Below are positions 1-64,000 of a stretch of 64,000 nucleotides of DNA, piece after piece. The notes below the pieces were generated by a model. The model ran no database searches. It saw only the letters and a list, made by a program, of their open reading frames with translations, and was not told the origin of the DNA. The first letter of the stretch is position 1. Each line of letters starts with the position of its first letter. Made by a program: the position numbers and the translations under genes. The stretch spans positions 8,060,001-8,124,000 of the forward strand of contig NZ_CP109473.1 of assembly GCF_036227405.1 (NCBI RefSeq), in the 5' to 3' direction. The DNA is from Streptomyces sp. NBC_01460 (lineage in GTDB: Bacteria > Actinomycetota > Actinomycetes > Streptomycetales > Streptomycetaceae).

Positions 1-1467
1 CTCGGTATCCCGCGCACCGGCAACTTCGAGGGCTGGGTCAACAAGACCGACTGGAACACCTTCTACCAGCAGATCTGGACCGACAGCCTGCCCGCCAAGT
101 ACCTCCAGGCGTATCCCGTCAGAACCTGGGGCGCCCACGAGATCACGTTCTCCGGTCCGACGAAGACGTCCGTGGACGACGTCGACGGCACCCGACGCAT
201 CACCACGGACGGCCGGGTCGTGTACGAGGAGGGACGCTATCTGCTGCCTTGGGAGCCACGGGAGGCCACCGACCCGGACCGGCTCTACCACTACAACCCG
301 GCAGGGGGCAGCAGCACCTGGCGGGTGCCGCGCGGCTGGGCCGGCCGGGCGGCACTCGCCCTGTACCGGCTCACCGACCAGGGACGGGTGTACGTCCGTG
401 AGGTACCCGTCCGCTCCGGCCGCGTCACCATCGAGGCCGAGGCGAAGCAACCGTACGTCGTCCACCGCACCCGTGTGGCGAACCCGGACCCGGAGTGGGG
501 ACAGGGGACACCGCTCCACGACCCGGGCTTCCACTCCGGTTCCCTGGCCGGCTGGAACGTCAGCGGCCCGGCGTCGGTCGAGCTGAGCGCCCTCGGTGAC
601 TACGAGTTGGTCGTCGGCGCCGGACCCGCGGTGGCGGTCGGGCAGCGAGCGGCCCGCCTGGCACCAGGCACCTATGCCGCATCCGTACAGGTGGAGGTGG
701 GCAGGAACGCGGGGGAGCGGCGACGGGCCGCTCTCACCGTGCGCACCGCCGACGGAACCACCACCGAGAACTGGACCGACTCCTCGACCGCCGTCAACTT
801 CGTCGCGGCGGACCGCAAGCACGGCACCCGCTTCCAGCGGATGTTCACGTACTTCACCGTGCCGGACGGCGGAGGCGCCGTGGACCTCACCCTGCGCGCC
901 GGGGAAGGGGACGCCAGGGTCCGCTTCGACAACGTACGGATCGTCGCCGCGCAGCGCACCACCAAGGCCGGAGCCGTCGCCTTCGAGGACTTCGAGCACG
1001 TGCCGCAGGGCTGGGGAGCCTTCGTGAAGGGGGACGCGGGCGGCTCGACGGACCCGCGCACCCACATCGCGCAACGGCACGCCCCGTTCACCGGGCGCGG
1101 CTGGAACGGCAAGGCGATCGACGACGTCGTCGACGGAACCCAGTCGCTCAAATCGCGCGGGGAGAACAGCGGCCTGGTCCACCGCACCGTGCAGCACACC
1201 GTCCGCTTCGAGGCGGGCAAGCGCTACCGGGTCACCTTCCGGTACGAGAACGAGAAGGCCGGGGAGTACGCGTGGATCACCGCGGTCGACGCGCCCGCCA
1301 CGCGCGAACTCGACCGCAGAGACCTCCCCGTCGCGACCTCACCGGCCGTGCTGACCTACGAGTTCACCGCGCCGTCCGCGGGTGAGACCTGGGTCGGCCT
1401 GCGCAAGACCGGGGACGACGGGACGGCGGAGTTCGTCCTCGACTCCTTCGAGGTCCGCGAGGTGTGA
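1..1467 (+). CDS. Endo-alpha-N-acetylgalactosaminidase (GH101), C-terminal part, truncated by window start
   Basis: The reading frame is open from base 1, giving 488 visible residues before TGA. The early segment with YLLPW and YHYNPAGGSSTWRVP resembles the beta-sandwich that follows the catalytic barrel in GH101 enzymes, which release the O-linked Gal-GalNAc disaccharide from mucin-type glycoproteins. Two galactose-binding-like beta-sandwich regions follow, roughly visible residues 175-315 and 330-485, and would bind carbohydrate. The catalytic barrel and signal peptide lie outside the window, so activity cannot be judged. It ends at a strong hairpin facing a GH35 gene, which suits a locus for host or environmental glycan degradation. 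Some other multidomain glycosidase with the same accessory domains cannot be fully excluded. Confidence 0.8.
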   Translation, partial: LGIPRTGNFEGWVNKTDWNTFYQQIWTDSLPAKYLQAYPVRTWGAHEITFSGPTKTSVDDVDGTRRITTDGRVVYEEGRYLLPWEPREATDPDRLYHYNPAGGSSTWRVPRGWAGRAALALYRLTDQGRVYVREVPVRSGRVTIEAEAKQPYVVHRTRVANPDPEWGQGTPLHDPGFHSGSLAGWNVSGPASVELSALGDYELVVGAGPAVAVGQRAARLAPGTYAASVQVEVGRNAGERRRAALTVRTADGTTTENWTDSSTAVNFVAADRKHGTRFQRMFTYFTVPDGGGAVDLTLRAGEGDARVRFDNVRIVAAQRTTKAGAVAFEDFEHVPQGWGAFVKGDAGGSTDPRTHIAQRHAPFTGRGWNGKAIDDVVDGTQSLKSRGENSGLVHRTVQHTVRFEAGKRYRVTFRYENEKAGEYAWITAVDAPATRELDRRDLPVATSPAVLTYEFTAPSAGETWVGLRKTGDDGTAEFVLDSFEVREV

Positions 1468-1506
1468 CGGGCGGCTGAGAGGAGCCGCCGGCAAGGGGTG
1501 ACGACG

Positions 1507-1540
1507 AGGGGGCCGGTCCTGACCGAAGGACCGGCCCCCT
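1507..1540. terminator. Bidirectional hairpin terminator between GH101 and GH35 genes
   Basis: A perfect 13-bp inverted repeat (arms 1507-1519 and 1528-1540) with an 8-nt loop lies between convergent genes. There is no T-run on either side, as is common for Streptomyces terminators. Confidence 0.8.
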
Positions 1541-1558
1541 CCTCCTCAGGACACGTCC

Positions 1559-3328
1559 TCAGCCGACGGTCAGCAGGTGCTCGCCCGAGCGCTCCAGCTC
1601 CAGGACCCACACCTCGTTCACACCCTCGCGCAGCACGGGCCCGGGGACGTACAAGGACTCCTGCGGTCCCACGTTCCAGTAGCGACCCAGGCAGAAGCCG
1701 TTGACCCACACGAAGCCGCGCTCCCACCCCGGCAGGGAGACCTCGGCGTCACCCGCACCGCGCACGTCGAAGGAGCCCCGGAACAGCCCGGGAGCGCCCG
1801 CTTCCGGTGAACGGAACGGCACCTTCCCGAGTGCGTCCTCGCTCTCGAACGCGTCCAGAGCGAGCCCCTGTGCCCGCACACCGTGCAGGTACTGGCGCTC
1901 GTGCAGCACACCCCCCGTGATCCCCTTCGGTTCGGCGAGACGCGGCCCGTAGTTGACCCGCCCCAGTGACTCCACCCACAGCTCCACCACCGCCGGCCCC
2001 GCGACGGGCCGGTCCAGCGCCGTGTACGAGTTCGCCTCGGCCGGGCCACCGCCCAGCACCCCCGCTTTCACCCCGTCGACGTACACGACCGCCCGGTCCC
2101 GCAGCCCGGTCACTCCCAGCGGATACGGCGGGCGCGGCCCCGGCACCTCCACCCGGTAGCGGACCACCCCCCTGTCCACCCCCAGTTCCTCGAAGGCCGG
2201 CGGCATCGCCCACTCTGCCTCCGGGCCGCCGAGGCCGTCCATGACGTCGCCCAGCGGTGCCCACCCCGTGAGCTCGGCCCGCACCGGCTCTGCCAGCGTC
2301 GGAGGCCGAGCCGGTACGTCGGGAAGCGGGGCGCCGACCTCCCCGTGCCGCGCGAGGACCTCCCGGAACAGCCAGAACTTCTCCGTCGGGCGGCCGTACT
2401 CGTCGATGGGGGCGTCGTAGTCGTACGAGGTCACGGTCGACCGGAGCTCCCCGCCGTGGAGCTCCCCGGAACGGTTCGCCCCCGACCAGCCGCCGAAGTT
2501 CGTCCCGCCGTGCGCCATGTAGAGGTTGACGGACGCGCCGCACCCGAGGATCTCCTCCAACGCCGCCGCGGCGTCGGCGGGCTCCCGGAGCACCGGCTCC
2601 GACCCCCAGTGGACGAACCACCCGCACCAGAACTCCATGCACATCAGCGGGCCGTCCGGACGGTGACGGCGCAGGGTCCTGAAGCTCTCCCGCGCCCCCG
2701 AACCGAAGTTCGCCGTCGCGAGTACTCCCGGCACGGACCCGCCCGTCAGCATGTGGTCCTCGGGCCCGTCGGACGTGAACAGCGGCACCGTCGTCCCGAG
2801 CTCGCGCAGCACCTCCACGAGACGGCCCAGGTAGACCTGGTCGGAGCCGTAACTGCCGTACTCGTTCTCGGCCTGCACCATGATCACCGGACCGCCCCGG
2901 TCGATCTGCCGCCGCACGACCTGCGGCAGCAGGTGCCGGAACCACCGCTCCACCTGCCCGACGAACTCCGGATCACGGGTCCGTACCCGAGCTCCCAGGG
3001 CGCCCGTCAGCCAGTGCGGCAGACCGCCGTTCTCCCACTCGGCGCAGATGTACGGCCCCGGCCGCACGATCGCCCACAGCCCCGCCGCCTCCGCGGCGTC
3101 CAGGAACCGTCCCAACGCCTCCACGTCGCGGTACCGCCCCGGCTCCGGCTCGTGCAGGTTCCACGGGACGTACGTCTCCACACAGTTCAGCCCCATGGCC
3201 CGCAGCATCGCCAGCCGGTGCCCCCAGTGGCCCTCGTGCACGCGGAAGTAGTGCAGAGCACCCGACAACAGCCGTACGGGCCGCCCGTCCAGCTCGAAAT
3301 CCCGCTCGCCGACCGTGAACTCAGGCAC
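1559..3328 (-). CDS. Beta-galactosidase, GH35
   Basis: The 589-residue protein hydrolyses terminal beta-galactosides by a retaining mechanism. The N-terminal half is a GH35 barrel: GPYICAEWENGG near residues 91-102, then VQAENEYG, whose second glutamate (about E156) is the expected acid/base, and MCMEFWCGW with the expected nucleophile about E232. The C-terminal part (about 380-589) is made of jelly-roll domains. No signal peptide is visible, so it is probably cytoplasmic and acts on imported galactosides. It is transcribed divergently from an AraC regulator, with which it shares a 128-bp promoter region, and convergently with the GH101 gene. The length is typical for bacterial GH35. Confidence 0.93.
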   Translation of the reverse strand: MPEFTVGERDFELDGRPVRLLSGALHYFRVHEGHWGHRLAMLRAMGLNCVETYVPWNLHEPEPGRYRDVEALGRFLDAAEAAGLWAIVRPGPYICAEWENGGLPHWLTGALGARVRTRDPEFVGQVERWFRHLLPQVVRRQIDRGGPVIMVQAENEYGSYGSDQVYLGRLVEVLRELGTTVPLFTSDGPEDHMLTGGSVPGVLATANFGSGARESFRTLRRHRPDGPLMCMEFWCGWFVHWGSEPVLREPADAAAALEEILGCGASVNLYMAHGGTNFGGWSGANRSGELHGGELRSTVTSYDYDAPIDEYGRPTEKFWLFREVLARHGEVGAPLPDVPARPPTLAEPVRAELTGWAPLGDVMDGLGGPEAEWAMPPAFEELGVDRGVVRYRVEVPGPRPPYPLGVTGLRDRAVVYVDGVKAGVLGGGPAEANSYTALDRPVAGPAVVELWVESLGRVNYGPRLAEPKGITGGVLHERQYLHGVRAQGLALDAFESEDALGKVPFRSPEAGAPGLFRGSFDVRGAGDAEVSLPGWERGFVWVNGFCLGRYWNVGPQESLYVPGPVLREGVNEVWVLELERSGEHLLTVG

Positions 3329-3387
3329 CGTCGCCCACCTCTCGTCGCACCGGCCCCCACCTCACACCCTGGCGGCGGAGCGGTCCA

Positions 3388-3414
3388 TGGACAAAGATCG
3401 GCAGTGTTTGGACA
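3388..3414. promoter_or_regulatory. Direct repeat, likely AraC-family binding site
   Basis: The hexamer TGGACA occurs at 3388-3393 and again at 3409-3414, exactly 21 bp apart (two helical turns), each followed by an A-rich tail. Direct repeats on one helix face are typical of AraC-family sites. They lie between the divergent GH35 and AraC genes. Assignment to this AraC protein is inference. Confidence 0.5.
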
Positions 3415-3456
3415 CAAGGGAACGCAGACCGGACGGGCGAGGAGGAGACGGAAGCG

Positions 3457-4350
3457 ATGTACCACACCTGGATGCGCTATTTCACGCCCGGCCCCACCCA
3501 TCACAGGCTGGGTCTGGTCTGCCTGGGAGTCGGCCTCCAGCACGGCGCACTGCCCGTCGTCGGCCCCCGCACCCTCGACCACCACGTCGCCGTCGTCATC
3601 AGCGCGGGCGCCGGCTGGTACCGCTGCCCCGACGGCACACGCACATCCGTGACCGCCCCCGCACTGATCTGGCTCGTACCGGGCATCCCGCACCACTACG
3701 GTCCCGACCCCGCTACCGGATGGGACGAGAGCTTCGTCGACTTCACCGGCCCGGCCACCGCCCCGTACACCGAGCTCGGCTACATCGAACCCGAGCGCCC
3801 GGTCGTCCCCCTCGCCGACACCGCGTCCGCCCGCGCCGCCGTGAGCCGCATCGCCCGGGCCGCCCGCCTCGGCAACCCCCTCCTCGAGGTGGAGACCGGT
3901 GCCGCCGTGCACGAACTCCTCGTCGCCCTGCGCCGCGCCCGCGCCGACGTGGGGGCCGACGGAGATCCCGTACTCCACGCCCTCGCGCGCGACGCCTTCC
4001 AGCCCCTGTCCGTCGCCGAACACGCCTCCCGCCACGGTATGACCCCCGCCGAGCTGCGCATCGCCGTACGGCGCGCCGCAGGGTGCAGCCCCAAGGACTA
4101 CCTCCTCGGCATCCGCCTCGGCCGCGCCAAGGAGCTCCTCGCCGCCACCGAGCTCCCCGTCGCCGCGGTGGCCCGCCGCGTCGGCTACGACGACCCCGCC
4201 TACTTCTCGCGGCTCTTCACCCGCCGGGTCGGGACGGCCCCCATCCGCTTCCGCGACCAGCAGGGCCGGACGGTCCCCGGCGGCTGGAGCGACCGGATCC
4301 CCGATCCCGAACACCCCCCGACCATCGCCGCCCCGCCGGAGAGCCGGTGA
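3457..4350 (+). CDS. AraC-family transcriptional regulator
   Basis: This 297-residue protein has an N-terminal cupin-like sugar-sensing region (about 1-165, with the PGIPHHYGPD segment typical of AraC ligand domains). The C-terminal double helix-turn-helix (about 195-285) includes the AVARRVGYDDPAYFSRLFTRRVG stretch that marks the second HTH of the family. The ATG is preceded by a GAGGAG ribosome site. It diverges from the GH35 beta-galactosidase gene, so it probably activates that gene in response to a galactoside; the ligand is unknown. A double hairpin follows the gene. Confidence 0.92.
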   Translation: MYHTWMRYFTPGPTHHRLGLVCLGVGLQHGALPVVGPRTLDHHVAVVISAGAGWYRCPDGTRTSVTAPALIWLVPGIPHHYGPDPATGWDESFVDFTGPATAPYTELGYIEPERPVVPLADTASARAAVSRIARAARLGNPLLEVETGAAVHELLVALRRARADVGADGDPVLHALARDAFQPLSVAEHASRHGMTPAELRIAVRRAAGCSPKDYLLGIRLGRAKELLAATELPVAAVARRVGYDDPAYFSRLFTRRVGTAPIRFRDQQGRTVPGGWSDRIPDPEHPPTIAAPPESR

Positions 4351-4387
4351 GGGCCGGCCCCCGCCCGGCGAACACGCCACGCGCCGC

Positions 4388-4454
4388 GGGTGCCGGTGCG
4401 GACGAGTCGCTGATCGTCCGCACCGGCACCCTCCGGGCACCCTGGTGCCCGGAG
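4388..4454. terminator. Double hairpin terminator between convergent genes
   Basis: Two hairpins sit back to back. The first is a perfect 18-bp stem (4388-4405 with 4414-4431, 8-nt loop). The second is a perfect 10-bp stem (4431-4440 with 4445-4454, 4-nt loop) that ends 2 bp before the stop of the minus-strand gene. Neither has a T-run. Confidence 0.8.
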
Positions 4455-4456
4455 CG

Positions 4457-6466
4457 TCAGCCCGCCCGGTTCACCAGGTCGAAGAAGGTGTCGCCGCGGA
4501 CGATGTCGAACGGGTCGCCCAGCAGGGCGGCGAGTTCGGCGATGTCACCGGGCGTCCAGCTCCAGGCGTTGACGGCGCCGGCGATGAACAGCGGCGCGGT
4601 GCCGTCCCAGTCCTCGATGTGCCGGAGCAGGCCGTCCCGGTACTCCGCGGCCTTCCCCTGCGGGAAGAAGTTGCCGATCACCGGGATGCCGGCCGGGCGG
4701 ATCCGCAGGTCTCCGGTCTCCCAGGACTGGATGATCCCGCGCAGCGGGGTGTTCTCCCGGTAGGAGCGCACGACGCGCTCCTCGAACGGGACCCATCCGT
4801 CCCCTGCCGCGTTGCGGGGGTTGTACGCGTAGACCAGGTCCATGCCGGTGCGGCGCAGGAAGCGTCCGGTGAGGTCGGTGTACGCGTCCAGGGCCTCCTC
4901 GGGCCAGGAGCCCGGATAGGTGTAGCCGGCGCCGGAAGGGCCCGCGATCAGCAGGTCGTTGTCGGTGGCGGTGGCCTGGTAGTGCGCCAGCAGCGCGGGA
5001 CCGATGTCCGCGAGCAGCGGGCTGACGGTCCAGTTGACGGGTACACGCCCTCGCGCGGGGTCGTCCCAGATGGTCCGCATGCGGCGCTGGCAGTACTGGA
5101 TGTTGTCACCCTCGCCGACGGTGAGGGTGAGGTAGACGCGGTCGCGGAGCGGCGCCTTCGGTCTCGGCCGGACCTTGTCCGAGATCTTCGCGGGGACGCC
5201 GGCGTGCACCGTGCCGTTCATGTAGAAGTCGGCGGGCACCACTTCGATGCCGTGCCGGGACGCGCGGTCCACCCCTCCCCACTCGCCCGCCACGTCGTTG
5301 GAGAACCAGCCCGTGTAGGGGGTGGTGGGCCCGACCCGGCCGAAGACCTCGTCCAGGAGCGCCCCCGTCCCGCCGGACGGGGGCAGCCACACGACCATGG
5401 CCCGGGCGGCGACCGCGTAGTCCCGGAAGTAGGGGAACGGCTCGACCCTGGTCGGCGCGGTGGTGGTGGCGGACACGAGGAACTGGTTCCACACGTCGGC
5501 CTCGACCAGCAGGTGCCGCGTACCTGACGGAGGGGTGAAGCGGTAGGTGAAGTACCCGCTTCCGTCGCAGAAACGGTGGGCGTTGTCGCCGATGGAGGAG
5601 CCGGAGCTGTCGAAGAGGTACGGCTTCTCTCCGGCCGTGCCGGGTGCGAAGGCCGCGATCACCTGTCCGCCGTCGGCCGTCACCTTGACCGAACCCACCG
5701 AGGCTCCCCAGCCGTCGTCGCCGAACGAGTCCTGGAAGCGCAGGTACACGCCGTCCCCGCCGGCGAGCTCCGCGCTCAGGTCGAAGGTGCGGACCTGCCG
5801 GTTCGACGCGTCGCGGACGCGCCCGGCCTCCCGGGCGATCTCGCGCCACCGCACGCCCTCCGCGCGTACGGTCCGGGTGGGCGGCAGCCCTGCCAGCAGG
5901 GTGTGGGCGCAGCGTGGGAACAGACGGTCCAGCTGCCAGCGGTAGGTGGCGACCACGTCGTCCGCGTCGAACCGCCCCCGCAGGTCGACGACGGTCCTCA
6001 GACGGTGCTCACGCGCCTGCTCGGCCGTGGCGGCGACGGCGTTCTCCAGCCCGGCCAGCGTGGTCGCCACGTTCACCGAGTCCGGGACGTCGGGGTCGTG
6101 CAGGATCGCGCCGCGCACGTCGTCCCGGTGGAGGGCGACCAGGTCCAGGGCGTTGTCGTGGCGGGTGACCGAGGCGCCCGTGCCGGGCAGCCAGCGGAGG
6201 TCGACATCGCCCTCGTCGAAATTGAAGTAGAGGCGTGGGCGCCCACGGTTGACCACCCCCTGAAGGGTCGTCAGCAACAGCTGGTCGTTCCCGTCGAGCG
6301 AGCTGACGTCGGCGACGTCGAGCCGGGAGGGACGGCCGAAGGACGGCAGCAGAGGGACCGCTCGTCCGGCCGGAGCCGCGTCGGCCCGACCGGGCAGGGA
6401 GATTCCGAGCCCGCCGGCCGCCAGGGCCGCCCCGCCCGCTTGCAGAAGAGTTCTCCGGGACACCAT
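4457..6466 (-). CDS. Secreted GxGYxYP-family protein (putative glycoside hydrolase)
   Basis: The 669-residue protein starts with a Tat-type signal (RRTLLQ then a hydrophobic stretch, cleavage near ADA about residue 30). The motif GAGYTYP near residues 511-518 is the signature of the GxGYxYP family, thought to be glycoside hydrolases with an N-terminal GxGYxY_N domain and a C-terminal catalytic-like domain; the substrate of the family is not firmly established. A beta-rich stretch about residues 215-345 (with YLRFQDSFGDDGWG) looks like an inserted galactose-binding-like domain. An AAGGAG site lies 12 nt before the ATG. The sugar-degrading neighbourhood supports a polysaccharide role. Confidence 0.82.
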   Translation of the reverse strand: MVSRRTLLQAGGAALAAGGLGISLPGRADAAPAGRAVPLLPSFGRPSRLDVADVSSLDGNDQLLLTTLQGVVNRGRPRLYFNFDEGDVDLRWLPGTGASVTRHDNALDLVALHRDDVRGAILHDPDVPDSVNVATTLAGLENAVAATAEQAREHRLRTVVDLRGRFDADDVVATYRWQLDRLFPRCAHTLLAGLPPTRTVRAEGVRWREIAREAGRVRDASNRQVRTFDLSAELAGGDGVYLRFQDSFGDDGWGASVGSVKVTADGGQVIAAFAPGTAGEKPYLFDSSGSSIGDNAHRFCDGSGYFTYRFTPPSGTRHLLVEADVWNQFLVSATTTAPTRVEPFPYFRDYAVAARAMVVWLPPSGGTGALLDEVFGRVGPTTPYTGWFSNDVAGEWGGVDRASRHGIEVVPADFYMNGTVHAGVPAKISDKVRPRPKAPLRDRVYLTLTVGEGDNIQYCQRRMRTIWDDPARGRVPVNWTVSPLLADIGPALLAHYQATATDNDLLIAGPSGAGYTYPGSWPEEALDAYTDLTGRFLRRTGMDLVYAYNPRNAAGDGWVPFEERVVRSYRENTPLRGIIQSWETGDLRIRPAGIPVIGNFFPQGKAAEYRDGLLRHIEDWDGTAPLFIAGAVNAWSWTPGDIAELAALLGDPFDIVRGDTFFDLVNRAG

Positions 6467-6672
6467 TCGCGATCACCGCTCCTTGGGAGAAGAAGGGAAT
6501 GACATCGTTGTCAAACAATCGCTGAAGGTAGCGGCAGGGGGAGGAGTTGTCCATGGTGCGTACAAGAAACCCGGCCGGGCCCGCCGAAGGAGGCTGCGCC
6601 CCGACCACCGTCTCCGTGCATAGGGTGGCCCGACGAGCGGCACATCCCGGCCGCTTCCCACGGCCCTGGAGC

Positions 6673-7179
6673 GTGCCCGTGCGCCTGCTGCTGACCTCGG
6701 ACACGCACCTGCCCAAGCGGGCCCGGCGACTGCCCGCGCCCCTGCTCGCGGAGATGGAGGCGGCCGATGTCGTCCTCCACGCCGGTGACTGGGTGGACGA
6801 GGCGACCCTGGACCTCTTCGAGGCCCGTGCGCGGCGTTTCGTCGGCGTCTTCGGCAACAACGACGGCCCGGAACTGAGGTCCAGGCTGCCCGAGTTCGCA
6901 CCCCTGGAGTGCGAAGGGCTCCGCTTCGGCGTCGTGCACGAGACGGGGGCGTCGCAGGGGCGGGAGAAGCGGTGCGCGGACCGCTACCCCGATCTCGACG
7001 TCCTGGTGTTCGGCCACAGCCACATCCCCTGGGACACCACCGCTCCCGGAGGCCTGCGCCTGCTCAACCCGGGTTCGCCGACCGACCGACGCCGGCAGCC
7101 GTACTGCACGTACATGACCGCCGAGGTCGCGGACGCGCGCCTCGACGTGCGACTGCACCGCCTTCCGCGCCCGGCCTGA
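6673..7179 (+). CDS. YfcE/MJ0936-type metallophosphoesterase
   Basis: A small calcineurin-like phosphodiesterase of 168 residues from the GTG chosen here. The metal-binding motifs appear in order: SDTH (D-x-H), HAGDWVDE, FGNNDGP and FGHSHIP. This is the compact fold of the YfcE/MJ0936 group, which cleaves phosphodiesters; the physiological substrate is unknown. A longer frame opens at 6547, but the family normally begins a few residues before SDTH, so GTG 6673 (VPVRLLLTSDTH) is preferred. No convincing ribosome site is visible, so the start is uncertain. It is a single gene between two minus-strand transcription units. Confidence 0.88.
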   Translation: MPVRLLLTSDTHLPKRARRLPAPLLAEMEAADVVLHAGDWVDEATLDLFEARARRFVGVFGNNDGPELRSRLPEFAPLECEGLRFGVVHETGASQGREKRCADRYPDLDVLVFGHSHIPWDTTAPGGLRLLNPGSPTDRRRQPYCTYMTAEVADARLDVRLHRLPRPA

Positions 7180-7264
7180 CGCAGGACCGGGCCGCGAAAG
7201 GCGGCGGGGGAGACGGCAGGGGAAGCGCTACCCGGGTTCCAAGGGACGGTTCACCGCGGGCAGG

Positions 7265-8479
7265 TCACCAGTCGTGGACCGTCCCGTCGTGCAGACGGTT
7301 GACCGGGAGGTACGCCGCCTCGTACGGGTGCGCCGCCGCCAGGTCCTCGTCCAGCTCGACCCCGATGCCCGGCGCCTCGCCCGGGTGCAGGTGGCCGTCC
7401 TCGAAGGTGTACGCGTGGCGGAACACCTCGTTCGTGAGCGGGGTGTGGCCCGAGTACTCCTGGATGCCGAAGTTGTGCACGGCGAGGTCGAGATGGACGG
7501 CGGCCGCCATGCCGACCGGGGAGATGTCCTCCGGGCCGTGGATCGCGCTCTTGATCTGGTACTGCGCGGCGAAGTCGAAGAGCTTGCGCAGCGGGGTGAC
7601 GCCTCCGAAGTGGGTCACGGCGGAACGTACGTAGTCGATCAACTGCTCGGTGATCAGGGACTGGTAGTCGTACACCGTGTTGAAGACCTCGCCGATGGCC
7701 AGCGGCGTGGTGGTGTGGCGGCGGACCAGGCGCAGAGCCTCCTGGTTCTCGGCGGGCGTGCAGTCCTCGAGCCAGAAGAGGCGGTACGGCTCCAGGTCCT
7801 TGCCGAGGCGGGCGGCCTGGATGGGGGTGAGCCGGTGGTGCGCGTCGTGCAGGAGGGGGAGGTCGGGGCCGAACTCGGCCCGCACTGCCTCCAGCACGGA
7901 CGGCATGTGACGCAGATAGGCGTCGGTGTCCCAGTCCTCCACCAGCGGCCTGGCCTGCTGGTGCAGGACGGGGGAGCCGGTGCCGTCCGTACTCGACACG
8001 CCGTAGACGGCTTTCAGTCCGGGGATGCCGGTCTGCACGCGGACGGCGGGGTAACCCTCGTCGAGCCGGGCCCGGACCGAGTCGAGGAGTTCGGGGATGT
8101 CACGGCCGTTGGCGTGGCCGTAGGTCCCCACCCGGGTGCGGCTGGCGCCGCCGAGGAGCTGGTAGAGGGGGAGTCCCGCGGCCTTCGCCTTGATGTCCCA
8201 CAGCGCGACGTCGACGGCGGCGATCGCCGCCATCGTCACCGGACCGCGCCGCCAGTAGGCACCCCGGTAGAGGGACTGCCAGGTGTCCTCGACGCGGTGC
8301 GGGTCGAGTCCGACGAGAAGCGGTGCGACGTGGTCCTCGAGATAGCTGACCACGGCCAGCTCCCGGCCGTTGAGCGTGGCGTCGCCGAGGCCGGTGATCC
8401 CCTCGTCGGTCGTCAGTTTCAGGGTGACGAAGTTACGGCCGGGGCTGGTGACGAGGACTTTCGCGTCGACAATTTTCAT
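7265..8479 (-). CDS. Mannonate dehydratase-like enolase-superfamily enzyme (ManD/RspA family)
   Basis: This 404-residue protein matches the ManD subgroup of the enolase superfamily along its whole length: N-terminal capping domain (1-115), barrel with [19 protein letters not shown] and AIGEVFNT metal-ligand segments, and the typical C-terminus [12 protein letters not shown]. ManD enzymes dehydrate D-mannonate to 2-keto-3-deoxygluconate, although many family members are slow or have other sugar acids as substrate. It is the last gene of an ABC importer operon, 37 bp after a permease gene, so the importer probably delivers an aldonate, uronate or related oligosaccharide. A GGAAGAAAG-like ribosome site precedes the ATG. 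Confidence 0.88.
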
Positions 8480-8516
8480 GGGGGTACTTTCTTCCGAATG
8501 CGGTGGTGAGGGGCGT

Positions 8517-9371
8517 TCAGCCCTTGGTGGCGCCGGAGGTCAGACCGGCCACCAGGTACTTCTGGCCGAGCACGGCGGCGAGGACCACGGGGACGGTGAT
8601 GAGCGTCGCCGCGGCCATCAGCCCGCCCCAGTCGGTGCTCGCGTACGAGATGAAGTTGAAGAGGGTCACCGGCACCGTCTGGGTGCGGTCGTCGGCGAAG
8701 ATCAGCGCGAACATGAAGTTGTTCCAGCTGAAGACGAAGGCCAGCAGGGAGGCCGTCGCCGTCCCGGGCGCCGCGAGCGGCAGCGAGATGCGCCAGAACG
8801 CTCCGAAGGCGCTCAGTCCGTCGGTGCGCGCGGCCTCCTCCAGCTCCACCGGAAGGCCGGCGAAGAAGCTGATCATGATCCACATGATGAGCGGGACGGA
8901 GACGAACATCTGACTGAGGATCAGCACGGTGTAGGAGCCGACGAGGCCCATCCGCGCGAACAGGTAGTACCAGGGGACGAGGAGCGAGATCGCCGGCACG
9001 ATGCGGGCGACCAGGATCAGCGATCCGGTGCGGCGCATGTCGAACCGTCCGACCGCCCAGGCGGCGGGCACCGCGATGACGGCGGAGAGCACGGTGGAGA
9101 CCACGCCGACCAGCAGGGAGTTGCCCATCGACCGCAGGATCTGCCCGGCCTCGACGATGCTGCGGAAGTTCTCCAGGGTGGGGTTGAACCACAGGCCCAC
9201 CGACGGGTCGGTCACCTGGACGTTGGTCTTGAAGGCCGCCGCGAACATCCACACCAGGGGCAGCGCGAAGACGAGCGTCACGGCGGCGATGGTGATCCCG
9301 CGCAGCCACGAGAGCGCCGTGCGCCGGCGCAGGTGTGCCCGGACGGGTACGGGGGTGACGGTGGCACTCAT
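8517..9371 (-). CDS. Carbohydrate ABC transporter permease (MalG type)
   Basis: The 284-residue inner-membrane protein has six hydrophobic segments and the permease EAA-like loop [28 protein letters not shown] that contacts the ATPase. It belongs to the CUT1 sugar importer class. The start ATG overlaps the stop of the upstream permease (ATGA, 9371-9368), indicating translational coupling. No ATPase gene is present here; Streptomyces sugar importers commonly share the MsiK ATPase encoded elsewhere. A much longer open frame continues upstream but is only the shadow of the neighbouring gene. Confidence 0.93.
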
Positions 9372-10330
9372 GCGGTCTTCCTTCCGCCCCGGCGGCGCAG
9401 CAGCACCACGACGCCGACGATGAAGAGCGTGAACAGGACCAGGACGGCGGCGGCCAGGCCGTACTCCTGGTAGTCGAAGGTCAGCCCGTAGGCGTAGACG
9501 TTCAGGGTCTCCACCTCGAAGTCCGAGCCGCCGCCGGCACCCTTGGTGGCGTAGAGGATGTCGAAGGTCTTGAGTGCGTCGACCGCGCGCAGCACCAGGG
9601 CGGTGGCCAGCGTCGGCCCGAGCATGGGCAGCACGACGTGCCGGAAGCGCTGCCAGCCGTTCGCACCGTCGACGCGCGCCGCCTCCTCCGGCTCCTCGGG
9701 CAGCGTGGTGAGCCCGGCGAGCAGCAGCAGGGTCATCATGGGCGTCCACTGCCATACGTCGATGAGCATGAGCGTCGGCAGGGACTGGCTCACCGAGCCG
9801 AGGAACTCCTGCCGGGGCAGGCCGACCCCGGCGAGCAGGTGGTTGGCTATGCCGTTGGTGGGGTCGAGGATCAGCAGCCAGAGGATGCCGATCGCCACCG
9901 GAGTGGTGAGCAGCGGGATGATCAGGACCGTACGCACCCACCGCATGCCCCGGAACGGCTTGCGCATGAGCATCGCGAGGGCGAGGCCGAGCACGGTCTC
10001 CAGGATCACCGCGCCGACCGTGAAGACGAGCGTGCGCTGCGCGGCGGGCCAGAACCGGCGGGTGTCGCCGAGGGCGTCGGTGAAGTTCTGCAGGCCGACG
10101 TACGTCCTGCCCGCGTTCACCGCGCCGAAGGCGTCGGTCAGGCTGAGGTCGAGGGTGTAGACCAGCGGGAAGACGATCATCAGCCCGACGAACAGCAGCG
10201 CCGGGGCCAGCATCGTCCACTTCAGCCGCCGGTTGGCCTGCTCGAAGGTGCGGGGACGGCGCGCGGGGGCCGGTCCCTCACCCGGCACGGTGGCCGGGCG
10301 GGCGGTCGGGGAGACCTCCGTGGTGGACAT
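9368..10330 (-). CDS. Carbohydrate ABC transporter permease (MalF type)
   Basis: A 320-residue CUT1 permease with a hydrophilic N-terminus of about 35 residues, six membrane segments and the coupling loop EEPEEAARVDGANGWQRFRHVVLPMLGPT. It pairs with the MalG-type permease downstream (4-bp overlap) and follows the solute-binding protein gene with a TGATG 1-bp overlap at 10330. Its place in the operon makes it one half of the membrane channel for the sugar imported ahead of the ManD-like enzyme. Confidence 0.93.
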   Translation of the reverse strand: MSTTEVSPTARPATVPGEGPAPARRPRTFEQANRRLKWTMLAPALLFVGLMIVFPLVYTLDLSLTDAFGAVNAGRTYVGLQNFTDALGDTRRFWPAAQRTLVFTVGAVILETVLGLALAMLMRKPFRGMRWVRTVLIIPLLTTPVAIGILWLLILDPTNGIANHLLAGVGLPRQEFLGSVSQSLPTLMLIDVWQWTPMMTLLLLAGLTTLPEEPEEAARVDGANGWQRFRHVVLPMLGPTLATALVLRAVDALKTFDILYATKGAGGGSDFEVETLNVYAYGLTFDYQEYGLAAAVLVLFTLFIVGVVVLLRRRGGRKTA

Positions 10331-11649
10331 CAGGACTCCTTGTGGCGGTTGTCGCGGACGAGGAAATCGGCGAACTCCGCATCGGCGTCGCGGGCCACGG
10401 GCCGTACGTCGTTGCCGAGGATGCCCGCGACCAGGGGCCGTCCCACGATGTCCCTGGCGCGGCCGACCTGGAGGACGCGGGGCCTGTCGTAGCCGAGCCC
10501 CCGCTCGGCGTTGAGCCGCATGGCCTCGGCGAGGTCCGGCGGGAAGGAGGCCAGGGACTCGGGGTCGGACCACACCGAGCCGCGTGCTCCGGGGATGCCG
10601 TCCTTCTGGAGGTCCGCGGTCACCTCGGGCCCCGCGGCCCACTTGACGAACTCCCAGGCGTCGTCGCGCAGCAGGGAGAACTCGCTGATGCCGAGACTCC
10701 AGGACGGGATGTTGTGCGGCCGGGCGCCGGCCGGTCCCGCGGGGAAGGGGGCGAAGCCGACGGTCTCCCGCACGGTCGACACCTTCGGGTCGAGGAAGCT
10801 GCTGTAGATCGCGTCCGCGTCGATGTAGAAGGCGGCCTTGCCCTGCGCGAAGATCGGCATCGCCTGTTCGAGGCTCATGTTGGTCGCGCCGGGCGGGCCC
10901 GTCCTCGACAGGAGCCTGCCGTAGTACGCGTACGCGGCGAGAGCCTCGGGCGAGCCGATGCCGGACCTGCCCCCTACGACGAAGTCCCCGCCGTGCGAGT
11001 ACAGGAAGCTCGACCACTGGGACACGGCGCCGCTGCGCTGGCCCCGGCCGACGAAGCCGTAGAAGCCCTTCTTCTTCTCGGTGAGTTCCTGGGCCGCCGA
11101 CATCAGCGCCTCCAGGGTGCGGGGCGGTCCGCCGACGCCCTCCACGAGGTCCTTGCGGTAGTACAGTGCCGGGCGCTCGGTGACCACGGGGACGCTCAGC
11201 ACCTTGCCCGCCGTCAAGGAGGCCTCGCGCGGGGCCTTCTGGAAGTCCGGCCAGGCGAAGTCCTCGTCCTGGGTGACACGGTCGCTCAGGTCGGCCAGCC
11301 AGCCGTTGTGCGCGAAGAGCAGCTGCTCCTGGAGCGCGCGGACCATCATGACGTCCACGTCGGTGCCCGAGGCGTTGAGCTTCACGTTGTAGCTGCTGGC
11401 CAGCTGGTCCGCGGTGAGCAGCGTCATCGAGACCCGCCGCCCGATCCGCTCCTCGAACTCCTTCGTCCGGCGCCGGATCGCCTGCGACCACACGTGGTTG
11501 ATCGCCATGATCCGCAACGGGGTGTCGGCGGAAGGCCGGCCGCCCCTGGTCGTACACGCGCCGAGCGCCCCCATCCCGGCGGCTCCCGCGACCCCTGCCG
11601 CCAGCCTGCCGAAGGAGCGCCGGCTGAGGAGCTGGCTGCTCGTGGACAT
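10330..11649 (-). CDS. Sugar ABC transporter substrate-binding lipoprotein
   Basis: The 439-residue periplasmic-type binding protein has a twin-arginine lipoprotein signal: SRRSFGRLAAG, a hydrophobic stretch and the lipobox LGAC near residue 32, so it should be anchored outside the membrane. The rest fits the family 1 (maltose/multiple sugar) binding-protein fold, with ALYYRKDLVE and AFYIDADAIY segments. The ATG at 11649 is chosen because it places the Tat motif properly; an open frame extends 29 codons upstream. It is the first gene of the importer-ManD operon and lies behind the nested operator at 11726-11760. Confidence 0.9.
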   Translation of the reverse strand: MSTSSQLLSRRSFGRLAAGVAGAAGMGALGACTTRGGRPSADTPLRIMAINHVWSQAIRRRTKEFEERIGRRVSMTLLTADQLASSYNVKLNASGTDVDVMMVRALQEQLLFAHNGWLADLSDRVTQDEDFAWPDFQKAPREASLTAGKVLSVPVVTERPALYYRKDLVEGVGGPPRTLEALMSAAQELTEKKKGFYGFVGRGQRSGAVSQWSSFLYSHGGDFVVGGRSGIGSPEALAAYAYYGRLLSRTGPPGATNMSLEQAMPIFAQGKAAFYIDADAIYSSFLDPKVSTVRETVGFAPFPAGPAGARPHNIPSWSLGISEFSLLRDDAWEFVKWAAGPEVTADLQKDGIPGARGSVWSDPESLASFPPDLAEAMRLNAERGLGYDRPRVLQVGRARDIVGRPLVAGILGNDVRPVARDADAEFADFLVRDNRHKES

Positions 11650-11725
11650 CGTCGTCCTCGTCTCTCTGCGCTGTCGTGCGTCATGCTCACGCGGGGGCGT
11701 GCGGCCTCCGCGTGAGATCCGGTCC

Positions 11726-11760
11726 GTCTGGCCCAACTGGTAGGACCAGTTGAACCAGAC
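11726..11760. promoter_or_regulatory. Nested palindromic operator of FadR/GntR type upstream of the sugar importer
   Basis: Two inverted repeats share one centre. The inner arms are AACTGGT (11735-11741) and ACCAGTT (11745-11751) around AGG; the outer arms are GTCTGG (11726-11731) and CCAGAC (11755-11760). The core TGGTAGGACCA fits the TGGTnnnACCA pattern bound by FCD-type GntR regulators. It lies 77 bp before the binding-protein gene and just beyond the end of the GntR gene, so autologous control is likely by inference. Confidence 0.75.
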
Positions 11761-11895
11761 GGACGTTAGCAGGAGGAAGACGTGCCGAACAGCCCCTGCA
11801 CGGATCGGATCCGCGTCGGACCTCTGCGGGGCGCGCGCCCCGGTCCGCCCTGGGCGGCCGGCCCCGAAAGGCCGCTCGCCGATCTTTCCGTGGCC

Positions 11896-12720
11896 CTAGC
11901 GGTTCCCGGTGTCGTCCAGCAGCGCTTCGATGTGGTTGCGCGCCATGATGTCGACCTGGACGTCGAGATCCTTGCCGTAGGTGCGCAGCCCGAGCATCAG
12001 GTGCTCCCGCATCCGCTCACCGGCCAGGTCCACGTCACGCGCCTCGATCGCCTCGAAGATCTCGGGGTGGTGCGGAACGCCGGGCTCGCCGATCGAGGGG
12101 TCGGAATTGGAGCGGAGCATCATCTCGAACATCATCCCGCTGATCGACGAGAGCATGATCCGCAGGACCGGGTTCTTGCTCGCCTCGGCGACGGCATCGT
12201 GGAACGCCATGTCGGCCCGGGCCTTGACGACGACGTCGTTCGCCGATTCGAGGGCGTCCCGTGCCGCTCTCATCGCCTCGATGTCCTCGTCCGTCGCGCG
12301 CTCGGTCGCCAGCCGCACCGTCTCGACCTCCAGCGGCAGCCGGGCCTCGATCAACTGCCGGACGGTCGGCCGCCCGGCGCGGTACAACGCGTCGTAGCCC
12401 CTCGCCTGCCCCGAGCTCTGCTCGCGGACGAACGAGCCGCGACCCGGTGCGACCTCGATCAGGTGCTGGGTCTCCAGGCGCCGCAGAACCTCCCGCACGA
12501 CGTTCCTGCTGGCACCGAACTGGGCCGCGAGCTCGCGCTCGGAGGGGAGTTTCGTCCCGACGGGGATGTCACCGGACCGGATGTCGTGCTCGAGGTCCCG
12601 TGCGATCCGCTCCGTGAGGAGCCCACGCTGGGCGGGGGCCGCGGACTGGCCGGACCGCGCGGAGGAGGAAGAGGCGGACGGCTGCATCCCCGCAGCGTAC
12701 AGGCTGGTACAGGACGTCAC
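11896..12720 (-). CDS. FadR-type GntR transcriptional regulator (FCD domain)
   Basis: A 274-residue protein with an N-terminal winged helix (about residues 35-100; KLPSERELAAQFGASRNVVREVLRRLETQHLI is the classic GntR recognition region) and an all-helical FCD ligand domain (about 115-255; ADMAFHDAVAEASKNPVL with the metal-binding Asp/His). FCD regulators sense small carboxylates such as sugar acids, which fits the ManD-like enzyme in the adjacent operon. GTG 12720 gives the longest product; ATG 12687 is an equally plausible start, and neither has a clear ribosome site. It probably represses the importer operon through the palindrome at 11726-11760. Confidence 0.9.
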   Translation of the reverse strand: MTSCTSLYAAGMQPSASSSSARSGQSAAPAQRGLLTERIARDLEHDIRSGDIPVGTKLPSERELAAQFGASRNVVREVLRRLETQHLIEVAPGRGSFVREQSSGQARGYDALYRAGRPTVRQLIEARLPLEVETVRLATERATDEDIEAMRAARDALESANDVVVKARADMAFHDAVAEASKNPVLRIMLSSISGMMFEMMLRSNSDPSIGEPGVPHHPEIFEAIEARDVDLAGERMREHLMLGLRTYGKDLDVQVDIMARNHIEALLDDTGNR

Positions 12721-12803
12721 CCGGCCGATCCGGCACCGCCCGGCGTCCCGGCTCGCCCCGGCGGCGGCTCGCCGGCCGGACGACGCGGGGGGGACGACCG
12801 GGT

Positions 12804-13748
12804 CTACTGCATCCCGGGAGCGGACGACCCCGCCCGTGTCGCGTCCGTGCCCCAGCTCGCCAGCAGCCGCAGGGCCTCGGCGGACGCGGAGTCCGGCTCC
12901 GCGTGGTAGGCGACCACCGACTGTTCCGCGTCGTCGGGCAGGGTGAACGTCTCGAAGGAGAGCGACAGTTCACCGACCAGCGGGTGGTGCAGCCGCTTGA
13001 CGCCGTGGCTCTTCTCCCTGACGTCGTGCCGCGCCCACAGCCGTCGGAACTCCTCGCTCTTCACGGACAGTTCACCGACGAGCGCGGAGAGACGGGGGTC
13101 GTCGGGGTGGCAGCCCGCGTCCATCCGCAGGTAGCTGACGATGTCCGACGCCTTCTGGTCCCAGTCCACGTACAGGTCCTGGTAGTCCGGGTTCAGGAAC
13201 ACCAGTCGCGCCCAGTTCCGCTCCTGCGCCGGCAGCTGCGACCAGTCGCCGAACACCGCCGCCGCCATCCGGTTCCAGGCCAGGATCTCCGAACGCCGCC
13301 CGACGACGTAGGCGGGCACACCGTCCATGGTGTCGAGCAGCCGGCACAGGGCACCCCGCACCCGCTGCTGCCGCGGCGACGGCTTCTTCCGGTGCTGCTT
13401 CGGCTTCGCGAGGTGGGTGAGATGCGCCTGCTCGGCATCCGTCAGCCGCAGCGCGGACGCGATCGCGCCGAGCACCTCACCGGACACGTTCTGTCCGTTG
13501 CCCTGCTCGAGGCGGGTGTAGTACGCCACGGACACACCGGCCAGCTGGGCCAGCTCCTCGCGGCGCAGCCCCGGGACCCGGCGGTGACGCCCGAAGTCGG
13601 GCAGACCCACGTCCTCCGGCTTCAGGCGGGCACGCCGGCTGCGCAGGAACTCGCTGAGCTCGGCGCGCCGGTCGATGGCGGGGCCCGTGCCGGCACCGGG
13701 GCCGCGGGGGCCGGCCGGCCGGCGTTCGGATACAGGCTGCTCCTCCAT
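12804..13748 (-). CDS. XRE-family regulator with MmyB-like ligand-binding domain
   Basis: This 314-residue protein has an N-terminal XRE helix-turn-helix (about 30-105; VPGLRREELAQLAGVSVAYYTRLEQGNGQNVS) and a PAS-like MmyB ligand-binding domain (about 135-295; EILAWNRMAAAVFGDW, then DPRLSALVGELSVKSEEFRRLWARHDV). MmyB-type regulators are abundant in Streptomyces and usually control a neighbouring oxidoreductase gene, as seen here with the divergent zinc alcohol dehydrogenase. The ATG at 13748 lies just after GGAG. The open frame continues far upstream, but that part is antisense to the dehydrogenase and is a shadow. Confidence 0.92.
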   Translation of the reverse strand: MEEQPVSERRPAGPRGPGAGTGPAIDRRAELSEFLRSRRARLKPEDVGLPDFGRHRRVPGLRREELAQLAGVSVAYYTRLEQGNGQNVSGEVLGAIASALRLTDAEQAHLTHLAKPKQHRKKPSPRQQRVRGALCRLLDTMDGVPAYVVGRRSEILAWNRMAAAVFGDWSQLPAQERNWARLVFLNPDYQDLYVDWDQKASDIVSYLRMDAGCHPDDPRLSALVGELSVKSEEFRRLWARHDVREKSHGVKRLHHPLVGELSLSFETFTLPDDAEQSVVAYHAEPDSASAEALRLLASWGTDATRAGSSAPGMQ

Positions 13749-13790
13749 GTCTCCAGTATCCACGGTCGTACGCACACCATCCTGTCCCCG

Positions 13791-13809
13791 CCAGTAGTAG
13801 GACCACTGG
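13791..13809. promoter_or_regulatory. Inverted repeat, likely operator between XRE regulator and dehydrogenase
   Basis: CCAGT (13791-13795) and ACTGG (13805-13809) flank AGTAGGACC in the 171-bp divergent intergenic region. The core TAGGACCA is shared with the operator at 11726-11760. It is the best candidate site for the MmyB-like protein. Confidence 0.5.
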
Positions 13810-13919
13810 ACGTAGGCACAACTGTGGCCTGGGTGAATGCCGTGAGGTGGGGCAGGCTGGATGCTGTGCCCGGACCGAAGGCTGCCGGGCGCAGGACCAC
13901 TCCTTAGGAGCATTCCCGC

Positions 13920-14960
13920 ATGACCACTGTCGCTGCGTACGCCGCCCCCTCCGCCAAGGCCCCGCTCGAGCGCACCACCATCGAACGGCGCGCGGTCGGC
14001 GAGTTCGACGTCCTGATCGACATCAAGTTCGCCGGCATCTGCCACTCGGACATCCATCAGGCCCGCGACGGGTGGAGCGAGGGCATATTCCCGATGGTCC
14101 CCGGCCATGAGATCGCCGGGGTCGTCACCGAGACCGGCTCCGGCGTCACCAGGTTCGCCGTGGGCGACCGGGTGGGCGTCGGCTGCATGGTCGACTCCTG
14201 CCGCGAGTGCGACAACTGCAAGGCCGGCCTCGAGCAGTACTGCGTCAAGGGCAACACCGGCACGTACAACGCCCTCGACAAGAACGGCGAGCCCACCTAC
14301 GGCGGCTACTCCACGCACATCGTCGTGGACGAGAACTACACCGTTCGCATCCCCGACGGCCTGTCGCTGGACGAGGCCGCGCCGCTGCTCTGCGCGGGCA
14401 TCACCACGTACTCCCCGCTGAAGCACTGGAAGGCCGGCCCCGGCAAGAAGGTCGCCGTCCTCGGCATGGGCGGCCTCGGACACGTGGGCGTCAAGATCGC
14501 CCACGCGCTCGGTGCGGAGGTGACCGTGCTCTCGCAGTCCCTGCGCAAGCGGGACGACGGGCTGAAGCTGGGCGCCGACCACTACTACGCCACCAGCGAC
14601 CCGAAGACCTTCGAGGACCTGGCCGGCACGTTCGACATCATCCTGTCCACGGTGTCGGCGCCCCTGGACTTCGGCGCCTACCTCGCCCTCCTGAAGACGG
14701 ACGGCGCGCTGGTCAACGTCGGCGCCCCCGAGGAGCCCATCTCCGTCAACCTCTTCTCCCTGATCGGCGGACGCAAGTCCCTCTCGGGCTCCGGCATCGG
14801 GGGCATTCAGGAGACCCAGGAGATGCTGGACTTCTGCGCCGAGCACGGATTCGGCGCGGAGATCGAGCTGATCGGCGCGTCCGAGATCAACGAGGCGTAC
14901 GAGCGTGTGCTGAACAGCGACGTCCGCTACCGGTTCGTGATCGACGCGGCGACCATCTGA
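13920..14960 (+). CDS. Zinc-dependent alcohol dehydrogenase, YahK/cinnamyl-alcohol type
   Basis: A 346-residue medium-chain NAD(P)-dependent dehydrogenase that interconverts aldehydes and alcohols. The catalytic zinc ligands are in GICHSDIH (C and H) and PGHEIAG, the structural zinc site is [15 protein letters not shown], and the cofactor Rossmann motif is GMGGLGHVG. The overall pattern ([30 protein letters not shown]) is that of the YahK/CAD group, which prefers NADPH and broad aldehyde substrates. It is divergent from the MmyB-like regulator, which probably controls it in response to an aldehyde, fatty acid or redox signal (inference). Confidence 0.93.
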
Positions 14961-15000
14961 GGCCCGCCGTCTGACCGCCCTGCCTGACCGCCCCGCCTGC

Positions 15001-15450
15001 TCAGCCGTCGTTGCGCAGGTGGGGCGGCGGCGTCGTGGCGGTGTCGAGGAAGAAGGAGTCGATGCTCTGGACCGTCTCCATGAAGTCGTCGAGGTTGACG
15101 GGCTTGGTGACGTACGCGTTGGCGTGCTGGCGGTAGGCGTCCTCGACGTCGTCCGGCGCGGCGGACGTGGTCAGTACGACGATGGGGATGCTCGCCAGAT
15201 CGCTGTCGTTCTTGAGGACGTTCAGCAGCTCCCGGCCGTTCATTCGGGGCATGTTCAGGTCGAGCACGATCAGGTCCGGCCGGTCGGTCTGCGGGTCACG
15301 GAGGTACTCCAGCGCCGCGACGCCGTCGTCGGCCCGCTGGATCCCGCGTGCCATGCCGTGCTCCGTCAGCGCCTCCTCGATCAGCATGGCGTCCGCCATG
15401 TCGTCCTCGACGAGCAGGACGGTGTAGGTGCGGGGGGCGAGGCCGTTCAT
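15001..15450 (-). CDS. Single-domain response regulator (Rcp1-like CheY family)
   Basis: A 149-residue receiver domain: acidic pair in VEDDMAD, phospho-acceptor aspartate in DLIVLDLNMPRMNG, conserved Thr in VLTTSAAPDD and the lysine in YVTKPVNLDD. No output domain follows. It resembles Rcp1-type regulators that pair with Cph1-like histidine kinases, and such a kinase is divergent upstream. GGAG lies 7 nt before the ATG chosen here, but the frame is open further upstream through an HTH-containing segment (15451-15819) without a stop, so a longer fused product is possible. Confidence 0.88.
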   Translation of the reverse strand: MNGLAPRTYTVLLVEDDMADAMLIEEALTEHGMARGIQRADDGVAALEYLRDPQTDRPDLIVLDLNMPRMNGRELLNVLKNDSDLASIPIVVLTTSAAPDDVEDAYRQHANAYVTKPVNLDDFMETVQSIDSFFLDTATTPPPHLRNDG

Positions 15451-15819
15451 GAGCGAGCTCCGGGTCTTGTGGTGGGGTAGCGGGCGTGATGCCGGGCGAG
15501 TGGTGAAGACGAGTCCGGGCCAGCGTTTGCGGGCCCCCTGGCGGCTGACGCCCCAGGCTCTCCCCAGCTGGGGGTAGCCGGCGCCCTCCAGGGCGGCGGC
15601 CCGCGCGGCCAGAGCCGCGCACTCCTCCACCGCCCGGCCCAGGTAGGCCAGGGCGCGCAGCGAGGCCAGTGCGTCGCTCGGGGGCTGGTCGGTGCCCTCC
15701 TCGCCGACGTCCGGCACCGGCGAGCCGAGGGTGAGCAGCCGGGCGGCTTCGGCGACGGCCGCACGTGCCCGTTCGGCCAGCTCCTCCTGTTCGGCGCTCG
15801 TCTGCGTCTCTACTGCCAT
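15451..15819 (-). CDS. HTH-containing segment in frame with the response regulator (possible HTH-receiver fusion)
   Basis: From ATG 15819 the frame codes 123 residues: a helical N-terminal part (about 5-85) and a probable helix-turn-helix, GYPQLGRAWGVSRQGARKRWPG, near residues 82-103. No stop occurs before the response regulator, so translation from 15819 would give a 272-residue HTH-receiver protein ending at 15001. A leaderless-type promoter places the transcript start on this ATG (see 15826-15866), which supports real translation. The alternatives are a fusion, or a protein whose own stop was lost. The response regulator also has its own ribosome site. Confidence 0.6.
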
Positions 15820-15825
15820 GGATGC

Positions 15826-15866
15826 ACCGTAGACGCCGGGGCACCCCGTCGACAACCATGGTTGTC
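15826..15866 (-). promoter_or_regulatory. Leaderless promoter overlapping a perfect 16-bp palindrome
   Basis: On the minus strand TTGTCG (15855-15850), an 18-bp spacer and TACGGT (15831-15826) are followed 6 nt later by the ATG at 15819. GACAACCATGGTTGTC (15851-15866) is a perfect palindrome covering the -35 and facing the histidine kinase gene, so it could act as an operator for both. Confidence 0.6.
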
Positions 15867-15924
15867 CTCGCGGGTAAGGTGGCGCCGCCCGGTGCGCCAC
15901 CGGGCCCAGGGAGGGTGGACCGAC

Positions 15925-17538
15925 GTGCAGACCGACACCGTTCAGCAGACCTCGGTCACACCGCCGCGGTCCGCCCAGGACGGCTGGACCACGCGTGGCT
16001 GGCTGAGCGCCGGTTCCGCGGCGGCGCTGGTGCTCCTGCTCGTCCTGACCGGGTGCGGCGTCTGGGTCCTGGCCCACGCCACCGACGTGAACAGGCGGCT
16101 CACCGATCGCTGGTCGCCCGCCCTGATCGCCTCCGTGCGGATGGAAAGCGCCCTGATCAACCAGGAGACGGGCATCCGCGGATACGGGATGACGGGGAAG
16201 CGTGAATTCCTCGAGCCCTATCGGGAGGGCGTGGCCCAGGAGAGAGCCGCGGCCAGGGAACTGGCACGGCTGACCGGCGGCGACGAGCAGTCGACGGCCG
16301 ACCTCGCCCGGGTGCGCGAGCGGTCCGAGCGCTGGCAGGCCGCGACCGCCCGCCCCGTGAGCGAGGCGGGCGACCCCGTGGCCTCGGCCAGGGAGCGCGT
16401 CGAGTCGGGCAAGGACACGTTCGACGCCCTTCGTGCCTCACTGACCGAGCAGCAGACCCACATCGAGGCCGCACGGGACGCGGCGCGCAGCGACCTGGAC
16501 GGTGCGCGCTCCCTGCGCAACACGGTCTTCACCACGATCGCGTGCGTGGTCCTCGCCCTCATCGCTCTCGCCTTCGCCGGGCTGCGCCGCGGCGTCCAAC
16601 TGCCCCTGGACCAGCTGCGCACGGACGTCCGGAAGATCGCGGACGGCAGGTTCGGACACTCCATCGTCCCCTCCGGCCCCGCCGACCTCCGGGCGCTCGC
16701 CACCGACGTGGACGGCATGCGCCGGCGCCTCTCCGGTGAACTGGAGTTCAGCGACCGGGCGCGGGCCCAGCTCGACGAACAGGCCACGGAGCTGCGCCGC
16801 TCCAACGAGGAGCTCGAACAATTCGCCTACGTGGCGTCCCACGACCTCCAGGAGCCGCTGCGCAAGGTCGCCAGCTTCTGCCAGCTCCTGGAACGCCGCT
16901 ACGCGGAGCAGCTCGACGACCGCGCCAAGCAGTACATCTCCTTCGCGGTCGACGGTGCCAACCGTATGCAGACCCTCATCGGCGACCTCCTCGCGTTCTC
17001 CCGCGTCGGACGTCTGCACGCCGAGGACGCCGACGTCGCACTCGAACCCGTGCTGCGCCGCACCACCAGCTCCCTGGGCCTGGTCATCGAGGAGAGCGGG
17101 GCCATCCTCACCCACGACCCGCTCCCCTCGGTCCACGGCGACCCGACCCAGCTCGGCGTCCTGCTGCAGAACCTGATCTCCAACGCCATCAAGTTCCGTG
17201 CCCCGGGCGTCGTGCCCCGCATCCACGTCAGCGCGCACGAAACGGTGGCCGCCCCGGACGGTCCCGAGGACGCCGGCCCCCGCTGGGAGTTCGCCGTGAG
17301 CGACAACGGGATCGGGGTCGGCCCGGAGTACGCCGAGCGGATCTTCGTCATCTTCCAGCGCCTCCACACCCGTGACACCTATCCGGGGAACGGCATCGGC
17401 CTCGCCCTCTGCAAGAAGATCGTCGAGTACCACGGCGGGACGATCACCCTGGACACGGACCACACCCCCGGTACCCGCTTCGTCTTCACCCTTCCCGCGG
17501 CGCACGAGGACGCGTCCGCCGCAGATGCCGAGAGCTAG
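15925..17538 (+). CDS. CHASE3-HAMP sensor histidine kinase, Cph1-like kinase core
   Basis: A 537-residue membrane kinase. The order is: membrane segment (about 28-50), extracellular CHASE3-like helical domain (about 50-195), second membrane segment (about 200-222), HAMP (about 222-275), coiled coil, phospho-acceptor helix with YVASHDLQEPLRKVASF (His is the phosphorylated residue), then ATPase domain with LLQNLISNAIKF (N box), DNGIG (G1) and GNGIGLALCKK (G2). The HDLQEPLRK H-box is that of phytochrome-like kinases that signal to single-domain receivers, and such a receiver lies divergently next door. GTG 15925 is preferred because GGAGG lies about 10 nt upstream; a frame opens 21 codons earlier. 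Confidence 0.92.
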   Translation: MQTDTVQQTSVTPPRSAQDGWTTRGWLSAGSAAALVLLLVLTGCGVWVLAHATDVNRRLTDRWSPALIASVRMESALINQETGIRGYGMTGKREFLEPYREGVAQERAAARELARLTGGDEQSTADLARVRERSERWQAATARPVSEAGDPVASARERVESGKDTFDALRASLTEQQTHIEAARDAARSDLDGARSLRNTVFTTIACVVLALIALAFAGLRRGVQLPLDQLRTDVRKIADGRFGHSIVPSGPADLRALATDVDGMRRRLSGELEFSDRARAQLDEQATELRRSNEELEQFAYVASHDLQEPLRKVASFCQLLERRYAEQLDDRAKQYISFAVDGANRMQTLIGDLLAFSRVGRLHAEDADVALEPVLRRTTSSLGLVIEESGAILTHDPLPSVHGDPTQLGVLLQNLISNAIKFRAPGVVPRIHVSAHETVAAPDGPEDAGPRWEFAVSDNGIGVGPEYAERIFVIFQRLHTRDTYPGNGIGLALCKKIVEYHGGTITLDTDHTPGTRFVFTLPAAHEDASAADAES

Positions 17539-17831
17539 GCAGTCTCGCTACGCTGTCTACTCGGCTGTCCGCTCGACCATTGGCTCCTCTGCCAGGCGCG
17601 CTCGGTCTCGCGGATCTTGCGTGCATTCGCTCGCGCACCGCATCGGTCGAAGACGTAAAGACGGACGCCCTTCGCCTTCACCGGGCAGCGGTGGCCGGCC
17701 GAGTCCAGGTCCTCGATGTTCACGTCCGGGATCTGACCGCGGAGGGCACGGCCTAGAGTTGTCGCTGTCGGCGTGGTCAGCAGCTCGCACGAGCTGATGC
17801 GTCCCGGACCGCAGGGCGATGGGAGACACAG

Positions 17832-18341
17832 ATGGGCTCGTTCGATGTGCTGTTGGACGACGAACGCGCCCAGCTCGATGCGTTCGTGGAGGAGTACCGG
17901 GGTGCCGTCGAGGCGACCCTCGACGGCCTCACCGAAGAGCAGGCCCGCCGGCGCCTCGTCTCATCGGCAACAACGTTGCTCGGACTGCTCAAGCACGTCA
18001 CGTGGATGCAGCGGGTGTGGTTCGAGGAATGCGTCGGCGGCACATCCCGTCGGGAACTCGGCTTGGTCCAGAACCCGGACGAGTCCTTCCGGCTCGCCGA
18101 CGACGACACCGTCGCCTCTGTCACGGCGGCCCACCAGGAGGCCTGCGCGCGAGCCCTGGCGGCGGTCGCCGAGCTGCCGCTGGACAAGGTCGTGACCGGC
18201 CACCGAACCGGCCCACGCACTCTGCGTTGGGTGTACCTGCAAGTCCTGCGCGAACTGGCCCATCACTGCGGGCACGCGGACATCCTGCGTGAGCAGCTAC
18301 GTGCCGCCGGCCCCGGTCCGAAGCCGGACCCAACGGCGTAG
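17832..18341 (+). CDS. DinB-like DUF664 protein
   Basis: A 169-residue four-helix-bundle protein of the DinB/YfiT superfamily. The three expected metal-binding histidines are visible: KHVTWMQRVWFEE (one) and RELAHHCGHADILRE (two). DUF664 members are frequent in Streptomyces and probably act as metal-dependent, mycothiol-linked enzymes, but the reaction here is unknown. A GGGAGA ribosome site precedes the ATG. It stands alone between the histidine kinase gene and a convergent hydrolase gene. The 293 bp before it show no convincing gene. Confidence 0.88.
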   Translation: MGSFDVLLDDERAQLDAFVEEYRGAVEATLDGLTEEQARRRLVSSATTLLGLLKHVTWMQRVWFEECVGGTSRRELGLVQNPDESFRLADDDTVASVTAAHQEACARALAAVAELPLDKVVTGHRTGPRTLRWVYLQVLRELAHHCGHADILREQLRAAGPGPKPDPTA

Positions 18342-18422
18342 TAGCCGGAGCGGTGACAGGCGTGGCCTCGTCCAAGGCAGAGCCTCCCACTTCGTGAAGC
18401 AGCAGGAGCGACCGGGCCGGGT

Positions 18423-19178
18423 TCAGGCTCGCAGGAATGCCTCCAGCGCCGTTGCCAGCGCCACCGGGGTCTCGTGCATCGGGTAGTGGCCGCTGTTGGC
18501 GATCTCCTCGAGTTCGGCGTTCGGGTAGTGGCTGAGCCACGTTCCCCGCATCACCTCGGCTGTCAGGGCGAGATCGTGCTCGCCGACGATGACCTTGACC
18601 GGGATGCGGCTGCCGACGATCCTCTCGGTCAGGTCGGCGGAGACCCAGTCCTTGACGTAACCGCCGAATGCCTCGCGGGTCGAGAGTTGGAGGGAGCGGT
18701 CGACCATCAGATCGACCCATACCCGGCTGGCGCGTTGACCGGTGACGAGGTCCATGATCGCCAGCCGCTTGTCACGGTCCTGTGCAGCACCGTAGAAGAG
18801 CGCCTCGCCGTCAGCGTCGAGCGGGTACGCCCCGGCGGGGACGGGTGCGAGCCCGACCATTTTGCGCACCCGCTGCGGGGCTTGCGCCAGTACCTGCTGA
18901 ACGGCCTTGCCGCCCATGGAGTGGCCGACGAGGGAGAAGCGCTGCCAGCCGAGTTCGTCGGCCAGAGTGAGGGCGTCATCGGCGATCTCGGCGAGTGTGT
19001 ACGCACCGGTCACGGCCTTGCGGTCGCCGTAGCCGCGGTAGTCGAGGAAGGCGTAGCTGAAGGTGTCGCCGTCGAGGTAGTCCAGGAAGGATCCCCACCC
19101 GGCGCTGGTGCCGAACCAGTCGTGAAGCACCAGGACCCTGTGGTCACCGGATCCGAGCAGACGGTGCGCAGTGCTCAT
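18423..19178 (-). CDS. Alpha/beta-fold hydrolase
   Basis: A 251-residue alpha/beta hydrolase. The nucleophile elbow is GHSMGG (Ser about 89), the oxyanion region is VLHDWFGTSAGW, the acidic residue lies in VIVGEHDLAL and the histidine in IANSGHYPMHETP, completing the triad. No signal peptide, so it is cytoplasmic; the substrate is unknown (esterase, lactonase or C-C hydrolase are all possible). ATG 19178 is chosen because AGGAGG lies 9 nt upstream, although the frame stays open for another 35 codons. It is convergent with the DUF664 gene. Confidence 0.9.
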   Translation of the reverse strand: MSTAHRLLGSGDHRVLVLHDWFGTSAGWGSFLDYLDGDTFSYAFLDYRGYGDRKAVTGAYTLAEIADDALTLADELGWQRFSLVGHSMGGKAVQQVLAQAPQRVRKMVGLAPVPAGAYPLDADGEALFYGAAQDRDKRLAIMDLVTGQRASRVWVDLMVDRSLQLSTREAFGGYVKDWVSADLTERIVGSRIPVKVIVGEHDLALTAEVMRGTWLSHYPNAELEEIANSGHYPMHETPVALATALEAFLRA

Positions 19179-19239
19179 GGCGTGGGTTCCTCCTGTGATG
19201 AGTGTTCGGACGTGCGCATGAGTGGTGTCCGATCCTGCT

Positions 19240-19443
19240 GCTGAAGGGCGCGCGGTCCTGGTCCGCCTGCGGCCCCCACACACCCCGCGATCTCGAACCA
19301 GTACGTTCGCCCTCGTCCAGGCTGCGGAGACCTGTGCCGATGAACGCGTGGGAGCGGACGAACACGTGCGCGTCTCTCACGTCCACCGAGAGGGAACCGA
19401 AGCCCTTCCCACCGTCGAACCACCTCGCGGTGTCCCGCGTCAT
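19240..19443 (-). pseudogene. Decayed CspA-family cold-shock gene
   Basis: Starting at ATG 19443, the frame gives TARWFDGGKGFGSLSVD, then DAHVFVRSHAFIGTGLRSLDEGE, matching the cold-shock domain (TVKWFNxEKGFGFI, DVFVHYSAI, GFRSLEEGQ). After EGE the match moves to another frame (WFEIAGCVG) and returns at GPQADQDRA, so at least two compensating frameshifts are present, one at a run of five G. The RNP1 motif is altered (KGFGSL for KGFGFI) and RNP2 has lost key aromatics (VFVRSHAF). No stop occurs where the ~67-residue domain should end. A functional product is unlikely. Confidence 0.75.
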
Positions 19444-19768
19444 ACGTGGGCGTCCTTCGTTCACACCACGGCGCGCACACGCGCGTCGGCCGTGGCCCCG
19501 CGACCCGGCTCCTGCATCCATTCCCCTCGGAGGGACCTGCGAACCGGCGACGCCGCTGCCGCTCCCGAGCCGCCCCCTGCGCACCGGGACACCTGGGCTG
19601 AGCGGCTTCCGCCACATGTTGCTCGATGACTGGTCGGCCTGGCTGGTTCGACCGGCCAGGCCTCTCGTCCGCCCTGCTCCGCGCGCGCCCAGCGCTGTCG
19701 ACGACGCCGACCGGCCCCGGCCCGGGGGAGGGGGCGGCGGAACTTTCGACTCGCAGATGACAAAGTAT

Positions 19769-19789
19769 GGACTTCTTCAGCAGAAGTCC
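19769..19789. promoter_or_regulatory. Inverted repeat upstream of the PA14/DUF1080 gene
   Basis: Perfect 8-bp arms GGACTTCT (19769-19776) and AGAAGTCC (19782-19789) with a 5-bp centre, in locally AT-richer DNA 88 bp before the start codon of the 1002-residue protein. It may be an operator or a leader hairpin; the binding protein is unknown. The rest of 19444-19876 shows no gene. Confidence 0.4.
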
Positions 19790-19876
19790 CCTAGCGTGGC
19801 GGCGCCACCGCAGCCCCTTGCGTAGTCGCGGATCCGTACAGCCCCGCCGGAGTGCCACCACCCTGCTGGAGGACCG

Positions 19877-22800
19877 ATGCAGTTACGGCTGTTCCCACGT
19901 GCCCGAAGAAGGCTCACGACTCTGTTCGTCGCGGGTTCTCTCGCCGGAGGTGTCCTCTCCGGCTCGCCGGCCGCCGCCCTCTCCGCCGACATCCCGCTCC
20001 AGGAGCCAGGCGTCACCCTGCGCGTCTTCGACACCCAGGTGCCACTCAGCACCCTGTGCACACTCAAACCGGGTCAGACGCCGAACGTGGACAAGCTGAT
20101 GCCGACCGTGGACTGGTCCGCGACAGGCGATTTCGGCGGCTACGCGGACAACTTCGTGGCCGAGGTCTCCGGATACCTGGTGATTCCCGCCGACGGGACC
20201 TACACCTTCCGCCTCAACAGCGACGACGGCTCGCGGCTCACCGTCGACGGCCGGGAGGTCATCGACCACGACGGTCTGCACGGTGCCGAGCCCAAGGACG
20301 GTTCCGTCCAACTCACCGCCGGATCGCATCCGTTCACGGTCGACTACTTCGAGCGGGGCGGCGAGCAGCAGCTGACCCTGGCGTGGAGGCCGCCGGGTGC
20401 GGACGGCTTCGCCGTCGTCCCGAGCGCGGCCCTGAGCACCGACGCCGGGGTCGTCCGCGTGACCGCGCCGGGCCGCAAGGAGTGCGAGTCGGGCGCGGAC
20501 AGCCCCGGCGACGGCCTGCCGCTCGCCGACGTACGCCCCGACCTCGACCTCACCGAGCTGCGCCCGGACGGCTTCGAACCGCAGGTCACCGGCATGGACT
20601 GGCTGCCGGACGGCCGGCTGGCCCTCTCCACCTGGGGCGGCTCCGAGAACCGGACGGGAGAGGTGTACCTCCTCGACCACGTCACCGGTGACACCAGCCG
20701 CGACAAGGTGACGGTGAAGAAGGTCGCGGAGGGTCTGCGCGAGCCGATGGGCATCGCGTACGTCGACGGGTCGCTGTACGTCTCGCAGAAGCACGAGCTG
20801 ACGCAACTCGTCGACAAGGACGAGGACTTCGTCACCGACGAGTACCGCACGGTCGCGACATGGCCGTACGGCGGGAACTTCCACGAGTTCGCGTTCGGGC
20901 TGCTGTACCGGGACGGCTCCTTCTACGTGAACCTGTCCGTCGCCATCGACTACGGCGGTGCGACCACCACTCCGCAGCCGGCGGAGGGCCGCGGCACGAC
21001 GTACAAGGTCAACAAGAAGACGGGGAAGATCCGGGCGATCGCGGGCGGACTGCGGACCCCGAACGGCATCGGCTGGGGCCCCGGCGGCTCGCTCTTCACC
21101 ACGGACAACCAGGGCGGCTGGCTGCCGGCGTCGAAGCTCGTCCAGATCAAGCAGGACCGCTTCTTCAACCACTACACCCAGCCCTCGGGCGGATTCGACA
21201 ACCGCCCCGTCACCCAGCCGGTGCTCTGGCTCCCGCAGAACGAGATAGGCAACTCTCCCAGCACCCCGCTGTACCTGACCGAGGGCCGGTTCGCCGGCCA
21301 GATGCTGATCGGCGACGTCACCTACGGCGGACTCCAGCGCGCCTACCTGGAAAAGGTGAAGGGGGAGTACCAGGGCGCCGTGTTCCGCTACACGCAGGGA
21401 CTCGAAGCCGGCGTCAACCGCATCACCATGGGGCCCGACGGGGCGATATACGCCGGCGGCCTCGGCGCCGACGGCAACTGGGGACAGGAGGGGAAGCTGA
21501 AGTTCGGCCTGCAGAAGCTCACACCGAACGGCGGTAACACCTTCGACATCCAGGAGATGCGCGCGGTCCCCGGCGGCTTCGACCTGGAGTACACCCAGCC
21601 GCTGTCGGAGGCCACCGCGGAGAATCTGACCTCCCGTTACCAGGCGGAGCAGTGGCGTTACACCCCCACCTCCGACTACGGCGGCCCGAAGATCGGTGAG
21701 GAGCGGCTCACCGTGCGCACCGCGACCCTCGCCGACGACGGCCGTACGGTCCAGCTGCGGTTCGACGGCCTCAAGCCCGGCCGGGTCGTGCACCTGCGCT
21801 CACCGCGTCCCTTCGCCTCCGCGTCCGGCGAGGCGCTGTGGAGCACGGAGGCCTGGTACACGCTCAACGCCCTGCCCGGGAAGCAGCCCCCGGCGGCGAC
21901 GCTGTACGAGGCGGAGGAGGCGCGGCTCACCGGCACGGCGGGGATCCACACCGACCACACCGGGTATGCGGGCAGCGGCTTCGTCGACCGTTACGACACG
22001 GAGGGCAAGGCCGCCACGACCTTCGACGTGACGGTCCCCGAGGCCGGCGCGTACGACGTGAACCTGCGCTACTCCAACGGCCCCAACCCCTTCCAGGGCA
22101 CGAAATCGCTCTCCCTCCACGTCAACGGGGAGAAGCTCAGGCAGACGAGACTCCCCTCGACCGGGACCTGGGACGCCTGGTCGACGCAGACCGAGCGGGT
22201 CTCCCTGCACGCGGGGCCCAACACGGTCTCGTACCGCTTCGACCCCGGTGACACCGGTCATGTGAACCTCGACCTGATCACCGTGCGTCCTCATGGCGCC
22301 GCCGTCTCCCTCTTCGACGGCACCACCGCCTCCCAGGAGCAGTGGCAGCACACGGACGGCCGGCGCCTCGAATGGCCGACGGCCGCCGAGAAGTCGATGG
22401 AGGTGTGCTGCGGCGACATCCGGACCAAGGAGGCCTACCAGGACTTCAAGCTGAGCCTGGAGTTCAGGGTGCCTCTGCTGCCGGACGACGTGACCGGCCA
22501 GGACCGGGGCAACAGCGGTGTCTATCTCCAGGACCGCTACGAGCTCCAGATCCTCGACTCCTTCGGTGACACCACCCTCGACACGAACGAGGCGGGGGCG
22601 ATCTACCAGAAGAAGGCACCGGACGCCAACGCGGCCACTGCTCCGGAGACGTGGCAGACGTACGACGTCACGTTCCGCGCGGCGCGCTTCGACGCAGGCG
22701 GCACCAAGACCGCCGACGCCCGGGTGACGGTGGTGTGGAACGGCCGCACGGTCCACGACGACATCGCGATCGACGGGCCGACCGGCGCGGGTCTGCCGGA

Positions 22801-22885
22801 GAGCCCGGCGGCCGGAGCGATCCGCCTCCAGGACCACGGGAACAAGGTGCGGTTCCGCACCATCCGGATCGAACCGCTGAGCTGA
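19877..22885 (+). CDS. Secreted multidomain PA14 / beta-propeller / CBM / DUF1080 protein
   Basis: The 1002-residue product has a signal peptide (about 1-37, ending near AAALSA) and four regions: PA14-like sugar-binding domain (about 45-180; VSGYLVIPADGTYTFRLNSDDGSRLTVDG), a PQQ-sugar-dehydrogenase-like beta-propeller (about 225-600; TGMDWLPDGRLALSTWGG, GLRTPNGIGWGPGG), a CBM6/35-like beta-sandwich (about 675-800; YEAEEARLTG) and a C-terminal DUF1080 domain (about 810-1002; GNSGVYLQDRYELQILDS), now linked to 3-keto-disaccharide hydrolysis. It probably cleaves or binds an oxidised glycan outside the cell. GGAGG precedes the ATG. Codon 3 is TTA (19883-19885), which would make translation depend on the bldA tRNA. 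Confidence 0.9.
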   Translation: MQLRLFPRARRRLTTLFVAGSLAGGVLSGSPAAALSADIPLQEPGVTLRVFDTQVPLSTLCTLKPGQTPNVDKLMPTVDWSATGDFGGYADNFVAEVSGYLVIPADGTYTFRLNSDDGSRLTVDGREVIDHDGLHGAEPKDGSVQLTAGSHPFTVDYFERGGEQQLTLAWRPPGADGFAVVPSAALSTDAGVVRVTAPGRKECESGADSPGDGLPLADVRPDLDLTELRPDGFEPQVTGMDWLPDGRLALSTWGGSENRTGEVYLLDHVTGDTSRDKVTVKKVAEGLREPMGIAYVDGSLYVSQKHELTQLVDKDEDFVTDEYRTVATWPYGGNFHEFAFGLLYRDGSFYVNLSVAIDYGGATTTPQPAEGRGTTYKVNKKTGKIRAIAGGLRTPNGIGWGPGGSLFTTDNQGGWLPASKLVQIKQDRFFNHYTQPSGGFDNRPVTQPVLWLPQNEIGNSPSTPLYLTEGRFAGQMLIGDVTYGGLQRAYLEKVKGEYQGAVFRYTQGLEAGVNRITMGPDGAIYAGGLGADGNWGQEGKLKFGLQKLTPNGGNTFDIQEMRAVPGGFDLEYTQPLSEATAENLTSRYQAEQWRYTPTSDYGGPKIGEERLTVRTATLADDGRTVQLRFDGLKPGRVVHLRSPRPFASASGEALWSTEAWYTLNALPGKQPPAATLYEAEEARLTGTAGIHTDHTGYAGSGFVDRYDTEGKAATTFDVTVPEAGAYDVNLRYSNGPNPFQGTKSLSLHVNGEKLRQTRLPSTGTWDAWSTQTERVSLHAGPNTVSYRFDPGDTGHVNLDLITVRPHGAAVSLFDGTTASQEQWQHTDGRRLEWPTAAEKSMEVCCGDIRTKEAYQDFKLSLEFRVPLLPDDVTGQDRGNSGVYLQDRYELQILDSFGDTTLDTNEAGAIYQKKAPDANAATAPETWQTYDVTFRAARFDAGGTKTADARVTVVWNGRTVHDDIAIDGPTGAGLPESPAAGAIRLQDHGNKVRFRTIRIEPLS

Positions 22886-23005
22886 GGCTCGGGACCGGAA
22901 CCGTGGCGCGGTCTCCCCACGAACTGTGGGGGGCCCGCGCCGCAGGCATGTCCGTCACCGAGGACGGCGGCCGGTGTCCGACACCCCGTACGACCGGTTC
23001 CGGTA

Positions 23006-23698
23006 TCAGCCCGCCGTTCCCTCCGACGCGTGCCAGGCCTTCGAGAGACCCTCGAGCCATGCCGGAGGCAGTTCCGCCTGCTCCCACTCCACCCGCAGCG
23101 CCGACGGTGCGCTGATCAGCCGCTCGAGCACGGCGACGCTCGAAGGGGAGTGGAGGAGGGAGTAGCGGCCGTGGACGGCGATGCGGCTGCGCGGCCCGTA
23201 CTGCGTGTACAGCCGTTCCAGCCGCTGCCGATGGGAGTCGGTGAACTGCTCCAGCCGGCCGGCGTAACGGGCCCGTCCCACGACACTCATCGTGCCGAGC
23301 ACCGCCGTGAGGACGTCGTCCGACACCTCCGGATCAAGGTCCGAGGCGTCGCTGAAGGCGAGATAGAGCGGCGTCACGGCGACCTTCGCACGCTCCACAT
23401 CCATCCTTCCGACCGGGTGATGGCCTCCTGCGGCCCCTCCTGCGGCTTCACCGACGGCCCGGTCGACGGCACGCTCGGCGACGCGGACGAGTTCGTCGCC
23501 GAGGGCCCGGGCCCCGTCCTGCCAGCCGACGGCATACGGTTCTTCTCTCCCGGCCGGGACACCCGCCGCCTTCTCCGCTTCGCCGTGCGCCTCGGCGATC
23601 GCCCCGGCCTCCACCAGGGCGATCAGCTCTTCGGCGTCGTCCCGGAAGACTCCCGCACGGTGCAGCAGTTCGAAGATGGTGTTCTTCGCGTTCCTCAC
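23006..23698 (-). CDS. Hypothetical protein, 5' end uncertain
   Basis: I do not recognise this family. The 230-residue product is acidic and mostly helical, with an Ala/Glu-rich N-terminal half (ELIALVEAGAIAEAHGEAEKAAG) and a C-terminal half containing VLERLISAPSALRVEWEQAELPPAWLEGL. The annotated GTG has no ribosome site, and coding-like GC3 sequence continues in frame upstream for about 17 codons (AINTAERGRHALDPAN) before a stop with no usable start. An ATG in the adjacent frame near 23785 suggests a frameshift or sequencing error at the true 5' end. It may be intact with an unrecognised start, or damaged. Confidence 0.55.
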   Translation of the reverse strand: MRNAKNTIFELLHRAGVFRDDAEELIALVEAGAIAEAHGEAEKAAGVPAGREEPYAVGWQDGARALGDELVRVAERAVDRAVGEAAGGAAGGHHPVGRMDVERAKVAVTPLYLAFSDASDLDPEVSDDVLTAVLGTMSVVGRARYAGRLEQFTDSHRQRLERLYTQYGPRSRIAVHGRYSLLHSPSSVAVLERLISAPSALRVEWEQAELPPAWLEGLSKAWHASEGTAG

Positions 23699-23890
23699 GT
23701 TGGCGGGGTCCAGCGCGTGCCGGCCCCTCTCGGCGGTGTTGATCGCGTCCCCCTCGTCGGCCCGTGGTCTGGTGCTTCACCATAGTTCGGGTCGGCGGTG
23801 CGCGGTGGGTGCCGCGGGTCGTCGCCACCGGGTCGTCGTTCCCGCCCGGTTCGAGCCGGACCGTCGACGGGGTCGTGGCGCCGACGGGCC

Positions 23891-23920
23891 GCGCCCTCAC
23901 CGTGTGCGTGGTGAGGGCGC
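23891..23920 (-). terminator. Hairpin downstream of the SSI gene
   Basis: Perfect 10-bp stem GCGCCCTCAC (23891-23900) with GTGAGGGCGC (23911-23920) and a 10-nt loop, 86 bp beyond the SSI stop codon. No T-run. The 300 bp between the hypothetical gene and SSI hold nothing else that I can support. Confidence 0.6.
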
Positions 23921-24005
23921 AGGCAGCTGCGGGGGCGTACGGGAGGCCGGTCACCGGCCGAGGGGCGTTCCGGCGACTGTCCGGACCGTGCGCGGAGGGG
24001 CGCGG

Positions 24006-24449
24006 TCAGAAGGTGAAGACCGCTCCTTCGGCCAGGCTCGCCCGCATTTCGCACGTGTTGCCGAAGGTGGCCGACCAGGAGACGCTGCGGCCCTGCCACA
24101 CGCCGGTCGCGGAGAGGACGACGGGGTCCCACTGGCGCGTGCACCGTCCCTGCGGAAGCGGAGTGGTCAGCTGGGTGAACTCGCCCTCGACCTGCCGCAG
24201 TTCCGTGCAGGCCGCCTCCGGCGAGGGGTGGGTGCCGCTGGGGCGGGGCGCGCAGCTCAGGGTGACGGCGCGCTGGACGGTGGCCGGCGCGGTACCGCCC
24301 TTGCCGAGCGAGAGGACGAGGGCCGACGGTGCGTAGAGGCCGGCCGACTGCGAGGGCAGGGCGTGGGCGGTACCCATCGCGACGGTGCCGGAGACCAGAA
24401 GTGTCGACAGCGTGGTGAATGCGAGGGATCTGCGCATCGCGTGAAGCAT
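24006..24449 (-). CDS. Streptomyces subtilisin inhibitor-like protease inhibitor (SSI family)
   Basis: A 147-residue secreted inhibitor of serine proteases. Residues 1-35 form a signal peptide (MRRSLAF... ending AHA). The mature domain has the SSI hallmarks: a first disulfide pair (TLSCAPRP and AACTEL) and a second (GRCTRQWDPV and NTCEMRA), plus TGVWQGRSVSWSATFGN and the C-terminal VFTF. In SSI the reactive bond is Met-Val after the third cysteine; here the corresponding residues are Arg-Gln (C-T-R-Q), which predicts trypsin- or plasmin-like targets rather than subtilisin alone. AAGGAG lies 8 nt before ATG 24449, which fixes the start. Confidence 0.95.
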   Translation of the reverse strand: MLHAMRRSLAFTTLSTLLVSGTVAMGTAHALPSQSAGLYAPSALVLSLGKGGTAPATVQRAVTLSCAPRPSGTHPSPEAACTELRQVEGEFTQLTTPLPQGRCTRQWDPVVLSATGVWQGRSVSWSATFGNTCEMRASLAEGAVFTF

Positions 24450-24873
24450 TGGTGTGTCTCCTTGAATTCGGGGGGTGGTTGCGGTGAGGAGTCTGATGCC
24501 TGCGCGCAGTGACCGCACATCGATCAGCCCTTTCCGGCCCGACCGGTGTGCGGTTTGCCTACCGAATGGCCGTTCGGCCAGCTCGGAGGTGGTGCGTTCG
24601 ACGCTCGCACGGTGTCCGGCATGTGGACAGAAGCGAGTGGTACAACCGCGAACTACCTTCTGACCTGCGTCGATCCTGAATTGGTCTCCGAGGGAAAAAC
24701 CTGGCTTCGGCCGGAAAGCGGTGCCTGCGGCGAGCCGGTGAAGGGGCGCCGTGGCCCCATCGTGCGAGCCTCCTGCCGCGCGAGCGGGGTCATGCGGGCT
24801 TACTTTGGGTGGCGAGCTCGGCACGGTCGGCTACACCGCCTCCCCCTTCCTCGTGCGAGCCCGGAGGGACGCC
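24450..24873. other. Intergenic region between SSI and the aldehyde dehydrogenase operon
   Basis: This 424-bp divergent gap must hold the promoters of both flanking units. I see a weak inverted repeat TGGCC/GGCCA at 24567-24580 and no convincing gene or RNA. Nothing else can be assigned. Confidence 0.4.
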
Positions 24874-26343
24874 ATGCCTGAGCTGTTCATCGGTGGCCGG
24901 TGGAGCGCTGCCCTCGAGGGCGGAACGCGCGAGATCCGCTGCCCCGCCGACGGTGAGCTGGTCGCCGTCGTCGACGAGGCGGGAGAACGTGACGCGGCCG
25001 CGGCGGTGGCCGCCGCGCGCGAGGCCTTCGACCGGGGGCCGTGGCCGCGCACGCCCGCCGCCGAGCGCGGCCGGCTGCTGCTGCGTGTGGCCGACCTGCT
25101 CGAACGGGACAAGGACGCGTTCGCCAGAGCCGAGACCCTGGACACGGGGAAGCGGCTCGTGGAGAGCGAGTACGACATGGACGACATCGCGAACTGCTTC
25201 CGGTACTTCGGCAACCTGGTCGCCTCCGGCGGTACCGACCGCGTCGTCGACACGGGTGATCCCGGGATCGACAGCAGGGTGGTCCACGAACCGGTAGGGG
25301 TCTGCTCGTTGATCACGCCGTGGAACTACCCGCTGCTGCAGACGGCCTGGAAGGTGGCCCCTGCCGTCGCCGCGGGCAACACGTTCGTCCTCAAACCGAG
25401 CGAGCTCACGCCCCACACCTCGATCCTCCTGATGCACGCGCTCACCGAGGCCGGACTGCCGCCCGGTGTGGCCAATCTGGTGCTCGGCGCCGGGGCGACC
25501 GCCGGCGCGCCCCTGAGCTCGGACCCGCGCGTGGACATGGTCTCCTTCACCGGTGGCCTGGTCACCGGCCGGCTCATCATGGCGGCGGCCGCACCCACCG
25601 TGAAGAAGATCGCGCTCGAACTGGGCGGTAAGAACCCCAATATCGTGTTCGCCGACACCGAGTTCGACACCGCGGTCGACTACGCGCTGATGGCGGTGTT
25701 CCTGCACGCCGGGCAGGTCTGCTCGGCCGGCGCCCGGCTGCTCGTGCAGGACGACCTGCACGACGCCTTCGTCGACGAGCTCGTACGGCGCGCCCAGGAC
25801 ATCCGGCTCGGCGGACCGTTCGACGAGGACGCCCGCAGCGGGCCGCTGATCTCGGCTGCGCACCGCGACAAGGTCGAGGCATACGTGGCCGCTGGTCTGG
25901 CGGAGGGCGCCGTACTGCGCTGCGGCGGCGCCCGCCCGGACGACCCGGCGCTGCGGAACGGCTTCTACTACCTGCCCACCGTTCTCGACGAGTGCACGCC
26001 GGACATGACCGTCGTGCGCGACGAGTCCTTCGGCCCGGTCCTGACCGTCGAGCGCTTCCGGGAGGAGGCGGAGGCCGTCGCCCTCGCCAACGACACCGTC
26101 TACGGTCTGGCCGGGGCGGTCTGGACGCAGGACGCCGAGCGGGCTCACCGGGTGGCCGCCGGGCTGCGCGCGGGGACCGTCTGGATCAACGACTTCCATC
26201 CGTACGTACCGCAGGCCGAGTGGGGCGGAATGAAGCAGTCCGGCGTCGGCCGCGAGCTCGGCCCGGCCGGTCTCGCGGAGTACCAGGAGGCCAAGCACAT
26301 CTGGCGCAACACCGCGGCGAGGCCGCAGAGGTGGTTCGAATGA
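24874..26343 (+). CDS. NAD-dependent aldehyde dehydrogenase, probable betaine-aldehyde dehydrogenase
   Basis: A 489-residue aldehyde dehydrogenase. Visible motifs are PWNYPLLQTAWKVAPAVAAGN (cofactor region, catalytic Asn), KPSELTP, ELGGKNPNIVF (general base Glu), GQVCSAGARL (nucleophile Cys) and ESFGPVLTVERF. GGAGG lies 6 nt before the chosen ATG; the frame opens 41 codons earlier without support. The product would oxidise an aldehyde to the acid. Because a choline dehydrogenase-like GMC enzyme and a permease are co-transcribed, betaine aldehyde is the likely substrate, making this the second step from choline to glycine betaine; other amino-aldehydes remain possible. The stop overlaps the permease start (ATGA). 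Confidence 0.88.
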   Translation: MPELFIGGRWSAALEGGTREIRCPADGELVAVVDEAGERDAAAAVAAAREAFDRGPWPRTPAAERGRLLLRVADLLERDKDAFARAETLDTGKRLVESEYDMDDIANCFRYFGNLVASGGTDRVVDTGDPGIDSRVVHEPVGVCSLITPWNYPLLQTAWKVAPAVAAGNTFVLKPSELTPHTSILLMHALTEAGLPPGVANLVLGAGATAGAPLSSDPRVDMVSFTGGLVTGRLIMAAAAPTVKKIALELGGKNPNIVFADTEFDTAVDYALMAVFLHAGQVCSAGARLLVQDDLHDAFVDELVRRAQDIRLGGPFDEDARSGPLISAAHRDKVEAYVAAGLAEGAVLRCGGARPDDPALRNGFYYLPTVLDECTPDMTVVRDESFGPVLTVERFREEAEAVALANDTVYGLAGAVWTQDAERAHRVAAGLRAGTVWINDFHPYVPQAEWGGMKQSGVGRELGPAGLAEYQEAKHIWRNTAARPQRWFE

Positions 26344-27935
26344 GCAATTCCGCCCCCACGGGCCCCGACCCGGCGAGCACCCCGCCGCCCGGCACCGGGG
26401 CCGACGGCATCCACGACGACGACTCACTCGCCGAACTCGGCTACAAGCCCGAGCTCAAGCGGACCCTGGGCAACTTCCACACCTTCGCCGCGGGCATCAG
26501 CTACATCTCGATCCTGACCGGCACCTTCCAGCTGTTCTACTTCGGCGTGAGCTTCGGCGGACCGGCCTACTGGTGGTCCTGGCCCATGGTCTTCGTCGGC
26601 CAGCTGATGGTCGCCCTGTGCTTCTGCGAGCTCGCCGCCCGCTACCCGGTGGCCGGCTCGATCTACAACTGGGCCAAGTGCATGGGCGGCCCGCACGTCG
26701 GCTGGCTCGGCGGCTGGATGATGATGACCGCCACCATGGTCTCGCTCTCCGCCGTGGCGCTCGCGTACCAGATCACGCTTCCGCAGATCGACAGCTGGTT
26801 CCAGTTCGTCGGCGACGGCACCGGCAAGAACGACGCGGCGACGAACGCCGTACTCCTCGGCACCGTCCTGATCCTCTTCTCCACCCTGGTCAACGCCTTC
26901 GGTGTCCAGCTCATGGCCCGGATCAACTCCGCGGGCGTGTTCATCGAGCTGATCGCCGCCGTCGCGCTGATCATCTTCCTCGCCGCACACATCACCCGCG
27001 GTCCCAGCAGCGTCCTGACGGACACGTACGGGCTGGGTGAGGGCCGGACCCTCGGCTACTTCGGCGCCTTCCTCACCGCCTCACTCGCGTCCGCATACGT
27101 GATGTACGGCTTCGACACCGCGTCGTCGCTCGGCGAGGAGTCGCACAATCCGGGCCGCAACGCACCCCGCGCGATCCTGCGGGCGCTCATCGCGTCGTTC
27201 CTCATCGGAGGGCTCATCCTGCTCTTCGCACTGCTGGCGGTGCCGGACCTGGCCGCGAAGGAGCTGTCGACCGGTGGTCTGCAGTACGTGGTGCTGGAGA
27301 CGCTCGGTTCGACCATCGGCGAGATCTTCCTGTGGTGCGTGGTCGTGGCCATCACCGTCTGCGTGCTCGCCGTGCAGGCCGCCGGCATCCGGCTGATGTT
27401 CGCCATGGCACGGGACAACAACCTTCCCGCAGGCTCGGTACTGGCCAAGGTCAGCCCCCGCTTCCAGACCCCGGTGGTGCCCGCCGTCGTGATCGGCGTG
27501 GTGGGCGTCGTCATCCTGGTGATCAACATCAACCAGCCGCAGATCTTCTCGGTGATCACCAGCATCGCCGTCATCATGATCTACCTGGCCTATCTGATGG
27601 TCACGGCTCCCATGCTGATCCGCCGGCTGCGCGGAGCCTGGCACCCGGCCGAAGGCAGCTTCTCGCTGGGCCGGTTCGGGCTGCCGGTCAACATCCTCGC
27701 CGTCCTGTGGGGGGCGGGCATGGCGCTCAACCTCGCCTGGCCCCGCGCCGAGGTCTACAACGCGACGGGCCCCCAGCACTGGTACCTGCGCTGGGGCGCG
27801 TTCGTCTTCATCGGCATCGTCGCCGTCGGGGGCTTCACCTACTACTGGTTCGTACAACGGCACAGGACCGGTGTCCTCGAGAGCCACCGCACCGAGGTGA
27901 ACGACCCGACGGGCTCCGCACCGCCGCCCGCCTAG
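26340..27935 (+). CDS. APC-superfamily amino acid/choline-type permease
   Basis: A 531-residue membrane transporter with about 12 hydrophobic segments after a 45-residue polar N-terminus. It resembles APC permeases of the GABA/choline group (GNFHTFAAGISYISILTGTFQLFYFG; YPVAGSIYNWAKCMGG; YGFDTASSLGEESHNPGRNAPRAI). It should import an amine or amino acid by proton or sodium symport. Sitting between the aldehyde dehydrogenase (4-bp overlap) and the GMC oxidoreductase (55-bp gap), it most likely supplies choline or a related quaternary amine. Classical choline importers are BCCT or ABC types, so the substrate is inferred from context only. Confidence 0.85.
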   Translation: MSNSAPTGPDPASTPPPGTGADGIHDDDSLAELGYKPELKRTLGNFHTFAAGISYISILTGTFQLFYFGVSFGGPAYWWSWPMVFVGQLMVALCFCELAARYPVAGSIYNWAKCMGGPHVGWLGGWMMMTATMVSLSAVALAYQITLPQIDSWFQFVGDGTGKNDAATNAVLLGTVLILFSTLVNAFGVQLMARINSAGVFIELIAAVALIIFLAAHITRGPSSVLTDTYGLGEGRTLGYFGAFLTASLASAYVMYGFDTASSLGEESHNPGRNAPRAILRALIASFLIGGLILLFALLAVPDLAAKELSTGGLQYVVLETLGSTIGEIFLWCVVVAITVCVLAVQAAGIRLMFAMARDNNLPAGSVLAKVSPRFQTPVVPAVVIGVVGVVILVININQPQIFSVITSIAVIMIYLAYLMVTAPMLIRRLRGAWHPAEGSFSLGRFGLPVNILAVLWGAGMALNLAWPRAEVYNATGPQHWYLRWGAFVFIGIVAVGGFTYYWFVQRHRTGVLESHRTEVNDPTGSAPPPA

Positions 27936-27990
27936 CCGCGACGCCCGCACCGCCGCGGTCCGTCCCTCCCAAGGATTCCGGAGAACAGAG

Positions 27991-29562
27991 ATGCCCGCTG
28001 AGACCCGACCGCAGGACGAGTTCGACTACGTGGTGGTCGGCGGGGGAACAGCCGGTGCGGTCGTCGCCGCCCGGCTGTCCGAGGACCCCTCCGTCACCGT
28101 CTGCGTCCTGGAGGCCGGTCCCTCCGACGTGGGGGACGACAACATCCTGCAGCTCGACCGGTGGATGGGGCTGCTGGAATCCGGTTACGACTGGGACTAC
28201 CCGGTGGAGCCGCAGGACAACGGCAACAGCTTCATGCGGCACGCCCGCGCCAAGGTCCTCGGCGGCTGTTCGTCCCACAACTCCTGCATCGCCTTCTGGG
28301 CACCGGCCGAGGACCTCGACGAGTGGGGCGCCCTGGGGTGCGAGGGCTGGAGCGCCGCGGACTGCTTCCCGCTCTACCAACGGCTGGAGACCAACGACGC
28401 ACCCGGCGACCACCACGGGCGCAACGGGCCGGTGACCATCCGCACGATCCCGCCGAGCGACCCGTGCGGAGCGGCCCTGCTGGAGGCCTGTGCCGAAGCC
28501 GGAATCCCCACCACACCGTTCAACACCGGTACGACGGTGACCCGCGGGGCGCACTGGTTCCAGATCAACGCCCGCCCCGACGGGACGCGTTCGTCCGCCT
28601 CCGTCTCCTACCTGCACCCGGTCCTCGGCCGGCGGCCCAACCTCGAGGTGCGGACCGGACTGCAGGCCAAGCGGCTGGTCCTCGACGCCGGACAGCGCTG
28701 CACCGGTGTCGAATACCTGACGCCCGACCTCATCCACACGCGCACAGTCGGCGCGCGGCGCGAAGTGGTCGTGTCCTGCGGCTCCATCGACGCCCCGAAA
28801 CTGCTGATGCTCTCGGGGATCGGCCCGGCGGAGCATCTGCGCGAGACCGGGGTGGACGTCCGGGTCGACTCACCGGCGGTCGGCTCCCACCTCCAGGACC
28901 ACCCGGAGGGCGTGATCATGTGGGAGGCGCGGCAGCCCATGGTCACCTCGTCCACCCAGTGGTGGGAGATCGGCATCTTCGCCGACACCGAACCCGGCCT
29001 GGACCGCCCCGACCTGATGTTCCACTACGGATCCGTGCCCTTCGACATGAACACCTACCGGCGCGGATACCCGACCTCCGAGAACGCCTTCTGCCTCACA
29101 CCCAACGTCACCCGCGCCCGGTCCATGGGAACCGTCCGGCTCCGCACCCGCGACTTCCGGGACAAGCCGCGGGTCGACCCCCGCTACTTCACGGACGAGC
29201 ACGACGTACGCGTGATGACCCACGGGCTGCGGCTCGCCCGGGACATCGTCGGCCGGGCACCGATGGCCGCCTGGGCCGGCCGGGAACTGGCGCCGGGGAC
29301 CGGTGCCGGAAGCGACGCGGAGCTCCTCGACTACATCCGGCAGACCCACAACACCGTCTACCACCCGGCCGGCACGGTGCGGATGGGAGCCGCGGACGAC
29401 CCGGAGGCGGCCCTCGACCCGCAGCTGCGGGTGAAGGGGGTGCAAGGGCTGCGCGTGGCGGACGCGTCGGTGATGCCGTTCCTGCCCGCCGTCAACCCCT
29501 GCATCACCACGATGATGATCGGCGAGAAGTGCGCGGACATGATCAGGGGGGCCCGGGGCTGA
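27991..29562 (+). CDS. GMC-family FAD oxidoreductase, probable choline dehydrogenase
   Basis: A 523-residue flavoprotein with the N-terminal FAD fold (VVVGGGTAGAVVAARLSE, then VLEAGP), the GMC signature RAKVLGGCSSHNS, the second signature GSIDAPKLLMLSGIGP and the C-terminal catalytic segment YHPAGTVRMG with VNPCITTMMIGEKCAD. GMC enzymes of this type oxidise alcohols; with the adjacent aldehyde dehydrogenase and permease the best guess is choline to betaine aldehyde. It is slightly shorter than Escherichia coli BetA. GGAG precedes the ATG. A 17-bp hairpin follows. No BetI-type repressor gene is present in the window. Confidence 0.87.
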   Translation: MPAETRPQDEFDYVVVGGGTAGAVVAARLSEDPSVTVCVLEAGPSDVGDDNILQLDRWMGLLESGYDWDYPVEPQDNGNSFMRHARAKVLGGCSSHNSCIAFWAPAEDLDEWGALGCEGWSAADCFPLYQRLETNDAPGDHHGRNGPVTIRTIPPSDPCGAALLEACAEAGIPTTPFNTGTTVTRGAHWFQINARPDGTRSSASVSYLHPVLGRRPNLEVRTGLQAKRLVLDAGQRCTGVEYLTPDLIHTRTVGARREVVVSCGSIDAPKLLMLSGIGPAEHLRETGVDVRVDSPAVGSHLQDHPEGVIMWEARQPMVTSSTQWWEIGIFADTEPGLDRPDLMFHYGSVPFDMNTYRRGYPTSENAFCLTPNVTRARSMGTVRLRTRDFRDKPRVDPRYFTDEHDVRVMTHGLRLARDIVGRAPMAAWAGRELAPGTGAGSDAELLDYIRQTHNTVYHPAGTVRMGAADDPEAALDPQLRVKGVQGLRVADASVMPFLPAVNPCITTMMIGEKCADMIRGARG

Positions 29563-29570
29563 GGCCGGGG

Positions 29571-29609
29571 GACGAGGAGTGCGGCGCGGGCGGCGCCGCA
29601 CTCCTCGTC
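29571..29609. terminator. Bidirectional terminator between GMC oxidoreductase and Dps genes
   Basis: A perfect 17-bp stem (29571-29587 with 29593-29609) and a 5-nt loop, 9 bp after the GMC stop and 51 bp beyond the stop of the convergent dps-like gene. No T-run. Confidence 0.85.
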
Positions 29610-29659
29610 GTCGCCCCTCAACGGAACGCCGCGTCCTGCGGCCGAGGGCCGGTCACACG

Positions 29660-30298
29660 TCAGCGGACGCGCTTGCCGGTGGCCGCCTTCTTGGCCGTCC
29701 GCCCGGCGTTGGCCGTCTTCTTCGCCGGGACCGCACGCGACGCACCGGCCTTCGCGGCGGCCTGCGTCTCGCTTCCCGCGTCCGCCGTGGTGAGGGCCCC
29801 CGCACTGTTCTCCAGGTGGGCGCGGACGAACCACTGGAACTGTTCCAGGGAACGGAGGTGCTCGATGAGCAGGTCCTCGGTGACCGGGTCGATGGAGGCG
29901 GCCTTCGCGGCTGCCTTCCGGTGGTCCTCGATGATTCCCGTGTAGACGAGGTCGAGGGCGCCGAGGTGGGCGATCGCGTCCGCCCTGCCCACGCTGTAGT
30001 CGTCCCACGTCCGCTCGGCCACCAGCACTCCCGCCGTGCCCTGCGGCACGCCGCCCAGCGCCGAGATGCGTTCGGCGGTGGCGTCCGCCATGTCCCGGAC
30101 CGCCAGCGTCTGCGGGTCGAGCATTTCGTGCACGGCGATGAAGTGCGGGCCGATCACGTTCCAGTGGATGTGCTTCAGGGTGAGCGCCAGGTCGTTGAGC
30201 GAGTGCAGACGCATCTTCAGCAGTTCGATCACCCGCCCGCCGTCCTTGGTGCTGAGGCCGGGAACGGTGTAGCGGGGGGTGGGGGTCTGAGGCGGCAT
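29660..30298 (-). CDS. Dps-family ferritin-like protein with basic C-terminal tail
   Basis: A 212-residue ferritin-like protein that stores iron and shields DNA from peroxide. The Dps ferroxidase ligands appear in LTLKHIHWNVIGPHFIAVHEMLDPQ (His and Asp) and the helix bundle spans about residues 15-170. The last ~45 residues are Ala/Lys/Arg-rich (PAKKTANAGRTAKKAATGKR), a tail expected to bind DNA non-specifically. The ATG at 30298 has GGAG 5 nt upstream. Streptomyces carry several Dps types that differ in tail length; this is a long C-tail form. It is a single-gene unit. Confidence 0.93.
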   Translation of the reverse strand: MPPQTPTPRYTVPGLSTKDGGRVIELLKMRLHSLNDLALTLKHIHWNVIGPHFIAVHEMLDPQTLAVRDMADATAERISALGGVPQGTAGVLVAERTWDDYSVGRADAIAHLGALDLVYTGIIEDHRKAAAKAASIDPVTEDLLIEHLRSLEQFQWFVRAHLENSAGALTTADAGSETQAAAKAGASRAVPAKKTANAGRTAKKAATGKRVR

Positions 30299-30506
30299 GA
30301 TGCTCCTGGGAGGAGGGGACGGTCTACCGCTGTTCATCTGCCACCAGGACGTGCGGGGTCACGCGTCCCGGCGCCCGATTCCACTTGACCGGCCCTGCCG
30401 GAACGGCGAAGACGCGGCCCGCACGACGCGTGGAGGAAGGCCGAGCGGCGCCGGCCGACCGGTACGGGTGCCCAGCGGCCCCGCTCATGTCCGCCGCGCG
30501 GCAGGC

Positions 30507-31862
30507 CTACGCGGTGAGAGCGGGAGCCGATTCCGTACCGCGCGGGCGGCGGTTGCCCAGGGCCAGCGGGACCAGGGAGATCGCCACCGCCCCGAGCACG
30601 GCCGCCACGGCGAACGTCGTGAAGCCGAGGCCCGCGTTCCCGCCGGCGAGCACCGCGCCGCCGAGGGTCGGGCCGACCACGGCGCCCGTGCGCCCGACGC
30701 CGGTGACCCAGCCCAGGCCGGTGGCGCGTTCACGGGGTCCGTAGACGCGGGAGGTGGCCGCGTAGACCATCACCTGGGCGCTGAACAGCCAGATGCCGGT
30801 GATGAAGACGATGACGTACGCGGCGCCGAGCGGCAGCTGCGCCCTGAGCAGGAACGTGCCCACGGCGGTCAGCACGAACCACAGGGCGGAGACCTTCACC
30901 GGACCGAACCTGTCCGCCGTGCGACCGGCTATCAGCATGCCCACGATGCCACCCGCGTTGATCACCATGAGGAAGGTGACCGAGGAGGAGAGGGAGTACC
31001 CGGTGGCGCGCATCAGCTCGGGGAGCCAGGTGGAGACCCCGTAGACGAGGAGAAGGCCCGCGAAGGACGCGGTCCAGAGCAGCGGGGTCGCCCAGCGCGT
31101 ACCGGGGGCGAACAGGGCGGTGATCGCCGCCACGCGGCCCTTGGCGCCGGCGTGCGGGGCCTGTTGCGCGCTCGGGCGTTCCAGCCGGTAGCGGTCGGCG
31201 ACGGCGTACGCCTGCTCTGCGCGTCCCCGGGCGAAGAGCACTCCCGGGGACTCCGGGAGCCACTTCAGCACCAGAGGGACAGCGATCAGGGCCGGGAGCA
31301 CGCCTGCCCAGAACACCCAGCGCCAGCCGTGCTCGGGGGCCACGACGAGGCCGATGCCGGTGGCCGCCATGCCGCCCGCGTGGTACGAGGTCATCATCAG
31401 GCCGGTGGCGAGGGCCGCCCGGCGGGGTGGTGCGAACTCGGCGACGATCGCGAGGCCGATCGGCATGAGTCCGCCCAGGCCGAGTCCGGAGACGAAGCGT
31501 CCGGCGCCGAACACGGTGGCGCCGGTCGCGACCGCGCACAGGGCGGATCCGACCGAGAACAGCACGACGCTGCCCGTGACCAGGGGCTTCCGGCCGAGCC
31601 AGTCGGTCGACGTGCCTGCGGCCAGGGCGCCGAGCAGCATGCCGAAGGTGGTCCAGCTGCCGATGGAGCCCGCCAGCGCGGGCGTGAAGCCGAGACTCTC
31701 GTCGGCCAGGAGGTGCGGCATCGTCGCACCGTAGATGTTGACGTCCATGCCGTCGAAGAACACGGCGAGCCAGCACAGGGCGATGACCGGAGCGACGACC
31801 CTGAAGGAGCGGCCGTCCGGGGACGTGGTCGGGGCAGGCACGGGGCACTCGCTTTCTGCCAC
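30507..31862 (-). CDS. MFS transporter, aromatic acid:H+ symporter (AAHS) family
   Basis: A 451-residue transporter with 12 membrane segments. It carries the AAHS hallmarks: DGMDVNIYGATMPHL in helix 1 with the acidic residue needed for aromatic acid transport, GTSTDWLGRKPL in the first cytoplasmic loop and the repeat ADRFGPVK between helices 8 and 9. PcaK, BenK and related proteins import 4-hydroxybenzoate, protocatechuate or benzoate. It lies downstream of pobA on the same strand, which suggests 4-hydroxybenzoate as substrate. A terminator separates the two, so it probably has its own promoter in 31863-32040. Confidence 0.9.
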   Translation of the reverse strand: MAESECPVPAPTTSPDGRSFRVVAPVIALCWLAVFFDGMDVNIYGATMPHLLADESLGFTPALAGSIGSWTTFGMLLGALAAGTSTDWLGRKPLVTGSVVLFSVGSALCAVATGATVFGAGRFVSGLGLGGLMPIGLAIVAEFAPPRRAALATGLMMTSYHAGGMAATGIGLVVAPEHGWRWVFWAGVLPALIAVPLVLKWLPESPGVLFARGRAEQAYAVADRYRLERPSAQQAPHAGAKGRVAAITALFAPGTRWATPLLWTASFAGLLLVYGVSTWLPELMRATGYSLSSSVTFLMVINAGGIVGMLIAGRTADRFGPVKVSALWFVLTAVGTFLLRAQLPLGAAYVIVFITGIWLFSAQVMVYAATSRVYGPRERATGLGWVTGVGRTGAVVGPTLGGAVLAGGNAGLGFTTFAVAAVLGAVAISLVPLALGNRRPRGTESAPALTA

Positions 31863-32040
31863 GGCTTTGTGGCGGGTGGACCGTCCCGTTCTCAGGGCGG
31901 AACTCCACGATCGGGGAGTGGGTGTTCGCCAGGTGAAAATAACTCCACTCTCGACGAGGCCGTGTGAGTTTCTCCCCGGCCTCCGCCGGTGTCAATGGGG
32001 GGCGCGGGACGGCTTTCCGGCGCCCGAACCCACGACGGGT

Positions 32041-32068
32041 GAGCCCGCAGGCGTGCGCCTGCGGGCTC
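32041..32068 (-). terminator. Hairpin terminator after pobA
   Basis: A perfect 12-bp stem (32041-32052 with 32057-32068) and a GTGC loop, 78 bp beyond the pobA stop. No T-run. It separates pobA from the transporter gene. Confidence 0.75.
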
Positions 32069-32146
32069 CGGGGTCCTCGCGCCCCGGGCCGGTGAAGCCG
32101 CGAAGGGCGTATGTCGACTCGCCCCGCCGCACCTGCTCCTGTGAGG

Positions 32147-33319
32147 TCACGGCAGCGGCAACCCCGCGTAGTTCATGGCGAGTTCGGCCGCCGCGTGCGG
32201 AGAGGTGGCGATGCGGTCGAGCTGAGCGGTCTGGAGCCGCGTGTCGAAGGAGCTCTGGTCCGGATCGGTGTGCAGCGTCGTGGTCATGAAGTACGAGAAG
32301 TGCTCGGCCCGCCAGACGCGGCGCAGACAGGTGTCGGAATAGGCGTCCAGCAGATCGGTCTCACCGGCCGTGTGTCGCCGGATCAGCGCCCGCCCCAGCA
32401 CGATCACGTCGGCCGCGGCCAGGTTGAGCCCCTTCGCGCCGGTGGGCGGCACGATGTGCGCCGCGTCCCCGGCCAGGAAGACGCGGCCGTACTGCATGGG
32501 CTCGGTGACCGAACTCCGCATCGGCAGAACGCTCTTGGAGGTGATGGGGCCGCGCTCCAGCTTCCACCCGTCGAGCGCGAACCGGGCGTCCAGCTCGTCC
32601 CAGATCCGCTCGTCGGACCAGTCCGCCGGATTCGTTCCGTTGGGTACCTGGAGGTACAGGCGGCTGACCTCGGGTGACCGCATGCTGTGCAGGGCGAAGC
32701 CGCGCGGTGAGTGGGCGTAGACCAACTCGTCGCAGGAGGGCGCCACATCGGCCAGGATGCCGAACCACGAATAGGGGTAGACCCGTTCGTAGGTCCGCCG
32801 GATGTGCTCGGGCACGGCCGTCCGGGTCACTCCGTGGAAGCCGTCGCAGCCCACGACGTAGTCGCACGTCAGGGTCTTGTCCTGGCCCTCGTGCGTGTAG
32901 TGGATCGCCGGGCGGTCGGTGTCCGCTCCTTCGACCGAGCGGACCTCGGCCCCGAAGTGGAGGGCGGCGCCGTCGGCCGACTGGAGGGCTATGAGGTCCT
33001 TGACGACCTCGGTCTGCGCGTACACCCAGACACGGCGACCGCCCGTCAGCGAGGGGAAGTCGATCCGGTGCGCCCGACCCTCCCAGCGCAGCTCCACGCC
33101 GTCGTGGACCAGCCCTTCGGCCTCCAGCCGCTCGGCCGCCTCCACCTCGCGCAGGGCGTCGACGGTGGACTGTTCGAGGATGCCCGCCCGTTGCCGCTGC
33201 TCGACATAGGCGCGATCGCGGCTCTCCAGGACGACGCAGTCGACGCCCGCCCGGTGGAGCAGCCGCGACAGCAGCAGTCCGGCCGGGCCGCCCCCGACGA
33301 TTCCTACGGTCGTGTGCAC
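32147..33319 (-). CDS. pobA: 4-hydroxybenzoate 3-monooxygenase
   Basis: This 390-residue flavoprotein hydroxylates 4-hydroxybenzoate to protocatechuate using NADPH and oxygen, feeding the beta-ketoadipate pathway. The FAD fingerprint GGGPAGLLLSRLL starts at residue 9, the DG motif is GCDGFHGVTR and the second FAD motif is GDAAHIVPPTGAKGLNLAAAD. The length (390) equals that of characterised PobA proteins, and RAGILEQSTVDALRE and YSWFGILADVAPS are typical of the family. GAAGGAG lies 8 nt before the GTG start. No ring-cleavage genes or PobR regulator are in the window. Confidence 0.94.
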   Translation of the reverse strand: MHTTVGIVGGGPAGLLLSRLLHRAGVDCVVLESRDRAYVEQRQRAGILEQSTVDALREVEAAERLEAEGLVHDGVELRWEGRAHRIDFPSLTGGRRVWVYAQTEVVKDLIALQSADGAALHFGAEVRSVEGADTDRPAIHYTHEGQDKTLTCDYVVGCDGFHGVTRTAVPEHIRRTYERVYPYSWFGILADVAPSCDELVYAHSPRGFALHSMRSPEVSRLYLQVPNGTNPADWSDERIWDELDARFALDGWKLERGPITSKSVLPMRSSVTEPMQYGRVFLAGDAAHIVPPTGAKGLNLAAADVIVLGRALIRRHTAGETDLLDAYSDTCLRRVWRAEHFSYFMTTTLHTDPDQSSFDTRLQTAQLDRIATSPHAAAELAMNYAGLPLP

Positions 33320-33433
33320 CGTTCGTTCTCCTTCGTACGGGGGCTTCCCTGAGGTCGGCCACGCCGGCCCGGATGTCCAGGGGCGGCCTTGTCGCCCCCC
33401 AGGCCGCGCCTCATCGGTTCCGTTGTTCGCATG

Positions 33434-33478
33434 GTGAAGTTTCCTTCACTCGATGCGGTGAGTTTGCCGCCCGCATCG
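33434..33478. promoter_or_regulatory. Two inverted repeats in the pobA upstream region
   Basis: GTGAAG-TTTC-CTTCAC is a perfect 6-4-6 palindrome at 33434-33449. CGATGCGG (33451-33458) and CCGCATCG (33471-33478) form a second perfect repeat with a 12-bp spacer. They lie 115-159 bp upstream of the pobA start, between pobA and the end of the MFS gene, and may bind an IclR-type (PobR-like) regulator. The second could also serve as a terminator for the MFS gene. Confidence 0.5.
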
Positions 33479-33523
33479 AAGCCCTGTCAATGGTTGGGCA
33501 TGTGGAGAAGGAGGGGCGGCGCG

Positions 33524-34696
33524 TCAGTTCGCGGCGAGCCTTGCCGGCGTCGGCCGTGCGACGCGGGCGGCGAGGAGGAGAGCGGTGAGGGCGGTGAAGG
33601 TGATGCCCCGCCAGCCGAGAGTGTTGAGCAGCGGCGCGGCGAGCGAGGTGCCGACCGCTCCGATCGTGAAGTACAGCACGAGGTAGACGCTGCTGAGGCT
33701 GCCGGACTGCTGCGGGGCGAGAGCGATGATGCGGCTCTGGTTGGCGGCCTGGGCGGCGAAGCATCCCGCGTCGAACACGGCGAGCCCGAGCGCCGTGACC
33801 GGCGGGGTGTCCAGGCCGCAGGCCAGCAGGGCGGCACCGGCCGCGGCGGCCAGGATGCCCGCGCTGATCAGGACGTGCGGGGCGTACCGGTCGGTGAGGC
33901 GTCCGGTGAGGGGGAGCACCGCGAAGCCGAGGAGTCCGGCCAGGCTGTACAGGCCGATGGCGGTCGGCCCGAGGTGGTAGGGACCCTGGGCCAGGGCGAG
34001 GGCCAGCGCGACCCAGATGAGGTTGAAGGTGAAGTACCAGAGCCCGCCGGTGGCCACCGCGCGGCGCAGCTGCGGGTGCCGATGCAGGAGCGGGGGCAGC
34101 GACGCGAGGGTGGCACGGTAGGTGCGGCGGGCGAGCGGCCGCTGTCCGGGGAGGAACCTGGCGGCGGCGAGTGCGCCGAGCAGGGCGAGGACCGAGAAGA
34201 CGAGCAGCATGCGCCGCCACCCGAGGGCGTCCGTGAGCGCTCCTCCCGCAACGCGGCTGAGCAGGATGCCCGCCGACATGCCGGCGGCCACGGTGGCGAC
34301 CCCGGTCCCGCGGCGTCCGGGCAGGGCGTCGCGGCCGGCGATGTTGCCGGCCTGGGCCGCGACTCCCGCCGCCGCGCCGATGAGCAGGTACGCGGTCAGC
34401 AGGACGGGCGCGCCGGGTGCGGCTGCCGCCAGGGTGAGTGCGGCTGCCAGGGCGGCGAGCTGGGCCGGGATCAGGCGGTTGGGGGCCAGGCGGTCGGTGA
34501 GGGGGAGCAGGAAGGCGAAGCCGAGCACGCAGCCGCCGAGCGCCGCCGCCGGGACGAGGCCGATCACGGAGAGCGGTGCGCCCAGGTCGGCGGCGACCGT
34601 CGCGAGCGCGGGCTGGAGGGCGTAGTTGTTCGCTATCGCCGTCCCCGCTATGGCGGCGAGAAGGAAGGTGCCGCCGCGGGAGAGGGGACGGGTCAC
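33524..34696 (-). CDS. MFS transporter
   Basis: A 390-residue 12-helix major facilitator protein of the drug-efflux/YnfM-like type (helix 1 RGGTFLLAAIAGTAIANNYALQPAL; loop 2-3 LPLTDRLAPNRLIPAQL; loop 8-9 TGRLTDRYAPHVLI). The substrate is unknown. The GTG at 34696 overlaps the stop of the upstream XRE-cupin gene (GTGA), so the two are translationally coupled; the frame opens 13 codons earlier without support. The pairing suggests the regulator senses a compound that this transporter exports or imports. Confidence 0.88.
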   Translation of the reverse strand: MTRPLSRGGTFLLAAIAGTAIANNYALQPALATVAADLGAPLSVIGLVPAAALGGCVLGFAFLLPLTDRLAPNRLIPAQLAALAAALTLAAAAPGAPVLLTAYLLIGAAAGVAAQAGNIAGRDALPGRRGTGVATVAAGMSAGILLSRVAGGALTDALGWRRMLLVFSVLALLGALAAARFLPGQRPLARRTYRATLASLPPLLHRHPQLRRAVATGGLWYFTFNLIWVALALALAQGPYHLGPTAIGLYSLAGLLGFAVLPLTGRLTDRYAPHVLISAGILAAAAGAALLACGLDTPPVTALGLAVFDAGCFAAQAANQSRIIALAPQQSGSLSSVYLVLYFTIGAVGTSLAAPLLNTLGWRGITFTALTALLLAARVARPTPARLAAN

Positions 34697-35286
34697 GGCT
34701 GGGTGCCGCGGGAGAGGACGACGGCGTAGCGGCACTCGGCGTCGGTGGTGTTGGCGAAGACGCGGGGGGTGGGCTCGCCGAGCTCGATGGTGTCGCCCGC
34801 GTCGAGTTCGTGGACGGTGTCGCCCTCGTGGAAGGTCAGGTGGCCGTCCAGGACCCAGACGACCTGCCGCACGAAGGCGAAGGCCGCGGCCGGATAGGGC
34901 ACACGGGTCCTCGCGGGCAGACGGATCTCGGCGATCTCCGCCGGGAAGTGCGGGCCGGTGATCTGACGGCGCCGGTATCCGGTGTCGGGGTCACGCCACT
35001 CCGACGCGTCGGCCAGGCGGCGTACCCCGGCGGTTCCGGTCGCCGTGTCCTCCTGTGTCTCCTCCGGCAGGGCGACCAGGGAGGCGATGCTGAGCTGGAA
35101 GGCGGCGGACAGTTTGCCGACGACGACGGCGGTGGGACTGCTCTCGCCGCGCTCGATCCGGCTGATCATGGCCTGGGAGACGCCGGAGGCCTCGGCCAGC
35201 TGTGCCAGCGTCCACCGGCGTCGCTCCCGCTCGGTACGCACACGTGCCGCGATCCGGAGAACCAGAGGATCTACTATGTTGGACAT
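34693..35286 (-). CDS. XRE-cupin transcriptional regulator
   Basis: A 197-residue regulator with an N-terminal XRE helix-turn-helix (about 10-65; WTLAQLAEASGVSQAMISRIERGESSPTAVVVGKL) and a C-terminal cupin (about 115-190; VLDGHLTFHEGDTVHELDAGDTIELGEPTPRVFAN). Such proteins repress transporter or amine/polyol genes and release DNA when the cupin binds its ligand. ATG 35286 lies inside the palindrome at 35275-35298, so transcription is probably leaderless and autoregulated. It forms an operon with the MFS gene (4-bp overlap) and faces a GNAT gene. Confidence 0.92.
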   Translation of the reverse strand: MSNIVDPLVLRIAARVRTERERRRWTLAQLAEASGVSQAMISRIERGESSPTAVVVGKLSAAFQLSIASLVALPEETQEDTATGTAGVRRLADASEWRDPDTGYRRRQITGPHFPAEIAEIRLPARTRVPYPAAAFAFVRQVVWVLDGHLTFHEGDTVHELDAGDTIELGEPTPRVFANTTDAECRYAVVLSRGTQP

Positions 35287-35298
35287 GAATCCAATATA
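35275..35298. promoter_or_regulatory. Palindrome over the start region of the XRE-cupin gene
   Basis: TATGTTGGA (35275-35283) and TCCAATATA (35290-35298) form a 9-6-9 inverted repeat with one mismatch in an unusually AT-rich patch. It covers the regulator start codon and the upstream part of the divergent GNAT gene, as expected for an autoregulatory operator. Confidence 0.6.
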
Positions 35299-35314
35299 CG
35301 AGAGGGGTGGAGCG

Positions 35315-35803
35315 GTGGCGGTGCGTCCGGCACACTCGGGCGACACGGAAGCCATCCGCGAGATCCGTAACCACGCGGTGGAGCACTCGACGGCTCTGTG
35401 GACGGGCTGCAGGCTGTCCTCGGCCGAGGGTGTCGCCTGGCTCGCCGCGCACCTGGAGCGCGGTTCCGCGTTCGTGGCCGAGGTGGACGGCGAGGTGGCC
35501 GGGTACGGCGCGTACGCCCCGTGGCGGGAGCTGGACGGGTTCCGCCACACCATGGAGAACTCGGTCTACGTCCGCGACGGCCGGCACGGGCTCGGCATCG
35601 GCTCCGCGCTGCTCGGTGCCCTCGTCGTCTCCGCCCGTGAGGCCGGTCATCACAGCTTGATCGCCGGTATCGAAGCCGGGAACGCCGCGTCGATCCGGCT
35701 GCACGAGCGGTTCGGGTTCCGCGCTGTCGGCACGGTGCCGGAGGCCGGTACCAAATTCGGCCGCTGGCTGGATCTGACGCTGATGCAGCTGTCGCTGACC
35801 TGA
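35315..35803 (+). CDS. GNAT N-acetyltransferase of the phosphinothricin/methionine-sulfoximine type
   Basis: A 162-residue acetyltransferase. Features of the Bar/PAT/YncA subgroup are visible: VRPAHSGDTEAIREIRNHAVEHSTALW at the N-terminus, VAGYGAYAPWRE, then ENSVYVRDGRHGLGIGSALLGALV (acetyl-CoA loop) and IEAGNAASIRLHERFGFRAVGTVPEAGTKFGRWLDLTLMQ. It would transfer acetyl to a primary amine of an amino acid analogue, conferring resistance. GTG 35315 (GGTGGAG upstream) is preferred, because the longer ATG at 35285 would share bases with the divergent regulator's start codon. Co-control with the XRE-cupin/MFS pair is possible. Confidence 0.88.
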   Translation: MAVRPAHSGDTEAIREIRNHAVEHSTALWTGCRLSSAEGVAWLAAHLERGSAFVAEVDGEVAGYGAYAPWRELDGFRHTMENSVYVRDGRHGLGIGSALLGALVVSAREAGHHSLIAGIEAGNAASIRLHERFGFRAVGTVPEAGTKFGRWLDLTLMQLSLT

Positions 35804-36078
35804 GGCGCCGGCGCTCCTGCGTCGGCCGGGCCGGCCGGCCGCGGCCCACCGGGGCCGCCCGTGCATCGACGCTGCTCACGGAGGCGCGGCGGGGAGTCCG
35901 GCCCGACCTGCGGACCAGCGAAGTATGCCGCGGTGTCCGAGATGTCCCCTCTTGCCGCCCGAAAGGATGAACCGGCTCCCGAACCCGGTGTGTCCCGGCG
36001 GGGGAAGCCGCACTCTGCGTCGGGGGACGAGCGGTGCCGTACCCCGGGCGCGGTGCGCGGCGGTCGAGGGGAGTGGCA

Positions 36079-38073
36079 GTGGAAACAGTCAAGGGGCGGT
36101 CGCGGGTGCCTCTGCGGAGCCGGGCACGCTACCGGTTCGACCGCACGCTGGCACGCTCCACCGGAACCTTGATGGGCTGGCTGGTGATCACCTGCCTGGC
36201 CGTCGTCGTCCCGGTGAGCACCCTCCTGGTGTGGACGGATCCCGGCTCGCCCCCCTCGCTCTCGGGGCGGATCGCGGCGGCCTGGCGGACCAGCGCGGAG
36301 ACGCTGCGCCTGGGCGCCGCCACCGGCACGCCGATCCGGCTGGTGCTCTCGGCCGTGCTCGGGCTGGTCGCCCTGCTCTGCGTGTCGACCCTCGTCGGGG
36401 TGATCACGACGGGGCTGGCGGACCGGATGGCGGAGCTGAGCCGAGGACGGTCGACGGTCCTGGAACAGGGGCACGTCGTCGTGCTCGGCTGGTCGGACCA
36501 GGTGACCACCGTGGTGAGTGAGCTGGTGGCCGCCCAGGCACCGCAGCGGCCGCGGGCCGTCGTGCTGCTCGCCGACCGGGACAAGCTCGAGATGGAGCGC
36601 GTGCTGACCGCCCACGTGCCGCCCGCCGCACGAGCCCGGATCATCTGCCGCAGCGGCCCCCCGAGCGACCCGGACGTGCTCGCGCTCGTCAGCCCGCGGA
36701 CCGCGAGCACCGTCCTGGTGCTGCCGTCGGCGGGACAGTCCGCCGACGCCGAGGTGTTGCGCGTCCTGCTGGCGCTGGGTGCGGTTCTCGGCGAGGGAGC
36801 GGACGGGCCACCGGTGCTCGCCGCGGTCCGGGACGACCGGTACCGCGCTCCGGCCCGGCTGGCCGCCGGTCCCCGCGGCACGGTCCTGGAGACCGACATG
36901 GTCACGGCCCGGCTGATCGCCCAGTGCGTCGGCCGGCCCGGCCTCTCCCTCGTCCTGCACGACCTCCTCGACTTCGCGGGCGACGAGTTCCATCTGGCCG
37001 ACGCCACGACGTTCCATCACCGATCCTTCGGGACGACCCTGCTGGGCCACCCCGGCTCCTGCGTGGTCGGGCTGCTCACCCCCGAGGGCCGTACGCTGCT
37101 GAACCCGCCCGCCGACACCGTCGTCGTCCCGGGAAGCCGCCTGATCGTGCTCGCCCTCGATGGCGACAGCACCCGGGTCGACGCCTGCGGACACCTCGTC
37201 GACCCCTCGGTGATCGCTGCGGCCCCCTCCGAGCCGGACGGCCCGACACGCCTGCTGCTGCTCGGCTGGAACCGGCGGGCTCCCCTTGTCGTCGACCAGC
37301 TGAGGCTCGCGGCCCGCCCGGGATCCGTCCTCGACGTCGTCACCGACAGCGCCGTGCCCCGGCCCAGGGGGCCGGAGCCGGAGCCCGGGTCGGCGGCGGG
37401 GCCGGACGTGCGCTTCCGGTCGGCGGCCCTGTCGCGGCCCGAGACCATGCTGGGCCTCGACCTCGGCCCGTACGACGGCCTCGTCGTCCTCGGCCCGGAC
37501 CCGGGGGACGGCCCGGACCACCCCGACGACTGGACCCTGGTCACGCTGTTGGCCCTTCGGCTGCTGGAGGAACGCAGCGGACGTGAGGTTCCCGTCGTCA
37601 CCGAGCTCACCGATGACCGGAACAGGCCCTTGGCACCGGTCAACACAGGCTCCGACGTCATCGTCAGCGGAAAGCTGACCGGGCTCCTCATGGCGCAGAT
37701 CGCGCAGAACCGGCACCTGGCACCGGTCTTCGACGAACTGTTCTCCGCGGGCGGCAGCAGCATCTGCCTGCGCTTCGCCGGTTCGTACGTCCGCCCGGGT
37801 GCCGAAGCCACCTTCGCCACGGTCGTCGCCGCCGCGCGCGACCGGGGCGAATGCGCGATCGGCTACCGCAGCCACGACGGTCTCACGGAACCCACGAGCC
37901 GTGGGGTGCGCCTCAACCCGCCGAAGGAGGAGCGGCGCGTCTGGAGCGCCGAGGACCACGTGGTGGTGGTGGCCACGACGGCCGGCGGCGCCTCCGTGAC
38001 TCCGAGCCCGGCAGGCTCCTCCGGCGAGGCGACTTCCTGTGCGCCACAAGGGCCTGGTGAGCCGGGCGTCTGA
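36079..38073 (+). CDS. CASTOR/POLLUX-like ion channel
   Basis: A 664-residue protein related to the CASTOR/POLLUX cation channels and RCK-containing proteins. Two membrane segments (about residues 32-52 and 85-118; GWLVITCLAVVVPVSTLLVW and LVLSAVLGLVALLCVSTLVGVITTGLADRM) flank a pore-like segment. They are followed by two Rossmann-like regions (about 130-280, VVVLGWSDQVTTVVSELV, and about 395-520, LLLLGWNRRAPLVVDQL) separated by RCK-C-like parts. Function is probably gated ion flux in the cell membrane; ion and ligand are unknown. GAGGGGA precedes GTG 36079; GTG 36073 is also possible. It is monocistronic. Confidence 0.85.
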   Translation: METVKGRSRVPLRSRARYRFDRTLARSTGTLMGWLVITCLAVVVPVSTLLVWTDPGSPPSLSGRIAAAWRTSAETLRLGAATGTPIRLVLSAVLGLVALLCVSTLVGVITTGLADRMAELSRGRSTVLEQGHVVVLGWSDQVTTVVSELVAAQAPQRPRAVVLLADRDKLEMERVLTAHVPPAARARIICRSGPPSDPDVLALVSPRTASTVLVLPSAGQSADAEVLRVLLALGAVLGEGADGPPVLAAVRDDRYRAPARLAAGPRGTVLETDMVTARLIAQCVGRPGLSLVLHDLLDFAGDEFHLADATTFHHRSFGTTLLGHPGSCVVGLLTPEGRTLLNPPADTVVVPGSRLIVLALDGDSTRVDACGHLVDPSVIAAAPSEPDGPTRLLLLGWNRRAPLVVDQLRLAARPGSVLDVVTDSAVPRPRGPEPEPGSAAGPDVRFRSAALSRPETMLGLDLGPYDGLVVLGPDPGDGPDHPDDWTLVTLLALRLLEERSGREVPVVTELTDDRNRPLAPVNTGSDVIVSGKLTGLLMAQIAQNRHLAPVFDELFSAGGSSICLRFAGSYVRPGAEATFATVVAAARDRGECAIGYRSHDGLTEPTSRGVRLNPPKEERRVWSAEDHVVVVATTAGGASVTPSPAGSSGEATSCAPQGPGEPGV

Positions 38074-38373
38074 CAGGAGGGTTGCTTCCATGCCCTGACG
38101 CGGTCCTGCTTCTTGGCGGCCTGGCTGACGGGGCTGGAGTGACGTGTCCTCGATTCGTGACCTCTGCGTCAACCATCGTTGCGAGACACGCCGTTGATGG
38201 GTCCTTTATCGGGTGGAGATGCCTGCCCGGACGGCAGTACGAGGTGCGGAAGGAGCCAGACATGTTCCGGCCATCACCAGGTGCGGGGGCAGCCGGCCGC
38301 GCATTCCGACGTGGTGGTGTCCTTCGCGGTCACCGGCCCTGCTGCCGAGCATGAGCGGCATCGTCGGCGGCGG

Positions 38374-38667
38374 CTCGGACGGCTCCGACTACTCGCCTAC
38401 ATCCGGCTGATGACCGGAAACAGCGCGATGTCCCTGATCCTTCTGCCCCTCGTCTCCAGCGCCTTCACCCCGGTCGACGCCGTGCCGGGCTGGTTCCGTC
38501 CGACCGCCGAGTACCAGCTGCTCGCCCCCGCCATCGAAAGCCTCTGCGGTCTCCTCGTGGGCACCGAGATCGGCCACAACGGCTGGCTCGCCCTCGCCTG
38601 GACCGTGGCCCTGACCGCACTCGGCTACACCTGGTCGACCAGCGCGTTCACACGCGGCCCGAAGTAA
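38374..38667 (+). pseudogene. C-terminal fragment of an ABC-2 (DrrB-like) permease
   Basis: The frame ending at 38667 encodes SLILLPLVSSAFTPVDAVPGWFRPTAEY, ESLCGLLVGTEIGHNGWLALAWTVALTALGYTW and a short tail. This is the last ~90 residues of a daunorubicin-resistance-type ABC-2 permease, which normally has about 250-280 residues and six membrane helices. No matching N-terminal part, start codon or ATPase partner lies upstream in 38074-38373. The remnant therefore seems to be what remains after a deletion. A 30-codon ORF with a good AAGGAG site (from about 38262) lies just upstream in another frame and may be the old 5' end shifted out of frame. Confidence 0.7.
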
Positions 38668-38721
38668 CCGGCATGAGCACGCGGGCCGGGAGACCGCGTA
38701 ACGCCCACCCGAACGCGACGA

Positions 38722-38759
38722 GCCCCCGTCCGGCCGGAGTTCTCCGGCCGGACGGGGGC
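38722..38759 (-). terminator. Hairpin terminator of the 2-MIB operon
   Basis: A perfect 17-bp stem (38722-38738 with 38743-38759) and a GTTC loop, 54 bp beyond the methyltransferase stop. It would also stop transcription entering from the left. No T-run. Confidence 0.85.
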
Positions 38760-38812
38760 GAAGCGGCGGCTCGGCCGGTCGGTCCCGGACGAGCCGCTCC
38801 TGGCGCCGGGGA

Positions 38813-39670
38813 TCAGACCTTGTCGGCGGCGATCAGCAGGTACTGGAAGCTGCCGTCCTTGTACGCGTCGAGGAAGGCCTTCTCGATGCCCGTGGCCAGC
38901 GGCGACTTGGCGCGGAGTTCCCAGTAGGGGATCGTGGCCGCGGTGAGGTCGACGACGCTGACGGGGACGAGGCGGTTGGCAGCCATCTCCTTGAAGTAGG
39001 TGCTGCGGGGGTGGATGTTGCAGATGTAGTGGGCGTTGATCTCGCTGACGGCCCGGGAAGGCAGTCCGTACGCGTCGTTGTAGCACCCGGTGATGGTGAC
39101 GTAGCGGCCCCCGTGCTTGAGGAGCCTCGCGTACTCGGGGAACAGGAGCGAGAGGTCCACGTACATGGTGCTCTCATTGTTCCAGATGCCCTGGAAGCTG
39201 TCGCTCTCGAATCCGGTGTGGAGCATGTTCTTGAGGTGGAAGCTGACCTTGTGGTCCACTCCGCGTTCCTTGGCCTGACCGTTGGCGAAGGCGACCTGGG
39301 TCTCGGAGATCGAGACACCGTCGACGCGCGCGCCGAAGCGGCTGTGAGCGACGAAACTGCTGCCGCCGCGGCCCGATCCCGAGTCCATGAGGCGGTCCTC
39401 GGGGGTGATGTCGCCGAGGTGTGACATCAGCAGGTCGGACTGGGCGCACTCCAGACGGTGGAGCTCGGCCGTGAGACGCTGCTCCCGGGTCTCCTCAGGA
39501 CCTTCGAGCACGGACCAGTCCGCGTCGCCGATGCCGTAGTGGTGGTGGTAGATGCCGTCGACCTCGCCCAGGCGGAGGTTGACCGGGTTCTTCTCCTGGT
39601 TCCAGTAGTTGGCGACGGACTTCTGGTACAGGCTGCGCAGGGGATGGGCGGCGGTGTCCTGGGCGGTCAT
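38813..39670 (-). CDS. Geranyl diphosphate 2-C-methyltransferase
   Basis: A 285-residue SAM-dependent methyltransferase that converts GPP to 2-methyl-GPP, the first step to 2-methylisoborneol. The N-terminal SVANYWNQEKNPVNLRLGEVDGIYHHHYGIGD stretch is characteristic of GPP C-methyltransferases, the SAM loop is DSGSGRGGSSF, and IWNNESTMYVDLSLLFPEYARLLKHGGRYVTITGCYND matches the family. AAGGAG lies 6 nt before ATG 39670. It is the last gene of the encapsulin, 2-MIB synthase and methyltransferase operon, 44 bp after the synthase. Confidence 0.95.
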   Translation of the reverse strand: MTAQDTAAHPLRSLYQKSVANYWNQEKNPVNLRLGEVDGIYHHHYGIGDADWSVLEGPEETREQRLTAELHRLECAQSDLLMSHLGDITPEDRLMDSGSGRGGSSFVAHSRFGARVDGVSISETQVAFANGQAKERGVDHKVSFHLKNMLHTGFESDSFQGIWNNESTMYVDLSLLFPEYARLLKHGGRYVTITGCYNDAYGLPSRAVSEINAHYICNIHPRSTYFKEMAANRLVPVSVVDLTAATIPYWELRAKSPLATGIEKAFLDAYKDGSFQYLLIAADKV

Positions 39671-39714
39671 AGCATTCTCCTTGGCTACGGAATTCATGAT
39701 TTCTCGCTACGGGT

Positions 39715-40947
39715 TCAGTCGGCTTGCTGATATCGGGGGCTGGTCGCGTGCCACTCCTTGCTCCCGCCCATCCACGCCCACAGGCCGGCCAAATAACGGC
39801 GCAGCTGGGGTGATCCGGCCGTTGCCAGGACCGCGCAGTCGGCCTCGACGGTGTGCATGAGTTCGTCGTGGATGGCCGCTGTGCGGTCGACGGCCTCCTG
39901 GAGGGAACAGTTGTCCTCGGCGGCGATGAGGTTGGGCAGGTTGGTGTCTCCGGGGTCCTCCTTGGCCATCGAATAGACGTCGTTGAGCAGGACGTTGGCC
40001 ATGCCCGCGTAGAGATAGGTGCGGCGCACGGTGGGGTCGGCGAGCTCGGTGGCGGGTACTTCGTAGCCGCCCACCGAGTCGATCAGCGCCATGCACGGGT
40101 AGAAGGCGTTCTCGTAGCGGTGCAGGAGGTACTCCCACACCGCGGGCCTGCGCCCGCTGCCGCGCCACTGGGCCTCCTGCCCGTAGCCGACGAACATGAC
40201 GGCGAGCTCATGGCGCAGCCGGGCCACCTGGGTGGTGCTGGCGAACCGGGAGAGGTGACCGAGGCTGGACCGGAAGGCGCGGAGCACGGGCTGTCGCCGG
40301 ACGAGTTCCTCGAACTGCGCCTGATAGCGCGCGGGCAGGCGGACGGGGTCGATCACCGCATGGGCCATCGCGAGCCGTGCGCCGAGGAGCTCCGGCTCCG
40401 TGTCCTCGCCCTCGTCGACCCAGTGGTCGTCCACGGACCATTCCGCTAGCCCGCAGCGGGCCGCGGCCAGCAGCCGGTCGGGGTCGTCGCAGTCGGGGTG
40501 CGCGAGCATGAACAGGCGCCCGAACTGGTGTGAGCGGAGGCGTTCGAGGCGACCGGTGAAGATGCCGGTCTCCGCGGCCCATTCGACCAGGCGGTTGTTG
40601 ACCTCCTCGCCCAGAGCGGGGTCGTCCCGCACCGCGTCGGGGCAGTACAGGGCCGGGATCCGCACGGCCGTGGCCCGTCCCTCTGCGGACTGGTCCCCGC
40701 CCGTCGCCGGCGAGCCTTCCTCCTGAGGCTCCTTCCGTGCCGCCGCGGGCGGGGTGGGGGAGCTGAACAGGCGGGCCGCGGACGTGCCCAGGCCGGCCGG
40801 GCCGGCCAGGAGACGCTCCAGCACGAGGGGTGGGGGAGGGGGTGGTGAGGCCCGATCGACGGTTCGAGGCGGGGGAGTCGGCAGCCGGGCGGTCGGGGAC
40901 CCGTTCCGTGTCCACGGGGGGTCTTCGGCACCACTGGTCGAGGTCAT
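39715..40947 (-). CDS. 2-methylisoborneol synthase
   Basis: This 410-residue class I terpene cyclase converts 2-methyl-GPP to the earthy odorant 2-methylisoborneol. The acidic motif DDHWVDE (about 173-179) and the NSE triad in NDVYSMAKE (N322, S326, E330) bind Mg and diphosphate. Residues 1-95 are Pro/Ala-rich and disordered; in Streptomyces this N-terminal extension is the signal that loads the enzyme into the family 2B encapsulin shell, whose gene is immediately upstream. The start ATG 40947 has only a weak AAAGG site. The 200-bp gap to the encapsulin gene carries a short direct repeat but no terminator. Confidence 0.95.
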   Translation of the reverse strand: MTSTSGAEDPPWTRNGSPTARLPTPPPRTVDRASPPPPPPLVLERLLAGPAGLGTSAARLFSSPTPPAAARKEPQEEGSPATGGDQSAEGRATAVRIPALYCPDAVRDDPALGEEVNNRLVEWAAETGIFTGRLERLRSHQFGRLFMLAHPDCDDPDRLLAAARCGLAEWSVDDHWVDEGEDTEPELLGARLAMAHAVIDPVRLPARYQAQFEELVRRQPVLRAFRSSLGHLSRFASTTQVARLRHELAVMFVGYGQEAQWRGSGRRPAVWEYLLHRYENAFYPCMALIDSVGGYEVPATELADPTVRRTYLYAGMANVLLNDVYSMAKEDPGDTNLPNLIAAEDNCSLQEAVDRTAAIHDELMHTVEADCAVLATAGSPQLRRYLAGLWAWMGGSKEWHATSPRYQQAD

Positions 40948-41148
40948 GGCGAAGCGTGCCTTTCGGCTGGGAACGGGGAGGAACGCCTGCCGAGGCCCCG
41001 TCTGCGGGCATGCCGGCGGCAGGCGTCGGGAGGCAGGCGTCGGGTGCGTCCGCCGCACGGGGGCGCGGGCCCGGCCGGACGCGGGCGGCGCGAGGCCGGC
41101 CGCGCCCGGAACAAGGGTGATCGGCGGTCCGGTGCCTGGAGGCTCCGG

Positions 41149-42561
41149 TCAGCGCCAGCGGCCCACTTCGACGTTCTCCAGGACACCGAGAGCGTCGGGG
41201 ACGAGGACGGCGGCCGAGTAGTAGGCGGTGACGAGGTAGGAGATGAGCGCCTGCTCGTCGATGCCCATGAACCGTACGGACAGACTGGGCTCGATCTCGT
41301 CAGGGATCCCCGACTGCCGCAGGCCGATCACGCCCTGGTCGTCCTCACCCGTACGCATGCACAGGATCGAGGTCGTACGGGCATCGGTCACCGGGATCTT
41401 TCCGCACGGGTAGATCGGCACGCCGCGCCAGGCGGGAATGCGATGCCCGCCGACGTCCACCGGGTCCAGCGTCAGGCCACGTTTGTTGCACTCCCGGCCG
41501 AACGCGGCGATGGCGCGGGGATGGGCGAGGAAGAACTTGTTGCCACGCCTGCGTGAGAGCAGCTCGTCCATGTCGTCGGGGCTCGGCACCCCGTCGTGGG
41601 GCTGGAGGCGCTGCCCGTAGTCGCAGTTGCTGAGCAGCCCGAACTCCGGGTTGTTGACGAGCTCGTGTTCCTGACGCTCGCGCAGGGCCTCCAGCGTGAG
41701 GCGGAGCTGCTGCTCGGTCTGGTTCATCGGGTCGTTGTAGAGATCGGCGACGCGGCTGTGGATCTTCAGCACCGTCTGGGCGACGGAGAGTTCGTACTCG
41801 CGCGGCGAGGCTTCGTAGTCGACGTAGGTGTGCGGGATCCGGGACTCGCCCACGTGGCCGGCCGAGAGGTCGACCGCTGATTCGCCGTACGAGTTGGTGC
41901 GCTGCTGGGGGAGGGCCGCGACGGTCTCCAGATGCGTGCCCAACGACCGCGCGCGTTCCGCGAGGTTCTCGACGTCGCTCCGGGGCAGGACCAGCACGGT
42001 GCACGCCGTGGTGGCGCGGAAGGTGGACTCCCAGGCGGCCTCCGGCTCGGTCAGGCACTGTTCGCCGAAGTAAGCGCCGTCGGCCAGGACTTCGAGGACG
42101 GTCTCTCCGCCGTACGCCCCGGTGCCGATCTTTTCGACGCGGCCGTGCGCCAACAGGAACACACGGTCCTTCGAGTCTCCCGCGGCGGCCAGCACGGCGC
42201 CCTGGGCGAAGTCCACCTGCTCGCAACGGCCGGCCAGTTCGCCGAGCACCTCCTCGTCGGTGAATCCCCTGAGGGCGGGGAGCTCGCCCAGCTCCGCCGG
42301 GATGACGGAGACCCGCCCGCCGGTCTGGACGAAGGTCACCCTCCCGTCTCCCACGGCATAGCTGAGCCGCCGGTTCACCCGGTAGGTCCCACCCCGGACG
42401 TCCACCCAGGGAAGCATCCGGAGGAGCCACCGCGAGGAGGTCTCCTGCGTCTGCGGAACGGACTTCGATGTCGTCGCCAGGTTCCGTGCGGCGGATGTGG
42501 CCAGACTCTGCTGTCCGGTCGTCCGTGCCTGTACGGCTTCCCGGTCGGCTTCAACGGTCAT
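41149..42561 (-). CDS. Family 2B encapsulin shell protein with cyclic-nucleotide-binding domain
   Basis: A 470-residue HK97-fold shell subunit with a cyclic-nucleotide-binding domain (about 95-220; [24 protein letters not shown] and [33 protein letters not shown]) inserted between shell segments. The flanking parts ([69 protein letters not shown] and the C-terminal [26 protein letters not shown]) are typical of this family. Shells of this type enclose 2-MIB synthase in Streptomyces. It is the first gene of the odorant operon; its promoter region is 42562-42750. Confidence 0.94.
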
Positions 42562-42610
42562 ATGTGGTTCTCAGCCCTTCGGTAGGTGCGCCTGCTCACC
42601 CTCCCCCCTC

Positions 42611-42630
42611 GTCACATGACGTGTCATCAC
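42611..42630. promoter_or_regulatory. Cluster of GTCA/TGAC half-sites upstream of the encapsulin gene
   Basis: Overlapping palindromes GTCACATGAC (42611-42620) and ATGACGTGTCAT (42616-42627) lie 50-69 bp before the operon start codon. They resemble a dimeric regulator site for the 2-MIB operon; the factor is unknown. Confidence 0.4.
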
Positions 42631-42750
42631 ACGAAAGAAGGTGAATGTCTGCCTTCCGTATGGGTAGTTGGGCGCATGAATCGTTTCTTCGCCCGCATGT
42701 TCGTACGTGGTCCGGATTCGCCGCCGCAGGCCCCGCACGATCCCGCCCGG

Positions 42751-43488
42751 TCACCCCCACGGTGCGCGGTGGTCGCGCCGCAGGGCACCCGGAGCGCGGC
42801 CCGCCCTGCGCAGCGGAAGGTCGCCGAAGGCCGCGTCGTTGGGTGTGAGTTCCACCGCCCGCGCGCTCTTGTACTCGTGGATCAGGATGGAGCGGTGCCG
42901 GTCCGTGGTGTTGCTGCTGGCTCGGTGAGCGGTGAGGCAGTGCAGGAACAGCACCGACCCGGGGCGGGTCCGCACCGGCACCACCTCGTCGTCCGGGGGC
43001 ACGGGCTCGTGGCGGAGATGGCTCCCCGGCCAGACGAGCGTCGCACCGGACTCCGCGTCCATGTCGTCCAGGTAGATCAGCGCCGTGACCAGCTCGGGCC
43101 GGGTGTGCCGGTCGGTGTCGAGGTCGCGGTGCCACCCCTCCTCGGCCGACAGCCGGGAGGGGCGCAGCCGTGCGAACCCCATGTGGAAGTTGATGTCCGG
43201 CCCCAGCAGCTCGTCCACGACGTCCAGGACCCGATCGTCGTGGATGAGCGCGTACCAGTCGTCCCCGGCCAGCGGCGTGTTGACGATCTTCCACACGGCG
43301 TACGGGTTGTAGGGGTCGAGGTGGTGAAGAGGCGTGGTGGACGCGGCGTGGACGTACAGCCGGGGATGCCCGGAGGCCGGAGGGTCGATGAGGCCGGAGA
43401 GCATCCTCTTCAGCGCCGCCACCTCGTCCTCGGAGTAGAGATCGGCCAGCAGGTATCCGTCGCGCTCGAAGGCTTCGCGGTTGTTCAT
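42751..43488 (-). CDS. PhyH-type Fe(II)/2-oxoglutarate dioxygenase, last gene of the RiPP operon
   Basis: A 245-residue phytanoyl-CoA dioxygenase-family oxygenase. Iron ligands are GWHRDLD (H120, D122) and the distal LTAHRA (H188), followed by an Arg for 2-oxoglutarate (about R197-R199). These enzymes hydroxylate, halogenate or desaturate small molecules or tethered substrates. GAGGAG precedes the ATG, 12 bp after the stop of the ABC-2 permease, so it belongs to the same transcription unit. It may be a third oxidative tailoring enzyme for the peptide, acting late. The C-terminal ~40 residues are Arg-rich and not part of the usual fold. Confidence 0.88.
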   Translation of the reverse strand: MNNREAFERDGYLLADLYSEDEVAALKRMLSGLIDPPASGHPRLYVHAASTTPLHHLDPYNPYAVWKIVNTPLAGDDWYALIHDDRVLDVVDELLGPDINFHMGFARLRPSRLSAEEGWHRDLDTDRHTRPELVTALIYLDDMDAESGATLVWPGSHLRHEPVPPDDEVVPVRTRPGSVLFLHCLTAHRASSNTTDRHRSILIHEYKSARAVELTPNDAAFGDLPLRRAGRAPGALRRDHRAPWG

Positions 43489-43500
43489 CGCGGGGGCTCC

Positions 43501-44307
43501 TCATGAACCGGTGCCGGCGTAGCGGTCGAGCCCGCCTCGCCACAGCAGGACAGCGGGCAGGAACAGCAGGGGGCCCGCGAGAGGCAGGGCCCAGACGAAC
43601 GGGGAGTCGGTCCTGCCGAGGATGTAGAGGCAGGGGAAGTAGCCGACGAAGGCGAACGGCACGACCGTGGAGAACACGGTCAGCAGCCACCTCGGATAGA
43701 AGCTCATCGGCAGCTGCGCGAAGCTGTCCAGGCGCCAGATCAGCATGCTCAGCATCGCGTCCTGGCGCAGCCAGAAGGACAGGGCCGTGACGGCGAGGTG
43801 CATGGCCGCGAACACCAGGGCTGAGCCGATCAGTGCCAGCGGGATGAAGACCAGGACCGGGCCGGAGACGTCCGCCCCGCTGACGTGGAGGGCGCCGAAC
43901 AGCATGCCTGTGCCGACGACGATCTCGATCCAGACGTCCGTGTCGACCTTCGAGAACAGAATCAGCGCCAACGGGCTCGTGGGACGGACCAGATAGTGGT
44001 CGAGCTCTCCGCTGCGCACCATGTCCGGGATGTCGAGCGTGCCGAAGAAGACGGTGTTCCACAGCGCACGGGCCACAGTGGTGAATCCCGTCAGCGCCGC
44101 CCACTCGGCGAGCGTCCAGCCGTGGATGCCGCCCGACGCGGAGAGGGCCAGCATGAGGACGGCCGCCCCGGACAGCGCCTGGACCAGAGCCCCGACGTTG
44201 GCGAGCGCGACCTCGCCCGGGTGCACGAGGTGGCTCCGGAAGTTCATCCGGGTGGCGAGCAGCGCGATGCCCGCGGACTTCCGCAGTCCGGCCAGGGCGT
44301 CAGCCAC
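43501..44307 (-). CDS. ABC-2 family transporter permease (second subunit)
   Basis: A 268-residue membrane protein with six hydrophobic segments and the ABC-2/PF06182 pattern (NVGALVQALSGAAVLMLALS; DIPDMVRSGELDHYLVRPTSPLALIL; PMSFYPRWLLTVFSTVVPFAFVGYFPCLYILGR). The phrase SGELDHYLVRP is characteristic of this exporter permease family. It overlaps the preceding permease gene by 8 bp (GTG 44307). With its partner permease and the ATPase it should form a heterodimeric exporter, probably for the mature peptide. Confidence 0.9.
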   Translation of the reverse strand: MADALAGLRKSAGIALLATRMNFRSHLVHPGEVALANVGALVQALSGAAVLMLALSASGGIHGWTLAEWAALTGFTTVARALWNTVFFGTLDIPDMVRSGELDHYLVRPTSPLALILFSKVDTDVWIEIVVGTGMLFGALHVSGADVSGPVLVFIPLALIGSALVFAAMHLAVTALSFWLRQDAMLSMLIWRLDSFAQLPMSFYPRWLLTVFSTVVPFAFVGYFPCLYILGRTDSPFVWALPLAGPLLFLPAVLLWRGGLDRYAGTGS

Positions 44308-45115
44308 CCGCGATCACCAGCTTCCTCAGGGCGGCGCGGGTGCACAGCACCGAGGCACCGGACAGCACGACCGCCCAGCAGCCTCCCAGGGCGATGATCC
44401 GGCCGTCGACGAAGGGATCCCGGACCAGGGTGCCGAGCGGGGTGTAGAAGCCGTGCACGAACGGGGTCCAGACCGCGACGTCACGCAGCCCCTGCGGGTA
44501 CAGCGAGATGGGCATCATCGAGCCGCCGAGCAGGAGGAGCAGGGCCTCGCGGACCTCGTTGAGGCCCTCGACACGGCGGATGAAGAACGCCGACAGGCCG
44601 ATGAGGTAGCTGAAGTCGAAGAGGACGACGAAGGCGATGACGGTCGTCAGCACCAGGCGGCCGACGTAGGCGGGATCGAGGGAGAAGGGGTACAGCAGCG
44701 CCCCTCCGACGAGCACCGCGGGCACGCCCACGAGGGCGGTGACGCCCAGCGTGCGGCCCAGGGCGGCGGAGAACCACTGGGACTGGAATCCGGTGGGCAG
44801 CAGCAGCTCGGTCACGATCCTCCCGTCCCTGATCCTCGCCTCCAACTGCCGGGCGAGCGCGAGGCCGGGGACGCAGAGCACCCAGACGGTCCCGGCCGCC
44901 GCGTAGAGCGTCGTCTGGTGCAGGGTCAGCCAGCCGGCCCGCGCGGAGCCGTCGCCACCCGCGTAGACGGCGCTCCACAGCGCCACCTGGAGGCCGATCA
45001 GCAGCAGGGCGCCGATCCCTTGCGCGAGCGCTCTCGTCCGGTAGTGGAAGGCCAGCTTCACCTGCATGCCGGCGACGGCCCGGTGGGTCTGCCACCCCCG
45101 GCGCACGGCGGCCAT
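44300..45115 (-). CDS. ABC-2 family transporter permease (first subunit)
   Basis: A 271-residue membrane protein with six predicted helices and the companion PF06182-like pattern (VKLAFHYRTRALAQGIGALLLIGLQVALWSAVYAG; IRDGRIVTELLLPTGFQSQWFSAALGRTLG; MMPISLYPQGLRDVAVWTPFVHGFYTPLGTLV). Its ATG overlaps the ATPase stop (TGATG at 45115). Paired ABC-2 subunits of this kind occur with a single ATPase in exporters of natural products. Location inside the RiPP operon suggests peptide export or self-protection. Confidence 0.9.
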   Translation of the reverse strand: MAAVRRGWQTHRAVAGMQVKLAFHYRTRALAQGIGALLLIGLQVALWSAVYAGGDGSARAGWLTLHQTTLYAAAGTVWVLCVPGLALARQLEARIRDGRIVTELLLPTGFQSQWFSAALGRTLGVTALVGVPAVLVGGALLYPFSLDPAYVGRLVLTTVIAFVVLFDFSYLIGLSAFFIRRVEGLNEVREALLLLLGGSMMPISLYPQGLRDVAVWTPFVHGFYTPLGTLVRDPFVDGRIIALGGCWAVVLSGASVLCTRAALRKLVIAGG

Positions 45116-46089
45116 CAGGCACCCTCCAGGTACATGCCCTTGATGAGGCTCTCCAGGCTCGGGGCCTCGATCCGTACGTCGTCGACCCGGGGGTCGGCGA
45201 ACAGCGCCGCGAGGAGTTCGCCGGGCAGCTCACCCTGGGTGAATCCGTAGGTGGTGATCATGCCGGTCCGTTCCTCGACGTGCGCGGGGCCGGGCAGCAG
45301 GGGCAGCCGGTGCCCCGCCGCGTGATGGATCACCAGCGTGCGGCGGCCGCCGCCGAGCGCGCGCAGTTCGTCGATCTTCCCGTCATGGACCAGCCGGCCG
45401 TCGTCGATCATGACGATCCGGTCGCAGATCGCCTCGACGTCCCGCAGGTCGTGGCTGGCTACGAGGACGGTCGGCGCGGTGTCCTGGCGGAGGTCGCGCA
45501 GGACGCCGCAGATGGCCTCCCGCGCGAAGATGTCGAGTCCGATGGTCGGCTCGTCGAGCAGCAGCAGGCGGGGAGCGTGGAGCAGCGTGCCCACCAGCTC
45601 CGCCCTGGTCCGGTTGCCGAGGGAGAGTTCGCGCACCGGGGTGTCGAGGTACCGGCCGATGCCGAGGCGGTCCACCAGGTGCTCGCGGCGGCGCCGGAAG
45701 ACGGCCGGCTCGATGTCGTAGACCCGCCGGAGCAGCTCGTAGGAGTCCTTCACGGGCAGGTCCCACCAGAGACTGGCCCGCTGTGCCGCGAGATACCCCA
45801 GCCGGGCGGAGAGACGCCGGCGGTCGGCGTGCGGATCGCGGCCGTCCACCGTGACCCGGCCCGTGGTCGGGGTCAGGATGCCGGCGATGAGCTTCATGGT
45901 GGTGGACTTGCCGGCTCCGTTGAGCCCGATGTAGCCGACCGCCTCGCCCTCGTCGACCCGCAGGTCGACGCCCTTGAGCGCCTCCACCTCGCTGCTGACC
46001 CTGCGGAACAGGCGGCCGAGGCGTCCGCCGGTCTCCGGGGGCCGCCGAACCCGGTAGGAGCGGTGCACGGATTCCAGGTGGACCCTCAC
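45115..46089 (-). CDS. ABC transporter ATP-binding protein (exporter)
   Basis: A 324-residue cytoplasmic ATPase. Walker A is GLNGAGKST, the signature is LSLGNRTRAEL (an LSxGN variant), Walker B is LLLLDEPTIGLD and the switch His lies in VASHDL. The C-terminal ~85 residues form the extra domain seen in ABC-2 exporters. The GTG start overlaps the aldo/keto reductase stop (GTGA), and the stop overlaps the permease start. It energises the two ABC-2 permeases downstream. Confidence 0.93.
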   Translation of the reverse strand: MRVHLESVHRSYRVRRPPETGGRLGRLFRRVSSEVEALKGVDLRVDEGEAVGYIGLNGAGKSTTMKLIAGILTPTTGRVTVDGRDPHADRRRLSARLGYLAAQRASLWWDLPVKDSYELLRRVYDIEPAVFRRRREHLVDRLGIGRYLDTPVRELSLGNRTRAELVGTLLHAPRLLLLDEPTIGLDIFAREAICGVLRDLRQDTAPTVLVASHDLRDVEAICDRIVMIDDGRLVHDGKIDELRALGGGRRTLVIHHAAGHRLPLLPGPAHVEERTGMITTYGFTQGELPGELLAALFADPRVDDVRIEAPSLESLIKGMYLEGA

Positions 46090-46874
46090 GAGACCACGTC
46101 CGTCCGCGCGCCGTCGGCGATGCGGTCGATCGCCGCCACTTCGGCGGGGGCCAGGGAGAAATTGCGGACCGTGAGGTTCCCGGCGAGGTGGGCGGGCGAG
46201 ACCGCCTTCGCCACGGTGGGGACCCCGTGCTCGAGGTGCCAGCGCAGCAGGACCTGGTGGACGCTGCGGCCGTGACGCTCGGCGGTCGCCCGCAGCACGG
46301 GGTGCCCGAGGTCGTTCTCACTGAACGGGCTGTGTCCTTGCACGACGATCCCGAGCGCGGCGTGGTGCGGGGCGAGAGCGGGGTCGAAGTACCGGGGGCC
46401 GAAGGCGACCTGGTTCACGGCGGGGACGACGCCGGAACGGGCGACGAGGTCGTCCACCTGGGCCGGCCGGAAGTTGCTCACCCCGATGTCACGGACCAGG
46501 CCCGCCTCCCGCGCCTCGATGAACCGTCGCCACACGGCCAGGGACCCCTCGGCGTCCAACGGTCCGTGCATCAGCCAGAGGTCCACGTACTCCACCCCGA
46601 GCAGCTCCAGGCTGCGCGCCAGCGTCTCGCGTTCACGTCCGGCGTCCTCCTCCGGGAACTTGGTGACGATCAGCAGTTCGTCACGCCGGATGCCGGAGGC
46701 GCGGATCCCCGCGCCGACCGCCTGTTCGTTGCGGTATCCGGTGGCGGTGTCGACACAGCGGTATCCGAGGTCGAGGGCCTCCCGCACGCCACGGATCGCC
46801 TCCCCGCCCCACATCTGCCAGGTGCCCAGGCTGACCGGGGGGAGACCGCCGGCGGGCAGGGTCCGCCCGCTCAC
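46086..46874 (-). CDS. Aldo/keto reductase in the RiPP operon
   Basis: A 262-residue NADPH-dependent AKR. The catalytic tetrad is visible: YRCVDTATGYRNE (Asp, Tyr), LIVTKFPEED (Lys) and LWLMHGPLD (His), and the cofactor helix region is VSNFRPAQVDDL. The product resembles 2,5-diketo-gluconate reductase-like AKRs that reduce aldehydes and ketones. The GTG at 46874 overlaps the JmjC stop (GTGA). In this setting it might reduce a carbonyl produced by one of the oxygenases, or detoxify a by-product; a role on the peptide is inference. Confidence 0.85.
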   Translation of the reverse strand: MSGRTLPAGGLPPVSLGTWQMWGGEAIRGVREALDLGYRCVDTATGYRNEQAVGAGIRASGIRRDELLIVTKFPEEDAGRERETLARSLELLGVEYVDLWLMHGPLDAEGSLAVWRRFIEAREAGLVRDIGVSNFRPAQVDDLVARSGVVPAVNQVAFGPRYFDPALAPHHAALGIVVQGHSPFSENDLGHPVLRATAERHGRSVHQVLLRWHLEHGVPTVAKAVSPAHLAGNLTVRNFSLAPAEVAAIDRIADGARTDVVS

Positions 46875-47659
46875 CGGGCACGGCTCCCGTCGTGGCCGCC
46901 GGTCGCGTCGTCGAGCAGGTCGAACGTCGCGCCGACCGCCGTGAGCAGTTCGTGGTTCTCCCGGTCCCCGAGGACCTCGAAGTACCTCTTCGCGAAGCCG
47001 AGGTTGGACCGGTTGACGAAGTTGGCGGTGAGGGAGACGGTGCCGGTGGGATTCCGCACCTCGTGGGCCCATCCGCTGGGGGTCACCACGATGTCTCCCG
47101 GTTCCTGGACCAGCGTGACGCCCTCTTCGTCCTCGGCCCCCGGAGCGCCGGCACAGCCAGGGGGCAGCAGACGCCACGCCTCAGCCCGCCAGGGTGGGTG
47201 GAAGCTCCACTCCTTGCGCCCCGAACAGAGCAGGTTCCACGCGGAGCTCGCCATCGTGTCGACGTGCAGGGGGGAGCTGGTGTCGGCCCCGCCGATCATC
47301 AGCCACACCCAGTCCGGGCGTACGTCCGCGGGCAGCGCCAGAAGCCAGTTCAGCCGGCGGATGTCGCGCGGGACGAGGTTCCACAGCCCCGGTTCGAACT
47401 CCGAGACCAGCTGGTCGCGGAGGTACAGCCCCCGTGGACGTCCCGACCGCAGCTCGTCGAGGATCTCCCGAAACCGCACGGTCACCGCCTGCCGCCGAGA
47501 GTCCTCGGCCATTACCGGACGGTCGTCGAGCTCCCGCAGCCGTGCCTCATGCAGGGCGGCGTACACCGGCCACTCCCGGCCGGCTCCGCGCAGGACGACG
47601 GGCCGGTCGCCGCAGATCCGGGCCGCCGTGACCGAGTCGTCAGCCGTTGAAGTAGTCAA
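46871..47659 (-). CDS. JmjC-domain 2-oxoglutarate oxygenase (second JmjC of the cluster)
   Basis: A 262-residue cupin-fold Fe(II) oxygenase of the FIH/JMJD6-like group. The iron triad is HVD (H132, D134) in SSPLHVDTMASSAWNLLCSGRKEWSFHPP and H199 in SGWAHEVRNPTGTVSL. Such enzymes hydroxylate Asn, Asp, Lys or Arg side chains of proteins and some RiPP precursors. The start is TTG 47659, overlapping the radical SAM gene end by 20 bp; no better start is present, and coupled translation is likely. The substrate is presumed to be the precursor peptide. Confidence 0.85.
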   Translation of the reverse strand: MTTSTADDSVTAARICGDRPVVLRGAGREWPVYAALHEARLRELDDRPVMAEDSRRQAVTVRFREILDELRSGRPRGLYLRDQLVSEFEPGLWNLVPRDIRRLNWLLALPADVRPDWVWLMIGGADTSSPLHVDTMASSAWNLLCSGRKEWSFHPPWRAEAWRLLPPGCAGAPGAEDEEGVTLVQEPGDIVVTPSGWAHEVRNPTGTVSLTANFVNRSNLGFAKRYFEVLGDRENHELLTAVGATFDLLDDATGGHDGSRAR

Positions 47660-49364
47660 CGCGGCTGCCCCCCTCCGCCTGGCGGGCCCAGTCCTCCCGG
47701 TGCCCCCGCAGCGCGTGGGGTCCGAAGGCGGCCTCGATGTCGGCCCGCGCGCGCAGGCCCTGCACGAGGTTCTCCCGCTCGGACATGCAGCGCGCCTGCT
47801 TCGCCGCCACCTTCTCGCGTACGGTCCCGGCCGGATCCGACGCCCGGAAGGGCGCCTCCGGGACGGTCACCGTGCACATCGGAGCCGCCCAGCAGGTCCG
47901 GCAGGAACCGGCCTGCACGGCGTCGCGGAACATGCCGAGCTGCTCGACCCCTGCCAGCGGGTCGACGCCCCGGTCGGTGTGGCCGACAGCGAAGTCCGGG
48001 GACTGGTACTCGTACGAGGAGTAGAGCGTGCCGTCCGAGCCGAGCACGAGGTACTCGTTCCCCGGGACGAGCTGGACGCCCAGCAGATGTCCGAGCTGCG
48101 GACCGCCGTCCCGCTCGGGCTGGTTCAGGGCGCGGTGGAAGGACCGGTGCAGGAAGCCGTGGCTGAACGCGAAGCGGTAGCGGCCCGACTGCTCCCGCTC
48201 GTCGTACGGCAGCCGGTGGGACGCCACGAAGAGGTCCCAGACCCTTCGCTGCTCGGCGAACATCTGCTGGAAGTCCGCGTACGACTCCTCACCGCCTGGC
48301 AGCAGCAGGTCGAAGTCCCAGGCCAGCGCCCTCAGCGCGGCCGGCCACTCGCTGAAGTACCGGTACAGCGTGCCCTCGTCGAGCGGCGCCGACAGGACGC
48401 AGATGATCGCGACGCGCGAGGCGAAGTAGTCGGGCCAGTTCTCCGCGAGCCAGTCGGCCCGCTCCCGCACGCGGTCATGGGTCCCCTTCCCGCGCCGGTC
48501 GATCCGGTAGCGGTCGTGGTTGGGACCGTCGACGGAGATGTTGAGGTAGATGTCGTGCTCGACCAGGAAGCCGACGATCTCCGGTGTCAGCAGCATGCCG
48601 TTGGTGTTGACCTGGACGATGAGGTTCTCCAGCCGGGAGCCGACCTCCCTCTTCCGCTCCTCCAGGGCCAGCACGGACTCCTTCAGCTGGTCGAACGCCA
48701 TCAACGGCTCACCCCCGAAGAAGTAGACCGCCCGTTGTGCGGGCTCCAGCCGCTCCTCACCGGTGACGAACAGGTCGATCGCGGCCCTCACCATGTCCTT
48801 CTCCGGGGAGGCGGTCCGGTGCGGGCGCGTCCCCGGGTAGGCACCGCCGTAATAGCAGTACGTGCACCGGATGTTGCACTGCTCCGTGGGATTGAGCATG
48901 AGCACCCGGACCCGCGGCTGCTCGAGGCGCGCGTCGGGCGGCAGATCCGGGAACTGCCAGCCGGGACCGTCGAAGGGCATGATCAGGGAGGCGAGTCCGT
49001 CGATCTCGGCCTCGGAGACACTCGCCCCGTCCGGTGCTCCCGGCCCCTCGGGCGCCGACACGCCTGACGGGTCCCAGCGAGCGGCCCGCAGCAGCACCGC
49101 CTGACGAGAGGTGATCTCGTGAACCCTGCCGGTGGCCGGCGTGTACAGATGGAAACGCCCGGGCCTTCGGTCGCTCTCCCACATCCTGTACAGCCACGTG
49201 AGTCCTCGATCCTGACGGATCGACACCTCGTTCTCCCCCTGATTGACGCCGGTGACGGACCCCGCGAGACTCCGGACATCTGGCCGGTCCGTCCGCTCGA
49301 TCAGCTCGATCTGCCATGCGTGCAGGCGGTGGGCCCGCTGCTGTTCTGCCGTGTCCGTACTCAT
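47640..49364 (-). CDS. Radical SAM/SPASM peptide-modifying enzyme
   Basis: A 574-residue radical SAM protein. The [4Fe-4S] motif CNIRCTYCYYGG puts cysteines at 163, 167 and 170; FFGGEPL, VQVNTNGMLL and NISVDGP are the usual core landmarks. The C-terminal SPASM-like part has CRTCWAAPMC (488, 491, 497) and a further Cys at 526, enough for at least one auxiliary cluster. SPASM enzymes of this size install Cβ-linked cyclophanes, thioethers or other C-C bonds in RiPPs. The ~150 N-terminal residues may serve for leader binding, but no clear RRE motif is evident. ATG 49364 overlaps the arginase stop (ATGA). Confidence 0.92.
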   Translation of the reverse strand: MSTDTAEQQRAHRLHAWQIELIERTDRPDVRSLAGSVTGVNQGENEVSIRQDRGLTWLYRMWESDRRPGRFHLYTPATGRVHEITSRQAVLLRAARWDPSGVSAPEGPGAPDGASVSEAEIDGLASLIMPFDGPGWQFPDLPPDARLEQPRVRVLMLNPTEQCNIRCTYCYYGGAYPGTRPHRTASPEKDMVRAAIDLFVTGEERLEPAQRAVYFFGGEPLMAFDQLKESVLALEERKREVGSRLENLIVQVNTNGMLLTPEIVGFLVEHDIYLNISVDGPNHDRYRIDRRGKGTHDRVRERADWLAENWPDYFASRVAIICVLSAPLDEGTLYRYFSEWPAALRALAWDFDLLLPGGEESYADFQQMFAEQRRVWDLFVASHRLPYDEREQSGRYRFAFSHGFLHRSFHRALNQPERDGGPQLGHLLGVQLVPGNEYLVLGSDGTLYSSYEYQSPDFAVGHTDRGVDPLAGVEQLGMFRDAVQAGSCRTCWAAPMCTVTVPEAPFRASDPAGTVREKVAAKQARCMSERENLVQGLRARADIEAAFGPHALRGHREDWARQAEGGSRVDYFNG

Positions 49365-50350
49365 CTGCCCCTCGCTCGTCCCTGGTGGTCGTCCAGCAGT
49401 GCCCGCAGGCAGCTCATGACGAGCGCGGAGATCGTCGCGCTCGTCGCGCGGTTCTCACGGTCGTCCTGAAGGGCCTCCACGATGTCGACCGCGACCACGC
49501 GCCGCGTACGGCAGACGTGCTCGACGGCGGCCAGCAGCTCCCGCAGGCGGTAGCCGCCCGCCTCCGGGTGCCCTGTTGCCGGGAATTCCGTGGGGTCGAT
49601 CACGTCGAGGTCGACCGACAGATACGTCGGTTCGTCGTGCGGCTCATCCAGGTCGTCCGTGTCGTCCACGTGGTCCGCCGGTTCCGGGAAGCCGTACGCG
49701 TAGGCGCAGCGCAGAGCCGGCGGCAGCGGACCGCAGGAGGCCGGCAGATAGGTCCGTACGCCGTACAGCTCTGCTCCGGCCACCACGCCCGCCCCGAGCA
49801 GATGGCCGAGGAAATCGCCGTGGGTGATGTCCGTGAGAGCGGGCATCGGCCTGATGCTGAAGTCGCAGTGGGCGTCGAAGCACACCACGCGCACCGGTCC
49901 GTGCACCGCCGCCAGCCCCGTCGCCACCGGAGCGGAGAGGCTGTGGTCCCCTCCGACGAACAAGGGGATCGTCCCCACCCCGGCCAGGCGTTCCGTGAGA
50001 CCGGTCAGCGCCCGGTAGTACGCGGCCCTGCCCACCCGGGGATCGATCGGCACCGCCCCGAGGTCGCCGAGGTCGAACACCCGACGGCCGGCGAGCACCG
50101 GCCCCCCGGTCAGCGGATCGATCAGTCCGCCCAGCGCCCCGTCGTGAGTGACGCTCCAGTCATGGCCAGGGCTCAGCTTCCGGAAGATCTCCGGCCCGTG
50201 GCGCTGCCCCGGCACACCCGTCACCCCGGCGTCGAACGGCAGCCCCATGAGCACCGCGTCGGCGGCCAGGGACCCTGACACCACGGAGTCGACATCGGCC
50301 GCGGGCAGCCCCAGCGCACCCGCACCGGCCCGGATCGAGGCGGACGTCAC
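49361..50350 (-). CDS. Arginase-family hydrolase, probable peptide arginase
   Basis: A 329-residue ureohydrolase with all Mn ligands visible: GGDHS (H136), FDAHCDF (D159, H161, D163) and SVDLDVIDP (D247, D249). Free-arginine arginases and agmatinases share these, but within a RiPP operon the closest known role is that of OspR-like peptide arginases, which convert Arg to ornithine in a precursor. The GTG at 50350 overlaps the JmjC stop (GTGA) and the stop overlaps the radical SAM start. Its GQRHGPEIFRKLS segment is like that of agmatinase-type members. The assignment to peptide substrate is inference from context. Confidence 0.85.
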   Translation of the reverse strand: MTSASIRAGAGALGLPAADVDSVVSGSLAADAVLMGLPFDAGVTGVPGQRHGPEIFRKLSPGHDWSVTHDGALGGLIDPLTGGPVLAGRRVFDLGDLGAVPIDPRVGRAAYYRALTGLTERLAGVGTIPLFVGGDHSLSAPVATGLAAVHGPVRVVCFDAHCDFSIRPMPALTDITHGDFLGHLLGAGVVAGAELYGVRTYLPASCGPLPPALRCAYAYGFPEPADHVDDTDDLDEPHDEPTYLSVDLDVIDPTEFPATGHPEAGGYRLRELLAAVEHVCRTRRVVAVDIVEALQDDRENRATSATISALVMSCLRALLDDHQGRARGR

Positions 50351-51558
50351 GACACCCGCCACCCCTCGGTCCGCTCCGCCCGGCGGTCGGTCACGGTGAC
50401 CAGACGCACCCTCAGCAACGCGGAGACCAGAGCGGACACGGATGCCTCGGAGGCGCCCGACCGTTCGGCCAGCTCCCCGATGCCGGCACGACGCAGCCGG
50501 AGAAGCGTCTCGCACGCCGCGCGGTGCACGGCGGGCAGGACGAACTCCCGGTCCGCGGCGGTGAGCACCACGCTCTCGCCCCTGACGTCGAGCAGTGGGG
50601 GCAGCACGGTCGCCAGCTCGACGACCGCCTCGGCGGACGGCCGCGCCCTCAGCACGTCCCAGGGCAGGCCCGCGATGTCCCGCCCACCGCTCCGGCGCCG
50701 CTCGGCGTCGAAGAAGTCGGGCAGCGTCAAGCCCTTCGCCTCGGTCACGAACGCCGTGACGAGCCGCTCGGCCTGCGCCCGCTGCTCCTCCGGAGTCCCC
50801 GCGCGGGACAGGCTCTCCCGCACGTCGACGTTGTCGAGCGCCCGGTACGCCACCCAGCGCAGCCAGTCGTAACCGGTGCGCCGGGTGAAGGCGAAGGTCA
50901 GGTGCAGGCTGGATTCGCCGCCCCCGCGCACGGTGTGCCACCAGCCGCGGGGCACGTGGATCACGTCGCCCGGATCCAGCGTCCTCTCGAACAGCACCGT
51001 CTCCGGGCAACGGGCCGGGTCGCTGTCCCCGTACTCCGGAAGCGGATGTTCCTCCGACGGCCCGTGCACCTGCCAGCTCTTGGTGCCGTGCACCTGGAGG
51101 ACGAAGGTGTCCACCTCGTCGAAGTGGCTGGCGAAGGCCTGCGCGTCGTCGAAGGTGACGAAGAGATTGCAGGAGGCGGTCTCGCCGACCATCCGCATGA
51201 CATCGTCGGTCGCGGCGCGGACGGCGGGGTGGATACGGTCGAGGGAGTCGACGACGAGGCTGGCGCCGTTCCGCATGAGCGAGAACGTCTTGGCCAGGTC
51301 GACGACGCGATGTCCTGCTCGCATGACGGTGTACTCGTGCTCGGGCAGGGATCTGCCCCCGGTGCACAGCTTCAGCTCCGCGGGCTCCACGCGACCCCGG
51401 GAGAGGATCTCGTTCAGGTCGTGCCAGGAGAAGTGCTCCCGCACCAGCTGCGGGTCGAGCTTGCGGAGCACCACGTCGGTGCTGAGGTGTTTCACCACGA
51501 AGTCGGGGCCGAATGCGGCCGCCAGCGCCCGGCCGAGTCCCGAGGCGGATCCCGTCAT
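50347..51558 (-). CDS. ROXA/MINA53-like JmjC oxygenase (first JmjC of the cluster)
   Basis: A 403-residue Fe(II)/2-oxoglutarate oxygenase with the architecture of ribosomal oxygenases: JmjC domain (about 95-225; iron triad H145, D147 in SHFDEVDTFVLQVHGTKSWQVHGP and H208 in PRGWWHTV), helical dimerisation region (about 235-310) and a C-terminal winged helix (about 330-400). ROXA hydroxylates Arg in ribosomal protein L16, so arginine hydroxylation of the precursor is a natural hypothesis. The start ATG 51558 has GAGGGAG 11 nt upstream. It is the first enzyme gene after the attenuator-like hairpin downstream of the precursor. Confidence 0.87.
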   Translation of the reverse strand: MTGSASGLGRALAAAFGPDFVVKHLSTDVVLRKLDPQLVREHFSWHDLNEILSRGRVEPAELKLCTGGRSLPEHEYTVMRAGHRVVDLAKTFSLMRNGASLVVDSLDRIHPAVRAATDDVMRMVGETASCNLFVTFDDAQAFASHFDEVDTFVLQVHGTKSWQVHGPSEEHPLPEYGDSDPARCPETVLFERTLDPGDVIHVPRGWWHTVRGGGESSLHLTFAFTRRTGYDWLRWVAYRALDNVDVRESLSRAGTPEEQRAQAERLVTAFVTEAKGLTLPDFFDAERRRSGGRDIAGLPWDVLRARPSAEAVVELATVLPPLLDVRGESVVLTAADREFVLPAVHRAACETLLRLRRAGIGELAERSGASEASVSALVSALLRVRLVTVTDRRAERTEGWRVS

Positions 51559-51608
51559 GATTCCGATGTCTCCCTCGTCGCCGCCATAATTCCCGAAAAG
51601 AGGCCGCG

Positions 51609-51661
51609 AAAAGGGGTCCCGCGTTTGCCGGTGCCTTGCGGAGCGGTAGGCGCGGGACCCC
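51609..51661 (-). terminator. Attenuator-like terminator between the precursor and the RiPP enzymes
   Basis: On the minus strand an 11-bp perfect stem (51661-51651 with 51623-51613) with a 27-nt loop is followed at once by TTTT (51612-51609). It starts 7 bp after the precursor stop. Partial read-through would give more precursor than enzyme transcript, as in many RiPP operons. Confidence 0.75.
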
Positions 51662-51667
51662 GGTTCG

Positions 51668-51829
51668 CTACTTCGCCGAGTCGCCGAACATCTGGGTGAA
51701 GTCCGGAACACCAGCGCGGTTGTGGGTCTTGGCGAAGGTTGCCCGTGCCCTCTCGGCCACGGGGGAAACCTTTACCTCCACCTCGGGGAATTCCTGCTCG
51801 GGAGTGTTCCGTGCAGTGTTGTCAGCCAT
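51668..51829 (-). CDS. Putative RiPP precursor peptide (53 residues)
   Basis: This ORF was found by reading the gap between the GNAT and the first JmjC gene. It begins MADNTARNTPEQEFPEVEV and ends AGVPDFTQMFGDSAK. GGAGG lies 5 nt before the ATG, and a promoter and a terminator flank it. Residues 1-26 are acidic and leader-like; the C-terminal half holds aromatic residues F32, H36, F44 and F48 and a single downstream Arg (R38) in the context KTHNRAG. F-x-K (32-34), H-x-R (36-38), F-x-Q (44-46) and F-x-D (48-50) are possible three-residue cyclophane sites for the SPASM enzyme; R38 is a candidate for arginase and JmjC action. It has no Cys or Trp. The function is inferred from position and composition. 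Confidence 0.75.
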   Translation of the reverse strand: MADNTARNTPEQEFPEVEVKVSPVAERARATFAKTHNRAGVPDFTQMFGDSAK

Positions 51830-51867
51830 GTTCGCCTCCAAAGCGACGTTGCCGGCAGTTCTCGGTG

Positions 51868-51897
51868 AGAGTACGACAGGCTTTGCCGGGCGAACAA
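51868..51897 (-). promoter_or_regulatory. Promoter of the putative precursor gene
   Basis: TTGTTC (51897-51892), an 18-bp spacer and TACTCT (51873-51868) fit a principal-sigma promoter and end 38 bp before the precursor ATG. The region up to the GNAT stop is AT-rich (51899-51960). Confidence 0.55.
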
Positions 51898-51960
51898 GAG
51901 GTGATATTCGGACGGTCGATTCCCGGATGCGGTCATGAAGTCATATCGAAAGAATATGTT

Positions 51961-52503
51961 CTAGTCGAATGGCTCGTCGTTCCACTGCGGGACGGTCACT
52001 TCTCCGGACGTCCAGTCCCGGCGCAGGACCGCGTACCCGACCGCGTCGTGAACCGCCCCGCCCGACGACGGCCACCCGTCCCGGTAGTGCGCTTCCTTGA
52101 CGTAGCCGCAGCGCCTGAGTACGCGTCGCATCGCGAGGTTGTCCTGACGTGTGTGGGCCTCGATGCGGCGTGCGTCCGGAAACTCCTCGAAGACGTACCT
52201 GGTCAGCCAGGTCACGGCCAGAGTGCCGATCCCGCGACCGCGGTCCTCGGCCCGAAGCCGCAGGTCGAACAGGGGTGTCTGGTCCCCCAGGTCCATGAGC
52301 CGGAGCAGGCCTGCGGCCGCCCCGCCGGCGACGATCCAGAAGGTCCTGTTCCCCGCGCTCTCGAAGCGGTCTTCCACGATCCACCCGCCCACGGTTTCGC
52401 GGTCCAGCTCGCTGGTGCCGTGGAAAGGCCAGTTCTCGCTGGTCAGAAAGCGGATGAGGGGCTCGGTTTCGGTGGTGGCGAGGCGCCGGAAGATAATATC
52501 CAC
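51961..52503 (-). CDS. GNAT acyltransferase upstream of the precursor
   Basis: A 180-residue GCN5-type N-acyltransferase. The acyl-CoA loop is LRAEDRGRGIGTLAVTWLTRYVFE and the downstream EAHTRQDNLAMRRVLRRCGYVKEAHYRDGWP segment is typical of RimJ/RimL- or AAC(6')-like members. GTG 52503 has AAGGT at a normal distance; the frame stays open upstream. It is on the same strand, 131 bp before the precursor. Peptide arginases and GNATs occur together in selidamide RiPPs, where the GNAT acylates ornithine or lysine, so a similar partnership is possible here. A general resistance acetyltransferase is the main alternative. Confidence 0.82.
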   Translation of the reverse strand: MDIIFRRLATTETEPLIRFLTSENWPFHGTSELDRETVGGWIVEDRFESAGNRTFWIVAGGAAAGLLRLMDLGDQTPLFDLRLRAEDRGRGIGTLAVTWLTRYVFEEFPDARRIEAHTRQDNLAMRRVLRRCGYVKEAHYRDGWPSSGGAVHDAVGYAVLRRDWTSGEVTVPQWNDEPFD

Positions 52504-52610
52504 GGTCGCTACCTTACGGTCTGCGACCACCCCTCGTTGCTCAATGGCAGGAAGTTCTGGGCAGGGATTCAGCAGGTGATGCCGGGCTGGTTTTCGACGG
52601 TGAATGACCT

Positions 52611-52721
52611 TCACGGCGGGGAACAATGCGTCGGGCGGTTTCCGGTGACCCCGGTGGTGATCCACTCGCTCCACTCGGGAGGGGCGTCCGAAGTCTTCTG
52701 TGTGATGAGGAAAGGATTCAC
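52611..52721 (-). CDS. Candidate small ORF upstream of the GNAT (36 residues)
   Basis: From GTG 52721 the frame gives a Thr/Pro/Trp-rich peptide containing ITQKTSDAPPEWSEW and ITTGVTGNRPTHCSPP before TGA. About 28 of 36 codons end in G or C, more coding-like than the other frames here. A strong GGGAGG lies directly at the start codon, too close for normal initiation, and there is no ATG. In-frame sequence upstream (AHSLWE) also looks coding, so it might be the end of a decayed gene or a second small peptide of the locus. I do not recognise it. Confidence 0.3.
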   Translation of the reverse strand: MNPFLITQKTSDAPPEWSEWITTGVTGNRPTHCSPP

Positions 52722-52988
52722 CTCCCATAGAGAGTGTGCTTCCGCTGATTTCCGCTCCCGCGAAGGTCGACATGGTGTGGCGTTCCCCAGTCGATGCGAT
52801 CAGGAAAAGACGTCTCGAGAGATATGGGGAAGGCCGGTCGAGGGGCGGTCGACCTGGGCGGGAATCGGCCAATTCAAGCGCAGGCGGATATTCCGTCGGT
52901 TACGGATCGGTGCGCTCCGGCGCGCGCGCCGCGAATTCGCCCTGCGCGCCGGGTCGTTGTCATCTCTCGGCGGACGGACGGAATGAGC

Positions 52989-53783
52989 TCAGCGGGGGAC
53001 ACGTTCACCGAAGAGCCTCCCGGCCGTGGGCACCCGAGGAAGCGGGGGAGCGGGGACAGCCGGGAGGGTGGGTGTGTGACCGTCCGGGCCCGACCAGGGC
53101 GCGACGGGCTCGCCCACATGCTGGGCTGCGGTGCGCCACGCGGCAGTGACGGCGCGGTGCGCGGCCTCGCTCGCCGCCTCCACCTCGGCCGGCAGGCGAA
53201 GGGGTGCGCCGACGTGCACGTGGAGCCGGGGGCGTCGGACGGGGGCGGTGAGGATTCCAGCCAGCTGCTTGAGCCCGCTGCCGGAGGCAAGGCGCCTGGC
53301 CCCCGCCTGGCCCACCGGGATGAGGCACGCCCCGGAAGCGGCGGCCAGCCGAGCGGGACCGCTGCGGAAGGCCTCCGGGGCCGCTTCTGAGGCATCACGG
53401 CGTGGAGGGATGCGCCCCTCGCCGTAGATGAGCACGTGCCGTCCTGCTGCCAGTGCGGCGGCGGCGGTCTCCAGGGCTTCGGCGGCACGGCTGGTCCGGC
53501 GGTGGACGGGGACATGGCCGTCGCGGTTCAGGAGATGGCTCAGGACGGGAACGCGCCACAGGCCTGCTGTGGCGAGGACGACGGGCTCGATGTCCATGCG
53601 TCGCAGAGCGGCAAGGACGACGCCGGGGTCCGCCAGTGAGGTGTGGTTGGCGACGAGGATGCCGGGGGCGGGGACGGCGGTCAGGTCCGCCGAGGTCGTC
53701 AGGCGTCCGAACGCGGGGACGAGGGCTGTGGCCATCTGGCTGAGCACGGGACTCCTGAGATCGGGCTTCGAGGTGAGGCTCAT
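52989..53783 (-). CDS. 1-acyl-sn-glycerol-3-phosphate acyltransferase-like protein (PlsC family)
   Basis: A 264-residue lysophospholipid acyltransferase-fold protein. Block 1 is NHTSLADP (NHxxxxD), block 2 is HVPVHRR, block 3 is YGEGRIPPRRD (usually EGTRS) and block 4 is CLIPVGQAG. It transfers an acyl chain to a glycerophosphate or related alcohol at the membrane. The changed block 3 suggests a substrate different from standard lysophosphatidate, as found for acyltransferases linked to specialised lipids. ATG 53783 lacks a clear ribosome site. It is monocistronic and probably unrelated to the RiPP locus, although a lipidating role cannot be excluded. Confidence 0.85.
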   Translation of the reverse strand: MSLTSKPDLRSPVLSQMATALVPAFGRLTTSADLTAVPAPGILVANHTSLADPGVVLAALRRMDIEPVVLATAGLWRVPVLSHLLNRDGHVPVHRRTSRAAEALETAAAALAAGRHVLIYGEGRIPPRRDASEAAPEAFRSGPARLAAASGACLIPVGQAGARRLASGSGLKQLAGILTAPVRRPRLHVHVGAPLRLPAEVEAASEAAHRAVTAAWRTAAQHVGEPVAPWSGPDGHTPTLPAVPAPPLPRVPTAGRLFGERVPR

Positions 53784-54197
53784 CGTCACGCGGTTGCCGT
53801 GCCGGTGGCCTGAGCTTCCGTACTCACCTCGGTAGGTGGGTGAGGGCCGCACGTGCTCAGCACAGCATGGCTACGGGCTGGTCAGGGCCGCCGGGACGCC
53901 TGCCCTCGTCATCGCCGAACGCGGCGTCGGGCCGGACCCGTTGTCCTGGTGCCTACCCTTGGCGCGGCCTTCACCGGCTTCCGCGGCCTGTACGGCTTCG
54001 CCGGACAGCTGGGCGACCGTCCTGGCGCCCGCTGGACGCCCCGGTGTCTGCCCAGGGGCAACGCGGACGGTGCATCACGCGCAGTGGCGCCGACCGCGCG
54101 CCCGCTCCCGGGGCTGGACAGCTGTGCGGTCGGCGTGCCGTTTCACCGGGCCAGGGACCCGGTGGGCGTCCCCCTCGTGGCCGGGGCCGTCCTCCGG
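53784..54197. other. Intergenic region, no confident gene
   Basis: This 414-bp stretch holds the plsC-like promoter and the 3' side of the AHSA1 gene. One minus-strand frame near 53890-54020 reads AQLSGEAVQAAEAGEGRAKG then a stop, and could be a gene remnant, but I cannot assign it. Confidence 0.4.
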
Positions 54198-54671
54198 TCA
54201 GCCGGTGCCTTCGACGTACGACGCCAGGTTGGCCAGCGAGGAGGCGATCCCGGCCTCGTGCACAGCCTGGTCGATGCCGGGCGGCACGTCCGTGGCCGTG
54301 ACGGTCACCTCGGCCCCGTCGCCGGTGGCGACGATCTGCCAGGTCATCGTCATGGTGCCCGCGTACGCGGGGTCGTCGGCCTCGAACACCGCCCGCTGCA
54401 CCACGCGTTCCGCCGGCACGAGCTCGGCGAACCCGACCTCGACGACATCGGTCCCCTCGGTCGTCTTGCCGGGGCTTCCGGTCGGGTCGAGGTAGGTGAG
54501 GACCATCCGGAACCCGCCTCCGGGCCGGGGATCCCACCGCTCGACACGCCCCCGCATTCCGTCCGGCGGCAACCACGTCTCGAGGGAGTCCCGGTCGAGG
54601 AGGGCGCGGTACACGGCCGCCGGTGGTGCCGCGATCACCCGCCCGGCCCGGTCGGTCCTGGCGGGCTTCAC
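54198..54671 (-). CDS. AHSA1/SRPBCC-domain protein
   Basis: A 157-residue START/Bet v 1-like helix-grip protein of the AHSA1 (CalC/YndB) family: RVIAAPPAAVYRALLDRDSLETWLPPDGM at the N-terminus, then VVEVGFAELVPAERVVQRAVFEADDP and GTMTMTWQIVATGDGAEVTVTATDVP. These proteins bind hydrophobic ligands in a cavity; the ligand is unknown. GTG 54671 overlaps the stop of the upstream oxidoreductase (GTGA), so the two are coupled. Confidence 0.88.
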   Translation of the reverse strand: MKPARTDRAGRVIAAPPAAVYRALLDRDSLETWLPPDGMRGRVERWDPRPGGGFRMVLTYLDPTGSPGKTTEGTDVVEVGFAELVPAERVVQRAVFEADDPAYAGTMTMTWQIVATGDGAEVTVTATDVPPGIDQAVHEAGIASSLANLASYVEGTG

Positions 54672-55591
54672 CTGGATCCACCGGCAGACGGGCCGACCAC
54701 CAGCACGAGCTTCCCGCGCACCCGGCCCTCCTCGCCGGCGCGGTGCGCCTCGGCGATCCCGGAGAGCGGGAACGTCCGCGCGACCGGGAGGGAGAAGCGC
54801 GCCGACTCGATCAACTCGCCGATCTCCGCCAGCGCGTGGACCGCGCGGTCGGCGTCCCCACTGCTGAACGCCACGCCGTGATCCTGTGCCCCGCGGAAGT
54901 CGGCGATCGTCACGACGTGCTCCGAGCCGCCGGCCAGGTCGATGAGCTCGGGCAGGATGCCGCTCCCGGCGACGTCGAGCGCGGTGTCGACACCGTCGGG
55001 CGCGAGCGCACGCACGCGCTCGGTGAGGCCCTCGCCGTAGGAGACGGGCTCGGCCCCCAGCGCGCGCAGGTACGCGTGACGTCCTGGACCTGACGTGCCG
55101 ATCACGCGCGCGCCGCGGACCACGGCGAGCTGCACCGCGGCGCTGCCGACGCTTCCGGAGGCGCCGCTGATCAGCAGGGTGCCGCCGCTCGTGACGCCGA
55201 GCCGGTCGAGCGCGCGCGTGGCCGTCTCGACCGCGGCCGGCAGCGCCGCGGCGGCGGGGAAGCCGAGTGAGGGCGGGACCGGCGCGTAGTGGGAGAGCAC
55301 CGCCAGCTCGGCCTGGGCGGCTCCCTCGGTGCAGAAGCCGAAGACGCGATCGCCGACAGCCACGTCGGCGACGCCCTCGCCGAGCTCGTCGACGACGCCC
55401 GCCGCCTCATGACCCAAGGTCTGCGGGAGCTCCTCGTCCATGAGGCCCCTGCGCTTCTTCCAGTCGCTCGGGTTGATCCCGGCCGCGCGCACGGCGATCC
55501 TGACCTCGCCCGGACCCGGATGAGGATCGGGGAGATCCACGATCTCGAGGACCTCCGGGCCCCCGAACGTCTGGAAACGGACTGCCTTCAT
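54668..55591 (-). CDS. NADPH:quinone oxidoreductase-like MDR protein
   Basis: A 307-residue zinc-free medium-chain reductase: MKAVRFQTFGGPEVLEIVDLPDPHPGPGEV start, RAAGINPSDWKKRRG, LGHEAAGVVDELG, and the cofactor motif SGASGSVGSAAVQLA. It lacks the zinc ligands of true alcohol dehydrogenases and matches the quinone oxidoreductase/enoyl reductase branch, which reduces quinones or activated C=C bonds with NADPH. GGAG precedes ATG 55591; the longer frame upstream has no support. It is co-transcribed with the AHSA1-type gene. Confidence 0.9.
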   Translation of the reverse strand: MKAVRFQTFGGPEVLEIVDLPDPHPGPGEVRIAVRAAGINPSDWKKRRGLMDEELPQTLGHEAAGVVDELGEGVADVAVGDRVFGFCTEGAAQAELAVLSHYAPVPPSLGFPAAAALPAAVETATRALDRLGVTSGGTLLISGASGSVGSAAVQLAVVRGARVIGTSGPGRHAYLRALGAEPVSYGEGLTERVRALAPDGVDTALDVAGSGILPELIDLAGGSEHVVTIADFRGAQDHGVAFSSGDADRAVHALAEIGELIESARFSLPVARTFPLSGIAEAHRAGEEGRVRGKLVLVVGPSAGGSR

Positions 55592-55807
55592 CACTCGCTC
55601 CGAACTCGCCCCGGGTGTCGCGGCCGCCCCGCGGACGGACAGTCTCTCAGCCTCGGGTGTCGCGCCGGAGCTCACCGCGCCACGCGGGCCCCGGCGGGTC
55701 CGTGCGCAAGGGGCCCGCGCCTCCCTTCCCGTTCCAGGTTCGGCGCGCTCATGCCTGTGTGCTGCCGCATCGCGGTGCGGCAGCACACAGGGGGGTACGA
55801 GCCGGGG

Positions 55808-57190
55808 TCAGCCGGTGTACTGGGCGAGGACGCGGGTGAAGTCCCACGGCTGCTGGGAGACACCCGAGCAGGTGTCCGCCCCACCGCCGGTGCAGGGCCG
55901 GTCACGATTGACCGACCAGAAGGTCAGCCGTGCCAGATGACGCTGCTGGGCATAGCCGAGGATGGTACGGAAGTCGTCGACGGTTACTGTCTCGCCGTTG
56001 TCGGTGACGCCGTTCATCGACGAGATGCCCGTGTGCCGGTAGGCCTGGTCGTCCGAGTACCCGTAGGCGCTCTTGACCGTGTTCTTCAGCCCCTCGGCGG
56101 CGCGGACGGTGAGCTGACCCATGTTCTGACCGCTGCCGCCGAAGTTGAACGGCATGATCGTCCAGCTGTCCACCGTGAGCCCGGACGCGGCCGCCTTGCT
56201 GATCAGGCTGCTGTCCGGACCGTTCTGGCCGGTGCCGAAGGTGACGTACAGCTTGATCCCCGGGTTGTTCGCCCGGACGGTCTTCAGCGCATCGACCGTG
56301 CGCTGCTGGACGGTCGGGCTGTCGTAGGCCGCCGCCTCGATGTCGATGTCGATGGCCTTGAGCCCGTAGGCGTTGATGACCTTCTGGTAGGCGGCGGCCA
56401 GCTCCGCGGCGCTGCCGCAGGAGCTCTCCAGCTTGTTGCCGCTCCAGCCGCCGAACGACGGGATCACGTCACCCCCGGCGGCTCGGACGGTGTTGACCGT
56501 CTGCTGGTCGACGCCGCCTGTGAGGGGACGGCTCCCGTCCCACTGCGGGTTGCAGTAGCCGTTGCTGAGGACGAACGCGAGCGTGAACCACTTCACCCCG
56601 GTCGCGTTCATCACCGTGGTGGGGCTCGGCGGGCTGCCCCAGCCGTTGTAGAGGTACGGCGCCACGGCCATCGCACCCGGCCCGGGCGGGGTGGTGCCAC
56701 CGCTCGGCGCCGTCCACTTCTGGTTCGCGGCGCCGGTACAGGTCCAGATCTGCAGCCGTGTGCCGTTCGCGGACGTGTTGCCGGTCACGTCCAGGCACTT
56801 GTCGGCCTGCGGGTTGACGATGTCGCGCGCGGCGCTGAGGGACCACCGCTGGGCGGCGCTCCCGTTGCAGCTCCACAGCTGGGTCCGGGTGCCGTCGGCC
56901 GTCCCGCCGGACGCGACGTCGAGGCACTTGCCGAGGGCGCGGAGGGTTCCGTCGCTCCCGGTGGTCCACTGCTGTGCCGCGCTGCCGTTGCAGTCGTAGA
57001 GCTGCACCGGCGTGCCGTCCGCCGTGGCGGCCCCGGCGACGTCGACGCACTTCCCGCCCAGCCCCGTGATCTGTCCGGTGGCCGCCGCGGCCCCGCTCGC
57101 GGGGGTGACGACCAGGCCGGTGAGCAGAGCGGCCGCGGCTGCCGCGCCCAGGCCACGCCGCAGGGCGCGGCCGAGCGGAAGGCGTGTCAC
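55808..57190 (-). CDS. Secreted GH18 chitinase-like protein with N-terminal ricin-B (CBM13) module
   Basis: A 460-residue secreted protein. The signal peptide covers about 1-37 (LGRALRRGLGAAAAAALLTGLVV). A ricin-B/CBM13 trefoil (about 40-160) has repeats GGKCVDVAG, GKCLDVASGG and DKCLDVTGN, each followed by a QxW-type motif (AAQQW, AAQRW, NQKW). The C-terminal GH18-like barrel (about 175-460) carries AIDIDIEAAAYD, where the glutamate of D-x-D-x-E is the acid catalyst, and WTIMPFNFGG. It probably hydrolyses chitin or another GlcNAc polymer outside the cell. GTG 57190 overlaps the stop of the GH16 gene (GTGA). Confidence 0.9.
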   Translation of the reverse strand: MTRLPLGRALRRGLGAAAAAALLTGLVVTPASGAAAATGQITGLGGKCVDVAGAATADGTPVQLYDCNGSAAQQWTTGSDGTLRALGKCLDVASGGTADGTRTQLWSCNGSAAQRWSLSAARDIVNPQADKCLDVTGNTSANGTRLQIWTCTGAANQKWTAPSGGTTPPGPGAMAVAPYLYNGWGSPPSPTTVMNATGVKWFTLAFVLSNGYCNPQWDGSRPLTGGVDQQTVNTVRAAGGDVIPSFGGWSGNKLESSCGSAAELAAAYQKVINAYGLKAIDIDIEAAAYDSPTVQQRTVDALKTVRANNPGIKLYVTFGTGQNGPDSSLISKAAASGLTVDSWTIMPFNFGGSGQNMGQLTVRAAEGLKNTVKSAYGYSDDQAYRHTGISSMNGVTDNGETVTVDDFRTILGYAQQRHLARLTFWSVNRDRPCTGGGADTCSGVSQQPWDFTRVLAQYTG

Positions 57191-58470
57191 CGGGTCACCG
57201 TCCACTTCTGGTTCGCGGCGCCGGTGCAGGTCCAGATCTGGAGCCGTGTGCCGTTCGCCGAGCTGCTGCCGATGGCGTCGAGACACTTGTTGGCCTGGGG
57301 GTTGACGATGTCACGCGCCGCGGGGACGGCCCACTGCTGGGCGGCGGTGCCGTTGCAGTCCCACAACTGGACGGGCGTGCCGTCGGCCGTACCGGCGGAC
57401 GCGACGTCGAGGCACTTGCCGAGGGCGCGGAGAGTGCCGTCGCTGCCGACGGTCCACCGCTGCGCCGTCGTGCCGTTGCAGTCGTAGAGCTGCACGGGTG
57501 TGCCGTTGGCACTGTTGGCGCTCGGTACGTCGAGGCACTTGCCGCCGATGCCGGTGACGGGCCCGCCGCCGCTCGGCTGCCCGGTGTCGGTGCTGACGCG
57601 GACGTAGTCGACCACGAGTTGCTGGGGGAAGGACGTGCTGCCGTCGGGGTCACCGGGCCAGTAGCCGCCGACCGCCAGGTTCAGGATCACGAAGAAGGGC
57701 TTGTCGAAGACCCACTGCTTGCCGCCGAGGTCGGCGGGGGTGCGCCGCTGGTAGACGGTGCCGTCCACGGACCAGGTGATGGCGTTGGGGCTCCAGTCGA
57801 CGGCGAAGGTGTGGAACGCGTCGGCGAACGCCTGCCCGCCGGGCAGCGAGTACCCCGCGCCGATTCCTCCGGAGCCGGAGTAGCCGGGGCCGTGCAGGGT
57901 GCCGTGGACGGTGCCGGGTTCGAAGCCGACGTTCTCCATGATGTCGATCTCGCCGCTGTTGGGCCAGCCGACGCTGCCGATGTCGGCGCCCAGCATCCAG
58001 AAGGCGGGCCAGATGCCCTGACCGCGCGGGATCTTCATCCGGGACTCGACACGACCGTAGGTGGTCGTGAACTTGCCGGACGTGTTCAGCCGGGCGGAGG
58101 TGTACTCGCACCGTCCGTACCAGCACTGGTAGTTGCCCGGGTTCTCCTTGCGGGCGGTGATGACCAGATTGCCCTGCCCGTCGAGGGCAGCGTTGCGGTT
58201 CCCCGCGGTGTAGTACTGCCGCTCGTGGTTGTTGACGTTGTCGCCGGTCTCGATCTGCCACTTCGCGCCGTTCACGGCAGAGCCGGCGGCACCGTCGAAC
58301 TCGTCGGAGAACGTCACGGCGGTCGGCGCGGCCGCCGCGGCGGCGGTGCGTGCGGACGGTTCGGCGGTGGGTGTGGGCGCACCTTGAGCCAGTCCTGCTG
58401 ACAACGAGGTGAGCGTGAGCGCCGAGACGAGCAGGAGGAGCAGACGTCTGGGCAGACGCGCGGGATCCAT
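57187..58470 (-). CDS. Secreted GH16 beta-glucanase with C-terminal ricin-B (CBM13) module
   Basis: A 427-residue secreted endo-beta-1,3(4)-glucanase. The signal peptide is about 1-30. The GH16 jelly-roll (about 50-285) has the catalytic signature GEIDIMENVG (nucleophile and acid/base Glu) with WPAFWMLG upstream. The C-terminal CBM13 (about 300-427) has GGKCLDVPS, GKCLDVAS and NKCLDAIGS repeats with QRW, QQW and QKW. Start ATG 58470 with AAGGGA upstream. It is translationally coupled to the GH18 gene, so a beta-glucanase and a chitinase-like enzyme are made together, as would suit attack on fungal cell walls. Confidence 0.92.
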   Translation of the reverse strand: MDPARLPRRLLLLLVSALTLTSLSAGLAQGAPTPTAEPSARTAAAAAAPTAVTFSDEFDGAAGSAVNGAKWQIETGDNVNNHERQYYTAGNRNAALDGQGNLVITARKENPGNYQCWYGRCEYTSARLNTSGKFTTTYGRVESRMKIPRGQGIWPAFWMLGADIGSVGWPNSGEIDIMENVGFEPGTVHGTLHGPGYSGSGGIGAGYSLPGGQAFADAFHTFAVDWSPNAITWSVDGTVYQRRTPADLGGKQWVFDKPFFVILNLAVGGYWPGDPDGSTSFPQQLVVDYVRVSTDTGQPSGGGPVTGIGGKCLDVPSANSANGTPVQLYDCNGTTAQRWTVGSDGTLRALGKCLDVASAGTADGTPVQLWDCNGTAAQQWAVPAARDIVNPQANKCLDAIGSSSANGTRLQIWTCTGAANQKWTVTR

Positions 58471-58630
58471 GACGTTCCCTTCGAGGGACATGACGAGGAC
58501 GTGAAATGGCATGCGCATGACATTCAGTGAGGCGGGTCGATGCCTGGTCGAATGATGGAAGGGGGTGACGCGGTGTGGGGGACTTACTTCACTACGTGAT
58601 TTAAGAAGTGAACGATTGGCCTGTCAAGGG

Positions 58631-58646
58631 TCTGGTATGGACCAAA
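58631..58646. promoter_or_regulatory. DasR-like (dre) site in the divergent glucanase/esterase promoter region
   Basis: TCTGGTATGGACCAAA resembles the DasR consensus ACTGGTCTAGACCACT in the TGGT and GACCA arms. DasR controls chitin and GlcNAc genes in Streptomyces. The site lies 161 bp upstream of the GH16 gene. A second repeat, TTCACT (58588-58593) with AGTGAA (58607-58612), lies nearer. The rest of 58471-59031 shows no gene. Confidence 0.45.
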
Positions 58647-59031
58647 CGCTTTGAACGGGGCCCGCAGGGCGTGGATACGCCACCGGCGACAGGCCTGCCG
58701 GACTCGGGTACGGGGACTGCTGGGCCCAGTTGGTCCGTCGAACCTCGGCATGCCCTGGGTGGGCGGAGGTTGCCCGGGGTGGATCGGGGGCGCGCCGAAG
58801 TGCCTGAGTCCGGGCACTGGTCGGGTCGGCGGCGGCCCCGAGCGCCGGGTCCCGCGCAGAACCTTTTCGGCCGTCCCGTGCGGCGGGGGTGGGAGCGCTC
58901 CCTTCGATGTCGGCAGACTCGACCGCGCACCACGGAAGGAGATCCCCGACGACGCACGGCAGGAGATCTCCTGCACCGCACCGCACATCAGGAGTTCCCA
59001 CGACAACGACCCGACATCGAAAGGAACGCAC

Positions 59032-60168
59032 ATGCGCATACCCCGCCCCGTCTCCCGTAGGGCCGTACTCACCGCGGTTGCCGCGGGTGCAGTCGCCGCG
59101 ACTTCTCCCTCCTATGCGTCCGTCGCCCACCCCTTCCGGTCACCCCGCCCCTCGTCGACCTTCCGGACCGTGGGCCGAGTGAGGAAGGCCGCCGATGGAT
59201 CCGTGCAGTACGCCTGGCCCGGCATCGCCTTCGAAGGGCGATTCAGGGGCACCGGTGTCGGGGTCGTGCTTGCCGACTCGGACAACGACTACGACGTCCA
59301 GATCGACGGACGGACCGTCAGCACGCTGGTGACGCCAGGTCGGAGCACGTCCTGGGTCGACGGCCTCACCGATACGGAGCACGAAGTGCGGCTCGTCAAG
59401 CGGACGGAGAGCCCCTGGGCCGTCGGCCGGTTCGGCGGCTTCGTCGCTGCGGCCGGCGGCGCGGTCCTCCCGCCTCCGGCACCGCGCCGCAGACAGATCG
59501 AGTTCATCGGTGACTCCTACACAGCCGGGTACGGAAACGTCTCGGGTACACGCGACTGTTCAGGAAACGGAGGGGTCAACCGCAACAGCAACGCCGATCT
59601 GGCGTTCGGTGCCCTCACCGCCAAGAGGCTCGGTGCCGACCACCAGCAGAACGCCTTCTCCGGCCGTGGCATGGTCCGCAACTACGCCGGCGGCGAGCCC
59701 GGCACCGATTACCGCACCTACTACGACCGGGCCCTGCTGAACGTGGACGGCGACGTCTGGCGCAGGCCGGGCACCTGGCACCCGCAACTCGTCGTCATCG
59801 GACTGGGTATCAACGACTTCTCCACCCCGCTCGGCCCGGACGAGCCCTGGGCGACCGAGGACGACCTGGTCGCCGCATACGCGAGCGCCTACCAGGGCTT
59901 CCTCGACACACTGCGTACGCGCTACGGCACCCGGACGTTCCTGCTGGTCAGCAGCACCCCCGTGTCCCGTACCACCGCATTCGCGGACACCGCCAGGCGT
60001 ATCGTCGAGGAGCGGAGCGCGCGGGGCGACAGGCGGATCGGGCACTGGCACTACGACGATCCGGGCCTGGACCGCCTCGGCTGCGACTGGCACCCCTCGC
60101 TCCAGGACCATCGGATCATCTCGGCTCTGCTCGACCAGAAGATCGCCGCTCTTCCGCTGAACTGGTGA
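59032..60168 (+). CDS. Secreted SGNH carbohydrate esterase, CE2-like
   Basis: A 378-residue secreted esterase. It has a Tat-like signal (SRRAVLTAVAAG, about 1-32), a beta-sandwich N-terminal domain (about 40-150; GIAFEGRFRGTGVGVVLADSDNDYDVQIDG) and an SGNH hydrolase domain (about 155-378) with GDSYTAGYGN (nucleophile Ser), GINDFS (block III Asn) and DWHPS (Asp and His). This two-domain plan is that of CE2 deacetylases that remove acetyl groups from xylan or glucomannan. AAGGAA lies 5 nt before ATG 59032. It diverges from the GH16-GH18 pair and a hairpin follows it. Confidence 0.9.
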   Translation: MRIPRPVSRRAVLTAVAAGAVAATSPSYASVAHPFRSPRPSSTFRTVGRVRKAADGSVQYAWPGIAFEGRFRGTGVGVVLADSDNDYDVQIDGRTVSTLVTPGRSTSWVDGLTDTEHEVRLVKRTESPWAVGRFGGFVAAAGGAVLPPPAPRRRQIEFIGDSYTAGYGNVSGTRDCSGNGGVNRNSNADLAFGALTAKRLGADHQQNAFSGRGMVRNYAGGEPGTDYRTYYDRALLNVDGDVWRRPGTWHPQLVVIGLGINDFSTPLGPDEPWATEDDLVAAYASAYQGFLDTLRTRYGTRTFLLVSSTPVSRTTAFADTARRIVEERSARGDRRIGHWHYDDPGLDRLGCDWHPSLQDHRIISALLDQKIAALPLNW

Positions 60169-60173
60169 CCGGG

Positions 60174-60209
60174 CGGACGGCCCGGGCCTCCCGGGGCCCC
60201 GGCCGTCCG
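60174..60209 (+). terminator. Terminator-like hairpin after the esterase gene
   Basis: CGGACGGCC (60174-60182) pairs with GGCCGTCCG (60201-60209); the loop contains a further CCCGGG/CCCGGG pairing. It starts 5 bp after the stop codon. Confidence 0.65.
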
Positions 60210-60463
60210 TGCGTGGCCGGGTCGATCCCTCGGACGGCAGGGGGATCGGGGCCCCCGGATGGTGGCGTCACGCCGCTTCCGGTGCCGGCTCGCCCCCGAA
60301 GTCGGCGGCGGTATTGCGCAGCTGTGCACGAGGCCCGGAGCGCTTCTCCCGGCCCTGGCCACGGAGGGGTCACCGACCTCCGAGGGGATCCTCGCCTCCG
60401 CGCGCGCCGTGTCGACGCCCGGTGGCTGACCCCCTGGCGTCCGCCGGCTGACCGTGCGGGCCA

Positions 60464-60534
60464 CTGCCGGGCTCCCCCTGAGACGACTGCCGGGCTCCGC
60501 CCTGAGGTGGCTGCCTGGCTCCGCCCTGAGACGG
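60464..60534. repeat. Three tandem 23-24 bp repeats
   Basis: Units at 60464-60486, 60487-60510 and 60511-60534 share CTGCCGGGCTCCGCCCTGAG with one to three changes. They lie in the 383-bp gap between the esterase and the HxlR gene stop and are not part of a supported gene. A partial fourth unit (CTGTCGG) follows. The rest of the gap shows nothing clear. Confidence 0.75.
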
Positions 60535-60551
60535 CTGTCGGTGTGGAGGTG

Positions 60552-61022
60552 TCACGTCCGGGGCCGGGCCGCCGGGCCGGGCCGGGCGCTGACGTCGGCG
60601 GGGGAGAGGGCGGTGTGCCCGTGCTCGCACTCGACCGCCACGCGCACGGGGGCTCCGCACGGGTCGTGCCGGAGATCGAGGACCGGCCCCTCCGCGTCGT
60701 CGCCCGTGTACGTCTCGCCCCACTGCTTCAACGCCACCAGCACCGGCCACAGGTCCCAGCCCTTGCGGGTCAGGCGGTACTCGTTGCGGGCGCGACTGCC
60801 GGGCTCCTGATACGCGACGGTCCTCAGGACGCCCGCCGCGGTCAGCTTCCTGAGCCGGTCGCTGAGAATCGCCTCCGACAGCCCGATGTGGCGGCGGAAC
60901 TCGTCGAACCGCCGTACGCCGTTACTCGCGTCGCGCAGGATCAGAAGCGTCCACTTCTCCCCGACCAGGTCGAGCGTGAGCTGGACCGGGCAGTTCTCCG
61001 TGCTCATCTCAAGCCACTCCAT
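60552..61022 (-). CDS. HxlR-family transcriptional regulator
   Basis: A 156-residue winged-helix regulator: CPVQLTLDLVGEKWTLLILRDASNGVRRFDEFRRHIGLSEAILSDRLRKLTAAGVL is the HxlR pattern with the conserved N-terminal Cys often used for redox or electrophile sensing. The C-terminal part has DLRHDPCGAPVRVAVECEHGH. ATG 61022 lies 6 nt after a TAGAAT -10, so the transcript is probably leaderless; an internal ATG at 61007 is the alternative. It diverges from a thioesterase gene and likely controls it through the repeat at 61040-61062. Confidence 0.9.
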   Translation of the reverse strand: MEWLEMSTENCPVQLTLDLVGEKWTLLILRDASNGVRRFDEFRRHIGLSEAILSDRLRKLTAAGVLRTVAYQEPGSRARNEYRLTRKGWDLWPVLVALKQWGETYTGDDAEGPVLDLRHDPCGAPVRVAVECEHGHTALSPADVSARPGPAARPRT

Positions 61023-61028
61023 GGCGGC

Positions 61029-61080
61029 ATTCTAGGACGCTGACTGCGTGATTGACAGTCAGGTGGGGCAGGGCTAACTT
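61029..61080. promoter_or_regulatory. Divergent promoters with a shared HxlR operator
   Basis: Plus strand: TTGACA (61052-61057), a 17-bp spacer and TAACTT (61075-61080) serve the thioesterase gene. Minus strand: TAGAAT (61034-61029) lies 6 nt before the HxlR ATG. A perfect 7-9-7 inverted repeat, CTGACTG (61040-61046) with CAGTCAG (61056-61062), overlaps the plus -35 and sits between the minus -35 and -10, as an autoregulated operator would. Confidence 0.75.
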
Positions 61081-61114
61081 CGTTCTTCGAAGCCAGATCG
61101 GGAGGAGCGGCATC

Positions 61115-61609
61115 ATGGGACGGACGCGCACGTACGAGTGGGAGGACCCCGCGCTCACAGCGGCGGCCGTGGGGCGGTCCTCCGGGCTGGACTTCCTGCG
61201 TGAGATCCAGGAGGGCCGCCTCGCCCCGGCGCCCGTGAGCGCCACCGTCGGCTTCGCCCTCGACGAGGTCGAGAAGGGGCGCGTGGTGTTCACGCTGGTG
61301 CCGGGGGAGGAGCACTACAACCCCATCGGCAGTGTGCACGGGGGGATCTATGCCACCCTGCTCGACTCCGCGGCCGGCTGCGCGGTCCAGTCGACCCTGC
61401 CGCCGGGCATGGCGTACACCTCGCTCGACCTGACCGTGAAGTTCCTGCGGCGGATCACCGTGGACACGGGCGCGGTCCGCGCCGTCGGCACCGTCGTCAG
61501 CGCGGGGCGCCAGACCGCCCTCGCCCAGGCCCAGTTGGTGGACGTGACGGGTCGCGTACTCGCCCACGCGACCAGTACCTGCATGCTGTTCCCGCTGCCC
61601 GCCGGCTGA
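61115..61609 (+). CDS. PaaI-type hotdog thioesterase
   Basis: A 164-residue acyl-CoA thioesterase-fold protein. The hotdog signature is YNPIGSVHGGIYATLLDSAAGCAVQSTLP, with HGG and the Asp acting in catalysis, and YTSLDLTVKFLRRI is the second conserved strand. PaaI-like enzymes release CoA from aromatic or medium-chain acyl-CoA. GGAGGAG lies 7 nt before ATG 61115. It is controlled by a sigma-70-like promoter that overlaps the putative HxlR site. Confidence 0.9.
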   Translation: MGRTRTYEWEDPALTAAAVGRSSGLDFLREIQEGRLAPAPVSATVGFALDEVEKGRVVFTLVPGEEHYNPIGSVHGGIYATLLDSAAGCAVQSTLPPGMAYTSLDLTVKFLRRITVDTGAVRAVGTVVSAGRQTALAQAQLVDVTGRVLAHATSTCMLFPLPAG

Positions 61610-61763
61610 GCGTGCCGGGCTCGGGGTCCGCGTGCGGGAGCGCCCGCGCACCTGTGTCGGGCTCCCCGGCCGACCGGACGATTCCTGTCGCGGGATCGAC
61701 CGATGTGTCCCCTTTCGCTCGTACGCTGTCGGTCCTGACCGACTTTCACGAAAGGGGAACGCG

Positions 61764-62171
61764 GTGGCATCTCAGCTCAATCCGTACCTCAGCTTCGCCG
61801 GCGACGCACGGCAAGCCTTGGAGTTCTACAAGAACGTCCTCGGCGGCACCCTGACGCTGCACACCTACGGCTACATCGACGGGGGCGGTGCCGGGCAGAG
61901 CGACAAGATCATGCACGGAACGCTCGAGACGGCCGGCGGGTTCACGCTGATGGGCGCCGACAACCCTCCCGGGACCGAACATGAACCGGGGAACAACTTC
62001 GCCGTGAGTCTGAGCGGCGACGACCCGGACGAGCTGCGCGGCTACTGGGACAAGCTGTCCGACGGAGCCACCGTGACGGTCCCCCTGGAGAAGCAGATGT
62101 GGGGGGATGTGTTCGGTATGTGTACGGACACGTTCGGCATCCCATGGATGGTCAACATCAGCGGCCGGTAG
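61764..62171 (+). CDS. VOC-family protein, PhnB-like
   Basis: A 135-residue glyoxalase/bleomycin-resistance-fold protein of the PhnB type: NPYLSFAGDARQALEFYKNVLGG at the N-terminus, HGTLETAGGFTLMGADNPPG in the middle and MWGDVFGMCTDTFGIPWMVNI at the end. Such proteins are dimeric and metal-dependent or metal-free binders of small molecules; the function is unknown. GTG 61764 follows AAAGGGGAAC. The 154-bp gap after the thioesterase gene suggests its own promoter. Confidence 0.9.
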   Translation: MASQLNPYLSFAGDARQALEFYKNVLGGTLTLHTYGYIDGGGAGQSDKIMHGTLETAGGFTLMGADNPPGTEHEPGNNFAVSLSGDDPDELRGYWDKLSDGATVTVPLEKQMWGDVFGMCTDTFGIPWMVNISGR

Positions 62172-62564
62172 GGCCGGCCCGAAGGCCCGAAGGCCCGAAG
62201 GCGGGCGAGCGCCTCGGCAGCCGACGGCCTGCACGTGCCGGCGGACGTGCCCGCTCACGGTCGTGACCGTCCGTGGGTCCGTCCGCCTGCGAGGCGTCCG
62301 GCCGACGGGCTCGCCGGTGAGGCGTCGTCCCCCTGGCGGCTGATCGCGCCCTGATCGGGGGTGCCGGGGTGTCCGAGTGCTGGTCCGTCTCTCCTTCGTG
62401 TGCCTCTTGCGTGAATATGTGATGGTTGGCGCTCAGGTGGCGCGGGAACGGGGCAGAAGACCGGTGTGGCCGGGAGGGCCGCTGTCCGTGCAGGGAACCG
62501 CGCGCCTCCAGCAGTGGACCTCCCGGCCACTCCCGTACGCCCGCGGCCGGCCCCGCCGTCGGCG
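62172..62564. other. Intergenic region with short repeats and a long inverted repeat
   Basis: CCCGAAGG is repeated three times in tandem (62178-62201), just after the VOC stop. A perfect 12-bp inverted repeat (62466-62477 with 62519-62530, 41-bp spacer) lies beyond the end of the LacI gene and may help terminate it. No gene is supported here. Confidence 0.5.
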
Positions 62565-63716
62565 CTACCCTCCGGCGGGCGGCGGTGCGGTGCTGTCGCG
62601 CACCACCAGCCGTGTGGGCACGAGTGTTGTGCCGTGGTCCGCCTCGTCGTGCCGCATCCGCCGTAGTACGCCCTCGACGCACAGCCGCCCCACCTCGGCG
62701 AAGTCCTGGTGAACGGTCGTCAGGGGAGGCATGAAGGATCCGGCTTCGGGGATGTCGTCGAAGCCGATGACGCTGACGTCGCCGGGGATGGCGCGTCCCC
62801 GCTCGCGGAGTGCCCTCAGGAGTCCCAGCGCCATCTGGTCGTTGGCGGCGAACACGGCCGTGCAGTTCTCCTCGTCGGCGATGCGGAGCCCGGCGCGGTA
62901 GCCGGATTCGGCCGACCAGTCCCCACGCGCCACGGGTGGTACGGAGCAGCCCGCGTCGGTGAGTTCGGCCTGCCACGCGTCCGCGCGGCGCTGGGCGGCG
63001 AAGGACTCCTCGGGCCCGGCCAGGTGCCACACCGTGCGGTGGCCGAGGTCCAGGAGGTGCCGGACGGCTGCCCGTGCGCCACCGGCCTGGTCGGTGTCGA
63101 CCACGGTGTAGCGGTCACCGGCGTCCGAGTCGGCGACGACGACCTGCACGTGCGGGGGGAGTGAGAGCGTCGCCACGTCGAGCAGATGGACCTCCATGAT
63201 GACGATGACGGCGTCGACCGCCAGCTCCCCCAGCCGGGAGAAGGCGCCGCGCACCTCGTCCTGCGTGGGCACGGCCACGGGCAGGAGCGTGACGGCGTAT
63301 CCCTCCAGTGCGGCGGAGGTGGCGATCGCCTCCAGCGTGCGCATGTTGCCCGTGGTGGAGAGGTTGAACGTGATGACGCCGATCGTGCGGAACTCGCCGC
63401 GCTTGAGCGCCCGTGCGGCGCTGTTCGGCCGGTAGCCCAGCTCCTTCATGGCGGCCAGCACCTGGCGTCTGGTCTCCTCGGTGACTCCCTCGTACCCGTT
63501 GGAGACGCGGGAGACGGTCTGGGACGAGACGCCGGCCAGATGGGCGACGTCCGCCATCGAGGCCGTCCGCGACTGACGGGCGGCCGGTGCGCCCCTGCGG
63601 GCCTCCGCCCGTGGCGTGTTCGTCGAACCGCTGCCCGCCCCGCCCGTCCTGTCCACCCGTCTCCTCCGCCGTGCGATCCGCCGGATCGCCCGACGACTCT
63701 TGACCGTCCACATCAT
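62565..63716 (-). CDS. LacI-family transcriptional regulator
   Basis: A 383-residue repressor. The LacI helix-turn-helix starts at about residue 53 (ASMADVAHLAGVSSQTVSRVSNGYEGVTEETRRQVLAAMKELGYRPNSAARAL), followed by a periplasmic-binding-protein-like sugar domain (GVITFNLSTTGN, AVFAANDQMALGLLRAL, SVIGFDDIPEAG). The first ~50 residues are Arg-rich and unusual, so the true start could be an internal codon; ATG 63716 is simply the first in frame. It is divergent from a sugar ABC permease gene that begins at 63849, and two copies of a candidate operator lie between them. Confidence 0.9.
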   Translation of the reverse strand: MMWTVKSRRAIRRIARRRRRVDRTGGAGSGSTNTPRAEARRGAPAARQSRTASMADVAHLAGVSSQTVSRVSNGYEGVTEETRRQVLAAMKELGYRPNSAARALKRGEFRTIGVITFNLSTTGNMRTLEAIATSAALEGYAVTLLPVAVPTQDEVRGAFSRLGELAVDAVIVIMEVHLLDVATLSLPPHVQVVVADSDAGDRYTVVDTDQAGGARAAVRHLLDLGHRTVWHLAGPEESFAAQRRADAWQAELTDAGCSVPPVARGDWSAESGYRAGLRIADEENCTAVFAANDQMALGLLRALRERGRAIPGDVSVIGFDDIPEAGSFMPPLTTVHQDFAEVGRLCVEGVLRRMRHDEADHGTTLVPTRLVVRDSTAPPPAGG

Positions 63717-63721
63717 GCCGG

Positions 63722-63800
63722 TGTAAACATTCGGCCGTCAGATGTTTACGCAAACATAGCAGCCCTGACCTCGGTCGGAACGCGATGTTCACGCAACCAT
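63722..63800. promoter_or_regulatory. Paired LacI-type operators between regulator and ABC permease
   Basis: Operator 1 is the palindrome ATGTTTACGCAAACAT (63742-63757). Operator 2 (63785-63800) matches it at 14 of 16 bases. Their centres are 43 bp apart, about four helical turns. A further half-site, GTAAACAT (63723-63730), faces operator 1. The arrangement suits cooperative repression of both genes. Confidence 0.75.
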
Positions 63801-63848
63801 CCCGACGCTGTGTGCCGCCGGTTCCGAGATGGACGAGCGAGGGACAAC

Positions 63849-64000
63849 ATGACAACGCTTGAAACCGTTGCGGGTGCCGACCGGCGCCCGGACCGGCCAC
63901 CCGCGAGGCGGGACCGCCGGTCATGGGCGGGATGGGGCTTCATCGGGCCGTTCGTGCTGGTCTTCGCGTTCGTCTTCCTGGCGCCGATCGTCTACTCGGT
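63849..64000 (+). CDS. Carbohydrate ABC transporter permease (MalF type), truncated by window end
   Basis: Only 50 codons are visible: a basic, Pro/Arg-rich N-terminus followed by the first membrane helix (WGFIGPFVLVFAFVFLAPIVYSV), which is typical of MalF-type CUT1 permeases. The start ATG has GAGGGAC upstream. It is divergent from the LacI regulator, which should repress it. Unusually, no binding-protein gene lies ahead of it, so that gene is either downstream, outside the window, or elsewhere. Confidence 0.75.
   Translation, partial: MTTLETVAGADRRPDRPPARRDRRSWAGWGFIGPFVLVFAFVFLAPIVYS

What the first reader, a model, noticed from the sequence alone, without database searches (positions are those of the whole stretch)
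42751..52503. Probable undescribed RiPP cluster: radical SAM/SPASM, peptide arginase, two JmjC oxygenases, PhyH, GNAT
Nine genes on the minus strand form a nearly gapless operon: JmjC-1 (GTGA) arginase (ATGA) radical SAM-SPASM (20-bp overlap) JmjC-2 (GTGA) AKR (GTGA) ABC ATPase (TGATG) two ABC-2 permeases, then PhyH. They are headed by a 53-residue ORF with its own promoter and attenuator, with a GNAT ahead of it. Known RiPP chemistry for the single families: SPASM enzymes crosslink, OspR-type arginases make ornithine, and selidamide GNATs acylate ornithine or lysine. I know of no characterised RiPP class that joins a SPASM enzyme, an arginase and two JmjC enzymes. The combination predicts a crosslinked, ornithine-containing, hydroxylated and possibly acylated peptide.
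Basis: partly seen in the sequence, partly recalled or inferred. Interest (0 to 1): 0.95.

Follow-up and report, generated by a model that had tools for sequence, protein, structure and literature searches.

The report
Orphan ribosomal peptide cluster in Streptomyces
A compact set of eleven Streptomyces genes, found whole in three other genomes, encodes one short peptide and an unusual set of enzymes that very probably modify it into an unknown natural product.

Summary
Nine overlapping or near-touching minus-strand genes follow a conserved 53-residue ORF and a hairpin, with a GNAT gene ahead. The same eleven genes occur in Kitasatospora papulosa NRRL B-16504, Streptomyces sp. ISL-43 and Streptomyces sp. 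SBT349; in SBT349 the GNAT sits at the other end, so it belongs to the unit. The short ORF is under protein-level selection (pN/pS 0.28), and its downstream hairpin shows compensatory changes. Very probably a RiPP cluster.

Corrections: the arginase is PF00491 (KgrD kind), not OspR-type PF12640. The radical SAM enzyme keeps only the Cys set that I recall as SPASM AuxII. There are three Fe/2OG oxygenases. Biphenomycin already joins a rSAM, an arginase and a JmjC Orn hydroxylase; enteropeptin uses a PF00491 arginase. JmjC-1 (NO66-like, RRE-like C-terminus) has Streptomyces cousins: the 30 loci returned for one cousin's JmjC all carry a short peptide and an AKR. The unit is rare: 3 of 392 genus genomes, own included. 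Nine literature searches listed no paper describing this combination. Product, core boundary and modified residues are unknown.

The parts
51964..52503 (-). GNAT acetyltransferase (start set by alignment with 3 relatives, GTG); proposed self-protection or peptide capping
   Evidence: Acetyltransf_3 E 3.5e-13; present in 4 of 4 loci, at the opposite end of the operon in L008
51868..51897 (-). promoter-like TTGTTC-18-TACTCT ahead of the precursor gene
   Evidence: read by eye from the four-way upstream alignment; not found by the strict scan
51668..51829 (-). 53-aa precursor-like ORF (MADNTARNTPEQEFPEVEVKVSPVAERARATFAKTHNRAGVPDFTQMFGDSAK)
   Evidence: 96, 77, 72% identical in 3 other genomes, 31 of 53 columns invariant; pN/pS 0.28, 0.19 for residues 26-53, other frames 1.29 and 2.69; single match in own genome
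51609..51661 (-). hairpin plus short T run between precursor and enzyme genes; proposed partial terminator
   Evidence: 7 of 18 pairs with a change on both sides, 91.4% of cells paired, 0-2 such pairs when slid
50347..51558 (-). JmjC-1, NO66/ROX-like Fe(II)/2OG oxygenase with RRE-like C-terminal domain (residues 311-390)
   Evidence: JmjC_2 2e-21; NO66 nearest solved structure by sequence; H145, D147, H208 in 4 of 4; model confident only for about 311-390, strands then helices
49361..50350 (-). arginase-family enzyme (PF00491), metal motifs GGDHS, DAHCD, DLDVID
   Evidence: PF00491 1.6e-39; motifs in 4 of 4
47640..49364 (-). radical SAM peptide maturase-like enzyme; CxxxCxxC plus C488, C491, C497, C526
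   Evidence: Radical_SAM 2.2e-17; best NCBIfam CcpM 9.1e-40, below its cut-off; Cys invariant in 4 of 4
46871..47659 (-). JmjC-2, Cupin_8/JMJD6-like Fe(II)/2OG oxygenase
   Evidence: Cupin_8 1.7e-11; JMJD6 nearest solved by sequence; HxD...H in 4 of 4
46086..46874 (-). aldo-keto reductase
   Evidence: Aldo_ket_red 1.7e-35; Asp/Tyr/Lys/His tetrad (recalled) visible in 4 of 4 (alignment)
45115..46089 (-). ABC transporter ATPase
   Evidence: ABC_tran 1.5e-26
44300..45115 (-). membrane permease 1 of the ABC exporter (by position)
   Evidence: no Pfam hit; 82-84% identical in 3 relatives
43501..44307 (-). ABC-2 permease 2
   Evidence: ABC2_membrane_6 1.2e-36
42751..43488 (-). PhyH-family Fe(II)/2OG oxygenase
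   Evidence: PhyH 3.9e-19; conserved HRD and distal His in 4 of 4, read from the alignment (the automatic pattern there matched another place)

Best explanation
The eleven genes are an orphan RiPP cluster. The 53-aa ORF is the precursor. The hairpin behind it probably lets many precursor transcripts end there while some read on into the enzymes. Residues about 1-24 act as leader: a variable start, then EFPEVxVxVS, which looks like a strand that an RRE domain could bind. The RRE-like C-terminal domain of JmjC-1, and perhaps the N-terminus of the rSAM, would hold it. The conserved part (about 26-53) is then modified. The arginase turns Arg into Orn (R38 or R27/R29, all invariant). JmjC-2 (JMJD6-like) probably hydroxylates that Orn or a Lys, as BipG does Orn. 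JmjC-1 hydroxylates another residue, for which H36 or the Asx pair 43/50 are my guesses. PhyH adds a third oxidation and the AKR reduces or oxidises a carbonyl/alcohol. The rSAM makes a crosslink or another radical change. The ABC system exports the product and the GNAT acetylates it, for self-protection or capping. No protease is among the eleven genes, so a host protease must cut the leader. Shown: gene content, synteny, selection on the ORF, hairpin covariation, intact catalytic motifs. Inferred: every reaction, order, core boundary, product.
For: Whole unit in 4 of 4 loci, flanking genes examined differ. GNAT relocated but retained in L008. Precursor: pN/pS 0.28 and 11 invariant residues in a row, 26-36. 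Hairpin covariation. rSAM: the best NCBIfam profiles include peptide maturases CcpM 9.1e-40, PapB, lachnocin and RumMC, all 25 shown below their cut-offs; best solved match 5wgg 9.2e-19 (that this is CteB is recalled). JmjC cousins: a short peptide ORF in 30 of 30 loci returned for the L025 JmjC, repeat peptides in 9 of 9 (L070-L078) and another family in 4 of 4 (L080-L083). RRE-like order of elements in JmjC-1, as PMC12710340 describes for PF08007 proteins (passage). Precedents: PF00491 arginase KgrD in enteropeptin (PMC12703449, parts 1-3 of 5 read); JmjC Orn hydroxylase BipG in biphenomycin (PMC12707348, section 9 read).
Against: No reaction, product or core is shown. The RRE-like reading rests on one low-confidence model (mean pLDDT 50.5; only about 311-390 good); ROX proteins carry winged-helix domains anyway (recalled), and the sequence of this region matches, weakly, DNA-binding HTH families and no RRE family (HTH_IclR 0.001). 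The rSAM N-terminus has no Pfam hit even at E up to 5. No protease and no known precursor family. The precursors of the JmjC cousins are not detectably homologous to this one (best E 0.15). In the hairpin test the number of further pair types is no higher than in shuffles (330 of 500 reach it). Only four loci, closely related, were found.
Confidence: 0.72

Rival explanations
1. The enzymes make a small non-peptide metabolite from free arginine or ornithine (hydroxy-ornithine type), and the short ORF is a regulatory or structural small protein.
For: Solved PF00491 relatives act on free arginine, agmatine or guanidino acids by name; the nearest are guanidinopropionase, arginase and proclavaminate amidinohydrolase. 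PhyH resembles ectoine hydroxylase.
Against: The rSAM is closest to peptide maturases; JmjC cousins sit with short peptides in 30 of 30 loci; the arginase has Ser, in 4 of 4, where canonical arginases have the Asn of DAHxDxN (role of that Asn recalled); the ORF is conserved up to its C-terminus. No carrier protein, ligase or NRPS hit among the eleven genes.
Confidence: 0.1
2. The peptide is a scaffold: a small molecule is built or modified on its C-terminus and released, as in peptide-scaffold (pearlin-like) pathways (recalled).
For: No protease in the unit; strong conservation of the C-terminal half, including QMFG and K53; three oxidations plus AKR would be much for one short core.
Against: No peptide-aminoacyl-tRNA ligase or other C-terminal ligase hit among the eleven genes.
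Confidence: 0.1
3. It is a divergent member of the biphenomycin or enteropeptin families.
For: Shared arginase plus radical SAM logic; JmjC Orn hydroxylase in biphenomycin (PMC12707348, PMC12257519); PF00491 arginase in enteropeptin (PMC12703449).
Against: No MNIO, B12-rSAM, FHAFRF motif or PF12640 arginase as in biphenomycin; no Cys in the precursor, which the enteropeptin thiomorpholine needs.
Confidence: 0.03

Closest known systems
Biphenomycin / pbs clusters (PMC12707348, PMC12257519)
   Same: One precursor type; radical SAM enzyme, arginase and a JmjC/cupin hydroxylase acting on the new ornithine; known from Streptomyces and Peribacillus.
   Different: Theirs: B12-dependent rSAM, MNIO plus partner, PF12640-type arginase (PbsE, per PMC12703449), TldD protease, MFS exporter, FHAFRF motif. 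Here: SPASM-like rSAM with an AuxII-type Cys set, PF00491 arginase, NO66-like and JMJD6-like JmjC, PhyH, AKR, ABC exporter, GNAT, no protease.
Enteropeptins (described in PMC12703449; original paper not seen)
   Same: PF00491 arginase (KgrD) acting on a peptide after another modification.
   Different: There a Cys-derived thiomorpholine and N-methylation; this precursor has no Cys, and there are three Fe/2OG oxygenases.
Landornamide/OspR-type peptide arginases (PMC12703449)
   Same: Arg to Orn in a RiPP core is the predicted reaction.
   Different: [quoted passage not shown] this enzyme is PF00491.
CcpM / PapB / CteB-type SPASM maturases
   Same: Best profile and solved-structure matches of the rSAM by sequence (the name CteB is recalled).
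   Different: All 25 NCBIfam hits shown are below cut-off (136.9 against 500 bits for CcpM); only the AuxII-type Cys are kept; no Cys in the precursor.
NO66-like JmjC proteins with RRE-like domain in RiPP-like contexts (PMC12710340, passage) and Streptomyces cousins L040-L069
   Same: PF08007-type oxygenase next to a short ORF; in these cousins with an AKR too. [quoted passage not shown] it was not tested in the cousins.
   Different: Cousins were seen with peptide, JmjC and AKR (1.5 kb flanks) and unrelated precursors; here rSAM, arginase, two more oxygenases and a transporter are added.

Membership tests
RiPP biosynthetic cluster (general) | short genetically encoded, conserved precursor next to modifying enzymes | tested here: met
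RiPP biosynthetic cluster (general) | maturation of that peptide by the enzymes | not testable with these tools
   needs expression and mass spectrometry
RiPP biosynthetic cluster (general) | RRE or other leader-binding domain | tested here: inconclusive
   RRE-like element order at JmjC-1 311-390; by sequence that region matches only HTH-type families weakly, and the rSAM N-terminus matches nothing; the rSAM model could not be run
SPASM radical SAM maturases | radical SAM CxxxCxxC core | tested here: met
SPASM radical SAM maturases | full seven-Cys SPASM domain | tested here: not met
   no SPASM profile hit; only C488, C491, C497, C526; the seven-Cys definition and assignment to AuxII are recalled
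OspR-type peptide arginase (PF12640) | PF12640 profile and its motifs | tested here: not met
   PF00491 only
KgrD-type PF00491 peptide arginase | PF00491 with intact metal site, encoded with a rSAM and a precursor | tested here: met
KgrD-type PF00491 peptide arginase | activity on peptidyl Arg | not testable with these tools
   needs assay
Biphenomycin family | MNIO, B12-rSAM, FHAFRF precursor motif | tested here: not met
   no such hit among the eleven genes, motif absent from the ORF
Enteropeptin family | Cys in the core for the thiomorpholine; methyltransferase | tested here: not met
   no Cys in 4 of 4 precursors; no methyltransferase hit in the unit
Selidamides | GNAT that attaches fatty acyl groups to Orn/Lys | tested here: inconclusive
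   GNAT family yes, the three solved matches are acetyltransferases, one named RimJ/RimL; no comparison with selidamide enzymes made
NO66-like JmjC with short-peptide neighbour | PF08007 with an adjacent short peptide ORF | tested here: met
   cousins 30 of 30

The most novel reading that the evidence does not exclude
A new RiPP class in which one Cys-free precursor is matured by a radical SAM enzyme that has lost the first SPASM cluster, a PF00491 peptide arginase and three different Fe/2OG oxygenases. The NO66-like one carries its own RRE and is the hallmark of a much wider, largely undescribed Streptomyces family of JmjC-made peptides.
Probability: 0.55. Interest if true: 0.8.

Novelty: new variant of a known kind. 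Interest (0 to 1): 0.62.

Why it matters
If right, this is a compact, ready-to-express pathway joining five metalloenzymes on one short peptide. It would test a radical SAM enzyme without the AuxI-type cysteines, a further PF00491 peptide arginase, and NO66-like JmjC enzymes as peptide hydroxylases with a built-in leader-binding domain. The cousin loci suggest that NO66-like JmjC enzymes mark many short-peptide operons in Streptomyces, so one worked-out example could open a larger set.

Tried and rejected
Considered: shared ancestry of this precursor with the peptides of the JmjC cousins (FAKTHNRAGVP against IxAARxRxxxP by eye, noted). A profile of 30 cousin peptides did not match the four precursors (best E 0.15 in a database of four), so this was dropped. 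A plasmid home: tblastn of the rSAM found 169 records but 0 with one place covering 80% of the query. A wider spread of the whole cluster: class sample, own only of 394 at E 1e-60; family sample, 2 of 297 (own and one already known) at 1e-45. The genome-contig scan used two short patterns, one at the very N-terminus, and is weak for distant kin (14 stretches, 3 relatives). The encapsulin/terpene genes as part of the unit were rejected: encapsulin matches lie elsewhere in the two relatives checked. The plsC gene (52989-53852) was rejected: no strong match in the fetched flanks of the relatives. NCBIfam on the short ORFs: no family. The first tblastn printed nothing because the file names did not match; it was redone. 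A structure of the rSAM was never accepted by the busy machine. Fold searches of the JmjC-1 model could not run. Xia et al. 2025 (J Am Chem Soc 147:26693, 2OG dioxygenase macrocyclisation in RiPPs), seen only as a citation, may bear on the JmjC enzymes; it could not be read.
Full report
Observation. The short ORF is 51668-51829 (-), 53 residues. The nine genes 42751-51558 (-) form one run with overlaps of 1 to 20 bp and one gap of 12 bp. Pfam assigns JmjC_2 (PF08007), Arginase (PF00491), Radical_SAM, Cupin_8/JmjC, Aldo_ket_red, ABC_tran, an ABC-2 permease (PF06182), PhyH and a GNAT. Permease 1 and the short ORF have no family hit.

Is it a unit? The rSAM protein was sought in 295 genomes of the genus: 3 match, own included. 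The arginase in 392 gave the same 3. In 4 of 4 loci all eleven genes are present. Identities of the three relatives to the window, over the aligned stretches, are 62-72% (GNAT), 72-96% (precursor), 78-86% (JmjC-1), 78-84% (arginase), 80-85% (rSAM), 71-77% (JmjC-2), 76-79% (AKR), 81-88% (ABC), 82-84% and 84-91% (permeases), 80-88% (PhyH). In SBT349 the GNAT lies behind PhyH instead of ahead of the precursor, which argues that it belongs to the pathway. The flanking genes examined differ (five genes in the relatives; the window), and the window's encapsulin neighbour has its matches on other contigs in the two relatives checked. Rarity with full conservation suggests spread as a cassette; this is inference.

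The short ORF. Four precursors align without gaps, 31 of 53 columns invariant, including ERARATFAKTH (26-36), R38, V41-P42, QMFG (46-49) and K53. pN/pS is 0.28 overall, 0.46 for residues 1-12, 0.24 for 13-25 and 0.19 for 26-53. The other two frames give 1.29 and 2.69 and contain stops in all four. So it is a real protein with a variable start, a conserved EFPEVxVxVS stretch and a strongly conserved second half. It has one match in its genome, itself. Positions 43 and 50 are both Asp in three and both Asn in SBT349.

The hairpin. Between the ORF and JmjC-1 each of the four loci has a long stem in the same place. Of 18 named pairs, 7 show changes on both sides and 91.4% of cells pair; 4 of 500 shuffles reach the number of double changes and slid controls reach at most 2; the number of further pair types does not exceed the shuffles (330 of 500 reach it). 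With four sequences, and a structure drawn from them, this is good but not overwhelming evidence. The T run is short (TTTT in the window, GTTT or ATTT in the others), which fits a partial terminator that would favour precursor over enzyme transcripts; that role is inferred.

Enzymes. The catalytic motifs looked at are intact in 4 of 4; for PhyH the automatic pattern matched elsewhere, and HRD plus the distal His were read from the alignment. JmjC-1 is nearest by sequence to NO66 among solved structures. Its model is poor overall (mean pLDDT 50.5), but residues about 311-390 are confident and run four strands, helix, a three-residue strand, helix, helix, strand. That is compatible with the strict RRE order given in PMC12710340 (passages read), which itself reports RRE-like folds fused to PF08007 JmjC domains; by sequence the region matches only HTH-type families, weakly. 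JmjC-2 is nearest to JMJD6, a lysyl hydroxylase. PhyH resembles ectoine hydroxylase. The arginase is PF00491, nearest to guanidinopropionase; OspR-type peptide arginases are PF12640, while KgrD of enteropeptin is PF00491 (PMC12703449, parts 1-3 of 5 read). The rSAM has the CxxxCxxC core and, of the SPASM cysteines, only C488, C491, C497 and C526. By my recollection of the anaerobic sulfatase maturase these are the AuxII ligands and the AuxI set is missing. Its best profiles are mostly peptide maturases (CcpM 9.1e-40), the 25 shown all below their cut-offs.

The JmjC cousins. JmjC-1 was sought in 296 genomes of the phylum (13 match at 1e-20, own included). The two best matches outside the cluster (L024, L025) stand in operons with a short ORF and an AKR. 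Of the other eleven loci fetched from that search only L036 was read for short ORFs. With the L025 JmjC as query, 94 of 315 genus genomes match at E 1e-30. The 30 loci that the tool returned, from the best-ranked matches (they include L024 and L025 again, as L069 and L040), carry, 30 of 30, a 38-49 aa ORF of one family just upstream and an AKR match downstream. The same filter finds 0 of 30 on the antisense strand, 0 of 600 shuffled regions and 0 of 150 other windows; the filter was written after seeing examples. Of 15 weaker loci that I chose by hand, 9 of 9 in L070-L078 have a repeat peptide (EGPADGGAAGTPGVHDGGADGG-like), as does the window's own genome (L036); 4 of 4 in L080-L083 have another peptide family; L084 has a third; and L079 has no clear one (judged by eye). 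So 44 of these 45 loci carry a short peptide ORF; most of the remaining matches were not looked at. A tree of 57 rows places the cluster JmjC as its own long-branched group on the side of the AKR-linked and L080-L083 types, with a warning that long branches may meet falsely (left out before the tree: L033, L041 and L069; one Streptomyces row, L030, was labelled with the other actinobacteria and fell among the repeat-peptide type). The precursors are not detectably related. This supports a peptide substrate for JmjC-1 without showing its residue.

What is known. Nine literature searches of the held open-access library listed no paper that describes this combination; subscription papers are mostly not held. 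Closest are biphenomycin (PMC12707348, abstract, passages and section 9; PMC12257519, abstract and passages), with an arginase, a JmjC hydroxylation of the new ornithine and a B12-rSAM biaryl link, and enteropeptin. In nitrilobacillin-type clusters a predicted arginase replaces the 2OG-HExxH enzyme where that is absent (PMC13060819, passages). Xia et al. 2025 on 2OG-dioxygenase macrocyclisation was seen only as a citation.

Verdict. A real, conserved, very probably RiPP-type cluster with an unusual enzyme set; membership in the named RiPP families tested (biphenomycin, enteropeptin) fails on tested features. Every chemical step is inferred.

Noticed in passing
L040-L069 (L040 and L069 are the loci L025 and L024): A Streptomyces family of three neighbouring genes: 38-49 aa peptide ending in ...SDGGSTGRTDGND-like sequence, NO66-like JmjC oxygenase, aldo-keto reductase (30 of 30 loci returned). 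NCBIfam has no family for the two peptides tested.
   Followed up: partly
L036:8994-11574 (own genome, contig 1 at about 8.56 Mb) and L070-L078: Repeat peptide (PGVHDGGADGG / EGPADGGAAG units) directly ahead of an NO66-like JmjC; in L036 a Suc_Fer-like protein follows. Looks like a multi-core precursor (9 of 9 hand-chosen loci plus own genome).
   Followed up: partly
L080-L083: Another short peptide family (...GLLVAVEELTAVHDRYDSLRSDNAGSSGDAPWPGGDGNL...) ahead of an NO66-like JmjC, 4 of 4 hand-chosen loci.
   Followed up: partly
window 38813-42561 (-): Methyltransferase, terpene synthase (Terpene_syn_C_2) and cNMP-binding SrpI-like encapsulin shell gene in a row; looks like an encapsulin-linked terpene locus, unrelated to the finding.
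   Followed up: partly
window 42017-42525 (+): Rfam match Sernc350 (137.5 bits), antisense to the encapsulin gene.
   Followed up: no
window 55811-58518 (-): Two neighbouring ORFs with ricin-type lectin domains, one with a clear GH16 match and one with a GH18 match below its cut-off.
   Followed up: no
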